DNA from: Bolinopsis microptera
Lineage: Eukaryota; Ctenophora; Tentaculata; Lobata; Bolinopsidae
Direction: 5' to 3'
DNA: 64,000 nt
Assembly: GCF_026151205.1 (NCBI RefSeq)
Contig: NC_087081.1
Coordinates: 11,533,113 to 11,597,112, forward strand
Shown here piece after piece: positions 1-64,000 of the stretch. Position 1 is the first letter of the stretch. Every line of letters starts with the position of its first letter. The notes beneath the pieces are model-generated. The model saw only the letters and a list, made by a program, of their open reading frames with translations. It had not been told where the DNA came from and searched no databases. Position numbers and translations under genes: made by a program.

Positions 1-110
1 TACTTTATACTGTAGGCACTTTATACTGTAGGTACTTTATACTGTAGGCACTCTATACTGTAGGTACTTTATACTGTAGGTACTTTATACTGTAGGTACT
101 TTATACTCAG
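1..110. repeat. 16-bp tandem repeat array
   Basis: About seven head-to-tail copies of a 16-bp unit (actttatactgtaggt, with c/t variants at the last base and one ctctat variant) run from the window edge to about 110, so the array may continue outside. It is a minisatellite; no coding potential is seen. Confidence 0.9.
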
Positions 111-3110
111 GAAGGGGCGTGATGATGTTGTACGGGTACATTTTAATAGTCTGCGTAATCCGGATATAACATTTACACTTTACAGCAAAGTATTAATAAT
201 TATGATTTACACCAGCGTCCAGCTTATATAATTTCATGCAAATGTAAGTTAACTTGATTTCGGAAACGATATTTTTAATCGAATCGGAAAATTTGCGAAG
301 TGTGAAAATTGACTCAGAATAAGGTAAGAAGTAACAAAATCATACTTTACCTTCCATTTTAAAACTTTGACTAGTGTTTGCTATTATAATTATGCTATTA
401 TGATAACCAAACACTAGTACTATAACAGCTCTAGTGAGGATTGACCCTTGGTGGTTTACTAACTTTTTGACGTCTTTAATCAGATTAAAATTTGAGTTTT
501 CGTTTTAGAATGTTTTGATTGAATAATTATGTTTGTAAGTTAGTTGATTATGAATACGCTTAGCATTTCTGCACTGCTCGCCTTCCCACATAACATGTAA
601 TACTGCAAAAATTGATGGCTCTTGCCCTGAAGATTAAAATAAGCAAATTGCCCTAATTTCGTATTATTGTAAAAGTTGTCTTAATTTGTAATGTACCGGT
701 CATAACACCTTTTCCTTTACATTCAACTTTTCCAACATTGCAACAGAAAAAGTCATGTTTAACTTATCAATATCTAACTTGCACGAATCATATATCAATC
801 TAACGACGGTATCAGGTATGTGACGAATTATTTCCTAGTATTGCTGTTAAACTTAATTATTGCACCAATAATTCCGTTAGTAATGAACGGTACGTGAGCT
901 TACTTAGTCACTTTCACCTCGATTTATCCTGCCAGCAGTATTCCCGGATACTAGATCTTCCGTTTAATCTGTATGATAAAACAAGCACAATTCGATCCGT
1001 GCAAACGATATAAGAAGATTCCAATGACATAACTTTAATGTTTTAAGTTTTAACCCACACTAGCTCCTTTTTATAAGTTAAAAGTCCTGCTGAATAATCA
1101 ATATTCAAATGTTTTTTTACACGACCCCCCGGCTCCTCAAGTTTGTGCAGCTCTCTAGCAGTTCCCGGTAATTAATTATTGTAATTGAGTGCAACTTTAA
1201 ACACTACACTGCGAGTGTTTTAAGTTATTAAATCTTCTTTAATGAGACTTTTGGAATTTGTTCTTTCCATGAGGTTTTCTGAACACAGTCAGTGTTATGT
1301 TACATTTACAACGTTCGAACTTTCAATTGTTGCTGCTATCTTTTATTCTCTAATCTTTACATTATAATGTAAGTTGACAACTTATAGAAACGACGTTGTT
1401 CCTGGTAAACGATTTACCTTTTAATTAAACCACTTTACGCTTCAGTAATTACTGATTACATGAGTTGGTAACTTACATGAGAAACTTTCTAGAATTCCAG
1501 AGTTTTCTTTCCCAGCCTCTTTCAGTCAGGTGCTCCGTCAATATTTATTATTTGTAACGATTTCTTGGAACATTAAATTCAAATTGCCATCCCTCCAATA
1601 CTTTTACCACATGATAAATGCCGCCTCCAGACAACAGACAAGCGAAACATTATTTTAATTCCTATTGTCATTGTTGCAGTTTTGTAAAGTTGTCGCCCGT
1701 ATAATAGAAGCTTCCAGATTCGTAGATTTTGTGGTTTTAGGACATTGAGCATATTTATTATTTGTCAGCTTGCATATATTTTAACTTTTAAGGCGGGTTT
1801 CTGTGTTGTTAAAGGTTTTGCGGTCATTTTGACGGACGCTTATAAGTAATTAGTGGGTATGGAACCCTAATTATAGCCTAATTATAACCCACTATATACA
1901 CATCCCCACCAGGTTTGAAACATGAAAATGTGACCAGTAATCAGAGGATAGTCTTTACAAACCAACGCTGCTCCATTGCACATGGTTCAACAGTGATCAC
2001 CAAGCACTTTCTCACTTACTCTCCGACCCTCTTTTGGTTAAACAAGCACCTTCTCTCACTGGCAAGCAGCCCGTAGTCTCATCATGCCACACCGAAGAAG
2101 ATCCGAAATAATCAAAGGTAACACTATTTTAACATTGAAGTAATATTATTATTGAAGTAACATTATTACAAGTAGCACTTTATGTTTATAATATTTCTCT
2201 TGCATGTCATTACTAAACTTCGTGAGTCTGCAATATCATGTTAAGTCATTCCTAAAGATAAGCCAGCTACTAGCACAGCCAGCGCCTCCCACGGCAACTT
2301 TCATCTCGATCATTCTCCGAGCCTGTCAGACTGACAGATGTATATCTGGGTTCCGGTCCGGATCATGGCTCGGGAACTATCCACGTTGAGGTGATACATC
2401 TGCACATCATGTAAATATTCTTAGTCTCCACATTTCATGAAGATCCTGGAAAATAGACTATACGTTTTCTAAGTATTCAAAGTGTAAAGCTATATATATT
2501 ATATAATGTACGGATCTCACGAGTGACAACCACCACACTTCCAACCAAACCGTACACCAAACTGTGGAGAGGACGTACATTAACAATGAAGCATTTCATC
2601 ACTCTCCCACCCTCACTAACACTCATCCCAGAACACCACCACAAACAACCTCCCTTGCTCTGACATGTTCAAATTTACACCTTATGTTCGAGAAATACAG
2701 CCCAGCACCAAGTAGGTGTTGCTTCCTTTTATGCAGGTCCGTCAATCAACGTAACGAGCTCGTGTTTATGTCAGAGTTGCGACCTAAAAACACGTGCTCA
2801 ACTAACTAGTCTCGCGGCGTCGTGAGGTCACTTTCAGTTGTCGTCTCTCTCCAGTCTTGTTACTTTTATACGAATATCAGAGTGCAGTGCAGTTATTATT
2901 CTGTGATTTTTGTTTCTGAGCTATTATAAAGGTTGCGACTTGCGAGGTGTCTTGTTGTGAGAGTTAACGTTTTCTATTTTACTGATCTACCATCCACGTT
3001 AAGGTTGAGGCCGGCGCATATCTTGTATTCTATATACGTTATCAGAACCCCTTGACAGTACTCCGTTGTATTTATTGTTACGTTTTGACACAGTCCATAG
3101 CACGAGAGCC
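111..3110. other. Gene-poor 5' flank of the membrane-protein gene
   Basis: No convincing gene is seen here. A short inverted repeat (ACTAGTGTTTG near 370, CAAACACTAGT near 417) forms a 48-bp fold-back. An ATG near 2083 opens a 12-codon basic peptide ending at a GGTAAC donor-like site; it could be a 5' exon but nothing downstream confirms it. The 2900-3110 segment is probably 5' UTR or promoter of the gene starting at 3111. Confidence 0.4.
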
Positions 3111-6100
3111 ATGCCTTTTATGAGACCTAAAGATGACGCTGTCTTCATCTCGCTCAACGATGGATACGACCCATTTGATGAGAAGGCCGGTTTCAACCGG
3201 GAACAAATTGAGCTGATTAGAGAGGATGACGAGTTACCTACCCGTGAGATGTGGTTAAGGAATAAAGAAAAGGATAAGCTGAAGATGGAGAGGGAGCGGA
3301 GACTACTGAGGGATCAACGTAAGTGAGATCAGAGAATTGTACTAGCCTGAAACCCCTACAAACTATGTCATATAGTTATACTTGTATGTCGTATGGGTGT
3401 ATTCAGATGATGCTCAATTTCGTGTATAACATTACTATTATAACACTGTATAACATACAGTATAAGCATTGAATGCCTTGTCATAGTGCCAGGGGAAGTG
3501 TAGTATATGCTCGATAGGTCAATGCGCTATTCAAAAATGTTGAAATATTTCATAAGGTATTTTATAGTTATGCTAGTCGGTCGAAACAGTGTACTTGTGT
3601 TTCATAGTTTTGGATAATGTCTTTCTTTACTATCCTATTCCTGTCAATTCAGCGTACTATTTTTACGTCATTCGGTATTTCATCTTCGGTATTTCATCTT
3701 CCCACCCTTCCCACCCTTCCCCCACTCGCTTATGACATAATCCTCGATATAATCAATCTTAACCTACCTACATCTGGCACCTCTTACTCTTTATACTCCT
3801 TACAATGCTTCTACGATATCCTAATTCAGTTCTAGTTCAAGTTACCCACCAGAAACTCTTTAATATGGACGGCCCAACACGACCAACCACGTCTTCACAT
3901 ACAACATAAATTCAGACATTTCACTATTTCAGATATTTCACTATTTTCGACATTTCACTCATACCCCACAAGGTATTTGGGAGTGGCACAGCTTTTGACG
4001 TCTCCTATTTGAAATGGACAAGCGATACAAACAAATAACTGTGGTTAGAACGATTAAATATGTAATACGGACGACGTTTTCAAGGCTCTTGGCTGCTTTA
4101 CAAATACCTTCAATACCTCTATTATTATTATGTTAGATCGGTTAGACTTAATGAGCAATGAGTAATGAGTAATGAAATCGCGTCAATAATATTATTCGAC
4201 CGTACCATGAATACCAAATTTAAGTTAAAAGTATCATTTCAGTTGTAACAAACAATCTCAGTAAACTTCGAAACCCCAACAAGTGCCGAAACGTCGGCTG
4301 TAATGTATCTAATTACTCTAACCAACCTTATTTGTTCGTTTCACTTGTCCTTTCAAATGAGAGATGTCGAGAGGTTTGATTGTTGATCCTTCCAGACTTA
4401 ATGTAACAAATGTTGAACTCGAGCATTTGGATCGAAATGAAATTTATTCTCTTATCCACGGAACTTAAAACATACTGTGACATGTATAACTTCAAGAAAC
4501 ATGATGGCAGAACCAGCTACACACAACCACGACACTTCACCCGTCACCACCATTAATACTCTCCCACAGTCTACCCACGCAACGACAGCGTTCCATAGCC
4601 CATCATACCAATACCGTGCGTGATTGAACAGTCCCTAAATATTACCTCGCCTGTCAGTCAAACACTACTCGCAACACTGTTATCCAGTACCTTTAATTAA
4701 ACTGAGGGACAAGTTGTTAAACACTGCATCCAGCTACCTTCACTTGTCATACACTGCCAACTTCTAGCACTACAATATCAGAGTATTGCTGCCAACCAGC
4801 TTGGTATTATCTAAGTGTGATCTAAGTGTGATCATGAGAACGTTCACACTTATTTATCACACCCGTAACGTCTTAACTAGAGAGAGAAACTCCACCGCGG
4901 GAGTGAACAACGTGATGACTGATGATTTATCGCAATGTGTACAACGTTAAAATCAGGCCACCCCACTGGTCGGACGTTAGACGATTATTAAAATATTTTG
5001 TTTACAGGGTATATAGGTATATTTATAAGGCATCTCATCTGTACTTTATATATAACTAAAAACGTCTGCAGAGGCACTTGTTTTTAAAACAATATATTAT
5101 TGTTGAGATATTATCAGTATCGTGTGTGTTATGATATTGTCATCTTACCATGACTCCAGTTTACACAGTGCATATTGCTTCAGAGGAGACAGAAGAGGTT
5201 TGTGTGCGGGTTTGTTTCTTTGTGCCACAGCTTCCTGATGCGGCTGTGTTCCGGAAATGGTTACCTAAACATCGTCACATTTTGTTTGGACATTTCGGAT
5301 ACTGGTGAGTGTTTTTTTTACGTGTTTAAATGTTGTTTTTATAATAATTTTGGGTTTTGAACAGCTTTTAAGATATTTTCTTTGATTAATTTAATATCAT
5401 TAGCTGTTTCTCAATTACACTGTTTTATTTTGCTCCGAAATTTTGGCAGGTGGGAACAGTTCAACAAATACCGATAAACTGCGTTTTTTGCCCATAAATG
5501 GTCCTGAACATTTTTCATTCCACTTTTCGATTTAAATATTTGTGGAAGTGAATAGTATTTGACGTTGGCGGTAATAAAAAATAAGCCTGCTGACTGCAGA
5601 GTTATTTGGTAGGTAGACTCCAGCCCTAAGTTAAACAATTACGTAGTTGACAAGATTGGTGCACAATGTTGCATATTATTGCATATTATTGCACCAATCT
5701 TTAAAGGGCGTAGTGACTAGTCAAAACGCGCGTTGGCAAGGAGTTACGATGAAAGTTGCCATTGAGTAGTTTATAGCAGTGAAATGAGGGTCCTATTGGG
5801 GAAATAATTGGGGAAATTTGGCACACCTTATTTTTAAGCCCAAAGACCGACCGTTTTTTACCATGTACATTGCATTGTAAAACTACAAATCTACATTCTA
5901 CATACATATCGAACTTACTTAATCTTTTATGATTTTGGCGAAACCTCAAGAAAAGAGATGATTTTGGAAGACCCAAAAAATCGGTTAAATAAAAACAAAA
6001 TATCACAAAATATAGTCACTAAAGAGGATCGAATTTCGAAACTTTTAGAAATTAGAGCCCACAAAACCATTTTGACGCAATTTAAATTTTTTATCACAAT

Positions 6101-8515
6101 CTACAAGTACAATCTAAATTTCTCATATCCCTCTATCCAGCTTTTTCTTGCTGTCTGAACACTAACTGCTCTAAACATAGAAACCGTTTTTAGTTTTATT
6201 CTGGGAAATCACGTAGTCTGATTCACAACTCGAGCTGTAAATTAGCTATCTCGCACGTGTTGAGTGTCACGACGTAACACAGTCAGTGTCAAATTATGTT
6301 AACCAAATATTGCCTAATATTGTCAGTCAGTGTTAGGTTATATCAGCCAAATATTGCCATTACTTAATTTCAACTCCACCCTCACTTATAAGGTTTAAGC
6401 TAATGGCTAAGAGTAAGCTCTTATCACTTAAATCATTTTCTTCACGTGAAACCTTGTGCTGGAAGATAAGCAGGATATAACAATAATGGATAAGCACGAT
6501 GTTACGTAGATTAATATTTATCTTAAACTTATAAAGTTTAAATAAAGTTTAAACTTCATTTACACCCCGGATTCACTTATATGGAAGTTTAACTCAGCTT
6601 TTATATTTTAAATATAAAGTAAGAAGAATCAGTGCAGTGGGAAAATTCGATGTCTTCCTTAGAGTTATTATTTAAAAACAGCAATTATTCGCGATTATGT
6701 ACATAAAATTCACTAAAAGGAAAATTATAAATATCTTTTAACACATGTTTAAGACATGGACCAATATTGGTTGAATTATCCTCATATTCTCACAAACGAG
6801 TCCTGGACAAATCTGATTTTAACAGGCTACGGCTACCTTCAACGTTGGGGGTCGTTCACATATTACGTAATCATTTTTTGGAACATTTTTACCCTCCCCC
6901 CCCCCCCCCCCCCTCCGTAATCAGTTTTACACATAGCTATTGTGTCAAAATTACACTAGTGTAATCATTTGGAAACTCCCCCCACCCCCCCCCCCCCCCC
7001 CTCAGCTGATTACGTAATAATAATATGTGAACGACCCCTTGTTATTTGTTCTAATTTTAATCCTTACATTTTTGACCTCCCCAATTTCAGGATCGTCGCC
7101 AGCTTAATAACAGCAGGAGCTGGAACCAGTTTAAAAACGAAATGCTCCCCAACAGAGCCCCTTGTCATGATAGCCTTCCTCATTCTCACCGCTATTATAG
7201 TCAGCTTAGGAAAGTTATTTGCCCCTGGAGGCTTCAAGAAGAACTTTGGTCCAACTATTGTCTCGTTTCTGATGATGTTTGCTACCGGACTAGCTTTACA
7301 TCAGAAACCCCTTATCTGTGGGTAAGTTAAAGTTCAAGCTGAAACTATTAAAGGCCGGAATTCCACATTATTTAGCTTGCTTTCGTTTTCTATTTTTAGA
7401 TTTATTTACTACTGACTTGATTGGTCCTGTCATCAAATTCTTCTATTATATAATATTATTACGGCCAGCATAATACTCAAACAAAATTCTAAATTACACC
7501 TCACAATTAGAAGCAATGTTAAAGGACATTATTTTCAGGTTTACGAGTAGCTCTAGGAGAATATCAATCCGCGAACAAGCCATGATGTGGGGAATAATGG
7601 TATCCTTACAGGTAATCAATTTATTTATTTATTAATTAATTAACGGTCTCCTTACAGATGCACTCAATTCATTTTTGCTTTTGAATCCTATATTCAATCA
7701 ACGACGATTGTACCGAAAGCAAAGGTGAGTTTATGGCTTCTGCTAGTACAAAAAGATGTTTTTTCTTGATATCCTCGTTTATACGGTTCATTATAATCAA
7801 CTTTTCTGATGCAAATGACTTTAATTCTAATGATAAACAACAGGTGGCAATCATGATCGGAACTATGCTGATGTATCTTCTCTGGCACCTGAAACACAAG
7901 GACGAGAAACGAGAGGCAGAACTGGCTGTAAGTATTTCTCTTCTTTCACTTTCACTTCAGTCACATTTAGGCCTTGGGGTCGTTCACATATTACGTTAAA
8001 TCAGCCGAGGGGGGAGGGAGGTTTCGAAATGATTACGCTAGTGTAATTTTGACACAAAAGCTGTGTGTAAAACTGATTACGGAGAGGGGGGGTAAGAATT
8101 GTCCAAAAAGTGACCACGTAATATGTAAACTGTGAAGGACCCCATTGAAGAGAAAGTGAACCAGGAATCAGTATACACTATGTAGTATACACTATGTACA
8201 CTATGTTATAGTATACACTATGTACACTATGTAGTATACACTATGTAGTGGTGGCTGTGGAGATTTGTTCCCAGCTCAATTGTATGTTAAATTTCCTGAA
8301 CAGATCATTAAATTCCACTAAAGTTCAATAATTTCCTATGTAAAATGCTAACAGTAGAACTCCCACAGGGTTCACCTCACCTGAGTCGAAGTGAGAAGAG
8401 TGAAATGAACCACGAACCAGAATACGAATCAGACGAGGACAGTCTACAAGCCTCGCCTGCCAGCGTCAGATGGACCGCCAGACCTGCTGACAGTGACAGT
8501 GACCACTCTGTGTGA
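3111..8515 (+). CDS. Six-exon gene for a multi-pass membrane protein, possibly HIG1-like
   Basis: Exons 3111-3318, 5184-5304, 7091-7321, 7539-7611, 7844-7927 and 8369-8515 all have GT/AG borders. Their phases join without a stop into 287 codons, which is the main evidence for the model. The protein starts MPFMRPKDDAVF and has a charged, probably helical N-terminal 70 residues (KEKDKLKMERERRLL). Three hydrophobic segments follow: PLVMIAFLILTAIIVSLGKL, FGPTIVSFLMMFATGLAL, and MMWGIMVSLQ joined to VAIMIGTMLMYLLWHL. The tail is acidic and serine-rich. The segment beginning TEPLVMIAF, with its spacing of two helices around a short basic loop, faintly resembles the HIG1 (hypoxia-induced) mitochondrial domain; I rate that as a guess. 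The start is the first ATG of the open frame. AATAAA signals at 9105 and 9123 could end the transcript. Introns 2 and 5 carry MITE copies. Confidence 0.72.
5652..5701. repeat. Perfect 12-bp inverted repeat (hairpin) in intron 2
   Basis: AAGATTGGTGCA at 5652-5663 is matched exactly by its reverse complement at 5690-5701. The 26-bp loop is itself a repeat of gcatattatt. It lies in intron 2 of the membrane-protein gene. It could be a tiny fold-back element or a structured intronic RNA; no function is evident. Confidence 0.7.
6848..7038 (+). mobile_element. MITE copy 1 with terminal inverted repeats
   Basis: The element begins GGGGTCGTTCACATATTACG and ends with the near-perfect reverse complement (aatatgtgaacgacccc). 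It is about 191 bp, encodes no protein and contains two poly-C tracts of 14 or more bases around an inner motif acactagtgtaatca. It sits in intron 2, about 50 bp upstream of exon 3 of the membrane-protein gene. The terminal inverted repeats and the second copy at 7976 identify it as a non-autonomous DNA transposon. The superfamily is not clear because no unambiguous target duplication is visible. Confidence 0.85.
7976..8143 (-). mobile_element. MITE copy 2, inverted relative to copy 1
   Basis: It starts GGGGTCGTTCACATATTACG and ends atatgtaaactgtgaaggacccc. The internal motifs (gattacgctagtgtaattttgacaca, then a G-rich run) are the reverse complement of those in the copy at 6848, so this copy lies in the opposite orientation. 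It is about 168 bp and more diverged at its right end, and lies in intron 5 of the same host gene. Confidence 0.83.
8171..8249. repeat. Short tandem repeat of a gtatacactatgta unit
   Basis: Irregular direct repeats of gtatacactatgta and the shorter tacactatg fill about 80 bp of intron 5, shortly after the second MITE. It looks like a simple minisatellite; nothing else is evident. Confidence 0.8.
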
Positions 8516-10129
8516 CATTTCAGTGACAGGACAAATCACGTGACGTTACAAGACCAGTCACCTTGCATCACAGGAGATTATTTGTAGTCTTAGGAGTTAT
8601 GGGATCACACTTCACAGTACATTTCATTAGGCTTTGTGAGACTGAGTGAAAAACTGCTTTGAGTGGAATTCCATGCCCCAATTTTGAGTGTCAATTAACT
8701 GCGATAAGTTATATTGAATCGAAGTGATGTGTCTGATGGTGGTCAATCATTAGATTTTTATTGTGAATTGTAATAGGCAACGTTACAGTGACTAGAACAG
8801 CTTTGGATGTGCCTATTTTACTCTGATGTTTTCTGACCTATCTTGTGACTTTCAGTAATTTTTAGGCCACACACCACATTCAGCCATTTTTATGATTAAA
8901 TTGTGTTAATATTTGTATTGAAAATCGTTGAATTTTATTATTTGTACCGTTATTAAACAATGAAAACAAGCTTATCACTGATTATGTTTTATGTTAAAAT
9001 CATCAGAATTAAACAATTATACAGAAGAGTTGGCTTCAAAATAGCTTACTACTATACTATAAACTAAAATGTAAATTTCGGCCTTATTCGTCTACTTCAC
9101 GGTGAATAAAATATCAATATTCAATAAATTTGACGACTATAATTTAATAAGTGATCATGTTTCTCTTATGAGAATATTCTATCTACCTTGACTTGATTTA
9201 GGCCATTTGAAACACCCTCCTCCCGTTACTGCAGATCCCTTACTGTCACCAACATATGTAAACCAACAAGTATCTATGTCGGCTAAATGTTGGTCACAGT
9301 TACTCGTACCCGAGGAACCCATCACCCAAGCATGGCTGTGAGGTGCCTGGGACAGATGATACATCTTATCTGTCAACAGCATTGCATTTACAAATTGAGA
9401 CTTAAAAATGACTTTATCATTCCGGTATGAGTGTATCTAGATGTTCAATTAAATTGTTAACCATGGTCTAAACTATATAGTCGGTTTTGTTGGCCTCTAG
9501 CTATGCTCGGTTTCTTAGCAGAGAACATGTGTTTCGAAACGTGAGCAAAACTTGACGATTGATGGTCGTTACCTGATTGGTTACTGTCACCAACTTGGAG
9601 CCAGTGGTCAAATGTTAGCAAAAAGTTTGTTAAAGTTTCGTCATCACCGTGAAAATTCCAAATTACTAAATAAACTTGAAAATCTGAATTCAGCACTTAA
9701 AAATGTTAGCTATCATTTAAAATTAAATGTAAAATGGCCTTTAAATGTTTAAAGTGGTTACTAAAAATGGGTATATAAAATTAAAAACCATTATCAAACA
9801 GTATTCAATTGATACAGATCGTCGAATAAACATATTTTTACGACCAAACGAATGGTAAAAGGCAAAGAATAACGCACAAAAACCCAATTTTCCATACTCC
9901 TTTTCATTAACAACTGTCACACATAAAAGGATCATTCAATACTGATGAAAAATGTGGTATATGTAAACTGAGGAAATAACACTGAGTATTTGAAACATAC
10001 TTACAGGAGCACTTACAAGAGAACAGAAAGCTCACCAAACTATAAGCTTATTGTATACCATCATTTAAAAGTCTCTGATTTGACAGATAATTTACAGAAT
10101 AAATTAATTAAAGTTTGTTCTGAGGATCA
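8516..10129. other. Converging 3' flanks of two host genes
   Basis: The left half is the probable 3' UTR of the plus-strand membrane-protein gene, with AATAAA at 9105-9110 and 9123-9128. The right half would hold the 3' end of the minus-strand RBM7-like gene. Two minus-strand open frames of 67 and 79 codons (9179-9382 and 9457-9696) share a VGDS peptide but show no recognisable domain, splice context or codon pattern, so I do not call them genes. Confidence 0.5.
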
Positions 10130-11573
10130 CTAAAACCGGCTCCCCCTCTGCCGATAGTACTGGTCCTCGTTTTTAGACCTATTGTATGGTTTTTGTCTCT
10201 GATCGTTGTGGGATCTGTCTTGTGACCTATCTTGTGATCTATCATGTGACCTATCTTGTGACCTATCATATGATCTGTCTGGGTGATGCTGCCGTCTGCG
10301 GTCACCGTATCCGCTGTTGTCATGTTGATGACGTTGGTTGTTGTTTCCATTGTAATTATCACGCGAGTTGTTGTGATAATTGTCGGTACGTGATGCGTTG
10401 TAGCCAGCAAATTGTTCGTCTTCATCGTACACTATTCTGTTGCCAACGTAGGAACTCTTTAGTTCATCTATCTCTTCAAATACACCTGAGAAGTTCAAAT
10501 TGATTTAGGAGAAATGTCCGAAGAAAGAATTTACAAAACGAAAACAATAGAAGTGCTATAAAGCAAAAACTGTATTAATGAAAAGTAGAATTGTTTCATA
10601 TAATCCTAAACAATAAAAGCCATAATATTTAAATTGGGAACTGACCATAAATTTCACTTGCTCATAAGAAATAATTATATAATTATAATAATTACCTCCG
10701 TATTTATCAGGGTTTTCGACGACCAGCCTCTCCAACAACTTCTCATACAGTTCATGATACTTGTTCTGATCAAACCGCTGGGACCCCTTGTAACGAACTC
10801 TTATTGTCTTCTCAAACAGTTGGATCCCATTGAATAACCGTTCCGCATAGGGTCCTGCAAGGAATTCTTGTTATGTATTTACGGGAACAAATTTCGAACC
10901 TCACTACACCACGTAAAAAAAATGATACAATTTTCGGTATTTTCAACTTTGCTGACAAGTTTGACATTTCGAATGTCAAAGGTACGGGGCTGTCCAAACT
11001 TTTTAAAATTGTGAGTAAAAATGCGGATGGGATATTTAATACCGAGTCTGTACCTGATATGTACAGTGGTATGTAATATACCTTATATAATAATATAACC
11101 TTATATGCGATGTTAAAAACTGACGAAAGTCGCACGTATCAGTTAAAAGTTCACCTGATATTGGATGTTTAAAAGCGACGAAAGCGTAGGGACGTTGTTC
11201 TCCGGTATCTCTGTCAACTGGAAGTTTTACATCTAAGAGAGGTCCAGCCTGAAACAGGAAATACAGACTTGAGGGGGGGGGGGTTCTGACTGCTCATACT
11301 TTTTGGGGGGAGGAGCATACTATTTGGCACGGCTTTCAATGGGGTTACTGGGGATTTCACGTTTCGTATGATAAGGAATTTAACAAATCTCTAAGGATAT
11401 TAATCGAAGGCTTTTGATTAACTCCTGGCATTATTTCTGTTTTTCAATTTCCAGGGAAAACAGTGCCATTTAGTGACACCAACCTGGACAAAAAGTTCCC
11501 AAAGAATCTCCGTAGTGACTTGACCATCTAGTCCACCGACCCAAACTGTTAGTTCCTCATCTGACGTTGCCAT
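10130..11573 (-). CDS. RBM7-like RNA-binding protein, four exons
   Basis: Read on the minus strand: exon 1 11573-11484, exon 2 11248-11155, exon 3 10854-10696, exon 4 10485-10130. All borders are GT/AG and the phases (0, 1, 1) join into 232 residues. One RRM covers about residues 8-88: RNP2-like VWVGGL, then AGPLLDVKLPVD, RNP1-like RPYAFVAF, then NGIQLFEKTIRVRY. This order and the ELFVQ-AGPL junction match RBM7/RBM11, whose RRM has ELFHQAGPV and NGIKLYGRPI. The C-terminal half is low-complexity, rich in Asn, Asp, Arg, His and Gln, with repeated DRSQ/DRSH units. Vertebrate RBM7 is a subunit of the nuclear exosome targeting complex that guides RNA decay; that role is inferred by family here. 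Human RBM7 is about 266 residues, so the length fits. The start ATG directly precedes the first RRM strand. Confidence 0.85.
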
Positions 11574-13815
11574 GACTACCGGCGGTAATTAATTAGATAA
11601 TTGATATTTTATTATCATGTATTCAGAATTCCAATAAAATATTATTATTTAATTTTATACTTTTTGTACATGGATGATAAACAGAATTAATTGTATGACA
11701 AGTGAAAAGAACTTTGTTATTCAAAGAAAGTATGCGATGAATCAATCAAATATAGTATTAATTTTTTTTTCAAGTTATGGTGATTTTTAGAACTTGAAGA
11801 TATTTTTGGTTATTTTCTGTATGTTGCCATGGTTTCAAAATATGTGATTAATAATAATATCGTATATGAAACATCTTACAGGTATGCTACCTGCAGTCAC
11901 GTCGATATGGAGACGTAGAATGCGGTTGAAATAAGGCCGGAATGGAATTTTCATTTTCTACCACTAATTAGCAAACATCCAGAGTATGTTCAAACTTTGT
12001 TAAATAACCTGATTATACCCTAAATAAATTCAATTCCGACCACATTTAAAGATAATGAAGATAAAAAAGTCGATTAACCATTCAACTTTAATCTGATAAA
12101 ATATGAACTAGCGTAGGTGTACCATCAAAATTAAGGGATGCAACGACATATCATCAATGGATTTTAGATTGTAAAGCAAATTTATCTATTTTTTGTTTAA
12201 ATGGTTTTGTTAATCAATTACTTAGTCGCCCCTTAGTCGTTGCATCCATTATTTCGTTTAATAGTCAAAACTTGCTTCATATCCCAGAAGACCCAAAACG
12301 TAGACTGTCAAAACAAATAACCAATTTATGAATACTTTTACGATTTTTTTACCTCAAAATTTTTTGAAAAGCCTTATAAAATGTAGCAAATAGTAAATAA
12401 ATAATTGATCAAGAAAACACTTAATTGGTTAAGTACGAATCACTCTGCTTTAATAATCTATAACATCGGACAGATCTAGTAGATTTTAGATAATATGGTT
12501 TTAAATTTAAGAAAAGTAAAAGTATGATTACCTTGAGTTGCATTTACAAGATAAATGTACTTAAACAGCTGTAAAATTGTTTTGCAAAACTTTTAAAAAT
12601 CAAGTAGAATCATATACATGAATATATATATATATATGATTGAATACCTTAAACAAGACTTTTAAAACAATAGAAGTAAGCTTAAACATGACTTTTAAAA
12701 CAATATCTAAGTTAGCTGTATGAGCCTTTAAATTAGCTTTTCATTTGAAGGTTTCACCGAAAAAGTTTATTTAAAGACTTAATTAAGTTAATTATAGGCC
12801 GCTGTCGAAACATTTCAGGACAGCCTGCAACCATTTTATGAGGAAAAAACAACAGTCTACTTTTACGGAAAACCATTAAATAACTGAACTCAGACATGAA
12901 AAGGTATATCGAGAAGACGACGACTTAGAATTTAAAAGTTTAAAAATATGGATAGTTTAGTTAGATGTAATGTTCAGTGTATACTGCTTAAAGTTATATA
13001 ACAGACGAAACAAATATTAAAATAGTCTAAAAACTTTTTATCGTTAAATATGAACTTAACCCTCTACAATCAAATAGCCCCGAAGAAACTTTTAAACATC
13101 TTTCAAATAAATAAAAACCAAACAATAAATCTTAAATAGCACTAATACAACTTACAACTTAAAAATCCTGGGTACGCTTTAAAACAACTGATTCCAAATA
13201 GTAAGTATAATCGCGGATATAAATATGTCAAATATCGTCAAAATCTGAATACTATAAATAAAAACAGGCTTGTAAATCTTTAAATATAATACACCGTAAA
13301 AATAATATGATAACGTAGCAAGTATTCAAATGCAGCGCGAATAAATTATATAACATAACCATATTTAACTGAAGTTTATTAATAAAAGGAGAAGAATCAT
13401 GTTTAAAATAAATATTAATATATCACCTCGTTGAACAGCCTTACATTACTTTTAAGCATACTCAAAAGAATTATAGTATCGTCAGCTTACTGTTTTGCTT
13501 TAAACTAAAACTCTGAGACTGGGTAAATAACTGTACTCGCTTTAAATAATCAATCAATCAATTCGTTTATTTATTTAATAATAAATAATTATACCCCCAT
13601 TCTTACATTCATCAATATTCACTCCGACAATTCTCTCACGTTTCAAAATCGTCCTTAAATGGTTGCAGTTGTCACGGATCAGCTTACACCTATAATTCAA
13701 CTCCCAAATCACATCGTCTCACATCACATCGTCTCAAATCACATCGTCATAAATCACATCGTCATCACTCCCAAATCACATCGTCATCATGGCTACCAGG
13801 CTTCAATCTAGTCGA
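11574..13815. other. AT-rich intergenic region without a supported gene
   Basis: No open frame with a domain or splice support was found. The segment is very AT-rich, with a short (AT)n run near 12620. The right end (about 13560-13815) is probably 3' UTR of the minus-strand zinc-finger gene: the plus strand reads tttatttattt at 13567-13577, which is AATAAA on the minus strand, about 240 bp past the stop codon of terminal exon A. Confidence 0.5.
13701..13790. repeat. Minisatellite (aaatcacatcgtc units) in a 3' UTR
   Basis: Six or so imperfect copies of a 13-16 bp unit containing cacatcgtc lie just downstream, on the minus strand, of the stop codon of terminal exon A. They would be transcribed as part of that 3' UTR, giving repeated gacgatgtg in the RNA. 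No known protein-binding motif is claimed. Confidence 0.8.
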
Positions 13816-14222
13816 TCAGTGCTCTCCAACACCGTTATTGGTGGGCTGAGATGTCATCAGAGTATCACTAGAATACAGACTTCCGTTACCAGGAGAACCG
13901 TTACTCAGGCCGGGGAACAAGCTGACTTTGCTGTGGGACCCGTTGCTAAGGCCAGGTATCAGGCCTCCATTACTCATAATAATAGGAGGTATGTTGTGAG
14001 CTCGGCTCATGTGACTCTTCAGGTTGTACTTCAGACCGAACATCATACCACACACTATACACCGAAAGGGTTTTAACTTCAGGTGAACGTTATTGAAGTG
14101 CCGTTTAAGGTTCTGAGCACGTGACGACCCCCGGAACACTTTGCCGCACACGTGACATGACACGTGCTGTTCGTTCTCTTGTTTGAGATGATGGTGGTCC
14201 CCGAATAGTCCTTTCAATAACC
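13816..14222 (-). CDS. Alternative 3' terminal exon A: C2H2 zinc-finger pair
   Basis: Read from 14222 down to the stop at 13816, after a TTTCAG acceptor, giving 135 codons including the stop. It begins in phase 1, as required by the common exons ending at 22371. It encodes two C2H2 fingers: CHVCGKVFRGSSRAQNLKRH with the final His in FNNVH, and CIVCGMMFGLKYNLKSHMSR ending RAH. They are joined by LKLKPFR. A Ser/Gly/Asn-rich tail with repeated GLSNGS follows. Finger pairs of this layout (a long first finger, a short linker, then a second finger) occur in lola, tramtrack and similar BTB-type factors and bind specific DNA. It is the most distal candidate end of the gene. Confidence 0.8.
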
Positions 14223-15435
14223 CTGAAATAAATCCAGTGTTACAATTCGAAAATTGAGGCGGGGACTGGGAATGAGGGTCAAATTCTTAGGAATGGTATT
14301 TTTTCAGAGGTTTTCGATCAGTGGTTCAAGATTTTGTGGGTTTTTGCTAGCTCCTTTTTTGCTTTTATGGAATTGTAACACTGTATATATTTCGCAGAAA
14401 AAGCTTTCATGTAGTAAAAACATACTGTGAGATTATAATGAGTGAACAATAAAGATTAAAGTAGAAATAATAATGAAATATAGCTTGTATTTAATATAGC
14501 TATTAATAACAGCACTAAATACCTAACCATGGCAACATAAGAATGATAAATTTGTACGTGATTATATTTATTTGTTTATTTATAGTCGAGTTTATTTTTA
14601 TCAGTTTTAAGGTTTAACAAAGTTACACTTTTCTTCTTGTCATAATCGTTGAACTACTTGTCTGTCTTGCAGACCACAATAAAACACACAGTAAAGTTAA
14701 TACAAAGTTTGATAGCTTAGTTTAGTAGAATGTTAACAAATCAGCATCTAAAGTTTTCCGGGTTTAGTTGGGAAAGACATTGCCTAATTTTTAAGTTTAG
14801 ATGATTCAAATGAATATAATAAGGTCATTGTTAGCTGTATTTTGTTGTATATATACCTTATAAATACATTCCATATAGATAACGAGTATAAGCATCAAGC
14901 AAAGTATAAAATATCAAATATTTCTTGCAGATTTAAGTTTATCAGAAGGTTTATAAATTAATGTTCTAGGAAAGCAATAAAATAACCTAATAATCTAGAT
15001 CTAAGCAACGGAGCTAAAGGTTAAATGTTTATACAGAGGGAAATAAAAGCATAAATGTTTGATTGGATACACTAGCTTTAACTTATTTTGATTAACTTGT
15101 TAGGTAGCTAGAAACATCATTCTAGATTTATCAGGCAAGATATTGACTATTGAGTTTAATAATTTAGGGCTCTTTTAGTTGAAAAGCATATTAAAATGCT
15201 TACTTGAGTAGAGAAGATATTAATTATCCCTATTCTTGAATTTTGTATGCTAATGTATATCTAATGTTCGTTCAGTTCGCTTCAATTATTTCAACAGAAA
15301 TAATGTAAAATAAATATCAATTACCACACAAATAATTTAACATTTCATCAGCTTATAAAGCAATTAAAATAACAACAGCAGTCTATTATTTGATGGTAAT
15401 ATTATCAACCTATAATCCCTAATCTCTCTCGCCGA

Positions 15436-15755
15436 CTAATTATAATCTGTCTTCCCATCAGGATGCTTTAACGCAGCCAACAAACTCTCAGCCTCACTCA
15501 AACTACTTTCTGTTTTTCTAATGAGATCACTTTCATATGAACTCGACTCGGGTTCTGTATTCTCCATCTCATTTCGGTTTTCAGTGGTGTGCGTCAAAAC
15601 ATGGGCTTTCAGGTACGCCTTCAGTCCAAACGATCGACCGCAATATTTACAGTGATAAGGCTTCAATTTGAGGTGGACAAGGTTAATGTGACGCTGGAGA
15701 TTTCGTTTATTTGAACCACGCAGGACTCGGCCACATATGGGGCATTGGGAGGATT
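15436..15755 (-). CDS. Alternative 3' terminal exon B: C2H2 zinc-finger pair
   Basis: Read from 15755 (after TTTTCAG) to the stop at 15436, giving 106 codons with the stop and starting in phase 1. Fingers: CPICGRVLRGSNKRNLQRHI with final NLVH, then CKYCGRSFGLKAYLKAHVLT ending H. The linker LKLKPYH is nearly that of exon A, so exons A and B look like duplicates. The tail is acidic and Ser-rich (ESSLSEAESLLAALKHPDG) and probably helical. The finger residues expected to contact DNA differ from those of exon A, suggesting a different target site; that is inference. Confidence 0.8.
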
Positions 15756-15802
15756 CTGAAAAGGATTAATTGAGAAAAACACGTTTGGGCGGGCCCCCAA
15801 AA

Positions 15803-15972
15803 CTACCGGTCCCGGGACGATTGGTTATATAATTGATGAGTCCAGGATAATTGTTGGTCGTCGTAGAGTCTCTTCCGCTCACGACATCTTTTCTGGGCCT
15901 CGCGATTGAGACGTCGCCGGCGTTCTTTCCTTTCCTCATCAGTCATGGAACAATCAATTATTGTTGGTATAC
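15803..15972 (-). CDS. Candidate alternative 3' exon D: basic bZIP-like tail
   Basis: Read from 15972 (after CCTATCAG) to the stop at 15803, giving 56 codons with the stop, and it starts in the same phase 1 as the zinc-finger exons. Instead of fingers it encodes a strongly basic helix, MTDEERKERRRRLNREAQKR followed by CRERKRLYDDQQ. This resembles a bZIP basic region (N-x-x-A-x-x-x-C-R core: NREAQKRCR). A leucine zipper is not evident before the stop, so dimerisation is uncertain. It lies only about 50 bp upstream (in gene direction) of exon B. It might be a fourth alternative DNA-binding end or a chance open frame; the phase match and basic composition favour the first. Confidence 0.55.
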
Positions 15973-17922
15973 CTGATAGGCACAGTTTTATTGCATGATA
16001 CGGTTCAAGATGGTATGTACCGTCATGCAAACAACCATGCAAATTGGATGGTGTGTGGATAAAACATCATCAAGAGGAAACACCCTCTAAACACCCTCTA
16101 AATGTGTTCTCAATTGCTCTATTTATTCTCTAAATTGGTCTGGTTGTTAACAATTTAAGGCGTTTAAGGATCAGAATCCGGGCTCGGGTTCAGGAAATGT
16201 TTTTAAATTGCCGGTTGGGATAAACTGTTATTTTTGTGTTACAAATTATAATTTTGGTTTGGAGTGCTATCTCCAGAGGACTTTCATCCAAAGGAAGTTT
16301 CCGTCTCAGGGTGTTTCCTTCAGAATCTTATCTCACCCCACCCAAACTGGATGTGTGACGAGAACCAGTCATCACTCTCCACGTGACACAATGTGGCAAT
16401 GCAGTGATGCTATGTACGAATTCAGCACACTTCAGCACATTACAAGTTTAGTTCGCGATCTGTTCAGTTACTTTAGAATGACCCAGGTTGACCGGACCCA
16501 GAATAAGTCATGGCTAAATGCACAGACTTATATCAAGCATGTGGGGACAACACAAAAGGCAAAAGCCGTTTTAAGATTAATGAACAGAGTTTCAGTGGGT
16601 GACGTCATTCAATTTGTAAAATCCGTTGAATGGAGATTAGGTCATAGGTGTCGACCAATAAATTGAAAATTTTGTTCGCGAGCGCGCGAAAAACATGCTC
16701 TCTACAAGAATTTCAGTACGCTTTGCTAGTTGTTGGGCGTCCTGACGTTTTGTCCCGGTTCACTAAACAAAGCGGTAAGATAGAAACCGGAAATTGGAGT
16801 GCGTTCTTTTGGACCTCTTACAGCTGCGGCCTAACAGGAACATATTAAAGAGTCAAAATTGTCGTTAATTCAGCAAAATGGGTATTAAGTTTACATGGAT
16901 CTGTTAAAGGGAGAGCCAGTGCGCAGTGGATGTTTTGAGGTTAAGATTCACAACATATTTTACACGGACACGAAACGTATTTTATTAAAGCTATTTGATA
17001 AGTTTGTACAGCAATACATGTACATTATATTGACCATAAAAAGTAGCTTTTACTATGAAATAATAAGGGAAATCACAAGTATTATAATCATTGTTTAAAA
17101 AGTAATTGTTAAACTGAATTGAGGAGTAATCGAAGGAAGCCCACTGAAATTTAGCCTAGATTAAAACTGTGAAATTGGACCTTGATTTGAATTCCCTTTT
17201 TGATTAAAATCTGAGATATAAAATTCTAAAAATTAAAAATCAATTATCATCAATAAAAATACATAAACTTAACATAAAAACTAATATGGATTTCTAAACC
17301 CCAGAGTCGTATTTTCGTATGAATTTTGGACTACAATTAAAATTCAACTATGCCTAGATTTCTTACATTATCATAAATCATAAATCTTAGCTATTTAAAA
17401 TCATAAACTATTTCTTAGTAAATAAACTTTGTAATTTTCTATTTTATCATCTAATCAATCCATCCAAATTGATTAATTCAACTCAGATTCGATCATAGCT
17501 TTTATTTCCCAGTCTTTTAAAATGGTCGATTGAAAACCGGCAACATCGTGATCGACCTTTTAATAAGAACAATCTTTACATGCACAATATGGCTATAATG
17601 AACGATAAGCTAAAATACAGTTCTGCACATTACTGTGCGTCTATTCTGACAAAACACGTTCAAGAAGGAAACCAAAATCTAGATAGCCACGTACTTGCCA
17701 TCGATACTGAAATTCTCACGAAGTTACAGAAACTGTAAATAAAAAGAAACAAGTGAGTTTATCAGTTTATTGTTCGTCGTATGTAACTGAACAAACTCAC
17801 TAAAACTGTATAAACAGTATGCTTTGAGAATTAAGAAGCTCGAACGCAAAGCGTTTCTAAGATCATTTAGTCTCTGTAAGATCACACAAAGTCGTTAAGA
17901 CTCGAAAGCCAGGTCCGCACCC

Positions 17923-18152
17923 CTACGAAGTTTGTATCATTTGAAGTTGGGCCAAGACGTCACTGTGTCGAGTTGACATGTGATGTTTCAGTTGTTTCTT
18001 CTGACCGAATGCCGCCGCGCAGATAGGGCACGAGTAACGGCGCAGCCCCAAATGTATGACACTTATGTGCCGGTCAAGAGAAGACTTAAAACTGAAGTTC
18101 TTAAGACAGTGGACACAGTGGAAGGGGCGTCGCCTTCCCGAGGTTGGGGAAC
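17923..18152 (-). CDS. Alternative 3' terminal exon C: C2H2 zinc-finger pair
   Basis: Read from 18152 (after ATTTCAG) to the stop at 17923, giving 77 codons' worth of sequence less one shared base, phase 1. It encodes CVHCLKNFSFKSSLDRHISV ending IH, then LGLRRYS, then CPICAAAFGQKKQLKHHMST ending RH, with a short tail (SDVLAQLQMIQTS). This pair is more diverged from exons A and B than they are from each other. It is the alternative exon nearest the common part (about 4.2 kb of intron). Confidence 0.8.
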
Positions 18153-19250
18153 CTGAAATATATGTGAAACTGTTCCTCCGGAGTGAAATATTGCAAACAT
18201 TTAGCGACAATCTGCTACGTACGTACACTCGCGGGGTGCATGTAAGTTGAACACATATTTCATGTACATTGACAGCTTACATTCATCAAAATACATATTT
18301 TCGGAATATATTCTATCCCACATGAAAATTGAAAGGAATGCAGGGCTGCTGTATTTCCACGCCTCACTACAGCACGTTTGTTAACTAATCCCACTAATAT
18401 GCCAGTAGTATTAAGTGACGTTTTAAATGCCATGACCTCAACAGAAGACCTCACCAGCTATTGCAAAACATGACACACCGATCTCAGGTTCCTAATTTGT
18501 ACGTAGATTACGTAACTCTAGCAGAGTTGTACACGGAAACAACTCTGCAGCTATAATCTAGGTACCGGTTATGGAAATGACTGGCCTTGTGACTTGCAGA
18601 CATCACTTAAACACACGTCACGTGTTACACACAGCTCGTCAAACTGACAATATGAGACATATGGTAACATCTGGTAACTGTCGTTTTATTACATCATCAT
18701 CAAAGTAAAGCCGCCGTGTTACTACACCCAGCAGTATTTGTTATGTAGTTCTCAGTATTTATAGCCCTGATTTATTCTCTAACGCGTGTGTAGTGGCGGG
18801 ATAGTGGGGGGCAACCCTATTTGTGACGATTTTGGTCAGGTGAATCGTCAAAAATTGGGTCTCCCCCGGCCCCAATGTAGCATTGTATGTAGCACGTTAT
18901 ATGTGTAACGAACACGCACAAAGTGCGATAAGTAACATTTTATATTGAACACACATTGATAGAAGTCTGATGATGACACATAAATTTTAATTGTTTGCAT
19001 TCACACGGAGTATTTGTTTCACATATAAATCAGATGAAACTAAACAAGCAAAAATAAATAAGTAATCGAGATTTAATATCTTAGACATGAAATGTTAAAA
19101 TTAGATAATTTATTAAGCACTATTCAAATTGAGATAATATTTACTGTATAATAGTTAAAAGTTATTATTTATTAACACGAAGTTATAATTAATTTGTGAA
19201 CACAGCTGTATCCCGTATGATATACTCTGTAGACTTCACTACGCCTCTTG

Positions 19251-19370
19251 AAGTGTTCTGACACGTGGCAGCAATTCTAACACCTGATCGGCTTCCTGCC
19301 AGCACGGTGACTCCTGATTGGTTAATCACACTCGCATTGGTTTAAGTGGCCGACAAGTTTCAGAACACTT
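19251..19370. repeat. 120-bp fold-back with 11-bp perfect terminal inverted repeats
   Basis: AAGTGTTCTGA at 19251-19261 pairs with TCAGAACACTT at 19360-19370. The interior is GC-richer than its surroundings and contains two ATTGG (inverted CCAAT) boxes at about 19316 and 19337. It may be a small MITE relic or an intronic promoter-like element. No second copy was noticed. Confidence 0.6.
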
Positions 19371-19961
19371 TAGCTAAAGCTCGGCGACCACAGGTAAATC
19401 TAACCAGTTCCTCGAACAAATGATAAATACCAGAGAGGGAGATTCTAAAAATAGCTATTAAGTCATGGAAACTGTGTGACTGAAATGACGACCAGGAAAA
19501 GATAGTGTGGGTATAATACCGAACAATATACTGCAATACGGTGTATATAAAACAATCGTGATAAGTAATTTGTCTGTTATCAACAGACCGTACCGGGTAC
19601 TAGTATTTTAGTAACAACTTACAACCGGCTACTAGTATTTTAGTAACAGCCAACCCTTGCGGATTATTAAGCTCTTTCCTTTCCGGTATAGCTGAGATTT
19701 CCTACGAATTACACTATTATTCTACAGTCTACGATACTCCGACTCGATCCTTAAGAAAACTTACTGATGATGGTTTAATATGTAAATTACCCAGAATACC
19801 TTGATCGGTAGTCAGAAAGTTCCAATATTTCCAAGTACTACCTGCATTACAAAGTACTAGTTACGACCACCCACTTATTCTAACGCTCTTCGACTATAAA
19901 TCGTGTTAACAAGAGGGTTTAATCTCTGCTGGCGGGCACTACTAAACAGCTCATTCTCAGT

Positions 19962-20176
19962 GCTCTATCTAAGTATTTAAATCTGATGTGAGTGGTAAAA
20001 TGATGGCATTATTGTTAGCTCTATCTCAGTATCTTGCTCTGATGTGAGTGGTAAAATGATGGCATTATTGTTAGCTCTATCTCAGTATCTTGCTCTGATG
20101 TGAGTGGTAAAATGATGGCATTATTGTTAGCTCTATCCCAGTATCTAAATCTAATGTAAATGGTAAAATGATGCCA
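19962..20176. repeat. 56-bp tandem repeat, about four copies
   Basis: Units start at 19962, 20018, 20074 and 20130 (gctctatctcagtatcttgc at the start, then gtgagtggtaaaatgatggc). The middle two copies are identical by eye and the outer two diverged, the usual pattern for a minisatellite growing from its centre. Each unit contains a GTGAGT donor-like hexamer within the large intron. Confidence 0.93.
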
Positions 20177-20709
20177 TCAAAGGGTTGGTTTAAATGACAA
20201 AGCTGTTCCAATTAGATGGACTACGTTAGTTGGACCTCCTAATCGTGATTTCATCCAATTGACTCACACTAAATGATTAGATTTATAAAGGAGCTGCAAA
20301 AAGTACCGCTGCTATCAATCACAGAGTGATCGTTTACCTTATCTTCTTTCCAGTTACTGTGAGCTCTCCGCCCGACGACGGTAAATCTGGAAATTACAAC
20401 TAACGCTCTTAATACCACGCCGCTTATCTCTCTTAGTTCAATAAACCTGCCAACCATCCCGAGGCAGAGATGAACTAGTCATTTCGCAGAACTCTGTGCA
20501 CGTTTTCACTGCCTATCTTTTAACAGGATTATTTATGAAGGAGCTGGTATATAAACCTAATTAACTGGAGGGTGCGAAGTTTCCAGATAACCACTCCGTC
20601 TATGAGCTCAACCAATCAAAATGGCGAATTTCAACCACGTGGTTTACCAGGACCAATCAGTGCCAACCACGGGACTATAGTAGTAATTCGTTTAGTAATT
20701 TTAAACATT

Positions 20710-20745
20710 TCTCTCTCTCTCTCTCTCTCACTCTCTCTCTCTCTA
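20710..20745. repeat. (CT)n microsatellite
   Basis: A run of CT dinucleotides with one interrupting a, about 36 bp, in the large intron. Confidence 0.95.
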
Positions 20746-21423
20746 GAGTCACGGAGGGATGGGGAACGATAAAGTAACAGTTAAAATTAAACGTACCATA
20801 TGTACAGTTGGAATGCTCTCTCTACAACTGGCGACATACTATCAGGGTTTGTGTGATAAATGGTGGAGGGTGGGTGGTCGAATGGTCTAACTTGGCAGTC
20901 TTGGTAATGACTAATAATATGCCTTTCTCTCCTAATGACTTTATCTCAACTCCAAGGGGCCCTGAAGTACAGTCCCACATATTATTCAGGTTATTGCAGG
21001 TGAGCGGTGTTATTATAATGCGCATACGTTATTATAATGTTGGTGGTGGTGGGGTTACAGTTATTATATATTATATTGTGTTGTTCTATATCGGGAGATT
21101 TTGGCTAAACGATTAGTCGAGAAAGGTTGATAAAACACGAGACAGTGATTTAGTGACAAAAATTAGAAAGAATGCGTAGCGTACCTTGAAATTTGATCCT
21201 TGCTAAAGTTCATAGTAATATAGTCTTATCGCTAAATAAATCAGTTGAACCAGTAAAAAACCACGGCGAAGTCACATGACCGCCATCTGGCCAACTAGGG
21301 AACTCGTAACAAGTCACGTGATTAATTTTGAACCAATGAATTGTCAGGAATTATATAGTCTTATCAGGATGGTGTTGCCGGGTTGAGGCTCCATTTAATT
21401 AGTATTTTAAATCAAGTGAGCAG

Positions 21424-21425
21424 GG

Positions 21426-21469
<44 letters not shown>

Positions 21470-21474
21470 GAGAG
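21424..21474. repeat. (GA)n microsatellite
   Basis: About 50 bp of GA repeats with occasional aca interruptions, about 0.7 kb from the (CT)n run and complementary to it. Intronic RNA from the two could pair. Confidence 0.95.
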
Positions 21475-22370
21475 GTGTGGGGTAGAGTGAATGGAATGTG
21501 TCGTTGAACTTAGTCCGATCAAGTTTACCACATACAGTAATCGCAGAGCGTTTATAAAAGTAGGAATTTTAGCAGGTAGAATACAAATTCCTCAAATATT
21601 TGTCTTGGCGAAGGAAAGTGCCAGAGGGAGCCTTGTTGGCAGTAAAAGATAAGCAGTCTGGTTTATCCACAGATGTCATATAGGATTGGGAAAAACAAAT
21701 ATAGAAAGGTGGACTTTTGTTCGAAGTCTATGTTGGATTTATAACTGGATAGATCACAAAAATAGCGCGTTCACGTTTAGTCTATTTCACTACATAAGTT
21801 CAGGTCACATTTTTTCATAGAAGTGTTAAAGTTGGGATCCGTAGTAAAATACTAAAAATAGCAGATTACGTCATCTGGGTTGTACCCAGCGACAAGCAAT
21901 AATGAAAATAATACTATGAATAACAATGTAAGGGAAAATTATTGATATCAAAACAAAGAGTTGAATTGTCTACTGTAAATTATCGATGATCGGGACTCTT
22001 AACAACAAATTGACAGGAAACTTGCCCGACCAAAAATTAATAAAATCAGTATTAAATTACTAATTATTAATGATTATTTGTTACGTGTAGAAGTAAGTAT
22101 CAATAGTTTAAATAGTGAAATTTAATATGTAGTACGATTTAATATAACAATTCCTCAAATCAGTGGATTCCTCAACCATTCTTTAAAAGTAAACATTGAG
22201 TTTGGAGTTTAGTGATTAAAACAAAAAACATGTACATATATTGATTTTGATGGTATTAGTTTGATTAGTTATTGAAATAGATGATCATTGATTAATATAA
22301 CAAAAGACACTGAAATTAAATTCTGAAATATCTAAATAGGATGAATAAAATCACAGAACATGTAACTTAC

Positions 22371-24949
22371 TGTTGGGACTTGATCTGGCGGCCGACTTTA
22401 GCTTCATATTGTCCGGTCTGAAGAAGAAGAACCATCGTTAATATTGTGACCGTATGGTATTAACATATGTCAGGTTGAATAAATTCTTTCATTGAAATTT
22501 CCAATAATCTTGCAACCCACTATTTGTACCTATCTTAACATAATAACATACTCAATAGTCAATATCATAACATTTCCACGATACTTTTCAGTATTATGGA
22601 GTTCACCGCAGACTGGTACTCAGTGAGTTCAGCCCAGTCCGCTGTAACTCCCGCATTCTATCTAGTGTGAACCACAGCCTATACGAAGTGTTATCGCACT
22701 TCAATTACATGACACTACGGAATCTGTTATCTAGTGCTCCAGCAATACTAATATATAATGCAGGTATTTGCTAACACCATTACGTCACTTATTATAACGA
22801 GAGAGAGAGAGAGAGGAAAGAAAGTGGACAAAATATTTCAGGACATGACTACAGAGTTTAAGAATGAATAAGAATTTAAGTTTGAATCTACTTTTTACAA
22901 ATTACATAGTACATCAAGACTCATCTCTAGGGTTCTGAAATATAAATAATAAGAGTTATACACTTACGAGGCTTGGTTAGGGTTTCTATCATTGTAAAGA
23001 ACGCTCAGTATTGCGGCTTGATCGACTACACCCCCGTTTCCCTGAAGATGTAGCATAGACAGGGGATTTCCATTCTTCTTTTGAGCGCTTTTCAGACCCG
23101 GTGAGAGTGATGGCCCAGGTGACGCCACCCCTGAGGTGAGCTGACTAAGTGACACCCCTGTGGTCATAGTGGTGGGTGCTAGCGATGTTATCTGGGTGAG
23201 TGCTGTGCTGTTTGGCACTTGGTGTAATCCTGCGCCGGGAGGGGTGAAGCAGGGAGCTGCAGCTGAGGTTGCAGTGGTTTGGGGACTGGTGTTATTGAGA
23301 GAACTCATCAGCTGTTGTAAGCGGTCTGTTGTCTGCCTGGTGTCTGAATCACGGAATATCGCTAGAGAAGGCATGACCTCCATTTCTTCTTTAATTTTTA
23401 CAACGTCCTCTGTTTTTGCCCTGTTTGCAATCGTTTCCTGGATCGTTTTTATCAAGTCAAGCTCTTTTCCAGATTGTGGTGTTAAATCGGAAGTATCCTT
23501 GAAGTTTTCCTGAAGCCGTTTTATGATAGCAAGGTTATTAAGATTACTGGGATCGAAGGCAGTTGGTGGAGGTGTTGGCCCTTTGTCAGATTCTGAGACC
23601 AAGGACTGGGAGACTGAATCTAACTCCTTCTGAAGAGCGGAGATAGTTTTATCAAATTCTAGAAAAGAAGAAGCAGCTTCAAGCTGGATAGGATCCACTT
23701 TGGGAACAGGAGAACTGAATGCAACAGGAACATTCTGTAAAATAGGTGACGACGAGGCTGACATGTTATTCAGTGAAGCGTTCAACGAACTGTGATGTGA
23801 CTGGGAGGATGCTATCGTGTAGCCGTTATTTAGCGCCTGGACTGGTGTGGCACTGGACAGCGCAGTTTGGAATGCGCTGGTGGGTGGAGCGAAGCTTTTC
23901 AGCGCTGATCCCAGAGAGTTGACATTGAAGGCTGGTGACGGTGCGATTGAGTTGTTTGTTAGGGATTCTACGTCTAGGTTTGATGTTTCCTCTGATGTGT
24001 TTGATCTAGGGATAAAACGTAAGTTACAAATTGGAGTAAGGCAGAGTCAAATAATCATAGTAATGCATCGACCAATTTGACAAATAATATGAAATGCAAA
24101 ACAAACTGTTTCACAAATTGCAGTTGGCCATCAGTTGAAGCTTGATACACAATAAAACCTTGGTTCAATACTGTTTCGCGATTTTTAAATTAACTATTGG
24201 CAAACAAATCACATTGTTTTTCAATCTCAAGTTGCACACTATGTAAATTATGGAGTTTAAGGCTAGTAAATTTTACTAACTTTCTATCCTAGTTACTTAC
24301 GGTGTGATGTTCATTCGTTTGGGTGTTTCGATCTCCATATTCATTACACTATCTAGGTTGAAATCTGAAGATAATGAAATCATGAGGGAATAATGTATTA
24401 ATTGGCTAAAGGTATTTCACAAGGAAATATGGACAGGAAACCCAAATTCCAAAGTCAAACCAATAGGGGGATGGAACGTTGTATCTTAAAAGCAAGAAAT
24501 ACCTAATGATAGACTATGGTAGTATACCTGATATGTAGTGATTTGAGACATTTTGATCAGTTTGTTCTGATCCAGCGGTTGAGACAGCCTCTAGAACAGG
24601 TGCTAAATGTTGCACTGAGATTATATGTTAAGTAAGCAAGATGCAATGTTCACTGTTATGTTTTTAAAATTTAATTTCCATCAAAACATAATCATTGTTT
24701 ATACCAGTTTTCGCATTTTAAATCAGTTTCACTATTCATTTCTATAGAACAGAAAAAATTGCGTAATTTAAAAGTTAACAACTAAAATTCTAATAAGTTA
24801 CCTATAGAAATAACTCTCACAGCTGTGTCGAGTAAAAACCTGACAAAATCATTGTCACTCTTTTGTTGAAAATGGAATTCGAGCTTCTGTTTGTGGTATT
24901 GGGATAAGACTTTAGGATCATCAGCTTTTATCATTAAGATGTCTACCAT
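22371..24949 (-). CDS. Common exons of a DNA-binding protein gene with alternative 3' ends
   Basis: Five minus-strand exons join in phase: 24950-24802, 24614-24528, 24364-24301, 24005-22968 and 22417-22371, all with GT/AG borders. From the ATG at 24949 they give about 461 codons and end in phase 1 with a single a. I do not recognise a named domain. The first exon encodes a probably helical segment (DPKVLSQYHKQKLEFHFQQK, then FVRFLLDTAVRVI). The large fourth exon is Ser, Thr, Pro, Asn and Gln rich, like a transactivation or scaffold region, with helical stretches (FDKTISALQKELDSVSQSL; KIKEEMEV resembles a SUMO site, psi-K-x-E). The exon has only one base before its ATG, so 5' exons to the right of 24950 may exist; a BTB domain was looked for and not seen. 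Exons A-D at 13816-18152 are the candidate continuations. Confidence 0.7.
22799..22815. repeat. Short (GA)n microsatellite
   Basis: A 17-bp GA run in the intron just downstream (gene direction) of the large common exon of the zinc-finger gene. Confidence 0.9.
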
Positions 24950-25048
24950 TCTACAAAATGAGGGTTAAGAGAATATGACTAACAATTTTCTGAATTAAAC
25001 AAATTACAATTTTTTTTGCTTCGACCAAAGAAGAAGTTTATAACAATA

Positions 25049-25626
25049 CTAGAAAGCCCGTTATCACAGGGAGGAAGGTAATAATATTCTTTGGTAGTCA
25101 GTTTTTATAGCATCAAAAAATATCCGTCACAACCGAGTATACAGCCCATTAAAATGTAGCTCGCACAGAACACAACGTAATTACCACAAAACCGATAAAG
25201 ATGACGTTAAAACAATCATTGCATGTGCGCGTTTCAACACCATTACCATGGTTACTATGCAACTTCCTATTTCTCATCTGATTTGCACGTGGGCGGTCGT
25301 ACAAAGATAATTCTTTGAATTATAACTATACTAGAAAACCCGTGGTCACAGGGAGGAAGCTAATAGTATTTTTTGTTAGTGAGTTTAAATCGCGTCAAAA
25401 TATCCTACACAACCGAAGATACAGCCAATTAAAATGTTGCTTGCACTAAACACAACGTAATATCAACAAAACTGATAAAAATGCTGTTTTAACAATCTTT
25501 GCACGTGCACGTGCGTGTAACGAAACCGTTACCATGGTTACTTTGCAACCTTTTGCTATTTGCCGAATTTGCGCACGTGGGCGGTCATACATAGAGACAG
25601 AAATAATTCTTTGAATTATAATAGAG
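25049..25626. repeat. Tandem duplication of a 282-bp unit
   Basis: Copy 1 runs 25049-25330 and copy 2 25331-25626. Both start ctagaaa(g/a)cccgt and end aattctttgaattataa. Their similarity is high but clearly imperfect, with many point differences and small indels. Each carries gcacgtgggcggtc and ttaccatggttact, and copy 2 has an alternating gcacgtgcacgtgcgtg stretch. No coding capacity. The unit could be a non-autonomous mobile element that inserted next to itself, or a plain segmental duplication. Confidence 0.8.
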
Positions 25627-26103
25627 ATATATACATTCAATTAAATCAAGTGATGCAATTGGCAGAGCACAATACACAGGTAACGGAATCTACTCCATAA
25701 TAGGGACAGGGATGAGGTTGTAAGAGACTTCTGATAGAGGGGTCTCATGTTTCTTGTCCATTTTCTTGCCTCTGTAACCTCATAGAGCAATGAGCATTGT
25801 TCTTAACACTGCAAATCTTATTTGCGTCCTCACATGCCTTATCACAATATCTTTCTTTCCATTTCCAAACAAATTAAAATGAGACACAAGACCATTACAG
25901 AAATTGAGGCTAACACTTAATAATACAACAAGGAATGCACCATAATTCTTTAGCAAAGCAAAAAATATAGTGTTGCAGTGACACCATATATTTGAACTTA
26001 TTAGACTAAATGCAGGTCTTGGAATGATTTGGACAAAATTCCATCTGGCAACAACCCCTAACTATAGTTCTGTAATTTCATTATATATATATATATATTA
26101 TAT
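25627..26103. other. Boundary between host gene and transposon block
   Basis: No gene seen. A stretch at about 25650-25690 (agtgatgcaattggcagagc) recurs at about 38925-38955 (inverted) and, diverged, at about 40380-40410. It therefore belongs to a dispersed family associated with the RLE-type LINE copies. An (AT)n run lies at about 26081-26100. A 5' exon of the minus-strand zinc-finger gene could be hidden here, but I could not support one. Confidence 0.4.
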
Positions 26104-26499
26104 ATTGATTGAAATAAATTTTCGTGCACATACAGAATGAATGGTTAATAATTGCTCCCCATCGCATCTGGTCCGAGTCTGTTAGCACAGATCACCTGGG
26201 AGTGGTAACACCATAAAACCGTTAATTGCCTGTCAGTGCTATATCACTGGGGGGTCGGTTGCTGTGGCGGCGAGAGGATGCAATTGCTGGGTGATGCTCG
26301 GTGATGCTGTCTTGTGGCAGGGTCATCTGTGTGTCACCTACGGTTCACCATTTTGTCCAAGTCTTGGTTGCCCTGTGTAATCGAGCATTTGCTTGGTGAT
26401 CTTGTCTCAAACATGATCACTTACGGTTCAATTTTGATTCCCTAAGGGCTTCAGAAGCTCTGCATGCTTTAATTTTACGTATCGAATCTAACCACCAGC

Positions 26500-29400
26500 A
26501 TGCTGGTGTCCGGACGGAGGGCTTACATTTCGATGTCGGTGCTGCCTCTGGATCGGGTGCGAAGGTCCGGCAAACCATCCACCTTAAATCAAACCGCTAC
26601 AGAAACGTCTACAGTGTCATTCAATAGTATTATACGTGGAGGCGCAGGTGGAGTGATGACGGCGACTAGGCAAAGCCGAAAGGACCCTAGTAGCTTGATG
26701 TCTGTTTGCAACTCCCGTAAGAGCCGACGTAAACACTGTAAATACAGAATTCCTTCATCAGATTTATCATTTGTAAACAGACAGTCAAGTATGTCTAATC
26801 CTGTAAATATAGTAAAGAATCCTCTCTGTATCAGTACATGGAATGTTACTTCTCTTGTCAGCAATTCCAGCAAAATGTATCAATTGGGAAAAGGGTTTGA
26901 TGATTATGGACTAGAGCTCCTTGGGGTAACTGAAACACATATGGCTGGATCGGGAACTCAGACTTTGGGAAATGGGGCTGTTTTGGTGTATTCTGGCAGG
27001 AATAATGGGGTACGGAGAGAAGGAGTCGGTGTTGTACTGTCCAAAAAGATGAAGAATACTCTCATATCATACACCCCTGTATCAGGACGGGTTATGACTG
27101 CCCGTTTACATAGCAAACACATCAACATTAGTGTTACAGTGGTATATGCTCCAACTGAGGATGCAGAGATCAGTTTAAAAGACTCATTCTACAAGGAATT
27201 GAATGATGTTCAATCGGGACTACCTGCTCATGATATAAAAATAGTTTTAGGAGATTTTAATGCACGTGTTGGAAGGGACACTGATGCTCACCCTGGTGTT
27301 ATAGGAAAACACTCATATCACACAGAATCCAATGATAACGGAAAACGGATGCTAGATTTCTGTACTATGCACCAGCTGACTATCGGAGGCACACTTTTTG
27401 AACACAAGGATATCTACAAGACAACATGGAGATCCCCAAATGGTAACACCGTCACTCAAATTGACCATATTTGTATTTCAACGAGATGGAGCCATTCATT
27501 GCTTGATGTCAGGAGCATGAGAGGAGCAGATATAAATACTACTCACTACCTGGTAAGAGGATATGTATCTATTAAGCTTAAGTGTCCACAGAAAAGAAAG
27601 AAGCGTGTAAGACAGCCTGCTTTAGAGAACTTGCGTGATAGATCTAAGAGCCAGGAATATAGTAACAAAATAGCTGAAAAATACTATACCAACGATCAGG
27701 AGCTTGGAAACTCTCCTTTAGAAGAACAATGGAAGAAATTGAGAGACATTATAACTGATATCTCGTTTGAAGTTCTGGGTGAAAGGGGCCGGAAAAAGAG
27801 AACAGAACATCTCTCAAAGGATACTAAGAATCTCCTAAAAGAACGAGGTGAGATTAAAAAGAAACCTAGTACTGCTGAGAATCGTGCTAAGTACTCGCAG
27901 ATTAACGGTCTTGTTAGGCAGAACTGTAAAAGAGATGATAATGCCTGGGCTGTTAGAGTATCTGAGGAATTGGAAGAGGCTGCCAAGCAGGGTCAACAAA
28001 GAGATGTTTGGCAGAAAATAAAATCCCTTACAAACAAGAGAGTAAACAGATCTGCGACAGTGCGGGATAAGAATGGGACACTTATATCAGATCCCGAAGC
28101 TCAGTCACATCGCTGGGCCGAATATTTTGAAGAACTCTTAACGCCAGCAGCAGATGCGGTGGATTTCTCTCTATTGGATGAGGACGAAAAGGTACTTTCT
28201 TTTGAATATCTTAGTAATGATGATGAGCCACCGTCCTTGTTTGAAATTGAGGAAGCTATCAAGAAGTTGAAGAACTACAAAAGTGTTGGAATTGATGAAA
28301 TTTCAAATGAGCAGTTAAAGTACGGTTCTCCTGGACTTCTGCCTTGGTTAAAAGATTTGTTTGAAACTTTATGGAAAAGTGAGGATATTCCTACTGATTG
28401 GAGGAAAGGAATCATCACCATCATCCCAAAGAAAGGGGACCTCACATATTGCAACAACAACAGAGGGATAACTCTACGCTCCACAGTATCGAAGTTATTT
28501 CAAATCGTGTTGTTAAAAAGACTAAGTAATGGGCTTGAAAAGTTACTTAGAGAAAATCAGTGTGGTTTCAGGAGAAACCGTTCTTGTATAGATCAGCTAT
28601 ACTCCCTTCATTGTATAATACACAATTGTATAGAATTCAACGTCCCTTTGTATATAAACTTTATTGATTTTAAAGCTGCTTTTGATTCAATCAATCGTGA
28701 CTTTATTTGGAAAGCTTTTGAACATTATGGTCTTCCAACAAAATACATCAATGTTTTCAAAGCGTTCTTTAGAGCAACTGAAAGTGCAGTTCGTGTCAAT
28801 GGGGAATTGACAAGATGGTTTGATGTCGATTCAGGGACTGGACAAGGTGATGTGCAAGGGCCCCCCATTTTCAACCTTGTACTTAACTGGGGATTAGAAC
28901 TTGCCGAGAAGTTTAAAAATATATCGCGTGGTTTTACTCTTCAGTACAGACAAAGTTCCAGACAACCGGAAAAATGTGTCATTGATTTGGACTATGCTGA
29001 TGACATAGCAGGCATGGATGACACTGTCGAGGGACTGCAAGAAACAACGGACAATATTGCGAAATACTGTGGGCTTGGGGGTTTAAAGATGAACGCAAAG
29101 AAAACAGAGATCATGGTAATTGGGAAAGATACATCGCAGCACCCACTCCCAGAGAATAGGACCATAGATATTACTGTCGATGGAAACTCTGCAAAGCAGG
29201 TCACTCAATTCACTTATTTGGGTGCCAAAATTACATCGGATGGCAAGATCGATAAGGAAATAAGTGTCAGGATTGGAAAAGCAACCGGAGCTTTTAACCA
29301 ACTCAATAACATTTGGAAGAATAAGAACATAAGCATTAACAACAAAGTGCGAATCTACATCGCAGCTGTTCTTACCATTCTGACCTATGGAAGTGAGATA

Positions 29401-29772
29401 TGGAACACGACTCAAGTGCAGACAAGAAGATTAGAGTCTTTCCATCAGTACTGCTTACGCAGAATCCTGAGAGTGAGGTGGTTCCATCGAGTAAGAAATG
29501 AAGATGTTTTAAGAAGGGCTTCAATAACTGCTCTTACTGACATAATAGCAACAAAACGGCTACGTTGGTTTGGACATGTCAGTAGAATGCCTGAAGATCG
29601 GTTACCTAACTATCTACTTGAATGGAAACCCAAGCATGGGAAACGATCAAGAGGCAGGCCTAGGAAGAGCTTAAATGATGTATTTATTGAAGATGATGAG
29701 CAGAGATTGGATCGTAATGGACTCACGATTGATTGTATGAGAAGATTGGCTGCAGATCGAAAAGGATGGAGA
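26500..29772 (+). CDS. RTE-like LINE endonuclease-reverse transcriptase (main part)
   Basis: About 1,091 codons up to the insertion point. An APE-type endonuclease begins near residue 110 (ISTWNVTSL), with TETH near 146, GDFNAR near 250 and IDHICIS near 320. The RT core has FIDFKAAFDS near 720, GQGDVQGPP near 785 and YADDIAGM near 831. A long C-terminal region with RWFGHVSRMP near 1023 is typical of RTE-like proteins commonly annotated as craniofacial-development-protein-2-like or SR2-like. The protein would nick target DNA and prime reverse transcription of its own RNA. The endonuclease's usual Ser-Asp-His motif reads T-T-H (residues about 347-349), losing the catalytic Asp, so the nuclease may be weak or dead. 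The ORF reads on past the insertion point into the L2-like element, giving an apparent fusion that I regard as artefactual. Confidence 0.85.
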
Positions 29773-29928
29773 AATATTACCCGCCGAAGTTTTGTGGGCA
29801 AGTTGATAGAAAGAGTAGTCCTCAGGCGTCTAAATGAACATCTCGAAAACAACAACCTGAACATCCCACAGCAGTCTGGATACAAATCAAAACACAGCAC
29901 CGAGACTCTGCTTGTGAGAGTTGTTAAC

Positions 29929-30055
29929 TGTTATATATTCTAGTAATTTATTGTATGATTAACCGATATACTATTCAGGATGACTACCTGGGTTTTGGTT
30001 TTGGTTTAGCTTTTAGCTTTTAGTCTTGCTTACCTTGTCACAACGATTCATAACA
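29929..30055 (+). repeat. Left LTR of the Gypsy element
   Basis: 127 bp, TG...CA ends, preceded by the target duplication TTAAC. It contains a gttttggttttggtttagct repeat-like stretch and an agcttttagctttta duplication. No TATA box is obvious apart from the tatatattc at its very start. Confidence 0.95.
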
Positions 30056-33000
30056 ATGGCGACGAGTCTGGTTTCGAACTTACGCTTATCCAAGGAACAC
30101 GATTGTGTCAGAGAGTGGCTGGAAATCTTCGAAAACGCCGCTTCTGTGTTCATTTTCGCACACGCAGATAAATTACCAGATGACGCAAACGAAAAAACTT
30201 CTAAAGTTGCAGATCTAATGAGAACACTGTTAACAGTCAATCTGGGGCATGACGCGTTGAAGAAGTTGCGTGCATTTACATTTCCTGCTGAAATTAAAGA
30301 CACTGACTACGCTACCCTGAGAAAAACTCTTGTTGATCGGTTATCACCCAAAACAAACATTGTAGCTCAACAGCAGAAGTTTATGACGTTGAATCAGATT
30401 GCTGGTGAATCCTTATGTACTTTTATGTCACGATTGAAGGAAGCTGCTAATGTTTGTCAGTTTGGTGATTTGTTTGATTTAATGGTGCGTACACGTTTTG
30501 TGGCTGGACTATCCTCTGATAGGATACGTGCTGAACTCATATCAGAATCTGCTACCAACGACACGTCTGCCAGCCTGTTCGATAAAGCTCAGACGAAGGA
30601 GAACGCTCTGCAAAGTTCAATGTCAGTCACAACACACTATGTTCAAAAACCCGGGAAGTTTCAAAAACCTCAAAACTCTAAGTTCCATCAGAAGGCCGAC
30701 CTTAGCATTGTTTGTTCACGTTGTACTGTTCGTGGTCATGTTGCGAAAAACTGCAAAGTTCGTTGCAGAAACTGTCGCAAACCCGGACATATCGCAAAGA
30801 ACTGTCGTTCAGCTAAGAAGCAATCCCATTGTGTTGAAGGGATTGGTGATCATGATGATGGCAACGCTTGCGCTGCTGATTATGGTTACACACACCAAGA
30901 GTTGGAGAACACGTTGTACTGCGTGGAGACGGCTGATCCTGTCCAGATTCCTGTTCCCGATGGTACTCTTCCTGCATCAGTTGTTAGTAATTTATCCAGT
31001 TGTATTGATTGTAATCAGAAACCATTTCTTAAAGTTAAGATTAATGATAAGATTTCGAAAATGGAGTTAGATACTGGTTCATCTTTAAGCTGTATAAGTA
31101 AGTCTGATTTTGCTAGACTAGGACTAACTGATTGCCAGATTGTTCCATGTTCCCAGAAATTGCGAGTAGCTAATTTTAATTGTGAAAGCATTGACTGCAA
31201 GGCCCTTGTAAACGTTGAATTTAGCGGCAAGAAATGGATTTTACCACTATATGTTGTCAATTGTCGGTTTCCCACACTCCTAGGTCGAGAGTGGATCATC
31301 CAGATGTTTGGTAAAGACTGGTTGGATCATATGATAGGACTTGTTGATGTTGAGCAATCTTACGCTGTCTCCAAGTTTCAGAGAGATGAATTTGTTAGTG
31401 AGATACTCCGCAGTCCTGTATTCAATCCTGGTGTTGGAACTGTTAAAGGATTCGAAGCTTGTCTACAATTTAAGCCTGATGCGAGAGCAAAGTTTTGCAA
31501 GGCAAGGCAGGTCCCATTTGCCATCGTAGACAAGGTTGGGAAAGCCATAGACGAGTTAGTGAAGAATGGACAGCTGATTCCAACAGAGCACTCAGACTGG
31601 GCTTCACCCATAGTTCCTGTCATGAAAGCGGATGGTACGATTCGCATATGTGGTGACTACAAGACTACTGTAAATCCTAATCTCGACACAGCTATTTACC
31701 CACTTCCTACGATAGAAGATTGCTTGAGTAAGATTGTCGGAGGTAAACTGTTTACTAAGCTGGATATCAGAGCCGCTTATAATAGTTTGAAGTTGAGAGA
31801 ATGTGACCAAAAGATTGTGACTTTGAACACACACAAAGGATTGTTCAGTCCTACTTCTCTACCATTCGGTATTTCATCTGCCGGACCGATATTTGAACGC
31901 AAGATTGATGATACCTTGAGAAAGACAGAGAACACAGCATGGCGTGTTGACGACATTCTAATAACTGGACCTGATGATGAGAGTCACATGAAGAACGTGA
32001 GAACGGTGATTACAGCACTAGAGAATGAAGGCTACAAATGCCGGCTAGACAAGTGTGTTTTCATGGAGCCTAAGGTGACATTTCTAGGCCATGAAGTATC
32101 TGCTGACGGGATAAGACCGCTGAATTCGAAAGTTGAAACCATAGTGAGAGCACCGTATCCTACTACTAGAGCGGAGATGATATCATTTCTTGGTGGTGCA
32201 CAGTACTATTCACGTTTTATTCCCAACATGTCAACAGTTGTTGAACCACTTAACCGTTTAAGACCCGCTGACAGTATTTTCCACTTTGGAGATAGAGAAA
32301 AGAGAGCTTTTGATGAGTTAAAAGCACTGTTATCGTCTGACTTGGTTCTGACAGTCTACAACCCTGAGCTGGAGTTAAAGCTTGACACGGACGCTTCATC
32401 CGTTGGTTTAGGAGCTGTTATGTCACATATTGATGAAAATGGAACAGAGCGACCGATCGAGTATATATCTCGAACTCTGACGAAATCTGAGAGAAACTAT
32501 TCCATGATAGAAAAAGAAGCATTGGCAATAGTTTGGGCGACTAAGAGACTGCACCGTTATCTTTTTGGACGACCATTTACCCTAGTTACAGACCACAAGC
32601 CGCTGGAATCTATCTTTCACCCTAGTCGTGGGATTCCTAGCATGGTGGCAGGTCGTTTACAACGATGGTCATTGTTCCTAAGCGGTTACACTTACAAGAT
32701 CCAGTTTCGACCCACTGGTAAACATTGTAATGCTGATCTATGTTCCCGTTTTCCACTGCCTTTAGACACATCGGCAGAGACGAGAGAGTTTGATGACGAG
32801 TTAACAGAGGAGTTTGAAATGAAACCTCTAGATACTGTTTTCAGCGTGCACTACTTCGGTGATGACAAACCTTTGATTGACGCTGAGTTAATAGCTAGTC
32901 ACACGAGAAGAGACAAGACACTTGGTCGAGTGTTACAGTTTGTTAAAGACGGCTGGAACGAGAAACCCCCTGTTGATGTCGAGCTGAAACCGTTTTACAC

Positions 33001-34363
33001 ACGTCGAAACGAGTTGTCAGTAGACCAAAACTGTATTGTCTGGGGATCTCGAGTTGTTATTCCAGAGAGTATGAGAAAGAGCGTGCTTTCAATGCTTCAT
33101 GCAACACACATGGGCATTTCACAGACCAAAGCACTAGCGAGAGGCTATGTTTATTGGCCAAACATGGATGCTGAGATCGAGAAAATGGTTAAACTATGTG
33201 AACCATGTCAACTAAACCAGAAGAAACCCGCTAGATCTACACCACACCCATGGGCTAAAACTATGGAGGCTTGGGAGCGGATTCATCTAGATTTCTGTGG
33301 ACCCTTTCTTGGATCTATGTGGCTGATAGTTATCTGTTCGTATTCAAAATGGTTAGAAGTTGTTAGAATGACGAACATTACAAGTAAGAGAGTGATTCAA
33401 GAGTTACGAGACATCTTTAGCCGTTGGGGACTACCCAAGATACTAGTATCAGACAATGGATCGAGTTTAACTTCAGAAGAGTTTAAAGTATTCACGAACA
33501 ATAACCAGATTCGACACGTGCTTATTCCTGCTTACTCACCTGCAAGTAATGGACAAGCAGAAGTTGCAGTCGGACTGTTTAAAAGAGCTATGAAACGGAT
33601 GATCTTGAAAAACCCTGACGTTATGTGTAACCTGGCTGATTGGCTGCTAAACTACCGCAACACACCACACACCACTACCGGAGTAGAGCCTGCAGTTGCG
33701 ATGATGAAACGACGGACGAGAAACGCCTTGAGTTTTCTACACCCGAGTTCGAGTAGTAAGTTTGCCAAAGTTGCTTTAAACGATCAGAACACGATTGCTG
33801 AATCGAGACTTCGTGATCTGAAGATTGATGACACTATATCGTTCTATGATGAGAACAAGAAGTGCTGGAGAAACGGTGTTATCGAGGGTAAGGAAGGTAC
33901 CAAAGTGCTACTGATCAAGACACCTGATGGAGTCTACCGCAAGCATTTGGACCAAGTGATCAAGAGATCTGTTGTGTCAGAGCCGTTGCAACAAACAGAT
34001 CCGGATACACCGAGAGTTGAGCTGGAGATAAGAGATGAGCAGAGTTCTACAGCTATTGATGGTGATTTCGAGAAGACAGCTAGCTTACCTATGAGTAAAG
34101 ATCCGGAAACTTCGATTATAGTTGGTAATAATCCAAATCTACCCCCTGAGCCTGACCATAAGGCAGCCGTTGAACCTATAATCACTGCACAACCCGTACT
34201 TAAACCACGTGAGCTTGCCATAGAAATTAACCGTAGCACTATAAAACCTAATATTGTTAGAGAGCATGAATTGCAAAAACCTAATTTGCTTCTGCCAGCA
34301 AACTTTGCACGTGATAGTAAACCACCAGACAGGCTAAGTTACCGCAAACTGGGAGGAACATAA
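30056..34363 (+). CDS. Gypsy gag-pol polyprotein, single uninterrupted frame
   Basis: About 1,435 codons from ATG 30056 (MATSLVSNLRL), with no frameshift between gag and pol. Order: gag; two CCHC knuckles near residues 220-250 (CSRCTVRGHVAKNC and CRNCRKPGHIAKNC); aspartic protease with DTGSS near 338; RT with FTKLDIRAAY near 567; RNase H with LDTDASSVGLGA near 775; integrase with an HHCC zinc finger near 1015-1055 and a DDE core (LDFCGPF near 1078, SDNGSS near 1132, NGQAEV near 1165). The frame is open upstream to 30026, but ATG 30056 overlaps the primer-binding site and is the likelier start. The RT active site reads RVDD rather than the usual YxDD; the two Asp are kept but the Tyr is not, which may reduce activity. 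No chromodomain is evident. Confidence 0.92.
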   Translation: MATSLVSNLRLSKEHDCVREWLEIFENAASVFIFAHADKLPDDANEKTSKVADLMRTLLTVNLGHDALKKLRAFTFPAEIKDTDYATLRKTLVDRLSPKTNIVAQQQKFMTLNQIAGESLCTFMSRLKEAANVCQFGDLFDLMVRTRFVAGLSSDRIRAELISESATNDTSASLFDKAQTKENALQSSMSVTTHYVQKPGKFQKPQNSKFHQKADLSIVCSRCTVRGHVAKNCKVRCRNCRKPGHIAKNCRSAKKQSHCVEGIGDHDDGNACAADYGYTHQELENTLYCVETADPVQIPVPDGTLPASVVSNLSSCIDCNQKPFLKVKINDKISKMELDTGSSLSCISKSDFARLGLTDCQIVPCSQKLRVANFNCESIDCKALVNVEFSGKKWILPLYVVNCRFPTLLGREWIIQMFGKDWLDHMIGLVDVEQSYAVSKFQRDEFVSEILRSPVFNPGVGTVKGFEACLQFKPDARAKFCKARQVPFAIVDKVGKAIDELVKNGQLIPTEHSDWASPIVPVMKADGTIRICGDYKTTVNPNLDTAIYPLPTIEDCLSKIVGGKLFTKLDIRAAYNSLKLRECDQKIVTLNTHKGLFSPTSLPFGISSAGPIFERKIDDTLRKTENTAWRVDDILITGPDDESHMKNVRTVITALENEGYKCRLDKCVFMEPKVTFLGHEVSADGIRPLNSKVETIVRAPYPTTRAEMISFLGGAQYYSRFIPNMSTVVEPLNRLRPADSIFHFGDREKRAFDELKALLSSDLVLTVYNPELELKLDTDASSVGLGAVMSHIDENGTERPIEYISRTLTKSERNYSMIEKEALAIVWATKRLHRYLFGRPFTLVTDHKPLESIFHPSRGIPSMVAGRLQRWSLFLSGYTYKIQFRPTGKHCNADLCSRFPLPLDTSAETREFDDELTEEFEMKPLDTVFSVHYFGDDKPLIDAELIASHTRRDKTLGRVLQFVKDGWNEKPPVDVELKPFYTRRNELSVDQNCIVWGSRVVIPESMRKSVLSMLHATHMGISQTKALARGYVYWPNMDAEIEKMVKLCEPCQLNQKKPARSTPHPWAKTMEAWERIHLDFCGPFLGSMWLIVICSYSKWLEVVRMTNITSKRVIQELRDIFSRWGLPKILVSDNGSSLTSEEFKVFTNNNQIRHVLIPAYSPASNGQAEVAVGLFKRAMKRMILKNPDVMCNLADWLLNYRNTPHTTTGVEPAVAMMKRRTRNALSFLHPSSSSKFAKVALNDQNTIAESRLRDLKIDDTISFYDENKKCWRNGVIEGKEGTKVLLIKTPDGVYRKHLDQVIKRSVVSEPLQQTDPDTPRVELEIRDEQSSTAIDGDFEKTASLPMSKDPETSIIVGNNPNLPPEPDHKAAVEPIITAQPVLKPRELAIEINRSTIKPNIVREHELQKPNLLLPANFARDSKPPDRLSYRKLGGT

Positions 34364-34731
34364 AACACGTTTCATTATCACATTTTATGACAGTTGTTTT
34401 ATTTTGAATGTGTAAATCTAACCACACATTAATCCAGTTAAATTATCCAGATCAAACATAAAGTTATAAATATTCCCTGTCACGTTTAAGTTTTGAAGAA
34501 TAACACGTTATTTTTTGTTTTAAACGGAATGCGCTAAGTTTTAAATCGTGTAGCGAGCGCAACACGTTTCAACATTTTCACGTGAGTTCACTTAACAATT
34601 TTGTAGATTTCATTTTGACCACGTTTTCAAACATTTTAAATTTTGTACGATTGATTTATATCACATTTTTTTTACGAATTCAGTTAAATTATTAAATCTA
34701 TATTATTTTAACACTTTTTAGTTGAACGGGA
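34364..34731 (+). other. Untranslated 3' interior of the Gypsy element
   Basis: AT-rich, non-coding, 368 bp between the gag-pol stop and the right LTR. No further ORF, so no envelope-like gene is present. Confidence 0.85.
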
Positions 34732-34860
34732 TGTTATATATTCTAGTAATTTATTGTATGATTAACCGATATACTATTCAGGATGACTACCTGGGTTTTG
34801 GTTTTGGTTTAGCTTTTAGCTTTTAGTCTTGCGTTTACCTTGTCACAACGATTCATAACA
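34732..34860 (+). repeat. Right LTR of the Gypsy element
   Basis: 129 bp, identical to the left LTR except for a 2-bp insertion. It is preceded by a weak purine-rich stretch (gaacggga) that may serve as the polypurine tract, and followed by TTAAC. Confidence 0.95.
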
Positions 34861-34865
34861 TTAAC

Positions 34866-36032
34866 GATCTACTCATTGCATCTACAGAAAGCAAGGCAAC
34901 TGTTGTTCTTCTCCTAGATCTCAGCGCAGCTTTTGATACAGTTGACCACTGCAAACTACTGAACATCCTCAGAAATGAGTTGGGAATAACAGGGACAGCT
35001 TGGAAATGGTTCAGCAGCTTCCTCACAGGTAGATGTCAAACGATTAAAGTTGGAAATGAGGAATCTTATGAGATAGTGATTAAGTTTGGAGTCCCACAAG
35101 GCTCTGTGCTGGGTCCGGTCCTGTTCAACATCTACATTCGCTCTTTGTACTCAGCAGCACATGATTTGAACTTCTCCATCCAGGGTTACGCCGACGATCA
35201 TCAGCTGTATAAAAGTTTCAAGCCAAACGAGGAGCCCACCGTCCTTATCAACGATGTTCCCAAATGTTTCCAAGAAATTAATGACTGGATGAAAAAACAT
35301 TATCTACAGCTCAATGCAGGAAAAACTGAGATTCTTGTCTTTGGGACACCGCTTGTTCTCCAGCAGCTGTCCATAGGGGGCGTGTTTGTTAACTCTGAGA
35401 CGTGTGTCAGGCTGTCACCTGTTGCAAAGAACCTCGGATTTCGTCTCGACTCTCAACTAAACTTTGGTGAGCAAATCAAGCAACTTAAAACATCGTGTTT
35501 TCTGAAACTAAGAGACCTTGCTAAGATGAAAACTTTCCTCACAACCAAACAGATGGGAACACTGACTCAAGCAATTGTAATCTCATCGCTTGACTACTGC
35601 AATGCACTTTACTACGGTTGTAGTCAAGCCTCAATTACGCAGCTGCAGAACATTCAGAACCGAGCATGCCGTCTGGTTTTTGGATTAAAGAAGAGAGACT
35701 CAGTCGAGGAGAAGCTCAAATCCCTTCATTGGCTCAAGGTGAAGGAGAGGATTGAGTTTAAGTTATGCTTACTGATTTTCAAAGCAGTCAATGGTGTTGC
35801 TCCTGCATATCTGTGTGATCTAGTAACATTTGTTAGTTCGAGTAGCAGAAGAACTTCCTCCTTACACCTACCCGTCGGATCTACAAGATCACACCCAAGA
35901 GCGTTTCAGACTGTTGCTCCGAAAATCTGGAACCAACTACCAATTGAAATTAAGACTTGTTCCGATGTTGATCTGTTCAAAACATTATTAAAAACTCACC
36001 TGTTTAAGAAAAGTTATGGCATGAGCGATTAA
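34866..36032 (+). pseudogene. L2-like LINE reverse transcriptase, main part
   Basis: Frame open from the Gypsy border to the stop at 36030-36032, about 388 codons. Visible motifs: LLLDLSAAFDTVDH (RT motif A), PQGSVLGPVLFNIYI (B), GYADDHQLY (C), LNAGKTEILVFG (D), NLGFRLDSQL (E). A C-terminal region follows with SSLDYCNALYYG and a KIWNQLP motif typical of L2/CR1/Rex proteins. With its 5' part separated by about 4.9 kb of Gypsy DNA it cannot be expressed intact. Confidence 0.88.
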
Positions 36033-36356
36033 TTGACAATATAATAACTTTATGTTATTTGCTTAAACTGTTTAGGATGCAACCTAATGTCATGATCTTT
36101 TTGAACTTATTAGCAATTAGACTGTTAGCTCGCTTCACAAGCATGTCATCTTCGTTCCAAAACTTTTTATGTCCTATGCATACACTCCTTGATAATTATC
36201 TTGATCTAGTATCTTTGTTTCACACAATAGAGCATAAGTTTTGTGGTTTATCCACTGGGCTTAGAGTTTGTGTTTAAGCTACCAAATTTTATTATTATTT
36301 TATTATAATACAAAGTAATGACGCAGATGACGCAGACTAATCCTTTTGGATGGAGA

Positions 36357-36461
36357 TCTCGCCATGTAACATGTATGTATGTAGACCAAGCTCTGTGCAC
36401 GGGATGCTTCCTGGAAGAATCCAGTTCTTTTAGCGAGGCACCCTACCTAAAGCCAAATTGA
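36357..36461 (+). pseudogene. C-terminal end of the RTE-like ORF, separated by the insertion
   Basis: Directly after the right copy of GGATGGAGA, the frame interrupted at 29772 continues for 34 codons (starting SRHVTC and including ALCTGCFLEESSS) to a TGA at 36459. The part after atgtatgtatgtagacc is repeated at 37723, confirming it belongs to the element's 3' end. Confidence 0.72.
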
Positions 36462-36587
36462 GATATAATAATCATATTCCTAGGAAAATAATCAGAAATC
36501 AAATACCAATCAAATAATATGATATATAGGAGTATTAACCATATTTACTATGCAAAATGCCCCAACCACATAGTGTAAATTTATATA
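36381..36587 (+). repeat. 3'-end repeat of the RTE-like LINE, copy 1
   Basis: 207 bp starting gtagaccaagctctgtgcac and ending aaatttatata. It matches 37723-37929 with about five differences. It includes the last codons and the start of the 3' UTR of the RTE-like element. Confidence 0.93.
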
Positions 36588-37662
36588 ATATATTTCTCAT
36601 AAGCCTAACAAAATATTACTAAAGATACAATTGGAGAAAGGGTCATTCGTCCCCACTCCCCCTAGTATTTAACAATACAGGAGGAATGGCACCGGAGGCC
36701 AAGTGTTTCATAAGGAGACTAGCTGTGTTGATAGTCACCAAGACCAAGGAGGACTACAGCCAGGTGATGTGTAACATCAGGACACACAACAAGTGAAATA
36801 GACTTCTCCACTCCCATCAGTATATTCAAGAATAATCTTAAGAAATCTTTGTTAGATCTACAATCTAAATATGACCAACAACTTTGGTGCAGTTACAACT
36901 TTGATGCAAATGAATTATCATTGAAGTAGGTTGATTTAGTAAACATAATCATATGAGTAAACCACGGTGTTATTGCAAAAAACCATGACAAGGGTATCAG
37001 ACCTATATTAATCTAAGAGACGACACAAAACGAATCATCATACAACAAATTTTAAAATCCTGCGGCACAGGATCCTGTTGTTTTCCTACTCTACCTCTCC
37101 CAAACCCCTCTCTCCTTCTCCTCTCTTCAGGTTTATTCTTCAATTTTAAAAAAATTAGATAGCAGATATATTTTCTTTTAAATGAAGTAATGGCATTATA
37201 CATTGTTTGGTATCGTATGTATGTTGTGTATAGTGTTTGCTGACTGGGTATATGCTATATATTTTGAGGCTCACGACGTCTCGTCCCATGGGTGGAGTTG
37301 TAGGCTGAGTATGTGTTCAAATCTCCTTACTTCGTATGGTGAAACATTGACAGGTTTGCCTTAGCCTTTGGGACGATTTTTTGCCCACCGGGGATCCAAA
37401 AATATGATTATCATGGACATTACTTTGACACATAAACTAATCAAACGACTTTAATGATTCCAGAAAATTTTACTAATTGCATTTAGCTAGTTTATAGTAA
37501 ATACACACGATCGCAGAATAGAGGAGCACAATTGAGCACATCAATTTCAACTTTGAAAGTAAATAGATTATTAGTGACAACAAAATTATAGTTTAAGACA
37601 TCCATTCTGCATTGTGTTTCCAATATTAGAATTTATGATATGTATTGATTGAATAATTGGTA

Positions 37663-37929
37663 ATTGATTGAAATAAATTTTCGTGCACATACAGAATGAA
37701 TGGTTAATAATTTAATATATATGTAGACCAAGGTCTGTGCACGGGATGCTTCCTGGAAGAATCCAGTTCTTTTAGCGGGGCACCCTACCTAAAGCCAAAT
37801 TGAGATATAATAATCATATTCCTAGAGAAATAATCAGAAATCGAATACCAATCAAATAATATGATATATAGGAGTAGTAACCATATTTACTATGCAAAAT
37901 GCCCCAACCACATAGTGTAAATTTATATA
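37663..37929 (+). mobile_element. Candidate internally deleted RTE-like derivative
   Basis: A 50-bp segment (37663-37712), identical to the one starting the RTE-like LINE at 26104-26153, is followed after about 10 bp of AT-rich sequence by the 207-bp 3'-end repeat (37723-37929). So the two ends of the large element sit almost side by side with the roughly 10 kb interior absent. It could be an internally deleted copy, a short element mobilised in trans, or two insertions at a shared target. Confidence 0.6.
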
Positions 37930-38744
37930 GAACTCAAATTCCATATCATCATTAAACCTCAATAGTCAATATAATAGCCCAAGCAAAATTAAATAACTTC
38001 TTATATACCTTACTGTCATACTACAAATTAATTAAACATTTGAAATCTGTTAACCAGAGAATAAATTTCTAAACCTAATGCAAGTGAAATAATTTAGATG
38101 CAATAATGAATGCCTAATGTGAGTATCATCTGTCAATGTCCTTGTAAAAAAGTCTGTAAAAGAGATATGAGTAACTAATATAGAAGAAAAAACAGGAAGT
38201 TGTCGTCTGTTGAAAAATAAATAAAATATCTAGAATATAAATTAGAATATAAAATAACATTCAGTCAATGTGTCGTCAATAAACTGTAAAATTATCAAAT
38301 GTTAAAACTGGGTGATACAGTCACCAAAAATAAATACTAAGTATAATAAGTAAATAAATTAAATGTGGTCTATAAAACTACCACTAGGTATAATAGGTCA
38401 ATAAATTAAAAGTGGTTTATAAAACTACCACTGTGCGAACCCTTTCTCCAGTTAAAACATGTCAGTCATGTGCAAAATCAATCAAAATGGTAAGGTGGTA
38501 AAAAAGGGAAAATCCTTTCGATACATCAATTATATATGCCTCAGATTTAAAAGAATTAGAAGATACTTAGTTATCGTCGACTATGATTGCAGTGTAAAAT
38601 TTGTCATATGAATTGTCGACGGTATAATTAGGGTCTGTTGTTATAGATGAGAGTAGCTGTTTCTTATACGAATCACTAAAGCTTTTAACATCGGGCAGAT
38701 TTCGTAGAATATAAATTTAACTTTTGTTTTATTAACTTTTGTTT
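37930..38744. other. AT-rich filler inside the relic LINE
   Basis: No gene seen. It contains a short tandem duplication (aggtataataggtcaataaa-like units near 38335-38425, each followed by ctataaaactaccact) and a duplicated taacttttgttttat near 38718-38740. Confidence 0.5.
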
Positions 38745-39059
38745 TATTAAACCTGAGCATGGACATAATGAGGAGTGTGCTAGTAGCAGTTAGAGGTGTA
38801 CGTGGGAATCCAAAGAAGGTATGGACCGCCCCTATATCCAATGTCTCCTTCAACCTGATACCTGAGGAGAAGAGCTACGAGGGATATATATGATATTTAT
38901 TGCTCAGGATTTACGATTGTGCTCTGCCAATTGCATCACTTCATTTAATTTATTGTATACATACTGTTTGACATTTTTTGGTATTTTAAAAAAATGAGAC
39001 TTCCTTTTTTTAAATAATAATAACAAGACCATCTTAATGATTGAATTAATCATAGTGAG

Positions 39060-39300
39060 AGGTTTGATTCAGTCTAACTTCATTTATCCATTGATACTGT
39101 TCACAGTACACTCCAGTGCATGTAAACGGAATTGAAGGATACCTTACAAGATTGTCGGCCACATTTGAATGGTGCCCTTATCAGCCTGCATATTCCTTAT
39201 GCAGGCTAAGTTAAATTCGGCACAAAAGGACTCGAACCTGCAGCCTTCCAAAAGCAAATTATCAGAGCCACCACTGCACTACACCATCACACCCTTGAAT
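39060..39300 (-). mobile_element. tRNA-derived SINE candidate
   Basis: On the minus strand from about 39297 a tRNA-like head can be read: an A-box-like TGATGGTGTAGTGCAGTGG and a good B box GGTTCGAGTCC (39223-39233 on the plus strand reads ggactcgaacc). The possible acceptor ends ggtgtga and ttgtgcc pair mainly through G-T. A body follows with a palindrome (agcctgcat aaggaat atgcaggct). The right boundary and tail are not defined. Degenerate pairing and the body argue for a SINE rather than a working tRNA gene. Confidence 0.55.
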
Positions 39301-39620
39301 AAATGTTGAGCCACCACGCAATAAAATTGCTAGGTGGCAAAGTATTGAAAACGGTTTACACATGACATCCGAAGGATCTGAAAATCGTCATTGGGGTTTA
39401 AGACAGGGACCCTGTCAAAATATTAATTATCTTCTCGGGGTAGCCTTTCAGCACACCAGTAAAAACTTTGTTTAAAATTAAGTACAAGAGTTATTAGTTA
39501 ATAAACAGTAGAAATTATTCAAACAATATACACATAATATAACAATTACCCTATATAAAATTCAATATAAATTCAATAGAAAACCCTTGAACACCCTTTA
39601 AGTAGTATAAGTAAGCCAGT

Positions 39621-40411
39621 TTAAAGAACTGGCTCCAAATTTATATCTAATTCTGCTATTTTTACTGCACTACTACTTTTAAACCCTCTCTCTCCTCTAA
39701 GAGCTATGATTGTTGTTCTCAATAGGTCAAATCTTACTCTCTTCCTAATAAATGTCATTGCCTCACTATATCGTTGGCCTGATTTCCTAGATAGTTTATC
39801 CGCTAACTTCTTGAAGAACTTATTTGCTTCCCTTCCCATACCCCCAGTGGTTGATAGGACTATCGGTGTAAACGTCCCATGTTCGACTTCTACAATCCTT
39901 TTATTGTATAAATTCTTTTTCTGTCTCTCATGGCTATTGTACATAGTGGTTGGAGATCCAAGAGCCTTATTGGAAGGAGCTTGAGCATGAAATACTCTTA
40001 CATCTAAAATTGCCCTTTCCAATGGGTTCCACACACTCCTAGCACTAACATCTAATCTAGCTCCATCTGCTTTGTTGGCCCCTGCAGGAAGTTCTCTCCC
40101 GTTGACAGGAATGAGGAGAGGTTCAGTGGTAACATCTTTACAGCCAGCAGTTTCTAATAGCTCTGCTATCACATCTCTCAATGAATTGTGGCGGAGAGAT
40201 ACATACCCACCCCTTTTGCATATCAATGAGTGGTTTATTGAGTTGTCACTTCCACATACACATTTTATTGCAGCATCTTTTATTCCAAAGTTGTACCTAA
40301 GGGCTAGGGCGTCATTGAATTCTTGTTTGTTGAGACAGAATCCAAATGATTTGTACAAGATGATACATTCAGCCAAATGATGTGTTACAATTGGCAGACT
40401 ACAGTACACTG
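39621..40411 (-). pseudogene. 5'-truncated copy of the RLE-type LINE (C-terminal 262 residues)
   Basis: Minus-strand frame homologous to the end of the intact ORF at 40583. It keeps FGFCLNKQEF, the CCHC motif C-x-C-x6-H-x4-C (CVCGSDNSINHSLIC), the nuclease core (ARLDVSARSVWN, then AILDVRVFHAQAPSN), and the final TTGGMGREANKFFKKL and RKRVRFDLLRTTIIALRGER. The frame is intact, but the PHD finger and RT are missing, as expected from incomplete reverse transcription. It lies head to head with the intact copy, 111 bp away from the shared leader. Confidence 0.9.
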
Positions 40412-40521
40412 GTAACGGAAATGATACATCGGTATTGTAGTATAGTGTTTTGTAAACATAGTTGTTTATTATTTGTGGAAACTGGCCACAGGTCTAAATA
40501 TTACATGTCAATCAATTACAA

Positions 40522-40562
40522 TTTTAATACTTTCAACACTACTATATAACAAATAATTTGAG
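40522..40562 (+). repeat. 41-bp leader shared with the CR1-like LINE (copy 1)
   Basis: From ttttaatactttcaac to caaataatttgag, identical over 41 bp to 50051-50091, and 20 bp upstream of the ATG at 40583. Flanks on both sides are unrelated between the two loci. It may be the true 5' end of the LINE RNA. Confidence 0.95.
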
Positions 40563-40582
40563 AGTGTATCCTTCTCTCTTTG

Positions 40583-43500
40583 ATGTCATCAGAATGCAAC
40601 AACGACCTCTTGTTGAGGGATATCAAGCTAGACATAGCAGTACCAGCTGAAGATGAACTTGAGAGAACAGTTGTTATCCCCACCCTCTCTCAGACCTTGA
40701 ATGACATCCGTAATGGTCAAGATGCAGTATCAGAAAATGCTGAAGGCAAATGGTTATGTGGGAAGTGTACAAAAGTCCTTAAGGAGAAGGATAAGGCTAT
40801 TGGTTGTGAAGGTATGTGTTCCAGATGGTTCCATGATCGATGTGTGCTAAGTGAAGAGGAACAACTTAAGTTTTTTGAGGACCAGTCAACAGAACCATGG
40901 CATTGCAAAGAATGTGTACACAGACTTCAAGAATCTATAAGATGGGGCAAGATGATAGGGGAAGAGGAGATAGGAGCAAAACTAGATGAAGTCTATACTG
41001 AGATGATAACTTGGCGCAGCAATTTATTTGAAGTTCCAAGGGGCAGAGCCGGGAAAGACTACATTGAGGAGGTGTCTAGGATTCTCAGTGAGTTTACGTA
41101 TAACACAAAATGGAAACCCTTTTCCTTAAAGCTCGTCCATGTGTTCATGCCTTTGATGCTCCAGCGCCCAACACCAAAATCGAAACCCAAGCAGAACACC
41201 AAATATCTAAAGGAAAGGCTTAAGTTGTGGGCAGACGGTGAAATTGATGCAATTATGAAACAATGCCGTCAAATTCAGGCTCATCTGGACAAAAAGCAAA
41301 AAGACAGGGTAATGAATCATAAGAAAGCTTTCTGCAGATTGATGCTACAAGGGCGAGTCCAGAAAGCCCTTAAGTACATCAATGATGAAGAAAAACTTAG
41401 CAGTGGTGTACATAATCTTACACAAGCAGTCATTGATGAGCTTAAGAAAAAGCACCCAGAAGCTAGCCCTGAACATCCGGAGGTCATGCTAGAGGTCAAA
41501 TCAGAGCTTCCTGATCAAGTAATTTATGAAAGTATTGATGCTGACCTGATTCAGAAAGTGGCAAAAGATCTAGATGGGGCAGGAGGTCCAACAAAGATAA
41601 ATGCCCATATCTTCAAGCATATGATATGCTCAAGATTCCACAGCACTGAATCAGATAAGCTTGCCCAGACAGTAGCTGATCTGACTAAAAAGCTCTGCAC
41701 AGAACAAACTCCATCTAGCTACCTAAAAGAGTTTGTTGCAGGAAGACTTATACCCCTTGACAAAGAGCCTGGCTCTATAGTTCCTGCCATAAGACCTATA
41801 GGAATTGGAGAAGTCCTTCGAAGAATCGTTGCCAAAGCAGTCACAAGAATACTCAAGTTGGACATCCAAATGGCTGCTGGGAGTCTTCAAACATGTTCAG
41901 GGACAGAGTCGGGCATAGAAGCTGCTATTCACGGAATGAAAGCAGTTTTTGAGGACGAAGACTGCGAAGCAGTGTTGTTGATCGATGCCAAGAATGCTTT
42001 TAACTCCCTCAATAGAAAGGTAGCACTAAACAACATAAGAGAACTGTGTCCATCTCTTCATTGCTTCCTCCAAAACTGTTATCAAGATTCAACAGATCTA
42101 TACATAGTGGATGAAAAGGGACAGCTTGAAATCATCAAGGGAGAAGATGGTTCAACCCAAGGCGACCCAGCAGCCATGGCTAAATATGCAATATCAATAA
42201 GACCATTAATGGATGACATCACTAGAAACCAAGACCATGTGTTACCCTTAGCAAAACAAGCCTGGTTTGCAGATGATGGAACAGCAGGGGGAAAACTTCT
42301 TCAGCTTAAGAAGCTCTGGGACACCTTACAACAGTTAGGACCAAAGTATGGTTATTTCCCAAATGCTACAAAGACTGTGTTAATAGTCAAGGACCTAGTA
42401 AATCTTCCTGCAGCTAATGCTATCTTCAAAGACTCAGGGGTTCACATAAAGAGGGACGGAGACAGACACCTTGGGGCTGTAATTGGATCAGAAAGCTACA
42501 GAGACCTTTATGTGAAAAATAAAGTTTCATCCTGGATTGAAGATGTTAAACAACTGGCTGAGATTGCCAAAGAAGAACCTCAAATAGCATATTCTGCTTA
42601 CACTAAAGGGTTGAGTCATAGATGGTCTTTTGTTCAAAGAACAATTGGAGGGATATCAGAGCTGTTTAGACCCCTTGAAGAAGCAATTAGAACAATACTT
42701 CTTCCCTCTATATTCAATCGCCCAGTAACAGACCTAGAGAGAGACATGGTCGCACTACCTCTTAGACACGGTGGCTTAGGAATTCAAAATCCTGTTCATA
42801 CAGCAGACAGAGAATATGAGGCGTCACAGAAAATCACAAAACCTCTGGCTAATCTTATCTATAACCAAGATCATGATCTAGGCAAACTTGACCTCACAGC
42901 TATTGCAAACACCAAAGCAGCACTGAAAGCTGAAAAAGAAAAAGATTTTGCAGCAGAGAGACTCAGAATAGAAAACGCAATAAGTTCTCCAGCAAAGAAA
43001 AGATCGTTTTCACTGGCTACACAAAAAGGCAGTTCATCCTGGCTGTCAGCCCTCCCAATGCAGTCTTATGGTTACTGCTTGAACAAGAAGGACTTTAGAG
43101 ATGGTATATGTTTGCGATATGGCTGGCCTATACAAGATATTGCTAAACACTGTGCGTGTGGAGAAAGAAACTCCGTCGATCATGCCCTTTCTTGTAAAAA
43201 AGGAGGGTATGTTTCCTTTAGACATACAGTGCTTGTAGAAACCGAAGCAGATCTACTACGTGAGGCTAAATGTAGAAACGTTTATACTGAGCCAGCTCTC
43301 TTACCAACGTCTCCAGAACTTCATCCCAAAGGAACTACTACTGACAGCGGAGCAAGGCTAGATATTGTTGCAACTGGATTATATGGCAGGAATGCTAGGA
43401 CTTTCATGGATGTAAGAATAACACACCCAAATGCACCATCAAACCTTAATGTTCCCCTGGACAAGTTGTACAAGAGAAATGAAGAAGAAAAAAAAACTAA

Positions 43501-43810
43501 GTATAACTCACGAGTCATCAACACTGAAAGAGCGTCTTTCATTCCTCCAGTGTTTTCTACAGCAGGGACTACAGCACCAGAATGTGACAGATTTCACAAA
43601 CGTCTTGCTAGATTGATATCAAAGAAGAGAAAGGAGAGCTACACAGATGTTATCAACTACATCAGGACCAAGATATGCTTTGCTATGCTTAAAAGCATAG
43701 TGGTATCAGTTCATGGAGTGAGGAGTCAAGAAGAAAAGAAAGTAACAAAAACGGTTGCTGACACAGCATTTGGACTTATACCTAGTATGACCTCTTATGA
43801 GTGCCGTTAA
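40583..43810 (+). CDS. RLE-type LINE protein: PHD finger, RT and PD-(D/E)xK-like endonuclease
   Basis: One intact frame of 1,075 codons from ATG 40583 (MSSECNNDLL). A PHD-type Cys4-His-Cys3 finger lies at about residues 58-112 (LCGKCTKV, CEGMCSRWFHDRC, WHCKEC). The RT has LLIDAKNAFNSLNR near 461, STQGDPAAMA near 525 and FADDGTAGG near 562. A C-terminal CCHC motif (CACGERNSVDHALSC near 857) is followed by a restriction-like nuclease core (ARLDIVATG near 923, FMDVRI near 941). RT followed by CCHC and RLE is the layout of R2/CRE/NeSL-type LINEs, which often insert at specific sites. The exact clade is uncertain and the PHD finger is unusual. A PHD could bind modified histone tails and steer integration (inference). 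No disabling change is visible, so this copy may be recent or active. Confidence 0.88.
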   Translation: MSSECNNDLLLRDIKLDIAVPAEDELERTVVIPTLSQTLNDIRNGQDAVSENAEGKWLCGKCTKVLKEKDKAIGCEGMCSRWFHDRCVLSEEEQLKFFEDQSTEPWHCKECVHRLQESIRWGKMIGEEEIGAKLDEVYTEMITWRSNLFEVPRGRAGKDYIEEVSRILSEFTYNTKWKPFSLKLVHVFMPLMLQRPTPKSKPKQNTKYLKERLKLWADGEIDAIMKQCRQIQAHLDKKQKDRVMNHKKAFCRLMLQGRVQKALKYINDEEKLSSGVHNLTQAVIDELKKKHPEASPEHPEVMLEVKSELPDQVIYESIDADLIQKVAKDLDGAGGPTKINAHIFKHMICSRFHSTESDKLAQTVADLTKKLCTEQTPSSYLKEFVAGRLIPLDKEPGSIVPAIRPIGIGEVLRRIVAKAVTRILKLDIQMAAGSLQTCSGTESGIEAAIHGMKAVFEDEDCEAVLLIDAKNAFNSLNRKVALNNIRELCPSLHCFLQNCYQDSTDLYIVDEKGQLEIIKGEDGSTQGDPAAMAKYAISIRPLMDDITRNQDHVLPLAKQAWFADDGTAGGKLLQLKKLWDTLQQLGPKYGYFPNATKTVLIVKDLVNLPAANAIFKDSGVHIKRDGDRHLGAVIGSESYRDLYVKNKVSSWIEDVKQLAEIAKEEPQIAYSAYTKGLSHRWSFVQRTIGGISELFRPLEEAIRTILLPSIFNRPVTDLERDMVALPLRHGGLGIQNPVHTADREYEASQKITKPLANLIYNQDHDLGKLDLTAIANTKAALKAEKEKDFAAERLRIENAISSPAKKRSFSLATQKGSSSWLSALPMQSYGYCLNKKDFRDGICLRYGWPIQDIAKHCACGERNSVDHALSCKKGGYVSFRHTVLVETEADLLREAKCRNVYTEPALLPTSPELHPKGTTTDSGARLDIVATGLYGRNARTFMDVRITHPNAPSNLNVPLDKLYKRNEEEKKTKYNSRVINTERASFIPPVFSTAGTTAPECDRFHKRLARLISKKRKESYTDVINYIRTKICFAMLKSIVVSVHGVRSQEEKKVTKTVADTAFGLIPSMTSYECR

Positions 43811-45297
43811 ATTATTAACAGGAAAATTGTTTTAATTTTGGTTGATCGAATGTTTTATATCAGATGTTGATCTCTTAAAGATAGGTGTATATTTTTGCTA
43901 TTATTTCTATGAAAGGGGAGGTACGGATAAAGTACCAAACCTTATTGTGTATATTTGGTTGCAACTCCGGTAAATGATGAAACATGTCTCTTATGAGAGT
44001 GATACCGTGAGTTGCTTCCTTTTTTTTTTTTTTTTTTTTTAAATCAATTACAATTCATTAATGTTACCCATATTAAAAACTATCCAGAATATCTAAGAAT
44101 TTGTATATTATACTTGAGAAAAGATCATGAGGATTAATTGACAATGTCAATTGTCAACCCTTCCAGATCGTTGCTTTTAATAAACGGGTGATACTCGTAA
44201 AATATTTTGTCCAAGAATTCGTCAATGAGTCCAACTCGGTGCGCGTTTTGGTAGGTTATAAATTTACAAAAATAATAATCAAAAGAAATAAATAAACTAG
44301 CAAGCTAGGTAATTGGAATGATTTAAGAGATTTGGTTGGGGAGGCGAGTTATCGTTGTGAAGTACTGTACTACTCACGAAGTACTGTACACGATGTTTTC
44401 AACCCACGAGTCAGAGAGCAAGCTCAACTGACGGCTCCCAGATGGCGTATGCACATGTAGGTGAATCGGTCTGATCAAGTATAGTTGGTTGGGCTGTGAT
44501 TGTATCGACCATGAGAATGATTGGAATGATGATTAATCACTGTACACTCGACTGTCGCATGACTTTTTCAACCCACTCTCTAGGTGGTCCTGAACGACTA
44601 TTCGAAACCCTAACCCTTTAATCTGATCCGGGATCCCAACCTTAACGACCCTAACCCAATTCTTAACAAAAGCATATGCTGAAACCTTAACCCTAACGAG
44701 AAATCTCAGGAAAACAACAATTCAGGAAAACAACAATTTTATTTAGTATCAGTTACAGCAAACAAAAAATATATTTTATATAATATAATATAACTAGGAC
44801 GAACTTTAGTTTAGAAATCGTGGGGGACTTGGAGTAGCAAGAGATTGACTAGAAGGTATATACCTTTTACCAAAAACGTCGAAAAGAATCCTGGGTGATA
44901 CAGGATCGGAGAGTACAGACCATAAAGTTTACGCACCCACCTTTGCCTCCAGAATTCTTGGTTGGTTGAAAATGTATGCTAACTTGGTCGTTTATACTCC
45001 AAGTCCCTTTGTTAAAAGAAGTAATATTATGTACGTCTGGAGTTAACTTCATTCAATAATAACAATATCAATATAGTCAATATCAATATCAGACTAAACT
45101 ATCAAATAAATTATCAAATATTATTTGTTAATTCGATCTGAATAAAAATTTAGTTAAGTTAAGATATTAAATAATTAAAAACATTACAACAAGTGGTTAA
45201 AAACGCCCAAAATTGATCTGAGAGCTTTTCAGTCTATAATACAATCATGATAGTAATATTAAGTGTGTTAAGTGTGTGCTGCTGCGATAAGAATAGA
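43811..45297. other. 3' UTR of the RLE LINE, T21 tract and 3' flank of a minus-strand LINE
   Basis: 43811-44019 is probably the 3' UTR of the RLE LINE. A run of 21 T at 44020-44040 would be a poly(A) tail for an element on the minus strand, perhaps the one ending at 45298, whose 3' UTR would then fill 44041-45297. The latter contains scattered ccctaac-like words at 44608-44694 but no regular telomeric array. No gene seen. Confidence 0.45.
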
Positions 45298-46768
45298 TTA
45301 CTGCAATTTAAAATTGTTTGGATTCCAAGTATCTTTTAAATCAGCAGCCTGTACTTGTAATAATAGTGCCTTGGTTCTCAATTTTATCAAGTTAATGGAA
45401 GTTTCTAGGCAATTGCTTGAGGTTAGAATTTTTTTATGAACAGTGTTCCAAAGTTTGGCTGCAGTGAACAAAAAAGTATTTGATTTATTAAGAAGAATAA
45501 CCGTTAAACTCGTTGTACGGTTTGAAATGTTGATGGCCTCATAAAGGGAGTATGGGCAGTGGTACTTGATAATCTTAGAGAATTCTGAAATGCAATGGTA
45601 CTTGAACAAGTTTTGAACTGTAAGAATTTTTAGTCTATTAAAAATGGGTTTTGTATGCTCCTTTTCAAAATGTTTATGGCCTAATCTTTGCATACCATAT
45701 GGTCTAGTTCTTGCACATGTTGATTGTTTATCTAGATATGAGTCGAGATCACCAAAAAGGATCCTTATACAGTGCTTCTGAGTGATAAAAAGACTGTCAT
45801 TGGACCGTTCCTTGATGACAACACCCCAAACACTTATACCATAACTGAGATGTGATTCAAAAAGAGCATTATATATTTTCAAGTATAGTTCAGCAGGTAT
45901 AGAGTGCCGGATTCTACAGATTGCACCAGTCATGGACCTCAGTTTTTTACGGATGTAGTGCATGTGGGCAATCCAGTTTAGCTTACTATCTATAACAACA
46001 CCTAAGAATTTGGTATCCTTGACTTTAGTGATAACCTTACCATCGATGAATATTGATCTAGATTCATCTAGCAGGTTAGCAAATGGTCTAGTCCGCGCAC
46101 AGGTGTCATCATATTCAGAGGCAGGTTTAAAATGTATGTAGCAGCATTTGGACATGTTGATATGAAGTAGATTACATTTCATGTAAATCGAGACATGTTT
46201 AAGTACTAAGTTGGCTTTTTTATATGTTGCTTCTCTAGATGGTCCTGATATGAAGATATTAGTGTCATCAGCATAAAGTACAAATTTCACCTCACTGTCT
46301 GAAAAACAGTTTACTATATCGTTCATATACAGTAGGAAGAGTAGTGGCCCAAGAATTGACCCTTGTGGTACTCCAAATTTCACGTCCATTGTTACTGATG
46401 GTACATCGTTATACATAACATACTGCTTTCTGTTAGTCAAATAGCTTTTAAGTAAGGTAAGTGCTGAACCCCTAATACCGTAGGAATTTAACTTGCTTAG
46501 AAGAATATTGTGATCAAGGGTGTCAAAGGCTTTGCTCAAGTCAATGAATATGCCCAATACATGTTTATTGCTAGCCAGAGACTTTGTAACGGAGTCTATA
46601 GATTTGTGTAGAGCATGAGTGGTAGAATGGCCTTTTCTAAATCCAAACTGTGAGTCTGTTAGTACACCTTTAGATGTGAAGAAATTATAAAGGCGTTTGT
46701 AAATGATCTTCTCAAAGATTTTTCCAAATAAAGGTAATATTGATGCAGGCCGATAATTTTCAATGCAA
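45298..46768 (-). pseudogene. 5'-truncated LINE reverse transcriptase with CARTRP motifs
   Basis: One open minus-strand frame from the border at about 46768 to the stop at 45298, about 490 codons. It starts inside the RT (ENYRPASILPLFGKIFEKII, FGFRKGHSTTHAL) and contains FIDLSKAFDTLDH, PQGSILGPLLFLLYMND and YADDTNIF. Two separate CARTRP peptides follow (near 46096 and 45710), then TKPIFNRLKILTVQNLFKYH and AAKLWNTVHKK. The type is in the Jockey/CR1/L2 super-group; I cannot place it further. The endonuclease and ORF1 are missing. The upstream break coincides with the TC terminus of the Helitron-like segment at 46769, so truncation may be due to that insertion. Confidence 0.85.
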
Positions 46769-48430
46769 TCTTACTATATATAAAGCGAGACGATATATAT
46801 ATGTGTATATATCCGTGCCATTTTACTGACACCACGGCATCAACTTTAACGCGACTTTCCGCAAAAACCGTAAAACATATACAACTGAAACTTTTTTGAC
46901 TGGGTCAAATGCTTTAATGGCCTTCAAATCAGCATGAAAAAATAAAAAATTGGCCAAGGAATAATAATTTTAGTGCCCAAAATTTGGACTCTCAAGTGGT
47001 GTCAAAAACGCGAATTAAATAGGTAATAATTATTTTAGTCTCTCGAGTCTTGACACCACTTTAGGGTTAGACGGGTTCCTGCTAGTAAGGCTAACTTCTC
47101 TATACGGTCAATGGTCATATCACGTGATCGAGACAGTTTTTCGCCAATATCTCGTCAGGGGAGCATTTTAACCCCATTGCCTATGTCATGGGGGTGATTC
47201 GGAATCAGCGTACGAAAATACATCGATTGAAGTTGGTTTCAACAAGACTGTATGGGGCCCTTTTAGAACAATCTCGAAGAAATTTACTGTACTATAAAGT
47301 GATTTATATTTTAGCACGCTTGCGAGGTAATTGCTTAGTAAGTGCAGAAAATTATTTAATATTTTTTATTGACATACATTGCATGCCACTTTTCGCGCGC
47401 GATATTTGGGATACGAAACATGTACAATGTATCAATTTTTTTTACTGAGCCAATATTTGATCTTGCAAATATTTGTTTATATGTAATAGCGCTCTGTATT
47501 GTAGCGCGATGCACTACTGGGTCGCGCGCGCATCAAATAATGCTTCTCGCAACCACTCGTATGCAGATCGGCGAGATGCGAAGGATTGACATCGTGAATC
47601 AACGCTCTGTACTACCATGCTGGCCGCGCCGCGCATGGAATGATGGTTTTTGTAACCATGAAGCTATACTACAAATACGATTAAAAAATATTGGCAATGT
47701 TGTAATTATTTAAGAATCAAAAGTAGAATTTATTGACTTGTTATAAATATGATAATAATTTTGGAGGACTTCGCCGCTTCGACGCGACGCGACGCGCGAA
47801 CTAGTCGATCGTTGCTCTGCTTCGCAGAGAAACGATTTTGACGGATTGACATCGTCAATTAAATGATAATTTTATTGTGTATTTTGATTGTGACCCACAA
47901 TCTATTCAATTTGTTATTTGCTGTTATTAAATTTATTTGTTATTTCAATTTTCTAATAATTTTTTGTTCTATTATATGCAATTGAAGCTGAAGATACTCG
48001 AAAAGGGCGCCGCGCAAAGGAATTTATATATATTGCGCTTGGTAAATCAGGCTTCAGGGAGAAATCCGAATTTTAACATTTTTACTTTTGATCTCTTTAA
48101 AAGCGATTTCAGTTATAATTCTTTTTAGCTAGTACTTTTGCTTCGAAGTGAAGCAAGCGTGATTATGTGCGCGTCAAAACAGCTACTTCCTTGGCAAATA
48201 TAAACGAATTATTTAATGGGGGTGTATTTTGTTAAGAAATATGATATAGAAAGTACTTTTTAAGTTTGACTTGTCAATGCTGAAAATTTATTAATTGGTT
48301 TATTGCTGTCAATACTTGTATCACGTGGTGACCCCCACGGTCGCTTCACTGTAGCGTCTTCGACGCTACAGGGGGAGCCGCGCACTTCGTGCGCGGCGGG
48401 TCATACAACGCACAACGTATGACAAGTCAA
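46769..48430 (+). mobile_element. Helitron-like or other non-autonomous element, tentative
   Basis: The segment begins TCTTACTATATATAAAGCGAG exactly where the LINE homology stops, between A and T, like a Helitron 5' end (TC). It contains no significant ORF. Its right part carries GC-rich palindromes with a TTC loop in AT-rich DNA: gtagcgtc-ttc-gacgctac near 48351, gccgcgcac-ttc-gtgcgcggc near 48372, and ctctgc-ttc-gcagag near 47816. The phrase gattgacatcgtcaat recurs near 47843 and 48756 (and a variant near 47584). A terminal CTRR is not clear, so the 3' end is a guess; the repeats suggest the unit may continue to about 48780. Confidence 0.35.
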
Positions 48431-50050
48431 TACCGAGTACAAAAATATGACTCAACTCACCACTAATGCAGAATTTGCATTTGATGATTAGGTATGCACG
48501 AAAAGAAACTTCAACTGCAACTGTTACATTGCCACGCTTTCATAATTTTCTGTTACCTGGTGATGACATTTCCATTCCCTTCAAACACATTTTATTCGTT
48601 TGATCCAACTAAATCACACCAAGCATTTTAAATATTTACAGAAATGTTTGTAGCGCGATGCGTTACTGTGCCGCGCCGCGCACTCAATGAGGCTTCTCTG
48701 GCTAGATCGGCGGGATGCGCTACTGTGCCGCGCCAAGCTGCCATGAATTGACATCGTCAATTAAACAGAAATGCTATGAGCATATGCAATATGAAATCAA
48801 TATCATTTTATGTTTTACTGGGCGGCGCTCAGCCTGTCATTCCGCCGAATCTTTATTATGAACATAATAGCCCCAGGTAATTTATGTTGGGCGTATTTTT
48901 CTACTCTTATTCCAAAATTCCTCATGTTACAGTAGTATGAAAACGCTTCCCTGAGGAAATGTGAACGAAAACTGCCATAAACCTGTTATGTCAATAGTGA
49001 CAGGTTTTATTTTTGACAGGTTTTATTTTTGTCCATACCCACGATCTTCCGGATGCAATCAAAGAATGCTGAGCTGCCGTGGATATAGCCCACTATTTGT
49101 ATTCTGCTCCATGACCTTTACTTTTTTAGGGCTCGGGAGCAAGTTATTTTTGTCTAGAATCAGGCCACTGTTCTTAATCTTACTCTTAGTGATTACATCA
49201 AGTGTGTCCTTGCTGCTCTTAACTGTTTTATGGATAAGATTTCTTTCACAGTTTCGATTTCACCTTATGCTTACTGTTTATAAACAAATGAAGATATGGA
49301 GGTATCAGGAATGACAGGCTGAGCCAGGAGCCTGTATCTTCCGAAGGCACCTTTCAGTGGTACACTGTAAGCCGAAGTACTATTTATTTTCCACTATACT
49401 AATACAGGTTGAGGAAACCTTTTTTAGCAATATAATTTACATGGGGATTGAACCACACATTTTCATCTTGTTTCAAGCATAATTGATTCCCCAATTCTCG
49501 TAATTACCTCATTTAATACACTCCAAAAATAGAATTCATTTACTAAACGGTCCGAGTCAGCTAAATAATTAGAAAAGCGTGATTGAGGGTTAAATGAAGA
49601 GGGTCTCTGCCAATATATCACGAATCTTCATAGTACACTTCTTCAGTGCATCTATATTCTACGATTTTACATTGTAATGTACGGAAAACTATAGTACTAG
49701 ATACTATGTTAGGAAAAAGATAGATACTATACCTGGAAAAAACCTATATTATAAAATACTTTAATATGGTTGCCCCCGGCCCCCCCCCCCCCCTCAAACC
49801 TGCTAATCTTTCTTGGATATCTTTTTGTTAGGTGTATCTGCCTTATCTAGTCACGTTAAGGGGCCTGCTAATAATTAATTAAATTATTAGCTATTTAAGA
49901 TTTAATAATAAAAATATCTAGTCAGGATTTAATTTGCAGTTATAAACTTCTGGTTTTAAACCAATTACAACACTACAAATCTATTACATTTATTGAGGAC
50001 CCCTAGTGGGACATCACACCTCAATAGAATGTAACAACAATTGCAGATTG
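48431..50050. other. Non-coding spacer before the CR1-like LINE
   Basis: It contains GC-rich words related to the preceding segment (gcgcgatgcgttactgtgcc near 48653), a duplicated caggttttatttttg near 49000-49036, and a C14 run near 49780. An open frame of 117 codons at 48961-49314 has a hydrophobic stretch but no recognisable domain and is not called. Confidence 0.45.
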
Positions 50051-50091
50051 TTTTAATACTTTCAACACTACTATATAACAAATAATTTGAG
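50051..50091 (+). repeat. 41-bp leader shared with the RLE LINE (copy 2)
   Basis: Identical to 40522-40562. Here it ends 7 bp before the ATG at 50099 (ttcaggg lies between). Confidence 0.95.
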
Positions 50092-50098
50092 TTCAGGG

Positions 50099-51052
50099 AT
50101 GGAAGAAAAGAATGTACCCGAGAGGGCGCCGACGCTAAAGAAGAAACGACAAGTAAAGATAAGCCCCTCAAAAGCTAAGTCAACAGCTGAGGATGTTTCT
50201 GCGCCTGCTGCAGAAGAAAAATACTGCCCATGTGAAATCTTTATGGCTGATGAGTTATCTGTGGAATGTGAAGCCTGTAAGTTGTTCTGGCATTCAAGTT
50301 GTGTTGGCCTGTCTGGGTTGACAGATGATATGTTAGGACATCTGACTAACTGGAAGTGTCCCATTTGCTTTGTGGCACCCCACACAGTTAAGGACACTGA
50401 TGACCAGAGAGCTGTCAGGGCTATTGTCAAAGAAGAGCTCCAGAAGTTCACACCAGCTTTGGCGAACTCCTTAAAAACAGTTCTAAACAACAGCACTGAC
50501 AAAAGTGTGAAAAAAGCTGTTAGTCTCTATTCAGATATTACAGCTAAGTCTCAACAAACTGTTCTGAAAAATCTCAGAAGTTCAGAAACAACCAAAGAAG
50601 TTGTCCAGCAGGTACAACGTAACATTGATGCAGATAGGGTGGAGAGAGAAAGAAAGAAGAAAAATGTCTGCATCCTGAAGGTACCGGAAAGCACCAAAAA
50701 CAGTGTCAAAGATCGTGAAAAAGAAGACATCGACTTTTGCATCAACTCACTTGAGATGGAAAAGGGAGACATTGTGTCCTGCTTTAGAGCTGGCAGAGTC
50801 AATAAAGACATACCAGAGTACTGCAGGCCCCTTATTGTCAAACTCTATGACATAGAAGACGTAAAGTACTACACGAATGGAGGGAGAGGAATCCGGTCAA
50901 AGAGTGGTCATTGGATAAACAAAGATTTGTGCAGAGCTGACCGTAAGGCAAATTTTCAAGCACGAGAGGAAGCAGAGAAGAGGAAAAAGCAGAAGAACAC
51001 AGAGAAGAGTCAGAAGATCGAAGAGAAGGAAGCTACAGTTGCAAAGGAATAA
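50099..51052 (+). CDS. CR1-like LINE ORF1: PHD finger and coiled coil
   Basis: 317 codons from ATG 50099 (MEEKNVPERAPTLKK) to TAA 51050-51052. A basic N-terminus (KKKRQVKISPSKAK) precedes a Cys4-His-Cys3 PHD-type finger at about residues 42-92 (CPCEIFMADELSVECEAC, FWHSSC, WKCPIC). A probable coiled coil (about 105-200) leads to a basic stretch RERKKKNVCILKVPES and an RRM-like/C-terminal module found in esterase-free CR1/L2 ORF1 proteins (DIDFCINSLEMEKGDI, CRPLIVKLYD). The tail is Lys/Glu-rich. ORF1 proteins bind element RNA and act as chaperones in the particle. The stop codon overlaps the open frame of ORF2. Confidence 0.82.
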   Translation: MEEKNVPERAPTLKKKRQVKISPSKAKSTAEDVSAPAAEEKYCPCEIFMADELSVECEACKLFWHSSCVGLSGLTDDMLGHLTNWKCPICFVAPHTVKDTDDQRAVRAIVKEELQKFTPALANSLKTVLNNSTDKSVKKAVSLYSDITAKSQQTVLKNLRSSETTKEVVQQVQRNIDADRVERERKKKNVCILKVPESTKNSVKDREKEDIDFCINSLEMEKGDIVSCFRAGRVNKDIPEYCRPLIVKLYDIEDVKYYTNGGRGIRSKSGHWINKDLCRADRKANFQAREEAEKRKKQKNTEKSQKIEEKEATVAKE

Positions 51053-54000
51053 GCATATTGTATACTAATGCTAGTGGATTCTTTAACAAAATAGATGAAG
51101 TAAAATGTTTATTGATGCTAAACAAGAACATTGATATTATATGTGTCACAGAGACACATTTTGATAATGATATTTTAGATGCTGAAGTTCAAATTGACGG
51201 TTACACAATTTTTAGAAAAGACCGTGACTTTAAAATTGAATCTTCTAAAAAGGATATTAGTTCTGGAGGAGGGTCCATCATTTATGTTAAGAATTATATT
51301 AATTCATCATTAGTAAAAGAAAGTTGTAATGCACTTGATTCTTTAGCTGTGTTAATAGATACTGCAAGTGGTAAACTTTGTATTGGATGTATTTATAGAT
51401 CACCATCTTTAAATTCTGACCAAAATTTAAAATTAATTTCTTTTCTTAAAAATATTTGTAATGTTAATAATGATTTTGAAACACTCCTGGTAGGAGACTT
51501 TAATTTACCAGATGTCTCTTGGGAGACTGGTTGTGTAAATGGAGGTTTGGTCAGCACTAATAAGTCATTCTTGAATCAAGAAATCTATATTGATATGTTT
51601 AACGAAGCAGGGTTGTCCTGGTATTTTACTACTGAAATAACTAGGCGGCGGGTTGTAAAGGATAGACTCCAAGAGAGTCTGCTGGATCAAGTACTTTCCA
51701 CCAATGATGCACTTATTAATAAATGCACAGTGCTGTCCCCGATTGGCAAAAGTGATCATGTCAGTGTGGTAGTCGATCTAAGTGTTTTCTGTAGATTCAA
51801 TTAAATGTAAAGAGAAGATTCTGAAACCATCATGGGGTAAAATAACTAATGATGATATTTTAAAGTTTAGTATTGAAAATATTAACTGGGATTTTAGTTG
51901 CTCTAATGATGTTCAGCTTATGTGGGATGAGTTACATGGCAAACTTACGACTGTTGCTGGGATAGTACCGACTAATTCGGTCTATAAAAACAACAGACCT
52001 GTGAAGCTGCCATGGGACACATCCTCATTGAAGCGCATGAGAAAGAACAAAGATAAAGCATGGACTGCATTTGATATTGAACCTTCTAGTGTTAATCTTA
52101 GTCATGCAAGTAGTAAACAGCTCATCTATGAGAATGAGGAAGTGAAAGCAAAGATAAGATATGAGAAGAAGATAACTTCTAATTTAAAGATCAATTGTAA
52201 ATCATTTTATTCTTATTTGAGAAATAAGAGAAAGGTTAAAGCTTCGGTACCAAGTTTAGATAAGGAAGACGGTACAAGGACAACTAGTGCAGGGGAGTCT
52301 GCAGAGGTACTTGCAAGTGCCTTTAGTTCTGTGTTTGTTAATGAGCCACTCGGCCCATTACCTAGAAGTTATAGTAAGAATACTAATAGTATATCTGATA
52401 TTGTTATTACCTTTGATAATGTTAAAAAGGAACTATTAAAGCTTAATATTTTTAAAAGCACTGGCCCAGATGGGCATCATCCAAAGCTGCTTAAGTCCCT
52501 AGCTGGAGATGCTAGTTTTGTAACAGCTCTTACTAAATTATTTAGTGCCTGTAGTGATACTGGAAATCTTCCGGAGGTATGGAAGTCGGCATCTGTAGTT
52601 GCACTTTTTAAAAAGGGCTCTAAGTCTGACCCTCTTAACTATAGACCAGTTTCTCTTACTTGTATTCTTTGTAAAGTTTATGAACAGTTTGTTAGATCCC
52701 ATGTGTTAGAATTTTTAGAAGACCGTATTTCAAAGGACCAACATGGGTTTGTTAAAGGAAAATCTTGTTTGTCAAATCTTTTGGAGACTTTCGACACTAT
52801 ACTTAATTTAATAGATGAAGGTGCTCCTGTGGACTTATTTTATTTTGATTTTAGTAAAGCTTTCGATTCTGTTCCCCATTATCGCTTGATTAACAAGCTA
52901 GAGAGTCTAGGGATAACTGGTAAAGTTCTAGATGTAATTACAGATTTTATCTCAAATAGAACTATGAGAGTGTGTGTAGAAGGTGAAACTTCAGAGTGGA
53001 AGATTGTATGGTCAGGAGTTCCCCAGGGATCAGTCCTTGGACCATTACTATTTGTGTTATTTATTAATGATTTACCAGATAACATTAAAAGTAAAGTTAA
53101 AATATTTGCTGATGATCTTAAGCTTATAGCTAATGCCTCCGAGCATGAAACTATAGCTAATGATCTGAACGAACTAGAGATGTGGGAGAGTAAATGGCTT
53201 TTAAAGTTTAATCCTACTAAGTGTTCAGTAATGCATTTAGATGTTAACGATAACCCAAGATCAAGTTATTCTCTTAATGGAGTTACATTGGCAGAATCTG
53301 TACAGGAAAAAGACTTGGGAGTTATAACCCATAACTCTCTGCTTTGGAATGAACAGATTAAGGCTTCAATATCTAAAGCCAACAGAATGATATGTTGGAT
53401 TGTTAGAAATCTGATTATCAGGGAAAAATCTGTGATGATATCCATTTACAAAGCTTTAATAAGACCCCATTTAGAGTATTGTGTTCAATTGTGGAGTCCA
53501 GTTGCGGCTCATGGAAGTTGGGGGATCATCTTGGAGCTGGAGAGCGTCCAGAGGCGGTTTACCCGTCTGATTGACGAGGTGGGTACTCTTCCATACAGTC
53601 GTCGACTGGAAATCCTCAATTTGACAACGCTGGCAGAGCGGCGAATACGTGGGGACCTCATTGAATCTTTTAAAATGATAAGTGGTTTGGCCAACTACGG
53701 AGATGGTTTGTTCAGTATGAGCAGATCTGGTCTTAATGTGGTATCAAACAGTAGATGCAGTAAAAGTAGCAGTAAAATGAAGAAAGTCCAAAGTTCTTTT
53801 CTTCCGGAGAGGGTGAGACCATATTGGAACAAACTCCCCTCGGATGTCAAGAATTGTGGGACTGTGTTAAGTTTTAAAATAAGATTAGAGGCTTTCAAAA
53901 AAGAGACTATTTTAAACGGATCCGTAAATGATATTCATTTTTGGTATGTTTCGGACGAAGTATTAGGAAAGATTGAGGGATTAAATTATGCTACTAATAA

Positions 54001-54091
54001 AGAGAAGCACAATGAATATCTTGTGTGTCATCCTCATGTTGCTAAGAAACGCTTTATTAACTTATATAGTAGTGGAAAGTATGTAAATTAG
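51052..54091 (+). CDS. CR1-like LINE ORF2: APE endonuclease and RT, one frameshift
   Basis: The endonuclease frame is open across the ORF1 stop and ends at 51804. It has ILYTNASGFFNKIDE, CVTETHFD, VGDFNLPDVSW and a complete SDHVSVVVD motif. The RT frame opens at 51782 (one base out of step) and runs to TAA at 54089-54091. It has SKAFDSVPH, SGVPQGSVLGPLLFVLFIND, FADDLKLIA, DLGVITHNSLLWN and a C-terminal domain with YCVQLWSP and RVRPYWNKLPSDVK, typical of CR1/Rex elements. One single-base indel near 51780-51800 separates the two; otherwise no stops. So this copy is nearly intact but cannot make a full ORF2 protein without frameshifting. Confidence 0.85.
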
Positions 54092-54215
54092 ATTCATTTT
54101 ATCTTGGTTGTTTAGGCCAATAGATTTAAGATATTTTTAAAACTTTAGTAGATATATTTTTGATGATGTGTGATGATGTTTGTGTCATTATATTTTGATT
54201 TGATTTTGATTTGTT

Positions 54216-54855
54216 GCATGACTAAAGTTTGGCAGAATACACAATAGTTTTCTTGTTCCTCACTCAATCATCTCAGCAACCATTCCAACTCATACCTAAA
54301 CGGTGAGTTTCACAGCTGAGATCATATACATTGTCATTCATCTAAACTCAGAAAAGCTCTTTTGTCAGCACTGCTGGCAATCCCTATCACACTTTTCTGG
54401 TGCCCATATCCTTTCAGGTGTTGGGAAATCGATCTCTAAACGGAGCGCAAAGCAAAGGCTGCAAAGACAATCAGACTACGTCCAAAGAGAACAAAATAGC
54501 TACTCCCTACTACTTGGTACTGTAAACTGTTAATCAATTTGGAAACATTTGGAATTCAGTTTAACAACGCGACGGACAGTGTATAAACATTGATATTCTT
54601 GGACATTAACAAGGACAATCACTTGACAAAACTAGTTATAATAAAGTTTAGCCAAGTGTTGCCTGTTTCAAGAGCTCGTTTTTAAAGCTCTTTCTGGAAA
54701 GTTAAGCCAGGTCAATAAAGCTTAACACCCCATTACTCTGACTAGACATTTATCAAGTCAGATATCATAGAATTGTGACAGTTAAAGCTAGTTTTACAAA
54801 AGCTCTGGGCTGTAACAATTCTACTTGGTTTGGTTTCTAGTGACGGCACACAAAG
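54216..54855. other. Leader region of the downstream LINE
   Basis: No confident gene. A 76-codon frame at 54303-54533 has no recognisable domain. The stretch from about 54540 to the ATG at 54856 probably contains the 5' UTR of the LINE whose first ORF starts there. Confidence 0.4.
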
Positions 54856-55411
54856 ATGTCTATTAAACTGAAACCTAACAAACCAAAGGTTGTGTCAATT
54901 GCAACAGTTGACACTGCAAAAAACAACCAACTCGAAAGTTTGTATTGTAGCCTATTAGAGACTTCTGATTCAATTGTTGTGTCAGCCTCAAATAGAAAGA
55001 TGCTCACAAACTGTATAAAAACAAGTCACATATACACCCAGCTCCAACTATTGAGTCCAAGTTCAGAAGTTCTTTTTTGCTTTGACGGGCAGTCGCACTT
55101 TCTCTGCTCCTTTGTTGAACTTTCGGATACTGCTCACCAAATTGCCCTGCCTAAAGATATTGTTCTTGCATACTCTGGCAAAACATTAAGCTTCGAAGAC
55201 AAAAAGAAAGTGCTATACCAGATGCACATAGGAGAAAAACTACACGATGTAGCAGATGTCCCATGGTGGGCCTTAACACTCCCACAGATGATTGCAGTTG
55301 CCCAAGAACGACTTGAAAACATTGTTGATGCAAAAGTAAGAGCACTTTCTTACCCCTACACCTGGCTGGCAACTAAACTGAAGTCGGGTATAGAGTTCAA
55401 ACAGCAGTTTG

Positions 55412-55544
55412 TGTTAATCTTATATACCATTTGCAGGATGGCAGAAACTCCAGGAGGCTTTGTCTGACTTGATTTGTATTCCTTGTTTGAAGTTCATGTT
55501 TCTATCATCCACTAGTGTTACTGTCTCACTTTATTGAATTAAAA
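55412..55544 (+). repeat. Left LTR of the Copia element
   Basis: 133 bp, preceded by GTTTG. It is followed by gtgatagcagg, where the primer-binding site would be expected; Copia elements often use an internal part of a tRNA as primer, and I cannot name it. Confidence 0.93.
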
Positions 55545-55557
55545 GTGATAGCAGGAA

Positions 55558-58002
55558 ATGTCGGAAAATCAAGTGAACAGTAGTGGACCACCTATCCCTA
55601 AGTTAGGAGATTCTTATCTTTTGTTCAAGAAAGAAGTGAAATTGTGGTCGGCAACCACATTGATCGAAGAAAAGCGTCAAGCAGGATGTATTGTTTTTAT
55701 GTTACCTCAGAAGGCTAAGTCTGAGGCAGTGGAAGTTCCACTTGAAGTATTACAAAATGGCAGAACAGACACAGTAGAAGGTGCTGAAGTAAAGACATCG
55801 GGATTAGACTGCCTCCTGGAGGTCCTTGATGGAATTTATCTTGAAGATTTGGCTAAGGAAAAGTTCAAGACTTATGACATGTTCAGAAAGTTAAGTCGGG
55901 AAGGAAGCCAAGATGTCAAGGAGTTTATTTCGTCATTCGAAAAAGTTGTAAAACGAATGGAAGAGCATGATATTAAGCTTCCACAACCTGTTCTAGCGTA
56001 TGAATTACTTAGAAGTTGTAATGTTAGTGATTACAAGTATTCTGTTGCCATTACTATGTGTGGCGACTTAACATACAATAACATGAAAGAAACGATAAAG
56101 AAGATCACAACTATGAAAGATCCAGAAAGTTCACACCAGAGAATGATTGGTGTAGTTAAAGAAGACTCTACATTTTATACTGGTAACTCCTGTATTGAAA
56201 ATCAGTTTAATATGTATGATGAATACGAAAATGAAAATGAAGTACTGAATGCTCAGGAAATGGAGCAGCATGCATATTACAGCCAAGGAAGAAGTGGCTA
56301 TTCGGGAAGAGGATACCGGGGATATGGCTTTAGAAGAGGAAATGGTAGAGGAGCCAGAGGATACCGACAACAGAATCAACAGCAGGAAAGTCAACATCAG
56401 GTAGCTGCGGGTGTCAGAAGTGACAGAAAAATGAACCCAACAGACAAATATGGGCGGCATTTTACTTGTAATGTTTGCAAGTCGATTTACCACTTTTCTA
56501 GAGATTGTCCAGAACGCCGCAGAATAAACAAAAGTGGAAATCAGGTAACGAGTGAGAATGTAAATCTCTTTATGAATGCTCCTGCCCAAGAAGAGAACTC
56601 AAATGTTATGGACCAATTTACCAGTGACAACTTTGGGTTAGCAGTTCTTGACAGTGGATGCAACAAAACGGTTTGTGGAAAGGAATGGTTGAAAGTCTAT
56701 CTTCAGTCGCTGTCTCCAGAAGATCTCATTAAGGTGTGCTATGAAGAGAAACATGTATCGTTTAAATTTGGAGATAATGCACCATCAAAGTCAAGGACAT
56801 GCTGCACATTCCCAGCCGTTGTATGTGACAAACAGGTGAACATTGTGGCACAAGTTGTTGATGATCAGATTCCATTACTGATTAGCAAACAGTCAATGAA
56901 AGATGCTAGAATGGTATTGGACTTTGGAGATGACACAGTGAAGGCTTTTGGTGTAAAGCAGAAAATCATCTTCAATGAATCAGGACACTGTAGCATCCCT
57001 CTGAGCAAGAATACTATCCATCAACAAGTCTGCTTATGTAAATCAGGAGAGGAAATTGTAAACCTGACCATGGAAAGTACTGACAAAAGAAAGATAGCGA
57101 TTAAGCTACATAAGCAATTCGCCCATCCCCCACCTGAAAAGTTAAAGTCACTCTTAAGAACAGCAGGACAGCTTACCAAGGAAATTGCTCGAGAGATTGA
57201 CACAGTATCGTCTAACTGTGATGTGTGCAAGAGATACAAGCGACCGAATAATCGTCCAGTAGTCTGTATGCCTTTAGCCAAAGACTTCAATGATACCGTT
57301 GCCATGGATATTAAGGTGTACGACAAGAATAAAAACATTTACATCCAGCACATGATTGACCATAAAACCAGATTCTCTGCTGCAAAAGTTATCAGGTCAA
57401 AAGACAAGGAAACCATTGTGGAAAGTGTCTTTACACACTGGATCAACACTTTTGGACCACCGAAGAAGTTCATGAGTGACAATGGAGGGGAATATGTTAA
57501 CAAAAGTTTTGTTGACCTCTGTGAGAAATTCAACGTTCATATCATCACTACTGGTGCTGAAGCACCTTGGAGCAATGCCCTTGTAGAACGGCACCATGCA
57601 CTTTTGTCTAACAGTATGATAAAGATCATGGAAGATACTAAATGCTCAGTTGAAGTTGCTTTAGCATGGGCCTGTCATGCCAAGAACACTTTGGCAAATG
57701 TAAATGGTTTCTCGCCATATCAGTTAATCTTTGGCAAAAATCCATCTCTCACTTCTATTGATGATCCCTATGCTAGTCCAACGATTGTTGAAGATGAGAG
57801 TCCAAGTGAAACTGTTGCCAAGAACATCTCTGCCATCTACAGTGCTCGAAAAAGAATGATGGAAAGCGAAGCTAGTGAGATGATCAGACGAGCCATTAGA
57901 TCAAAACTAGAGAAGTGTACACTGATGAGATACAGTCGGGTGATATGGTGTACTACAAAAGAAATGATGATAAGCGATGGCGAGGACCAGGAACAGTTAT
58001 AG
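55558..58002 (+). CDS. Copia gag, protease and integrase
   Basis: 814 codons from ATG 55558 (MSENQVNSSGPPIPK). A UBN2-type gag covers the first ~220 residues, followed by a Gly/Arg-rich stretch (GRGYRGYGFRRGNGRG). A CCHC knuckle lies near 302 (CNVCKSIYHFSRDC), and a protease with LDSGC near 363. The integrase has an HHCC finger (H-x4-H near 521, CDVC near 557) and the DDE residues in AMDIKV, SDNGGEY and NALVERHH. The final ~25 codons after about 57915 are out of frame: the continuation is found in the overlapping frame at 57915. Confidence 0.88.
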   Translation: MSENQVNSSGPPIPKLGDSYLLFKKEVKLWSATTLIEEKRQAGCIVFMLPQKAKSEAVEVPLEVLQNGRTDTVEGAEVKTSGLDCLLEVLDGIYLEDLAKEKFKTYDMFRKLSREGSQDVKEFISSFEKVVKRMEEHDIKLPQPVLAYELLRSCNVSDYKYSVAITMCGDLTYNNMKETIKKITTMKDPESSHQRMIGVVKEDSTFYTGNSCIENQFNMYDEYENENEVLNAQEMEQHAYYSQGRSGYSGRGYRGYGFRRGNGRGARGYRQQNQQQESQHQVAAGVRSDRKMNPTDKYGRHFTCNVCKSIYHFSRDCPERRRINKSGNQVTSENVNLFMNAPAQEENSNVMDQFTSDNFGLAVLDSGCNKTVCGKEWLKVYLQSLSPEDLIKVCYEEKHVSFKFGDNAPSKSRTCCTFPAVVCDKQVNIVAQVVDDQIPLLISKQSMKDARMVLDFGDDTVKAFGVKQKIIFNESGHCSIPLSKNTIHQQVCLCKSGEEIVNLTMESTDKRKIAIKLHKQFAHPPPEKLKSLLRTAGQLTKEIAREIDTVSSNCDVCKRYKRPNNRPVVCMPLAKDFNDTVAMDIKVYDKNKNIYIQHMIDHKTRFSAAKVIRSKDKETIVESVFTHWINTFGPPKKFMSDNGGEYVNKSFVDLCEKFNVHIITTGAEAPWSNALVERHHALLSNSMIKIMEDTKCSVEVALAWACHAKNTLANVNGFSPYQLIFGKNPSLTSIDDPYASPTIVEDESPSETVAKNISAIYSARKRMMESEASEMIRRAIRSKLEKCTLMRYSRVIWCTTKEMMISDGEDQEQL

Positions 58003-59789
58003 GTGTGGACAAGAAAGTTGTAGTTGTAAGACATGGTGGGTATATTGTTCGATGCCATCGGATTCATGTTGTCAATGTAAATGAACTGTACTCAAAAGAT
58101 GTTTCCGAAGTAAGTGGGACCGATCCACCAGATGAGCCTAATCCCACTGTTGAAGAATTTTACAATGCAACTCAAATGCTGAAAAATGATGTTCTGTTGA
58201 ACGCTTTCGATAATGCTCCTGCTGAAGAGGATGATAATAATACTGTAAGCACAGATAATATACCACAAAGCAACGAAACTAATGTAGAGGAATCAATGTC
58301 TACAAAGGAGCAGAAGTTCTGCAAAGCTAAGTCAAAGTATGAGAAGAAGAAGGTCAGTATCGAAGTGTTAAACACTGACCCATATAAGTCACAGAAGACT
58401 GACGAAATCGAAAAATGGAAGCAAAACAATGTGTATGAAGAGGTTGAGGCTCACGAAGTAGATGATCAGTTTGTCCCCATTTCGACAAGGTGGGTCACAA
58501 ATGACAATGGTCATAAGAAAAAGGCCCGTTTGGTAGCTCGAGGTTTTTGAGAAATTCCTCTTGATAGTACCGAAAGAGTCAGTCCTACTTGTCGAAAAGA
58601 ATCTCTAAGACTTCTATTCACAGTAGCAGCATCAATGAAGTGGCCTATTCATTCTCTTGATATAACCTCAGCATTTCTACAAGGTAAACCAATTGAGCGA
58701 CTAGTTTATCTTACCCCTCCAAAGGAATGCTATAAACCAGGAATACTGTGGAAGCTGAACAAATGTGTTTATGGACTGTCAGATGCTGCAAAGATGTGGT
58801 ACAGAAATGTAAAAGACCACAGTGAACAAGCTGGTTTAAAGAAATGTTTATATGATGATGCTCTGTTCTTTTCAAGAGTTGACAAAGAAGATCTTGCAGG
58901 AATAATGACTGTACATGTAGATGACTTCATCTATGCAGGGACCAAAGGTTTTGAGTCTAATATTCACAAAGATGTGCTGCATGGATTTGAGATTAAGTCA
59001 CAGGAAGCATCGCGATTCACATATCTTGGACTTGAGGTGGAGCAAGATCCAATCTCATATGAAATCACTGTTGGACAGTCAGATTATATCAGTGCTTTAA
59101 AGACCATAGGACTATCAAGTAACAGAAGAAGCCAGAAAACACATGCTCTGACTCACGAAGAGTATGTACAGTACAGATCAGGTGTTGGACAACTTATCTG
59201 GTTATCTGTCCAAACCAGACCAGATATTTCGTTTGATGCTTGTCAGTTGAGCAATAATCTGAAAGATCCCAACGTCTCAGACATAATGCTTCACAACAAG
59301 ATAGTCAAAAAGCTTAAAACTGATGAAGATGCCCCACTGACCTTCAGAGAACTGCCTAACATAAAGAATGGAGTAAGACTACTTACATACAGTGATGCAT
59401 CGTTTGGAAATCTTAGTAACAATGGTAGTCAGTGTGGGTATCTGATACTTATTTCGGATAAAGATGGTAGAGTCAAAAACCCTGTCTGTTGGAAATCTGT
59501 AAAGTTGGACAGAGTCTGTTACAGTACTTTAGCCGCTGAAAGCCTTGCACTCCTGAAAGCGGCTGATCACACCATTTTTATTCAGCAAACACTACAACAA
59601 ATACTGGGAGATTCTTTAAATGTGACCATAGACTGTTTTATTGACAATAAAGGACTTCTAGAGCTTGTACAGAAGACAAAGGACCCCATTGAAAAAAGAC
59701 TGATAGTTACCATGGCATCACTAAGGGAAATGGTTGAGAAGGGTGAAATAACTGTTAACTTTATGCCCTCAAGGGACGATGCCTGCTGA
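57915..59789 (+). pseudogene. Copia RT and RNase H, frameshifted and with an internal stop
   Basis: After a frameshift near 57915, the pol frame runs through the SH3-like tail of integrase (GDMVYYKRNDDKRWRGPG) into the RT start (STRWVTNDNGHKKKARLVAR), then hits a TGA at 58548-58550. It is open again to 59789 with SLDITSAFLQG, CVYGLSDAAKMWY and VHVDDFIYAG (the Copia RT active site). RNase H carries TYSDASFG and STLAAESLALL, ending near MPSRDDAC. The conserved end PADVLTKR lies in another frame just downstream (about 59778-59801), so a third lesion is present. The element cannot make a full polyprotein from this copy. Confidence 0.87.
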
Positions 59790-60075
59790 TGTTTTGACTA
59801 AGAGAGGGCCTAGTTCTCAAAGTCTGCGTATGTGTTTGAGAGGGACTAGTATTTTTAAAGAGTGAACATCGAATTTATTTTTTATTTATGGATTTATCGT
59901 TTATATTTTTAGCTTTTTCATACATTTTAATGTCATTTTTGTTTTGAGTCAGAATCTTTATTTTTTACTTTTGCAGATTAGTTTTTAAAATCAGTGCGTG
60001 TGAGTTTCATGGGATTTTTAAAGTGCAAACTAAGTTACTTGACTAGTTTTGCTATGATTATTAAAATGTTTACCT

Positions 60076-60113
<38 letters not shown>

Positions 60114-60637
60114 AAAGACCGAAGTCCCGGCAATAGCCTGGTTCCCCTGGGTTGTTGTAAAATGATAATATAAAAATCCGAAGTCCCGGTCAGTAACCTG
60201 AACTGTGTTTAGGATAACTGAGAAGAAAAAAAAAAGAAAAAAAAAAAGAAAAGGGGATATATATTAGTCAGTTGAGACACCTGTTTAACCTCCCTCTGAA
60301 GTCCTCCTTTATGAGGCAGCCTTTTAGCCTGCATAACTCTTTGTGGAGCTGGTATTGATTTGTTTGTTTTGGTTCATTACCACTGGCTTTTAAGTTAGTT
60401 GAGAGGATTGCACAATCTATCCTCATATCACACCCATCTCATTTAATCATCATTCACATATGGCCATTTATACACAGAAGAAAGAAGATTTATAAAGATC
60501 TACAGAAGAAGCATTTCTAAACAGCTGCCAACGCCTAACGAATAAGTTCTCCTGCTACATGTTCTGGTATCCGTGAAGATCGCCTAATAAAGCCGGATAC
60601 CGTGAAGAAACAGAAAGAAAAACTAAAAGAGGACTGA
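59790..60637 (+). other. Untranslated 3' interior of the Copia element with A-rich tracts
   Basis: 848 bp with no ORF. It includes an uninterrupted A run of about 30 (near 60080-60110), a second A/G tract near 60222-60255, and two copies of gaagtcccgg about 60 bp apart (near 60121 and 60180), each beside a run of A. This is a long non-coding tail for a Copia element. Confidence 0.7.
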
Positions 60638-60770
60638 TGTTAATCTTATATACCATTTGCAGGATGGCAGAAACTCCAGGAGGCTTTGTCTGACTTGATT
60701 TGTATTCCTTGTTTGAAGTTCATGTTTCTATCATCCACTAGTGTTACTGTCTCACTTTATTGAATTAAAA
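60638..60770 (+). repeat. Right LTR of the Copia element
   Basis: Identical in sequence to the left LTR. Preceded by the purine-rich aaactaaaagaggactga, a likely polypurine tract, and followed by GTTTG. Confidence 0.93.
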
Positions 60771-60821
60771 GTTTGGAGTTCCTAGTAACTTCGATTATGC
60801 ACTCTTTGCATTTTTTTTTGC

Positions 60822-61393
60822 ATGAAAACTCCCTTGGATTGTTCCTGGTCCTGTGTCAAGTCTGCTGAGAACAAAGAGTATGTCTCTCAAGTCAAGACTC
60901 TTTTCACAAAGATGCAATCACCACCTCATACCCTTTTAAAGCCACATCCAAAAATCTCCTTACATAACTCTGCAAATCAAAAATCAGGACCCAATATCAA
61001 GTGGGAAATCAGCAACTCATTACGACAAGTCTTACATCTGTAGCTGTGAGGACACCGAGCACATTTGAGATCGATCTTGAATCAGATTTTTCACTTGTTC
61101 CGTCCATATTAAAGAAAGACTTGCATGTCATCCAAGAGGACTCTGGAATTCTATGCTGCCATTGCCAGAAGGAATGCAAACAGGAGTTGCTCACATGCGG
61201 ATACTGTGAACTGAAAGTACACTACAAATGTTATGATTCACAAACAACAACATCAACAACAAAAAGATCTGGTGAAACTAGGAAAAAGCCAATGGCAGAC
61301 TCCACATATAAAAATATATGCAAAATTGAGAATTTGCATTGGCTTTGCAATTCATGTGACTCTCCAAGCCTACTAAACCACATCTGGATCTAG
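60822..61393 (+). CDS. LINE ORF pieces with a PHD finger, in two frames
   Basis: Frame 1: 60822-61043 (73 codons, MKTPLDCSWSCVKS), whose ATG overlaps the preceding stop. Frame 2: 61001-61393, with a PHD-like Cys4-His-Cys3 finger (LCCHCQKECKQELLTCGYC, VHYKC, WLCNSC). The two overlap by 43 bases and look like one coding region broken by a single-base shift. The second frame then passes into that of 61426-63081 in the same way. This is the third PHD-type finger in a LINE of this window. Confidence 0.6.
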
Positions 61394-61425
61394 CCTCCGT
61401 AAAAGTTAAAGCTAAAATCGCAGAG

Positions 61426-63081
61426 TTGACTAAAAAAGATGGGGAGTACACAACTGTTGTGAGAAAAGATATGGACACGCAAACAACAATTGACCCCTAT
61501 AAACAGCTGTATGATAGTGCCTCCATAGATGACTCGGCCCCAACTGAACACATCTCAGATCTGTCAGCTTCAGATACATATGATAACCTCTCTATCTTGT
61601 GCAGCAAATCTGACAGAGATTTCAGCAGCAGTCTGTCCTTGAGACCCATTGAGTCCAACACACATCTAGAAGAGTCTATAATCAAAACACCAGACCTCAA
61701 TCCTCCAGTTCAGCAAAAAATTTGTTGTCCAATCCGAACCTCAACACCTGAAAGAAGAGATGGGGGAAAGAAGAAAAATATTCAGGTAGACTCACAAGAT
61801 AGGCTAGTTTGTAGTAAAGAGATGGTTGACCCATTGACATCGTACTCAAATATCAGTAGTTCAGAACAAAATGTCCACATCAACAGAACTCTGAGTGACC
61901 AAGTTGATGTATTAGCATCACAACACTCCGCAATCTGCTCTATCGAAAGATATATGTCACAAATGAAGGCTGAAATGAAAGACTTACGAGAGAGTGAAAC
62001 AAAACACTTTGAATATCTAAAGAGGAATTTAACGGAGAATATGGGAAATTTATTAGCTAAGGGGGTTCCCTTGATTAACAAAGTATCCTCAAACCCACAA
62101 GCTGACAGTGGCATGGATGAAGCACTTCGCACACTGCATAACATAACGGAGGAAAATAAAAGCATCCTAAAAGAGATGAACAGAGTAGACTTCAAGAGAA
62201 CTGTAATTGGACATCAAGGTGTTTCTACAAGACACACAAACCTGGATCTTTTCAGTACCATAGCAGAAGATAAAACACATGAGGGCAAACAATACTACAT
62301 TCACCAGCCATCAGAAACCACTGTTAATGACTCCACGACAGTCCTAGTCTCAAGAGGACTCTCAAGAAATTATCTTAAAAACAGTGCAACTATTAAGAAA
62401 AACTTCAATAAATATTTTAAAGATATGGCCATAAAATCGACATTTGTCACCAAAGGTGGATCATTGATGATTGAGCTCACATCTAAAGAGGATGCAATAA
62501 GAGTAGAAGGATCATGGAAAGGTGATTTCTTTGCAAACAGTAACATGACTACAGAATGCAGGATCTTAGAAAAGCTAAGCTGGGCAGTCATTCTCAAAGG
62601 AGTACCCACAAACATTCAGGATAGTGATCTAACAATTTCTGTGGAAAGGTGTTATCCAGGAGCTAGGGCAAAAAGATTTGTGACACGGGACAACATTTCT
62701 CTGAAAACTCTTAAGATCAACTTTCAGACTAAGGAAGACTATGAGAAATGCTTAGGAAATGGGTTAAAGCTCGGACAGGTAATTTATACTGCGGAAGAGT
62801 ATAAGCCGAGAAGGAGAATCATCCAATGCTACAATTGTTACAGGTTTGGCCATGTTGCTAAACTTTGTACCCAAAACCATGCAACATGTAGCAAATGTGG
62901 AGACAATCACCACTCATATCAATGCAAGAGTAACCGAAGAGACTACTGTATTAATTGTGATGTCTTTGGCCATGTAGCTACAAACAGAGATTGTCCAACA
63001 TACCAAAATATTGTCATGAAACTCAACATGCAACCAAACAAATGTTCAAAATCACCCACACAACCCAACAGTAGATTATGA
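61426..63081 (+). CDS. LINE ORF1 (gag-like): coiled coil, RRM-like domain, CCHC knuckles
   Basis: 551 codons; the frame is open upstream to about 61357, so the called start is arbitrary and it probably continues the PHD-containing frame. The Ser/Asp-rich N-terminal half includes a probable coiled coil (SIERYMSQMKAEMKDLRESE). A gag-like/RRM-type domain spans about residues 300-460. Three zinc knuckles lie at the end: CYNCYRFGHVAKLC, CSKCGDNHHSYQC and CINCDVFGHVATNRDC, the CCHC set of Jockey/I/Tad-type ORF1 proteins. It ends at TGA 63079-63081, overlapping the ORF2 ATG at 63078 (ATGA), a coupling suited to termination-reinitiation. Confidence 0.85.
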   Translation: MTKKDGEYTTVVRKDMDTQTTIDPYKQLYDSASIDDSAPTEHISDLSASDTYDNLSILCSKSDRDFSSSLSLRPIESNTHLEESIIKTPDLNPPVQQKICCPIRTSTPERRDGGKKKNIQVDSQDRLVCSKEMVDPLTSYSNISSSEQNVHINRTLSDQVDVLASQHSAICSIERYMSQMKAEMKDLRESETKHFEYLKRNLTENMGNLLAKGVPLINKVSSNPQADSGMDEALRTLHNITEENKSILKEMNRVDFKRTVIGHQGVSTRHTNLDLFSTIAEDKTHEGKQYYIHQPSETTVNDSTTVLVSRGLSRNYLKNSATIKKNFNKYFKDMAIKSTFVTKGGSLMIELTSKEDAIRVEGSWKGDFFANSNMTTECRILEKLSWAVILKGVPTNIQDSDLTISVERCYPGARAKRFVTRDNISLKTLKINFQTKEDYEKCLGNGLKLGQVIYTAEEYKPRRRIIQCYNCYRFGHVAKLCTQNHATCSKCGDNHHSYQCKSNRRDYCINCDVFGHVATNRDCPTYQNIVMKLNMQPNKCSKSPTQPNSRL

Positions 63082-64000
63082 TCTTTGGCCAAATAAATAT
63101 AGCAAAGATGTCAACTAACTCTGAGATGACACTTGACAAGTTTATCTACGAAAATGAGATACTCTTGATGGCGGTTCAAGAAACAAGCTCTTGGACTCAA
63201 TCAGACGGAAGTTTCCTTCATAAAAAGGTATTTCATAAAGCTGGGGACATAAATAAAGGGACAGCTGGGGTAGCACTCGTCATTGATCCTTCACTACATC
63301 CAGAGTTGGTCTATGACCTTAACGTAGACGAAGTTGATGCGGTTTGGTGCCAAATAAAAGTTGAAGGAAAGAGATACTTGGTGGGATCAGTTTATTGCAA
63401 ACCTTGCAATAACTCTAATGATTCCATAAGAAAATTTGAAGGACTTCTTGCCCACATTGATAAAGCAAGAGAATATAAGGCTAAATATAAATTCAACTCT
63501 CTTCTCACATATGGAGACTTTAATGCAAGACATCATGACTGGGGAGATCATGTTACCACGCAGCGAGGAAAGAAGCTTCTAGACTACGTTGAAAAGGAAA
63601 CCCTAACTCTCTGCTCACCATACGACTGCACATTTGTCTGTACAAATGGAGGAAGTGTTATTGACTTAGTGTTAGCCGAAGGCCCCATCATCTCAAAGTT
63701 GGGAAATCAGTGGATGGATAAAGATGTTGAATTATTTTCAGGTGCCCCAAGAAGAGGTCACTATCCGGTGCTTCAAGAAATCTGCAGAGGGATCCCAAAA
63801 TCAGACACTGTCCCCAGAGTGTGTATGGACTGGAAAAATGCAGACTGGAAAATATGGACAAATGCAATGGAGACCAACTGTCAACATCTTCGTTCGGCCC
63901 CAGAGTTATTAAACCGAGGGGATCAGCTATGGCAGCAGTTATTACATAAAATACAGGAGGCTAACCGAATGTTCATCCCTCAGAAGACAGTATCCATTCA
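63078..64000 (+). CDS. LINE ORF2 endonuclease, runs off the window
   Basis: Open from ATG 63078 (MIFGQINIAKMSTNSEMT) to the last base, at least 307 codons. It is an APE-type endonuclease: FGQINIAK at the start, LLMAVQETSSW, LVGSVYCKP, YGDFNARHHDW and VIDLVLAEG. The final motif is RRGHYPV where SDHxPV is usual, so the Asp before the catalytic His is replaced by Gly. That variant is worth checking in relatives before calling it dead. The RT is expected just outside the window. The order ORF1 with CCHC then ORF2 suggests a Jockey/I/Tad-group element. Confidence 0.85.
   Translation, partial: MIFGQINIAKMSTNSEMTLDKFIYENEILLMAVQETSSWTQSDGSFLHKKVFHKAGDINKGTAGVALVIDPSLHPELVYDLNVDEVDAVWCQIKVEGKRYLVGSVYCKPCNNSNDSIRKFEGLLAHIDKAREYKAKYKFNSLLTYGDFNARHHDWGDHVTTQRGKKLLDYVEKETLTLCSPYDCTFVCTNGGSVIDLVLAEGPIISKLGNQWMDKDVELFSGAPRRGHYPVLQEICRGIPKSDTVPRVCMDWKNADWKIWTNAMETNCQHLRSAPELLNRGDQLWQQLLHKIQEANRMFIPQKTVSI

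Follow-up and report, generated by a model that had tools for sequence, protein, structure and literature searches.

The LOC134821797 locus and its shared donor

The window is a 64,000-nt stretch of DNA from the ctenophore Bolinopsis microptera. The common exons described here belong, together with the first of the alternative 3' tails (tail A), to the gene LOC134821797. There are five of them, all on the minus strand and flanked by GT donors and AG acceptors, and they are given below with reference to the NCBI protein P0001 (LOC134821797 isoform X3).

24802..24949, minus strand: common exon 1, contains the ATG and the larger part of the conserved N-terminal domain, which is kept in 11 family proteins; identical to P0001
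24528..24614, minus strand: common exon 2, completes the N-terminal domain; identical to P0001
24301..24364, minus strand: common exon 3; identical to P0001
22968..24005, minus strand: common exon 4, encodes a low-complexity linker that contains LEFDKTISALQKELDSVSQSL, an IKEE motif and NPLSML; identical to P0001
22371..22417, minus strand: common exon 5, ends in phase 1 at the shared donor, CA|GTAAGT; identical to P0001

These exons add up to 1384 nt, that is, 461 codons and one base, and this sum and the identity to P0001 bear out the original prediction that they end at 22371 in phase 1. P0001 (537 aa) exactly matches the common exons followed by tail A and begins at the same ATG (24949), which confirms the start codon. 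In Mnemiopsis, the orthologue P0002 carries this front as well, with 71% identity across the common residues, and its tail A is 98.6% identical to that of B. microptera over 71 residues. In the exon 4 linker, LEFDKTISALQKELDSVSQSL appears helix-like by eye, and the IKEE motif is presumably of the SUMO type.

The gene had been described as having no visible BTB domain, and this was upheld by a Pfam scan, which found none in the 461 common residues, and by the predicted helical fold of the front domain of a relative. Because the annotated protein begins at 24949, a BTB exon at positions above 24950, for which a search had been proposed, was excluded. From about 26.5 kb onward, the flanking DNA is occupied mostly by retroelement ORFs.

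Four terminal reading frames downstream of the donor

The following features lie downstream of the shared donor.

17923..18152, minus strand: tail A, C2H2 pair with its own stop; join to 22371 confirmed through the annotated protein P0001
17766..17771, minus strand: AATAAA, candidate poly(A) signal, 152 nt past the tail A stop
15803..15972, minus strand: tail B, bZIP-type basic region without a zipper, with its own stop and the weakest acceptor; putative join to 22371
15436..15755, minus strand: tail C, C2H2 pair with a lengthened loop in the first finger and its own stop; putative join to 22371
13816..14222, minus strand: tail D, C2H2 pair with a lengthened loop in the first finger and its own stop; putative join to 22371
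13570..13575, minus strand: AATAAA, candidate poly(A) signal, 241 nt past the tail D stop

As had been predicted, the four exons (starting at 18152, 15972, 15755, and 14222 for tails A to D) are all preceded by CAG, begin with two bases that complete the split codon to Ser, Ser, Lys, and Arg, respectively, and end in stops of their own. Their acceptors had also been called good, which stood for the CAG at all four but not for the site at 15972, whose pyrimidine fraction (0.47) was the lowest among the eight acceptors scored. In a mechanical scan between 22371 and 13816 for in-phase terminal ORFs of at least 55 codons behind a CAG or TAG acceptor, exactly these four were recovered, at a pyrimidine threshold of 0.47 that was chosen once the value of the weakest exon had been seen. 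At least four distinct ORFs of this kind were reached in 34 of 100 shuffles, which is not unusual by itself; three in-phase terminal ORFs of at least 75 codons arose in only 2 of 100, which is unusual.

The domain content was evaluated in the same way. A broad C2H2 pattern occurred six times between 13816 and 22371 and once more elsewhere in the window. Across 200 dinucleotide shuffles of 13816–22371, it averaged 0.02 occurrences and never reached six. Strict C2H2 and bZIP patterns gave no match beyond the tails on the minus strand below 24950; in tails C and D, the strict C2H2 pattern also overlooked the first finger. Pfam C2H2 matches exceeded the cut-off in tails A, C, and D, and the three predicted finger pairs were confirmed; for the fourth tail, predicted to be bZIP-like, the bZIP-type basic region was found and the leucine zipper was not. 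Codon-usage scores per codon were 0.01 for tails A and D, −0.21 for tail B, and −0.14 for tail C, with open intron runs ranging from −0.64 to 0.10; since the score fails even on the clear fingers of tail C, it has little power. The tRNA and Rfam scans found none.

One gene with alternative tails and its alternatives

LOC134821797 is probably a transcription factor gene laid out like Drosophila lola, with an unrelated front and with predicted tails B–D. The claim of a single gene with in-phase alternative tails in a lola-like layout gained support from the join of P0001 at tail A and from the isoforms of a paralogue. In such a gene, the donor at 22371 would join one tail acceptor per transcript and poly(A) choice would be tied to acceptor choice, so that a single gene could give rise to several regulators sharing a front but differing in their DNA targets. 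A search with tails B, C, and D returned 91 proteins at E ≤ 0.001 (from 320 candidates, all 90%-identity cluster representatives), none of which had this front; likewise, no transcript or annotated protein joining 22371 to tail B, C, or D was found among such representatives.

The paralogue, LOC134813369 of B. microptera, has NCBI isoforms with a single front and differing C2H2 tails, labeled up to X15. A front of 372 residues is identical in isoforms X5, X6, X8, and X15, which diverge beyond it; counting P0015, a close match whose front has 374 residues, five distinct tails are represented. LOC134813369 resembles LOC134821797 in its front domain, in linker motifs, and in its alternative C2H2 tails, whereas it lies on another contig (21.3 Mb versus 18.3 Mb) and has a different linker; moreover, all five of its observed tails start with Pro and are of the zinc-finger type, while tail B of LOC134821797 is bZIP-like. 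Judged from these annotated sequences, the isoforms support tail swapping, and LOC134813369 would follow this scheme too, though with different finger pairs.

The alternative that survives best, and to which we give a little less than an even chance, is that real tails are limited to the C2H2 exons A, C, and D, with the bZIP-like frame being either open by chance or a decayed exon. The low rank of its acceptor and its negative codon score fit this explanation, as do an AATAAA 20 nt upstream of that acceptor and a tail B stop only 47 nt ahead of the start of tail C. Both Pfam bZIP profiles scored under their cut-offs, bZIP_1 with E = 5.1e-5 and 23.7 bits against 27.6 (3.9 bits short) and bZIP_2 with E = 1.8e-4 and 0.3 bits too few. 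The PROSITE bZIP pattern excludes Leu directly before the Asn of the basic region, and tail B has Leu at that position. Compared with bZIP factors, tail B matches in the basic region (Pfam profile positions 3–27 of 64) but has no leucine zipper, for a hand reading in the GCN4 register placed Gln, Leu, and Asp at the three heptad leucine positions, after which the ORF stops. Against a chance origin, the basic-region signature N-x2-A-A/Q-x2-C/S-R is present (NREAQKRCRER, 15907–15875), and the corresponding pattern occurred once between 13816 and 22371, with a shuffle mean of 0.01 and one occurrence in 2 of 200 region shuffles, although this statistic is partly post hoc because the start of the pattern was relaxed to admit tail B. 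In addition, tail B is in phase behind the sole open-frame CAG/TAG among the 200 nt scanned up to the exon, and its best PDB match, which was not significant (E 0.21), was the basic region of NFIL3. No relative of tail B was confirmed in IMG/VR.

Of the original description of tail B, the in-phase ORF with a basic region was thus retained, while a free-standing fourth exon was not; because the zipper is absent and only 47 nt separate its stop from tail C, a composite exon in which this ORF marks a possible alternative acceptor is the better description. Tails B and C would then represent two acceptors 217 nt apart within one composite terminal exon. Splicing from B to C through a weak donor overlapping the B stop was rejected by hand, as the phase would be wrong (two bases into an exon needing one).

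A division into at least two separate genes, in which the common exons and tail A form one and the ORFs from 15972 to 13816 constitute one or more downstream zinc-finger genes, is improbable. It is consistent with the confirmation of the join at tail A only, and a poly(A)-like hexamer follows each C2H2 tail (ATTAAA 276 nt downstream in the case of tail C), hexamers of this kind being frequent in the AT-rich DNA of the window. However, tails B, C, and D all occupy the sole phase permitted by the donor at 22371, and tails C and D are similar to the tail of paralogue isoform X6 (46% identity over 52 residues and 42%, respectively). Tails C and D are 58% identical to each other across 50 residues. 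Least likely of all is trans-splicing, in which tail transcripts from their own promoters would be joined to common-exon transcripts as described for insect lola and mod(mdg4) in passages of PMC1947980 and PMC12692577, since tails and common exons share a strand, with the tails less than 9 kb downstream, and ordinary cis-splicing would be enough.

The front domain and comparison with known systems

The front of LOC134821797 is a domain of about 50 residues, predicted to be helical, that is common to 11 proteins. Over positions 13–60 of the relative P0007, 34 of 48 residues are invariant in all 11, the front of LOC134821797 included, five of the 11 being essentially one locus. All six family members that carry an organism name are from ctenophores, and no relative of P0001 was confirmed among GTDB genomes. 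The domain was not recognized by Pfam, and a PDB sequence search found no match to it. The AlphaFold model of P0007 contains only helices in its N-terminal part (11–23 and 31–63; block mean pLDDT 58–76), and its confidence as a whole is low (mean pLDDT 50.5). Foldseek returned 191 matches to this model at E ≤ 10 and none at E ≤ 0.001, and the best 50 of the 191 bore zinc-finger names throughout (best E 1.7e-3).

Drosophila lola is a BTB-zinc finger gene that yields about 20 isoforms through alternative C-terminal exons and, like LOC134821797, combines common N-terminal exons with unique, mostly zinc-finger C-terminal exons, as stated in the relevant passages of PMC1947980. At the sequence level, LOC134821797 has a single donor and, behind it, several terminal exons that are in phase and carry C2H2 pairs, with the join confirmed for one of the four tails. 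In contrast, the N-terminal BTB domain of lola and the Tramtrack group, a front reported to be arthropod-specific in an excerpt of PMC11426971, is absent; an unrelated short domain takes its place, and one tail is bZIP-like. LOC134821797 is best read as a lola-like gene of independent origin. Its helical front would probably link the proteins as homo- or hetero-oligomers, the role of BTB in lola. No report of such a tail-swapping scheme in ctenophores was found among the matches listed from the open-licence PMC literature. The design is best known in insects and here stands on an unrelated front domain, so that its presence in ctenophores would suggest a repeated origin of spliced DNA-binding tail swapping.

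The family would also provide a concrete set of lineage-specific regulators in a phylum whose C2H2 proteins have recently been tied to chromatin loops, according to portions of PMC12221973. There, CTEP1 and CTEP2 of Mnemiopsis are described as ctenophore-specific C2H2 proteins that anchor and tether loops; like the front-domain family, they are C2H2 proteins reported only from ctenophores, the two groups being compared by description only. It is a rather doubtful proposal that ctenophores independently evolved factors in which one oligomerizing helical domain is spliced to tails of different classes, some of them possibly CTEP tethers. If some family isoforms were such tethers, splice choice would retarget loop anchors. 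Another relative with the front domain has a tail composed of a half-SIX domain and a homeodomain, and the tail classes of the proposed family accordingly comprise C2H2 pairs, a bare bZIP basic region, and half-SIX plus homeodomain.

A ctenophore gene with predicted alternative 3' exons

LOC134821797 is a real, lola-like ctenophore gene, in which five common exons are followed by four candidate alternative 3' exons (tails A, B, C, and D). Of the four joins, that of tail A is confirmed, those of tails C and D are likely, and that of the bZIP-like tail B stands at about even.

Exons of LOC134821797 (window positions)
24949-24802, minus strand, common exon 1
24614-24528, minus strand, common exon 2
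24364-24301, minus strand, common exon 3
24005-22968, minus strand, common exon 4
22417-22371, minus strand, common exon 5, donor CA/GTAAGT
start 18152, minus strand, tail A
start 15972, minus strand, tail B
start 15755, minus strand, tail C
start 14222, minus strand, tail D

The common exons total 1384 nt and end in phase 1, and each tail exon is directly preceded by CAG, starts with the two bases that finish the codon, and has its own stop; the predicted proteins with tails A, B, C, and D are 537, 517, 567, and 596 residues long, respectively. The exon layout of the original prediction, four 3' exons in phase with the donor at 22371, was borne out at the sequence level. The search of the 461 common residues that it had proposed matched 15 proteins at E ≤ 1 (7995 candidates scored), the best being isoform X3 of LOC134821797 from Bolinopsis microptera (100% identity) and the second a protein of Mnemiopsis leidyi (71%). 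The common exons and the 18152 tail together encode exactly isoform X3, so that at the protein level the NCBI annotation confirms where translation starts, how the common exons are joined, and the predicted 22371-18152 join. The protein cluster of isoform X3 has 10 members, among which other tails may sit. The start codon at 24949 lies one base past an acceptor-like site, TTTTGTAG (24949-24970), as would be expected from a spliced 5' leader exon or from spliced-leader trans-splicing, which is reported in ctenophores.

The four tails and their proposed joins

The proposed set of three finger pairs and one bZIP-like tail is seen in the sequence: tails A, C, and D each encode two C2H2 fingers and tail B encodes a basic region (NREAQKRCRER). 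The first finger of tails C and D has a lengthened loop, and over 50 residues these two tails share 58% identity. Between B. microptera and Mnemiopsis, tail A is conserved at 98.6% over 71 residues and the front domain, a conserved N-terminal domain of about 50 residues in the common exons, at 97% over 63 residues, compared with 71% for the common part overall; these identities mark the front domain and tail A as the constrained ends, with a variable linker between them. Tail B matched bZIP_1 (E 5.1e-5) and bZIP_2 (E 1.8e-4) in Pfam, both under the curated cut-offs and over the basic half only, and no leucine zipper was found in it, the leucine positions being Q, L, and D in the GCN4 heptad register. 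Should tail B bind DNA in paired form, the dimer would presumably have to come from the front domain.

Within the 200 nt scanned up to each exon, the named acceptors of tails B and C are the sole open-frame CAG/TAG. Tail D has an out-of-phase rival CAG at 14265, and tail A has further CAG/TAG candidates, all out of phase; the tail A acceptor is settled because isoform X3 uses 18152. That of tail B is the weakest among eight scored, and only 47 nt separate the tail B stop from tail C. Transcripts with tail B might continue across C, which would then be 3' untranslated sequence; B and C would in that case be alternative acceptors, 217 nt apart, of one composite exon. Otherwise such transcripts would terminate at the AATAAA at 15711, inside tail C. 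With 16 copies of AATAAA in 13300-23000, an AT-rich stretch where the hexamer is common, no poly(A) assignment is firm.

A broad C2H2 pattern occurs six times in 13816-22371; 200 shuffles gave on average 0.02 occurrences. The bZIP basic-region pattern occurs once, against a mean of 0.01 (at least once in 2 of 200 shuffles), in a control that is partly post hoc, the pattern having been loosened at its start since tail B has L there. In a mechanical scan from 22371 to 13816, the four tails made up the complete set of distinct in-phase terminal ORFs of at least 55 codons behind CAG/TAG, at a threshold (preceding pyrimidine fraction at least 0.47) chosen after the value of tail B was known. Shuffled sequence yielded four such ORFs in 34 of 100 cases, so that the number is not unusual; three of at least 75 codons are rare (2 of 100). 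The codon score gave no support for tail B or C. With the unconfirmed tails B, C, and D as query, 91 proteins matched at E ≤ 0.001 (320 candidates), none containing the front or common residues of this gene (BLASTP, E ≤ 1e-3), and the highest identity among the matches listed was 55%, across 24% of the query. This match, P0065, has at its C-terminus two fingers similar to those of the query, with the same VHLKLKP linker; the front domain is absent from it, and its precomputed Pfam list includes PF05225 (HTH_psq).

The front domain and its family

The common residues gave nothing significant against Pfam (a single match, E 0.11), and no relative of the front domain was found in the PDB by sequence. 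Residues 1-70 of P0007, a related protein, matched 11 proteins at E ≤ 1 (19 candidates) in a search covering proteins of 0.55-1.75 times the query length with shared exact words. Where an organism is named, in six of the 11, it is always a ctenophore. Across these 11, of which five rows are essentially one locus, 34 of 48 positions (P0007 13-60) are invariant, and several family members share an IKEE motif and NPLSML. The AlphaFold model of P0007, a relative rather than the window's own protein, places two helices in this region, one at 11-23 and one at 31-63; pLDDT there averages 58-76 per block, in a model of low overall confidence (50.5).

Isoforms X5, X6, X8, and X15 of the B. microptera paralogue LOC134813369 have exactly the same front of 372 residues and differ after it, the X6 tail being 46% identical to tail C and 42% to tail D. 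In P0015, encoded on a contig of 1496 nt, a fifth tail follows a front of 374 residues that closely resembles theirs. In P0007, encoded on a contig of 1409 nt, the tail behind the front domain shares 73% identity with tail A over 71 residues. In P0013, the front domain is followed by part of a SIX domain, its second half (profile 51-112 of 113, E 4.5e-21), and then by a homeodomain (E 4.4e-11), which suggests combination with other DNA-binding classes. Because C2H2 tails occur in the paralogue, P0007, and P0015, and SIX/homeodomain in P0013, the family fronts carry two structural classes of DNA-binding tail, apart from the bZIP-like tail B here.

Comparison with known systems and the rest of the window

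In Drosophila lola, cis- and trans-splicing link common BTB-containing exons to C-terminal exons that are each unique, giving about 20 isoforms (PMC1947980). LOC134821797 follows the same working plan but has no BTB. The predicted lola architecture without BTB therefore stands as a plan and does not extend to membership of the lola group, whose Tramtrack-type BTB is reportedly not found outside arthropods (PMC11426971). The C2H2 proteins CTEP1 and CTEP2 are described as known only from ctenophores, with binding sites overlapping most loop anchors in Mnemiopsis (PMC12221973). Among the papers listed in literature searches, judged by title and abstract opening, none reports such a scheme in ctenophores.

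Much of the right half of the window (26473-63081) is retroelement sequence; besides the elements listed below, five more frames match reverse transcriptase, one of them under the cut-off.

Retroelements in the window
30017-34363, LTR element with RT, RNase H, and integrase
54844-59789, copia-like gag-pol run, by eye

A retroelement ORF at 40562-43810 has an N-terminus that by eye resembles a PHD-type finger, with only a sub-threshold RVT_1 in Pfam. A minus-strand ORF at 10130-10504, with no Pfam match, encodes repeats rich in R, D, N, Q, and S (RSQDRSHDRS) that by eye resemble the tail of an RNA-binding protein.
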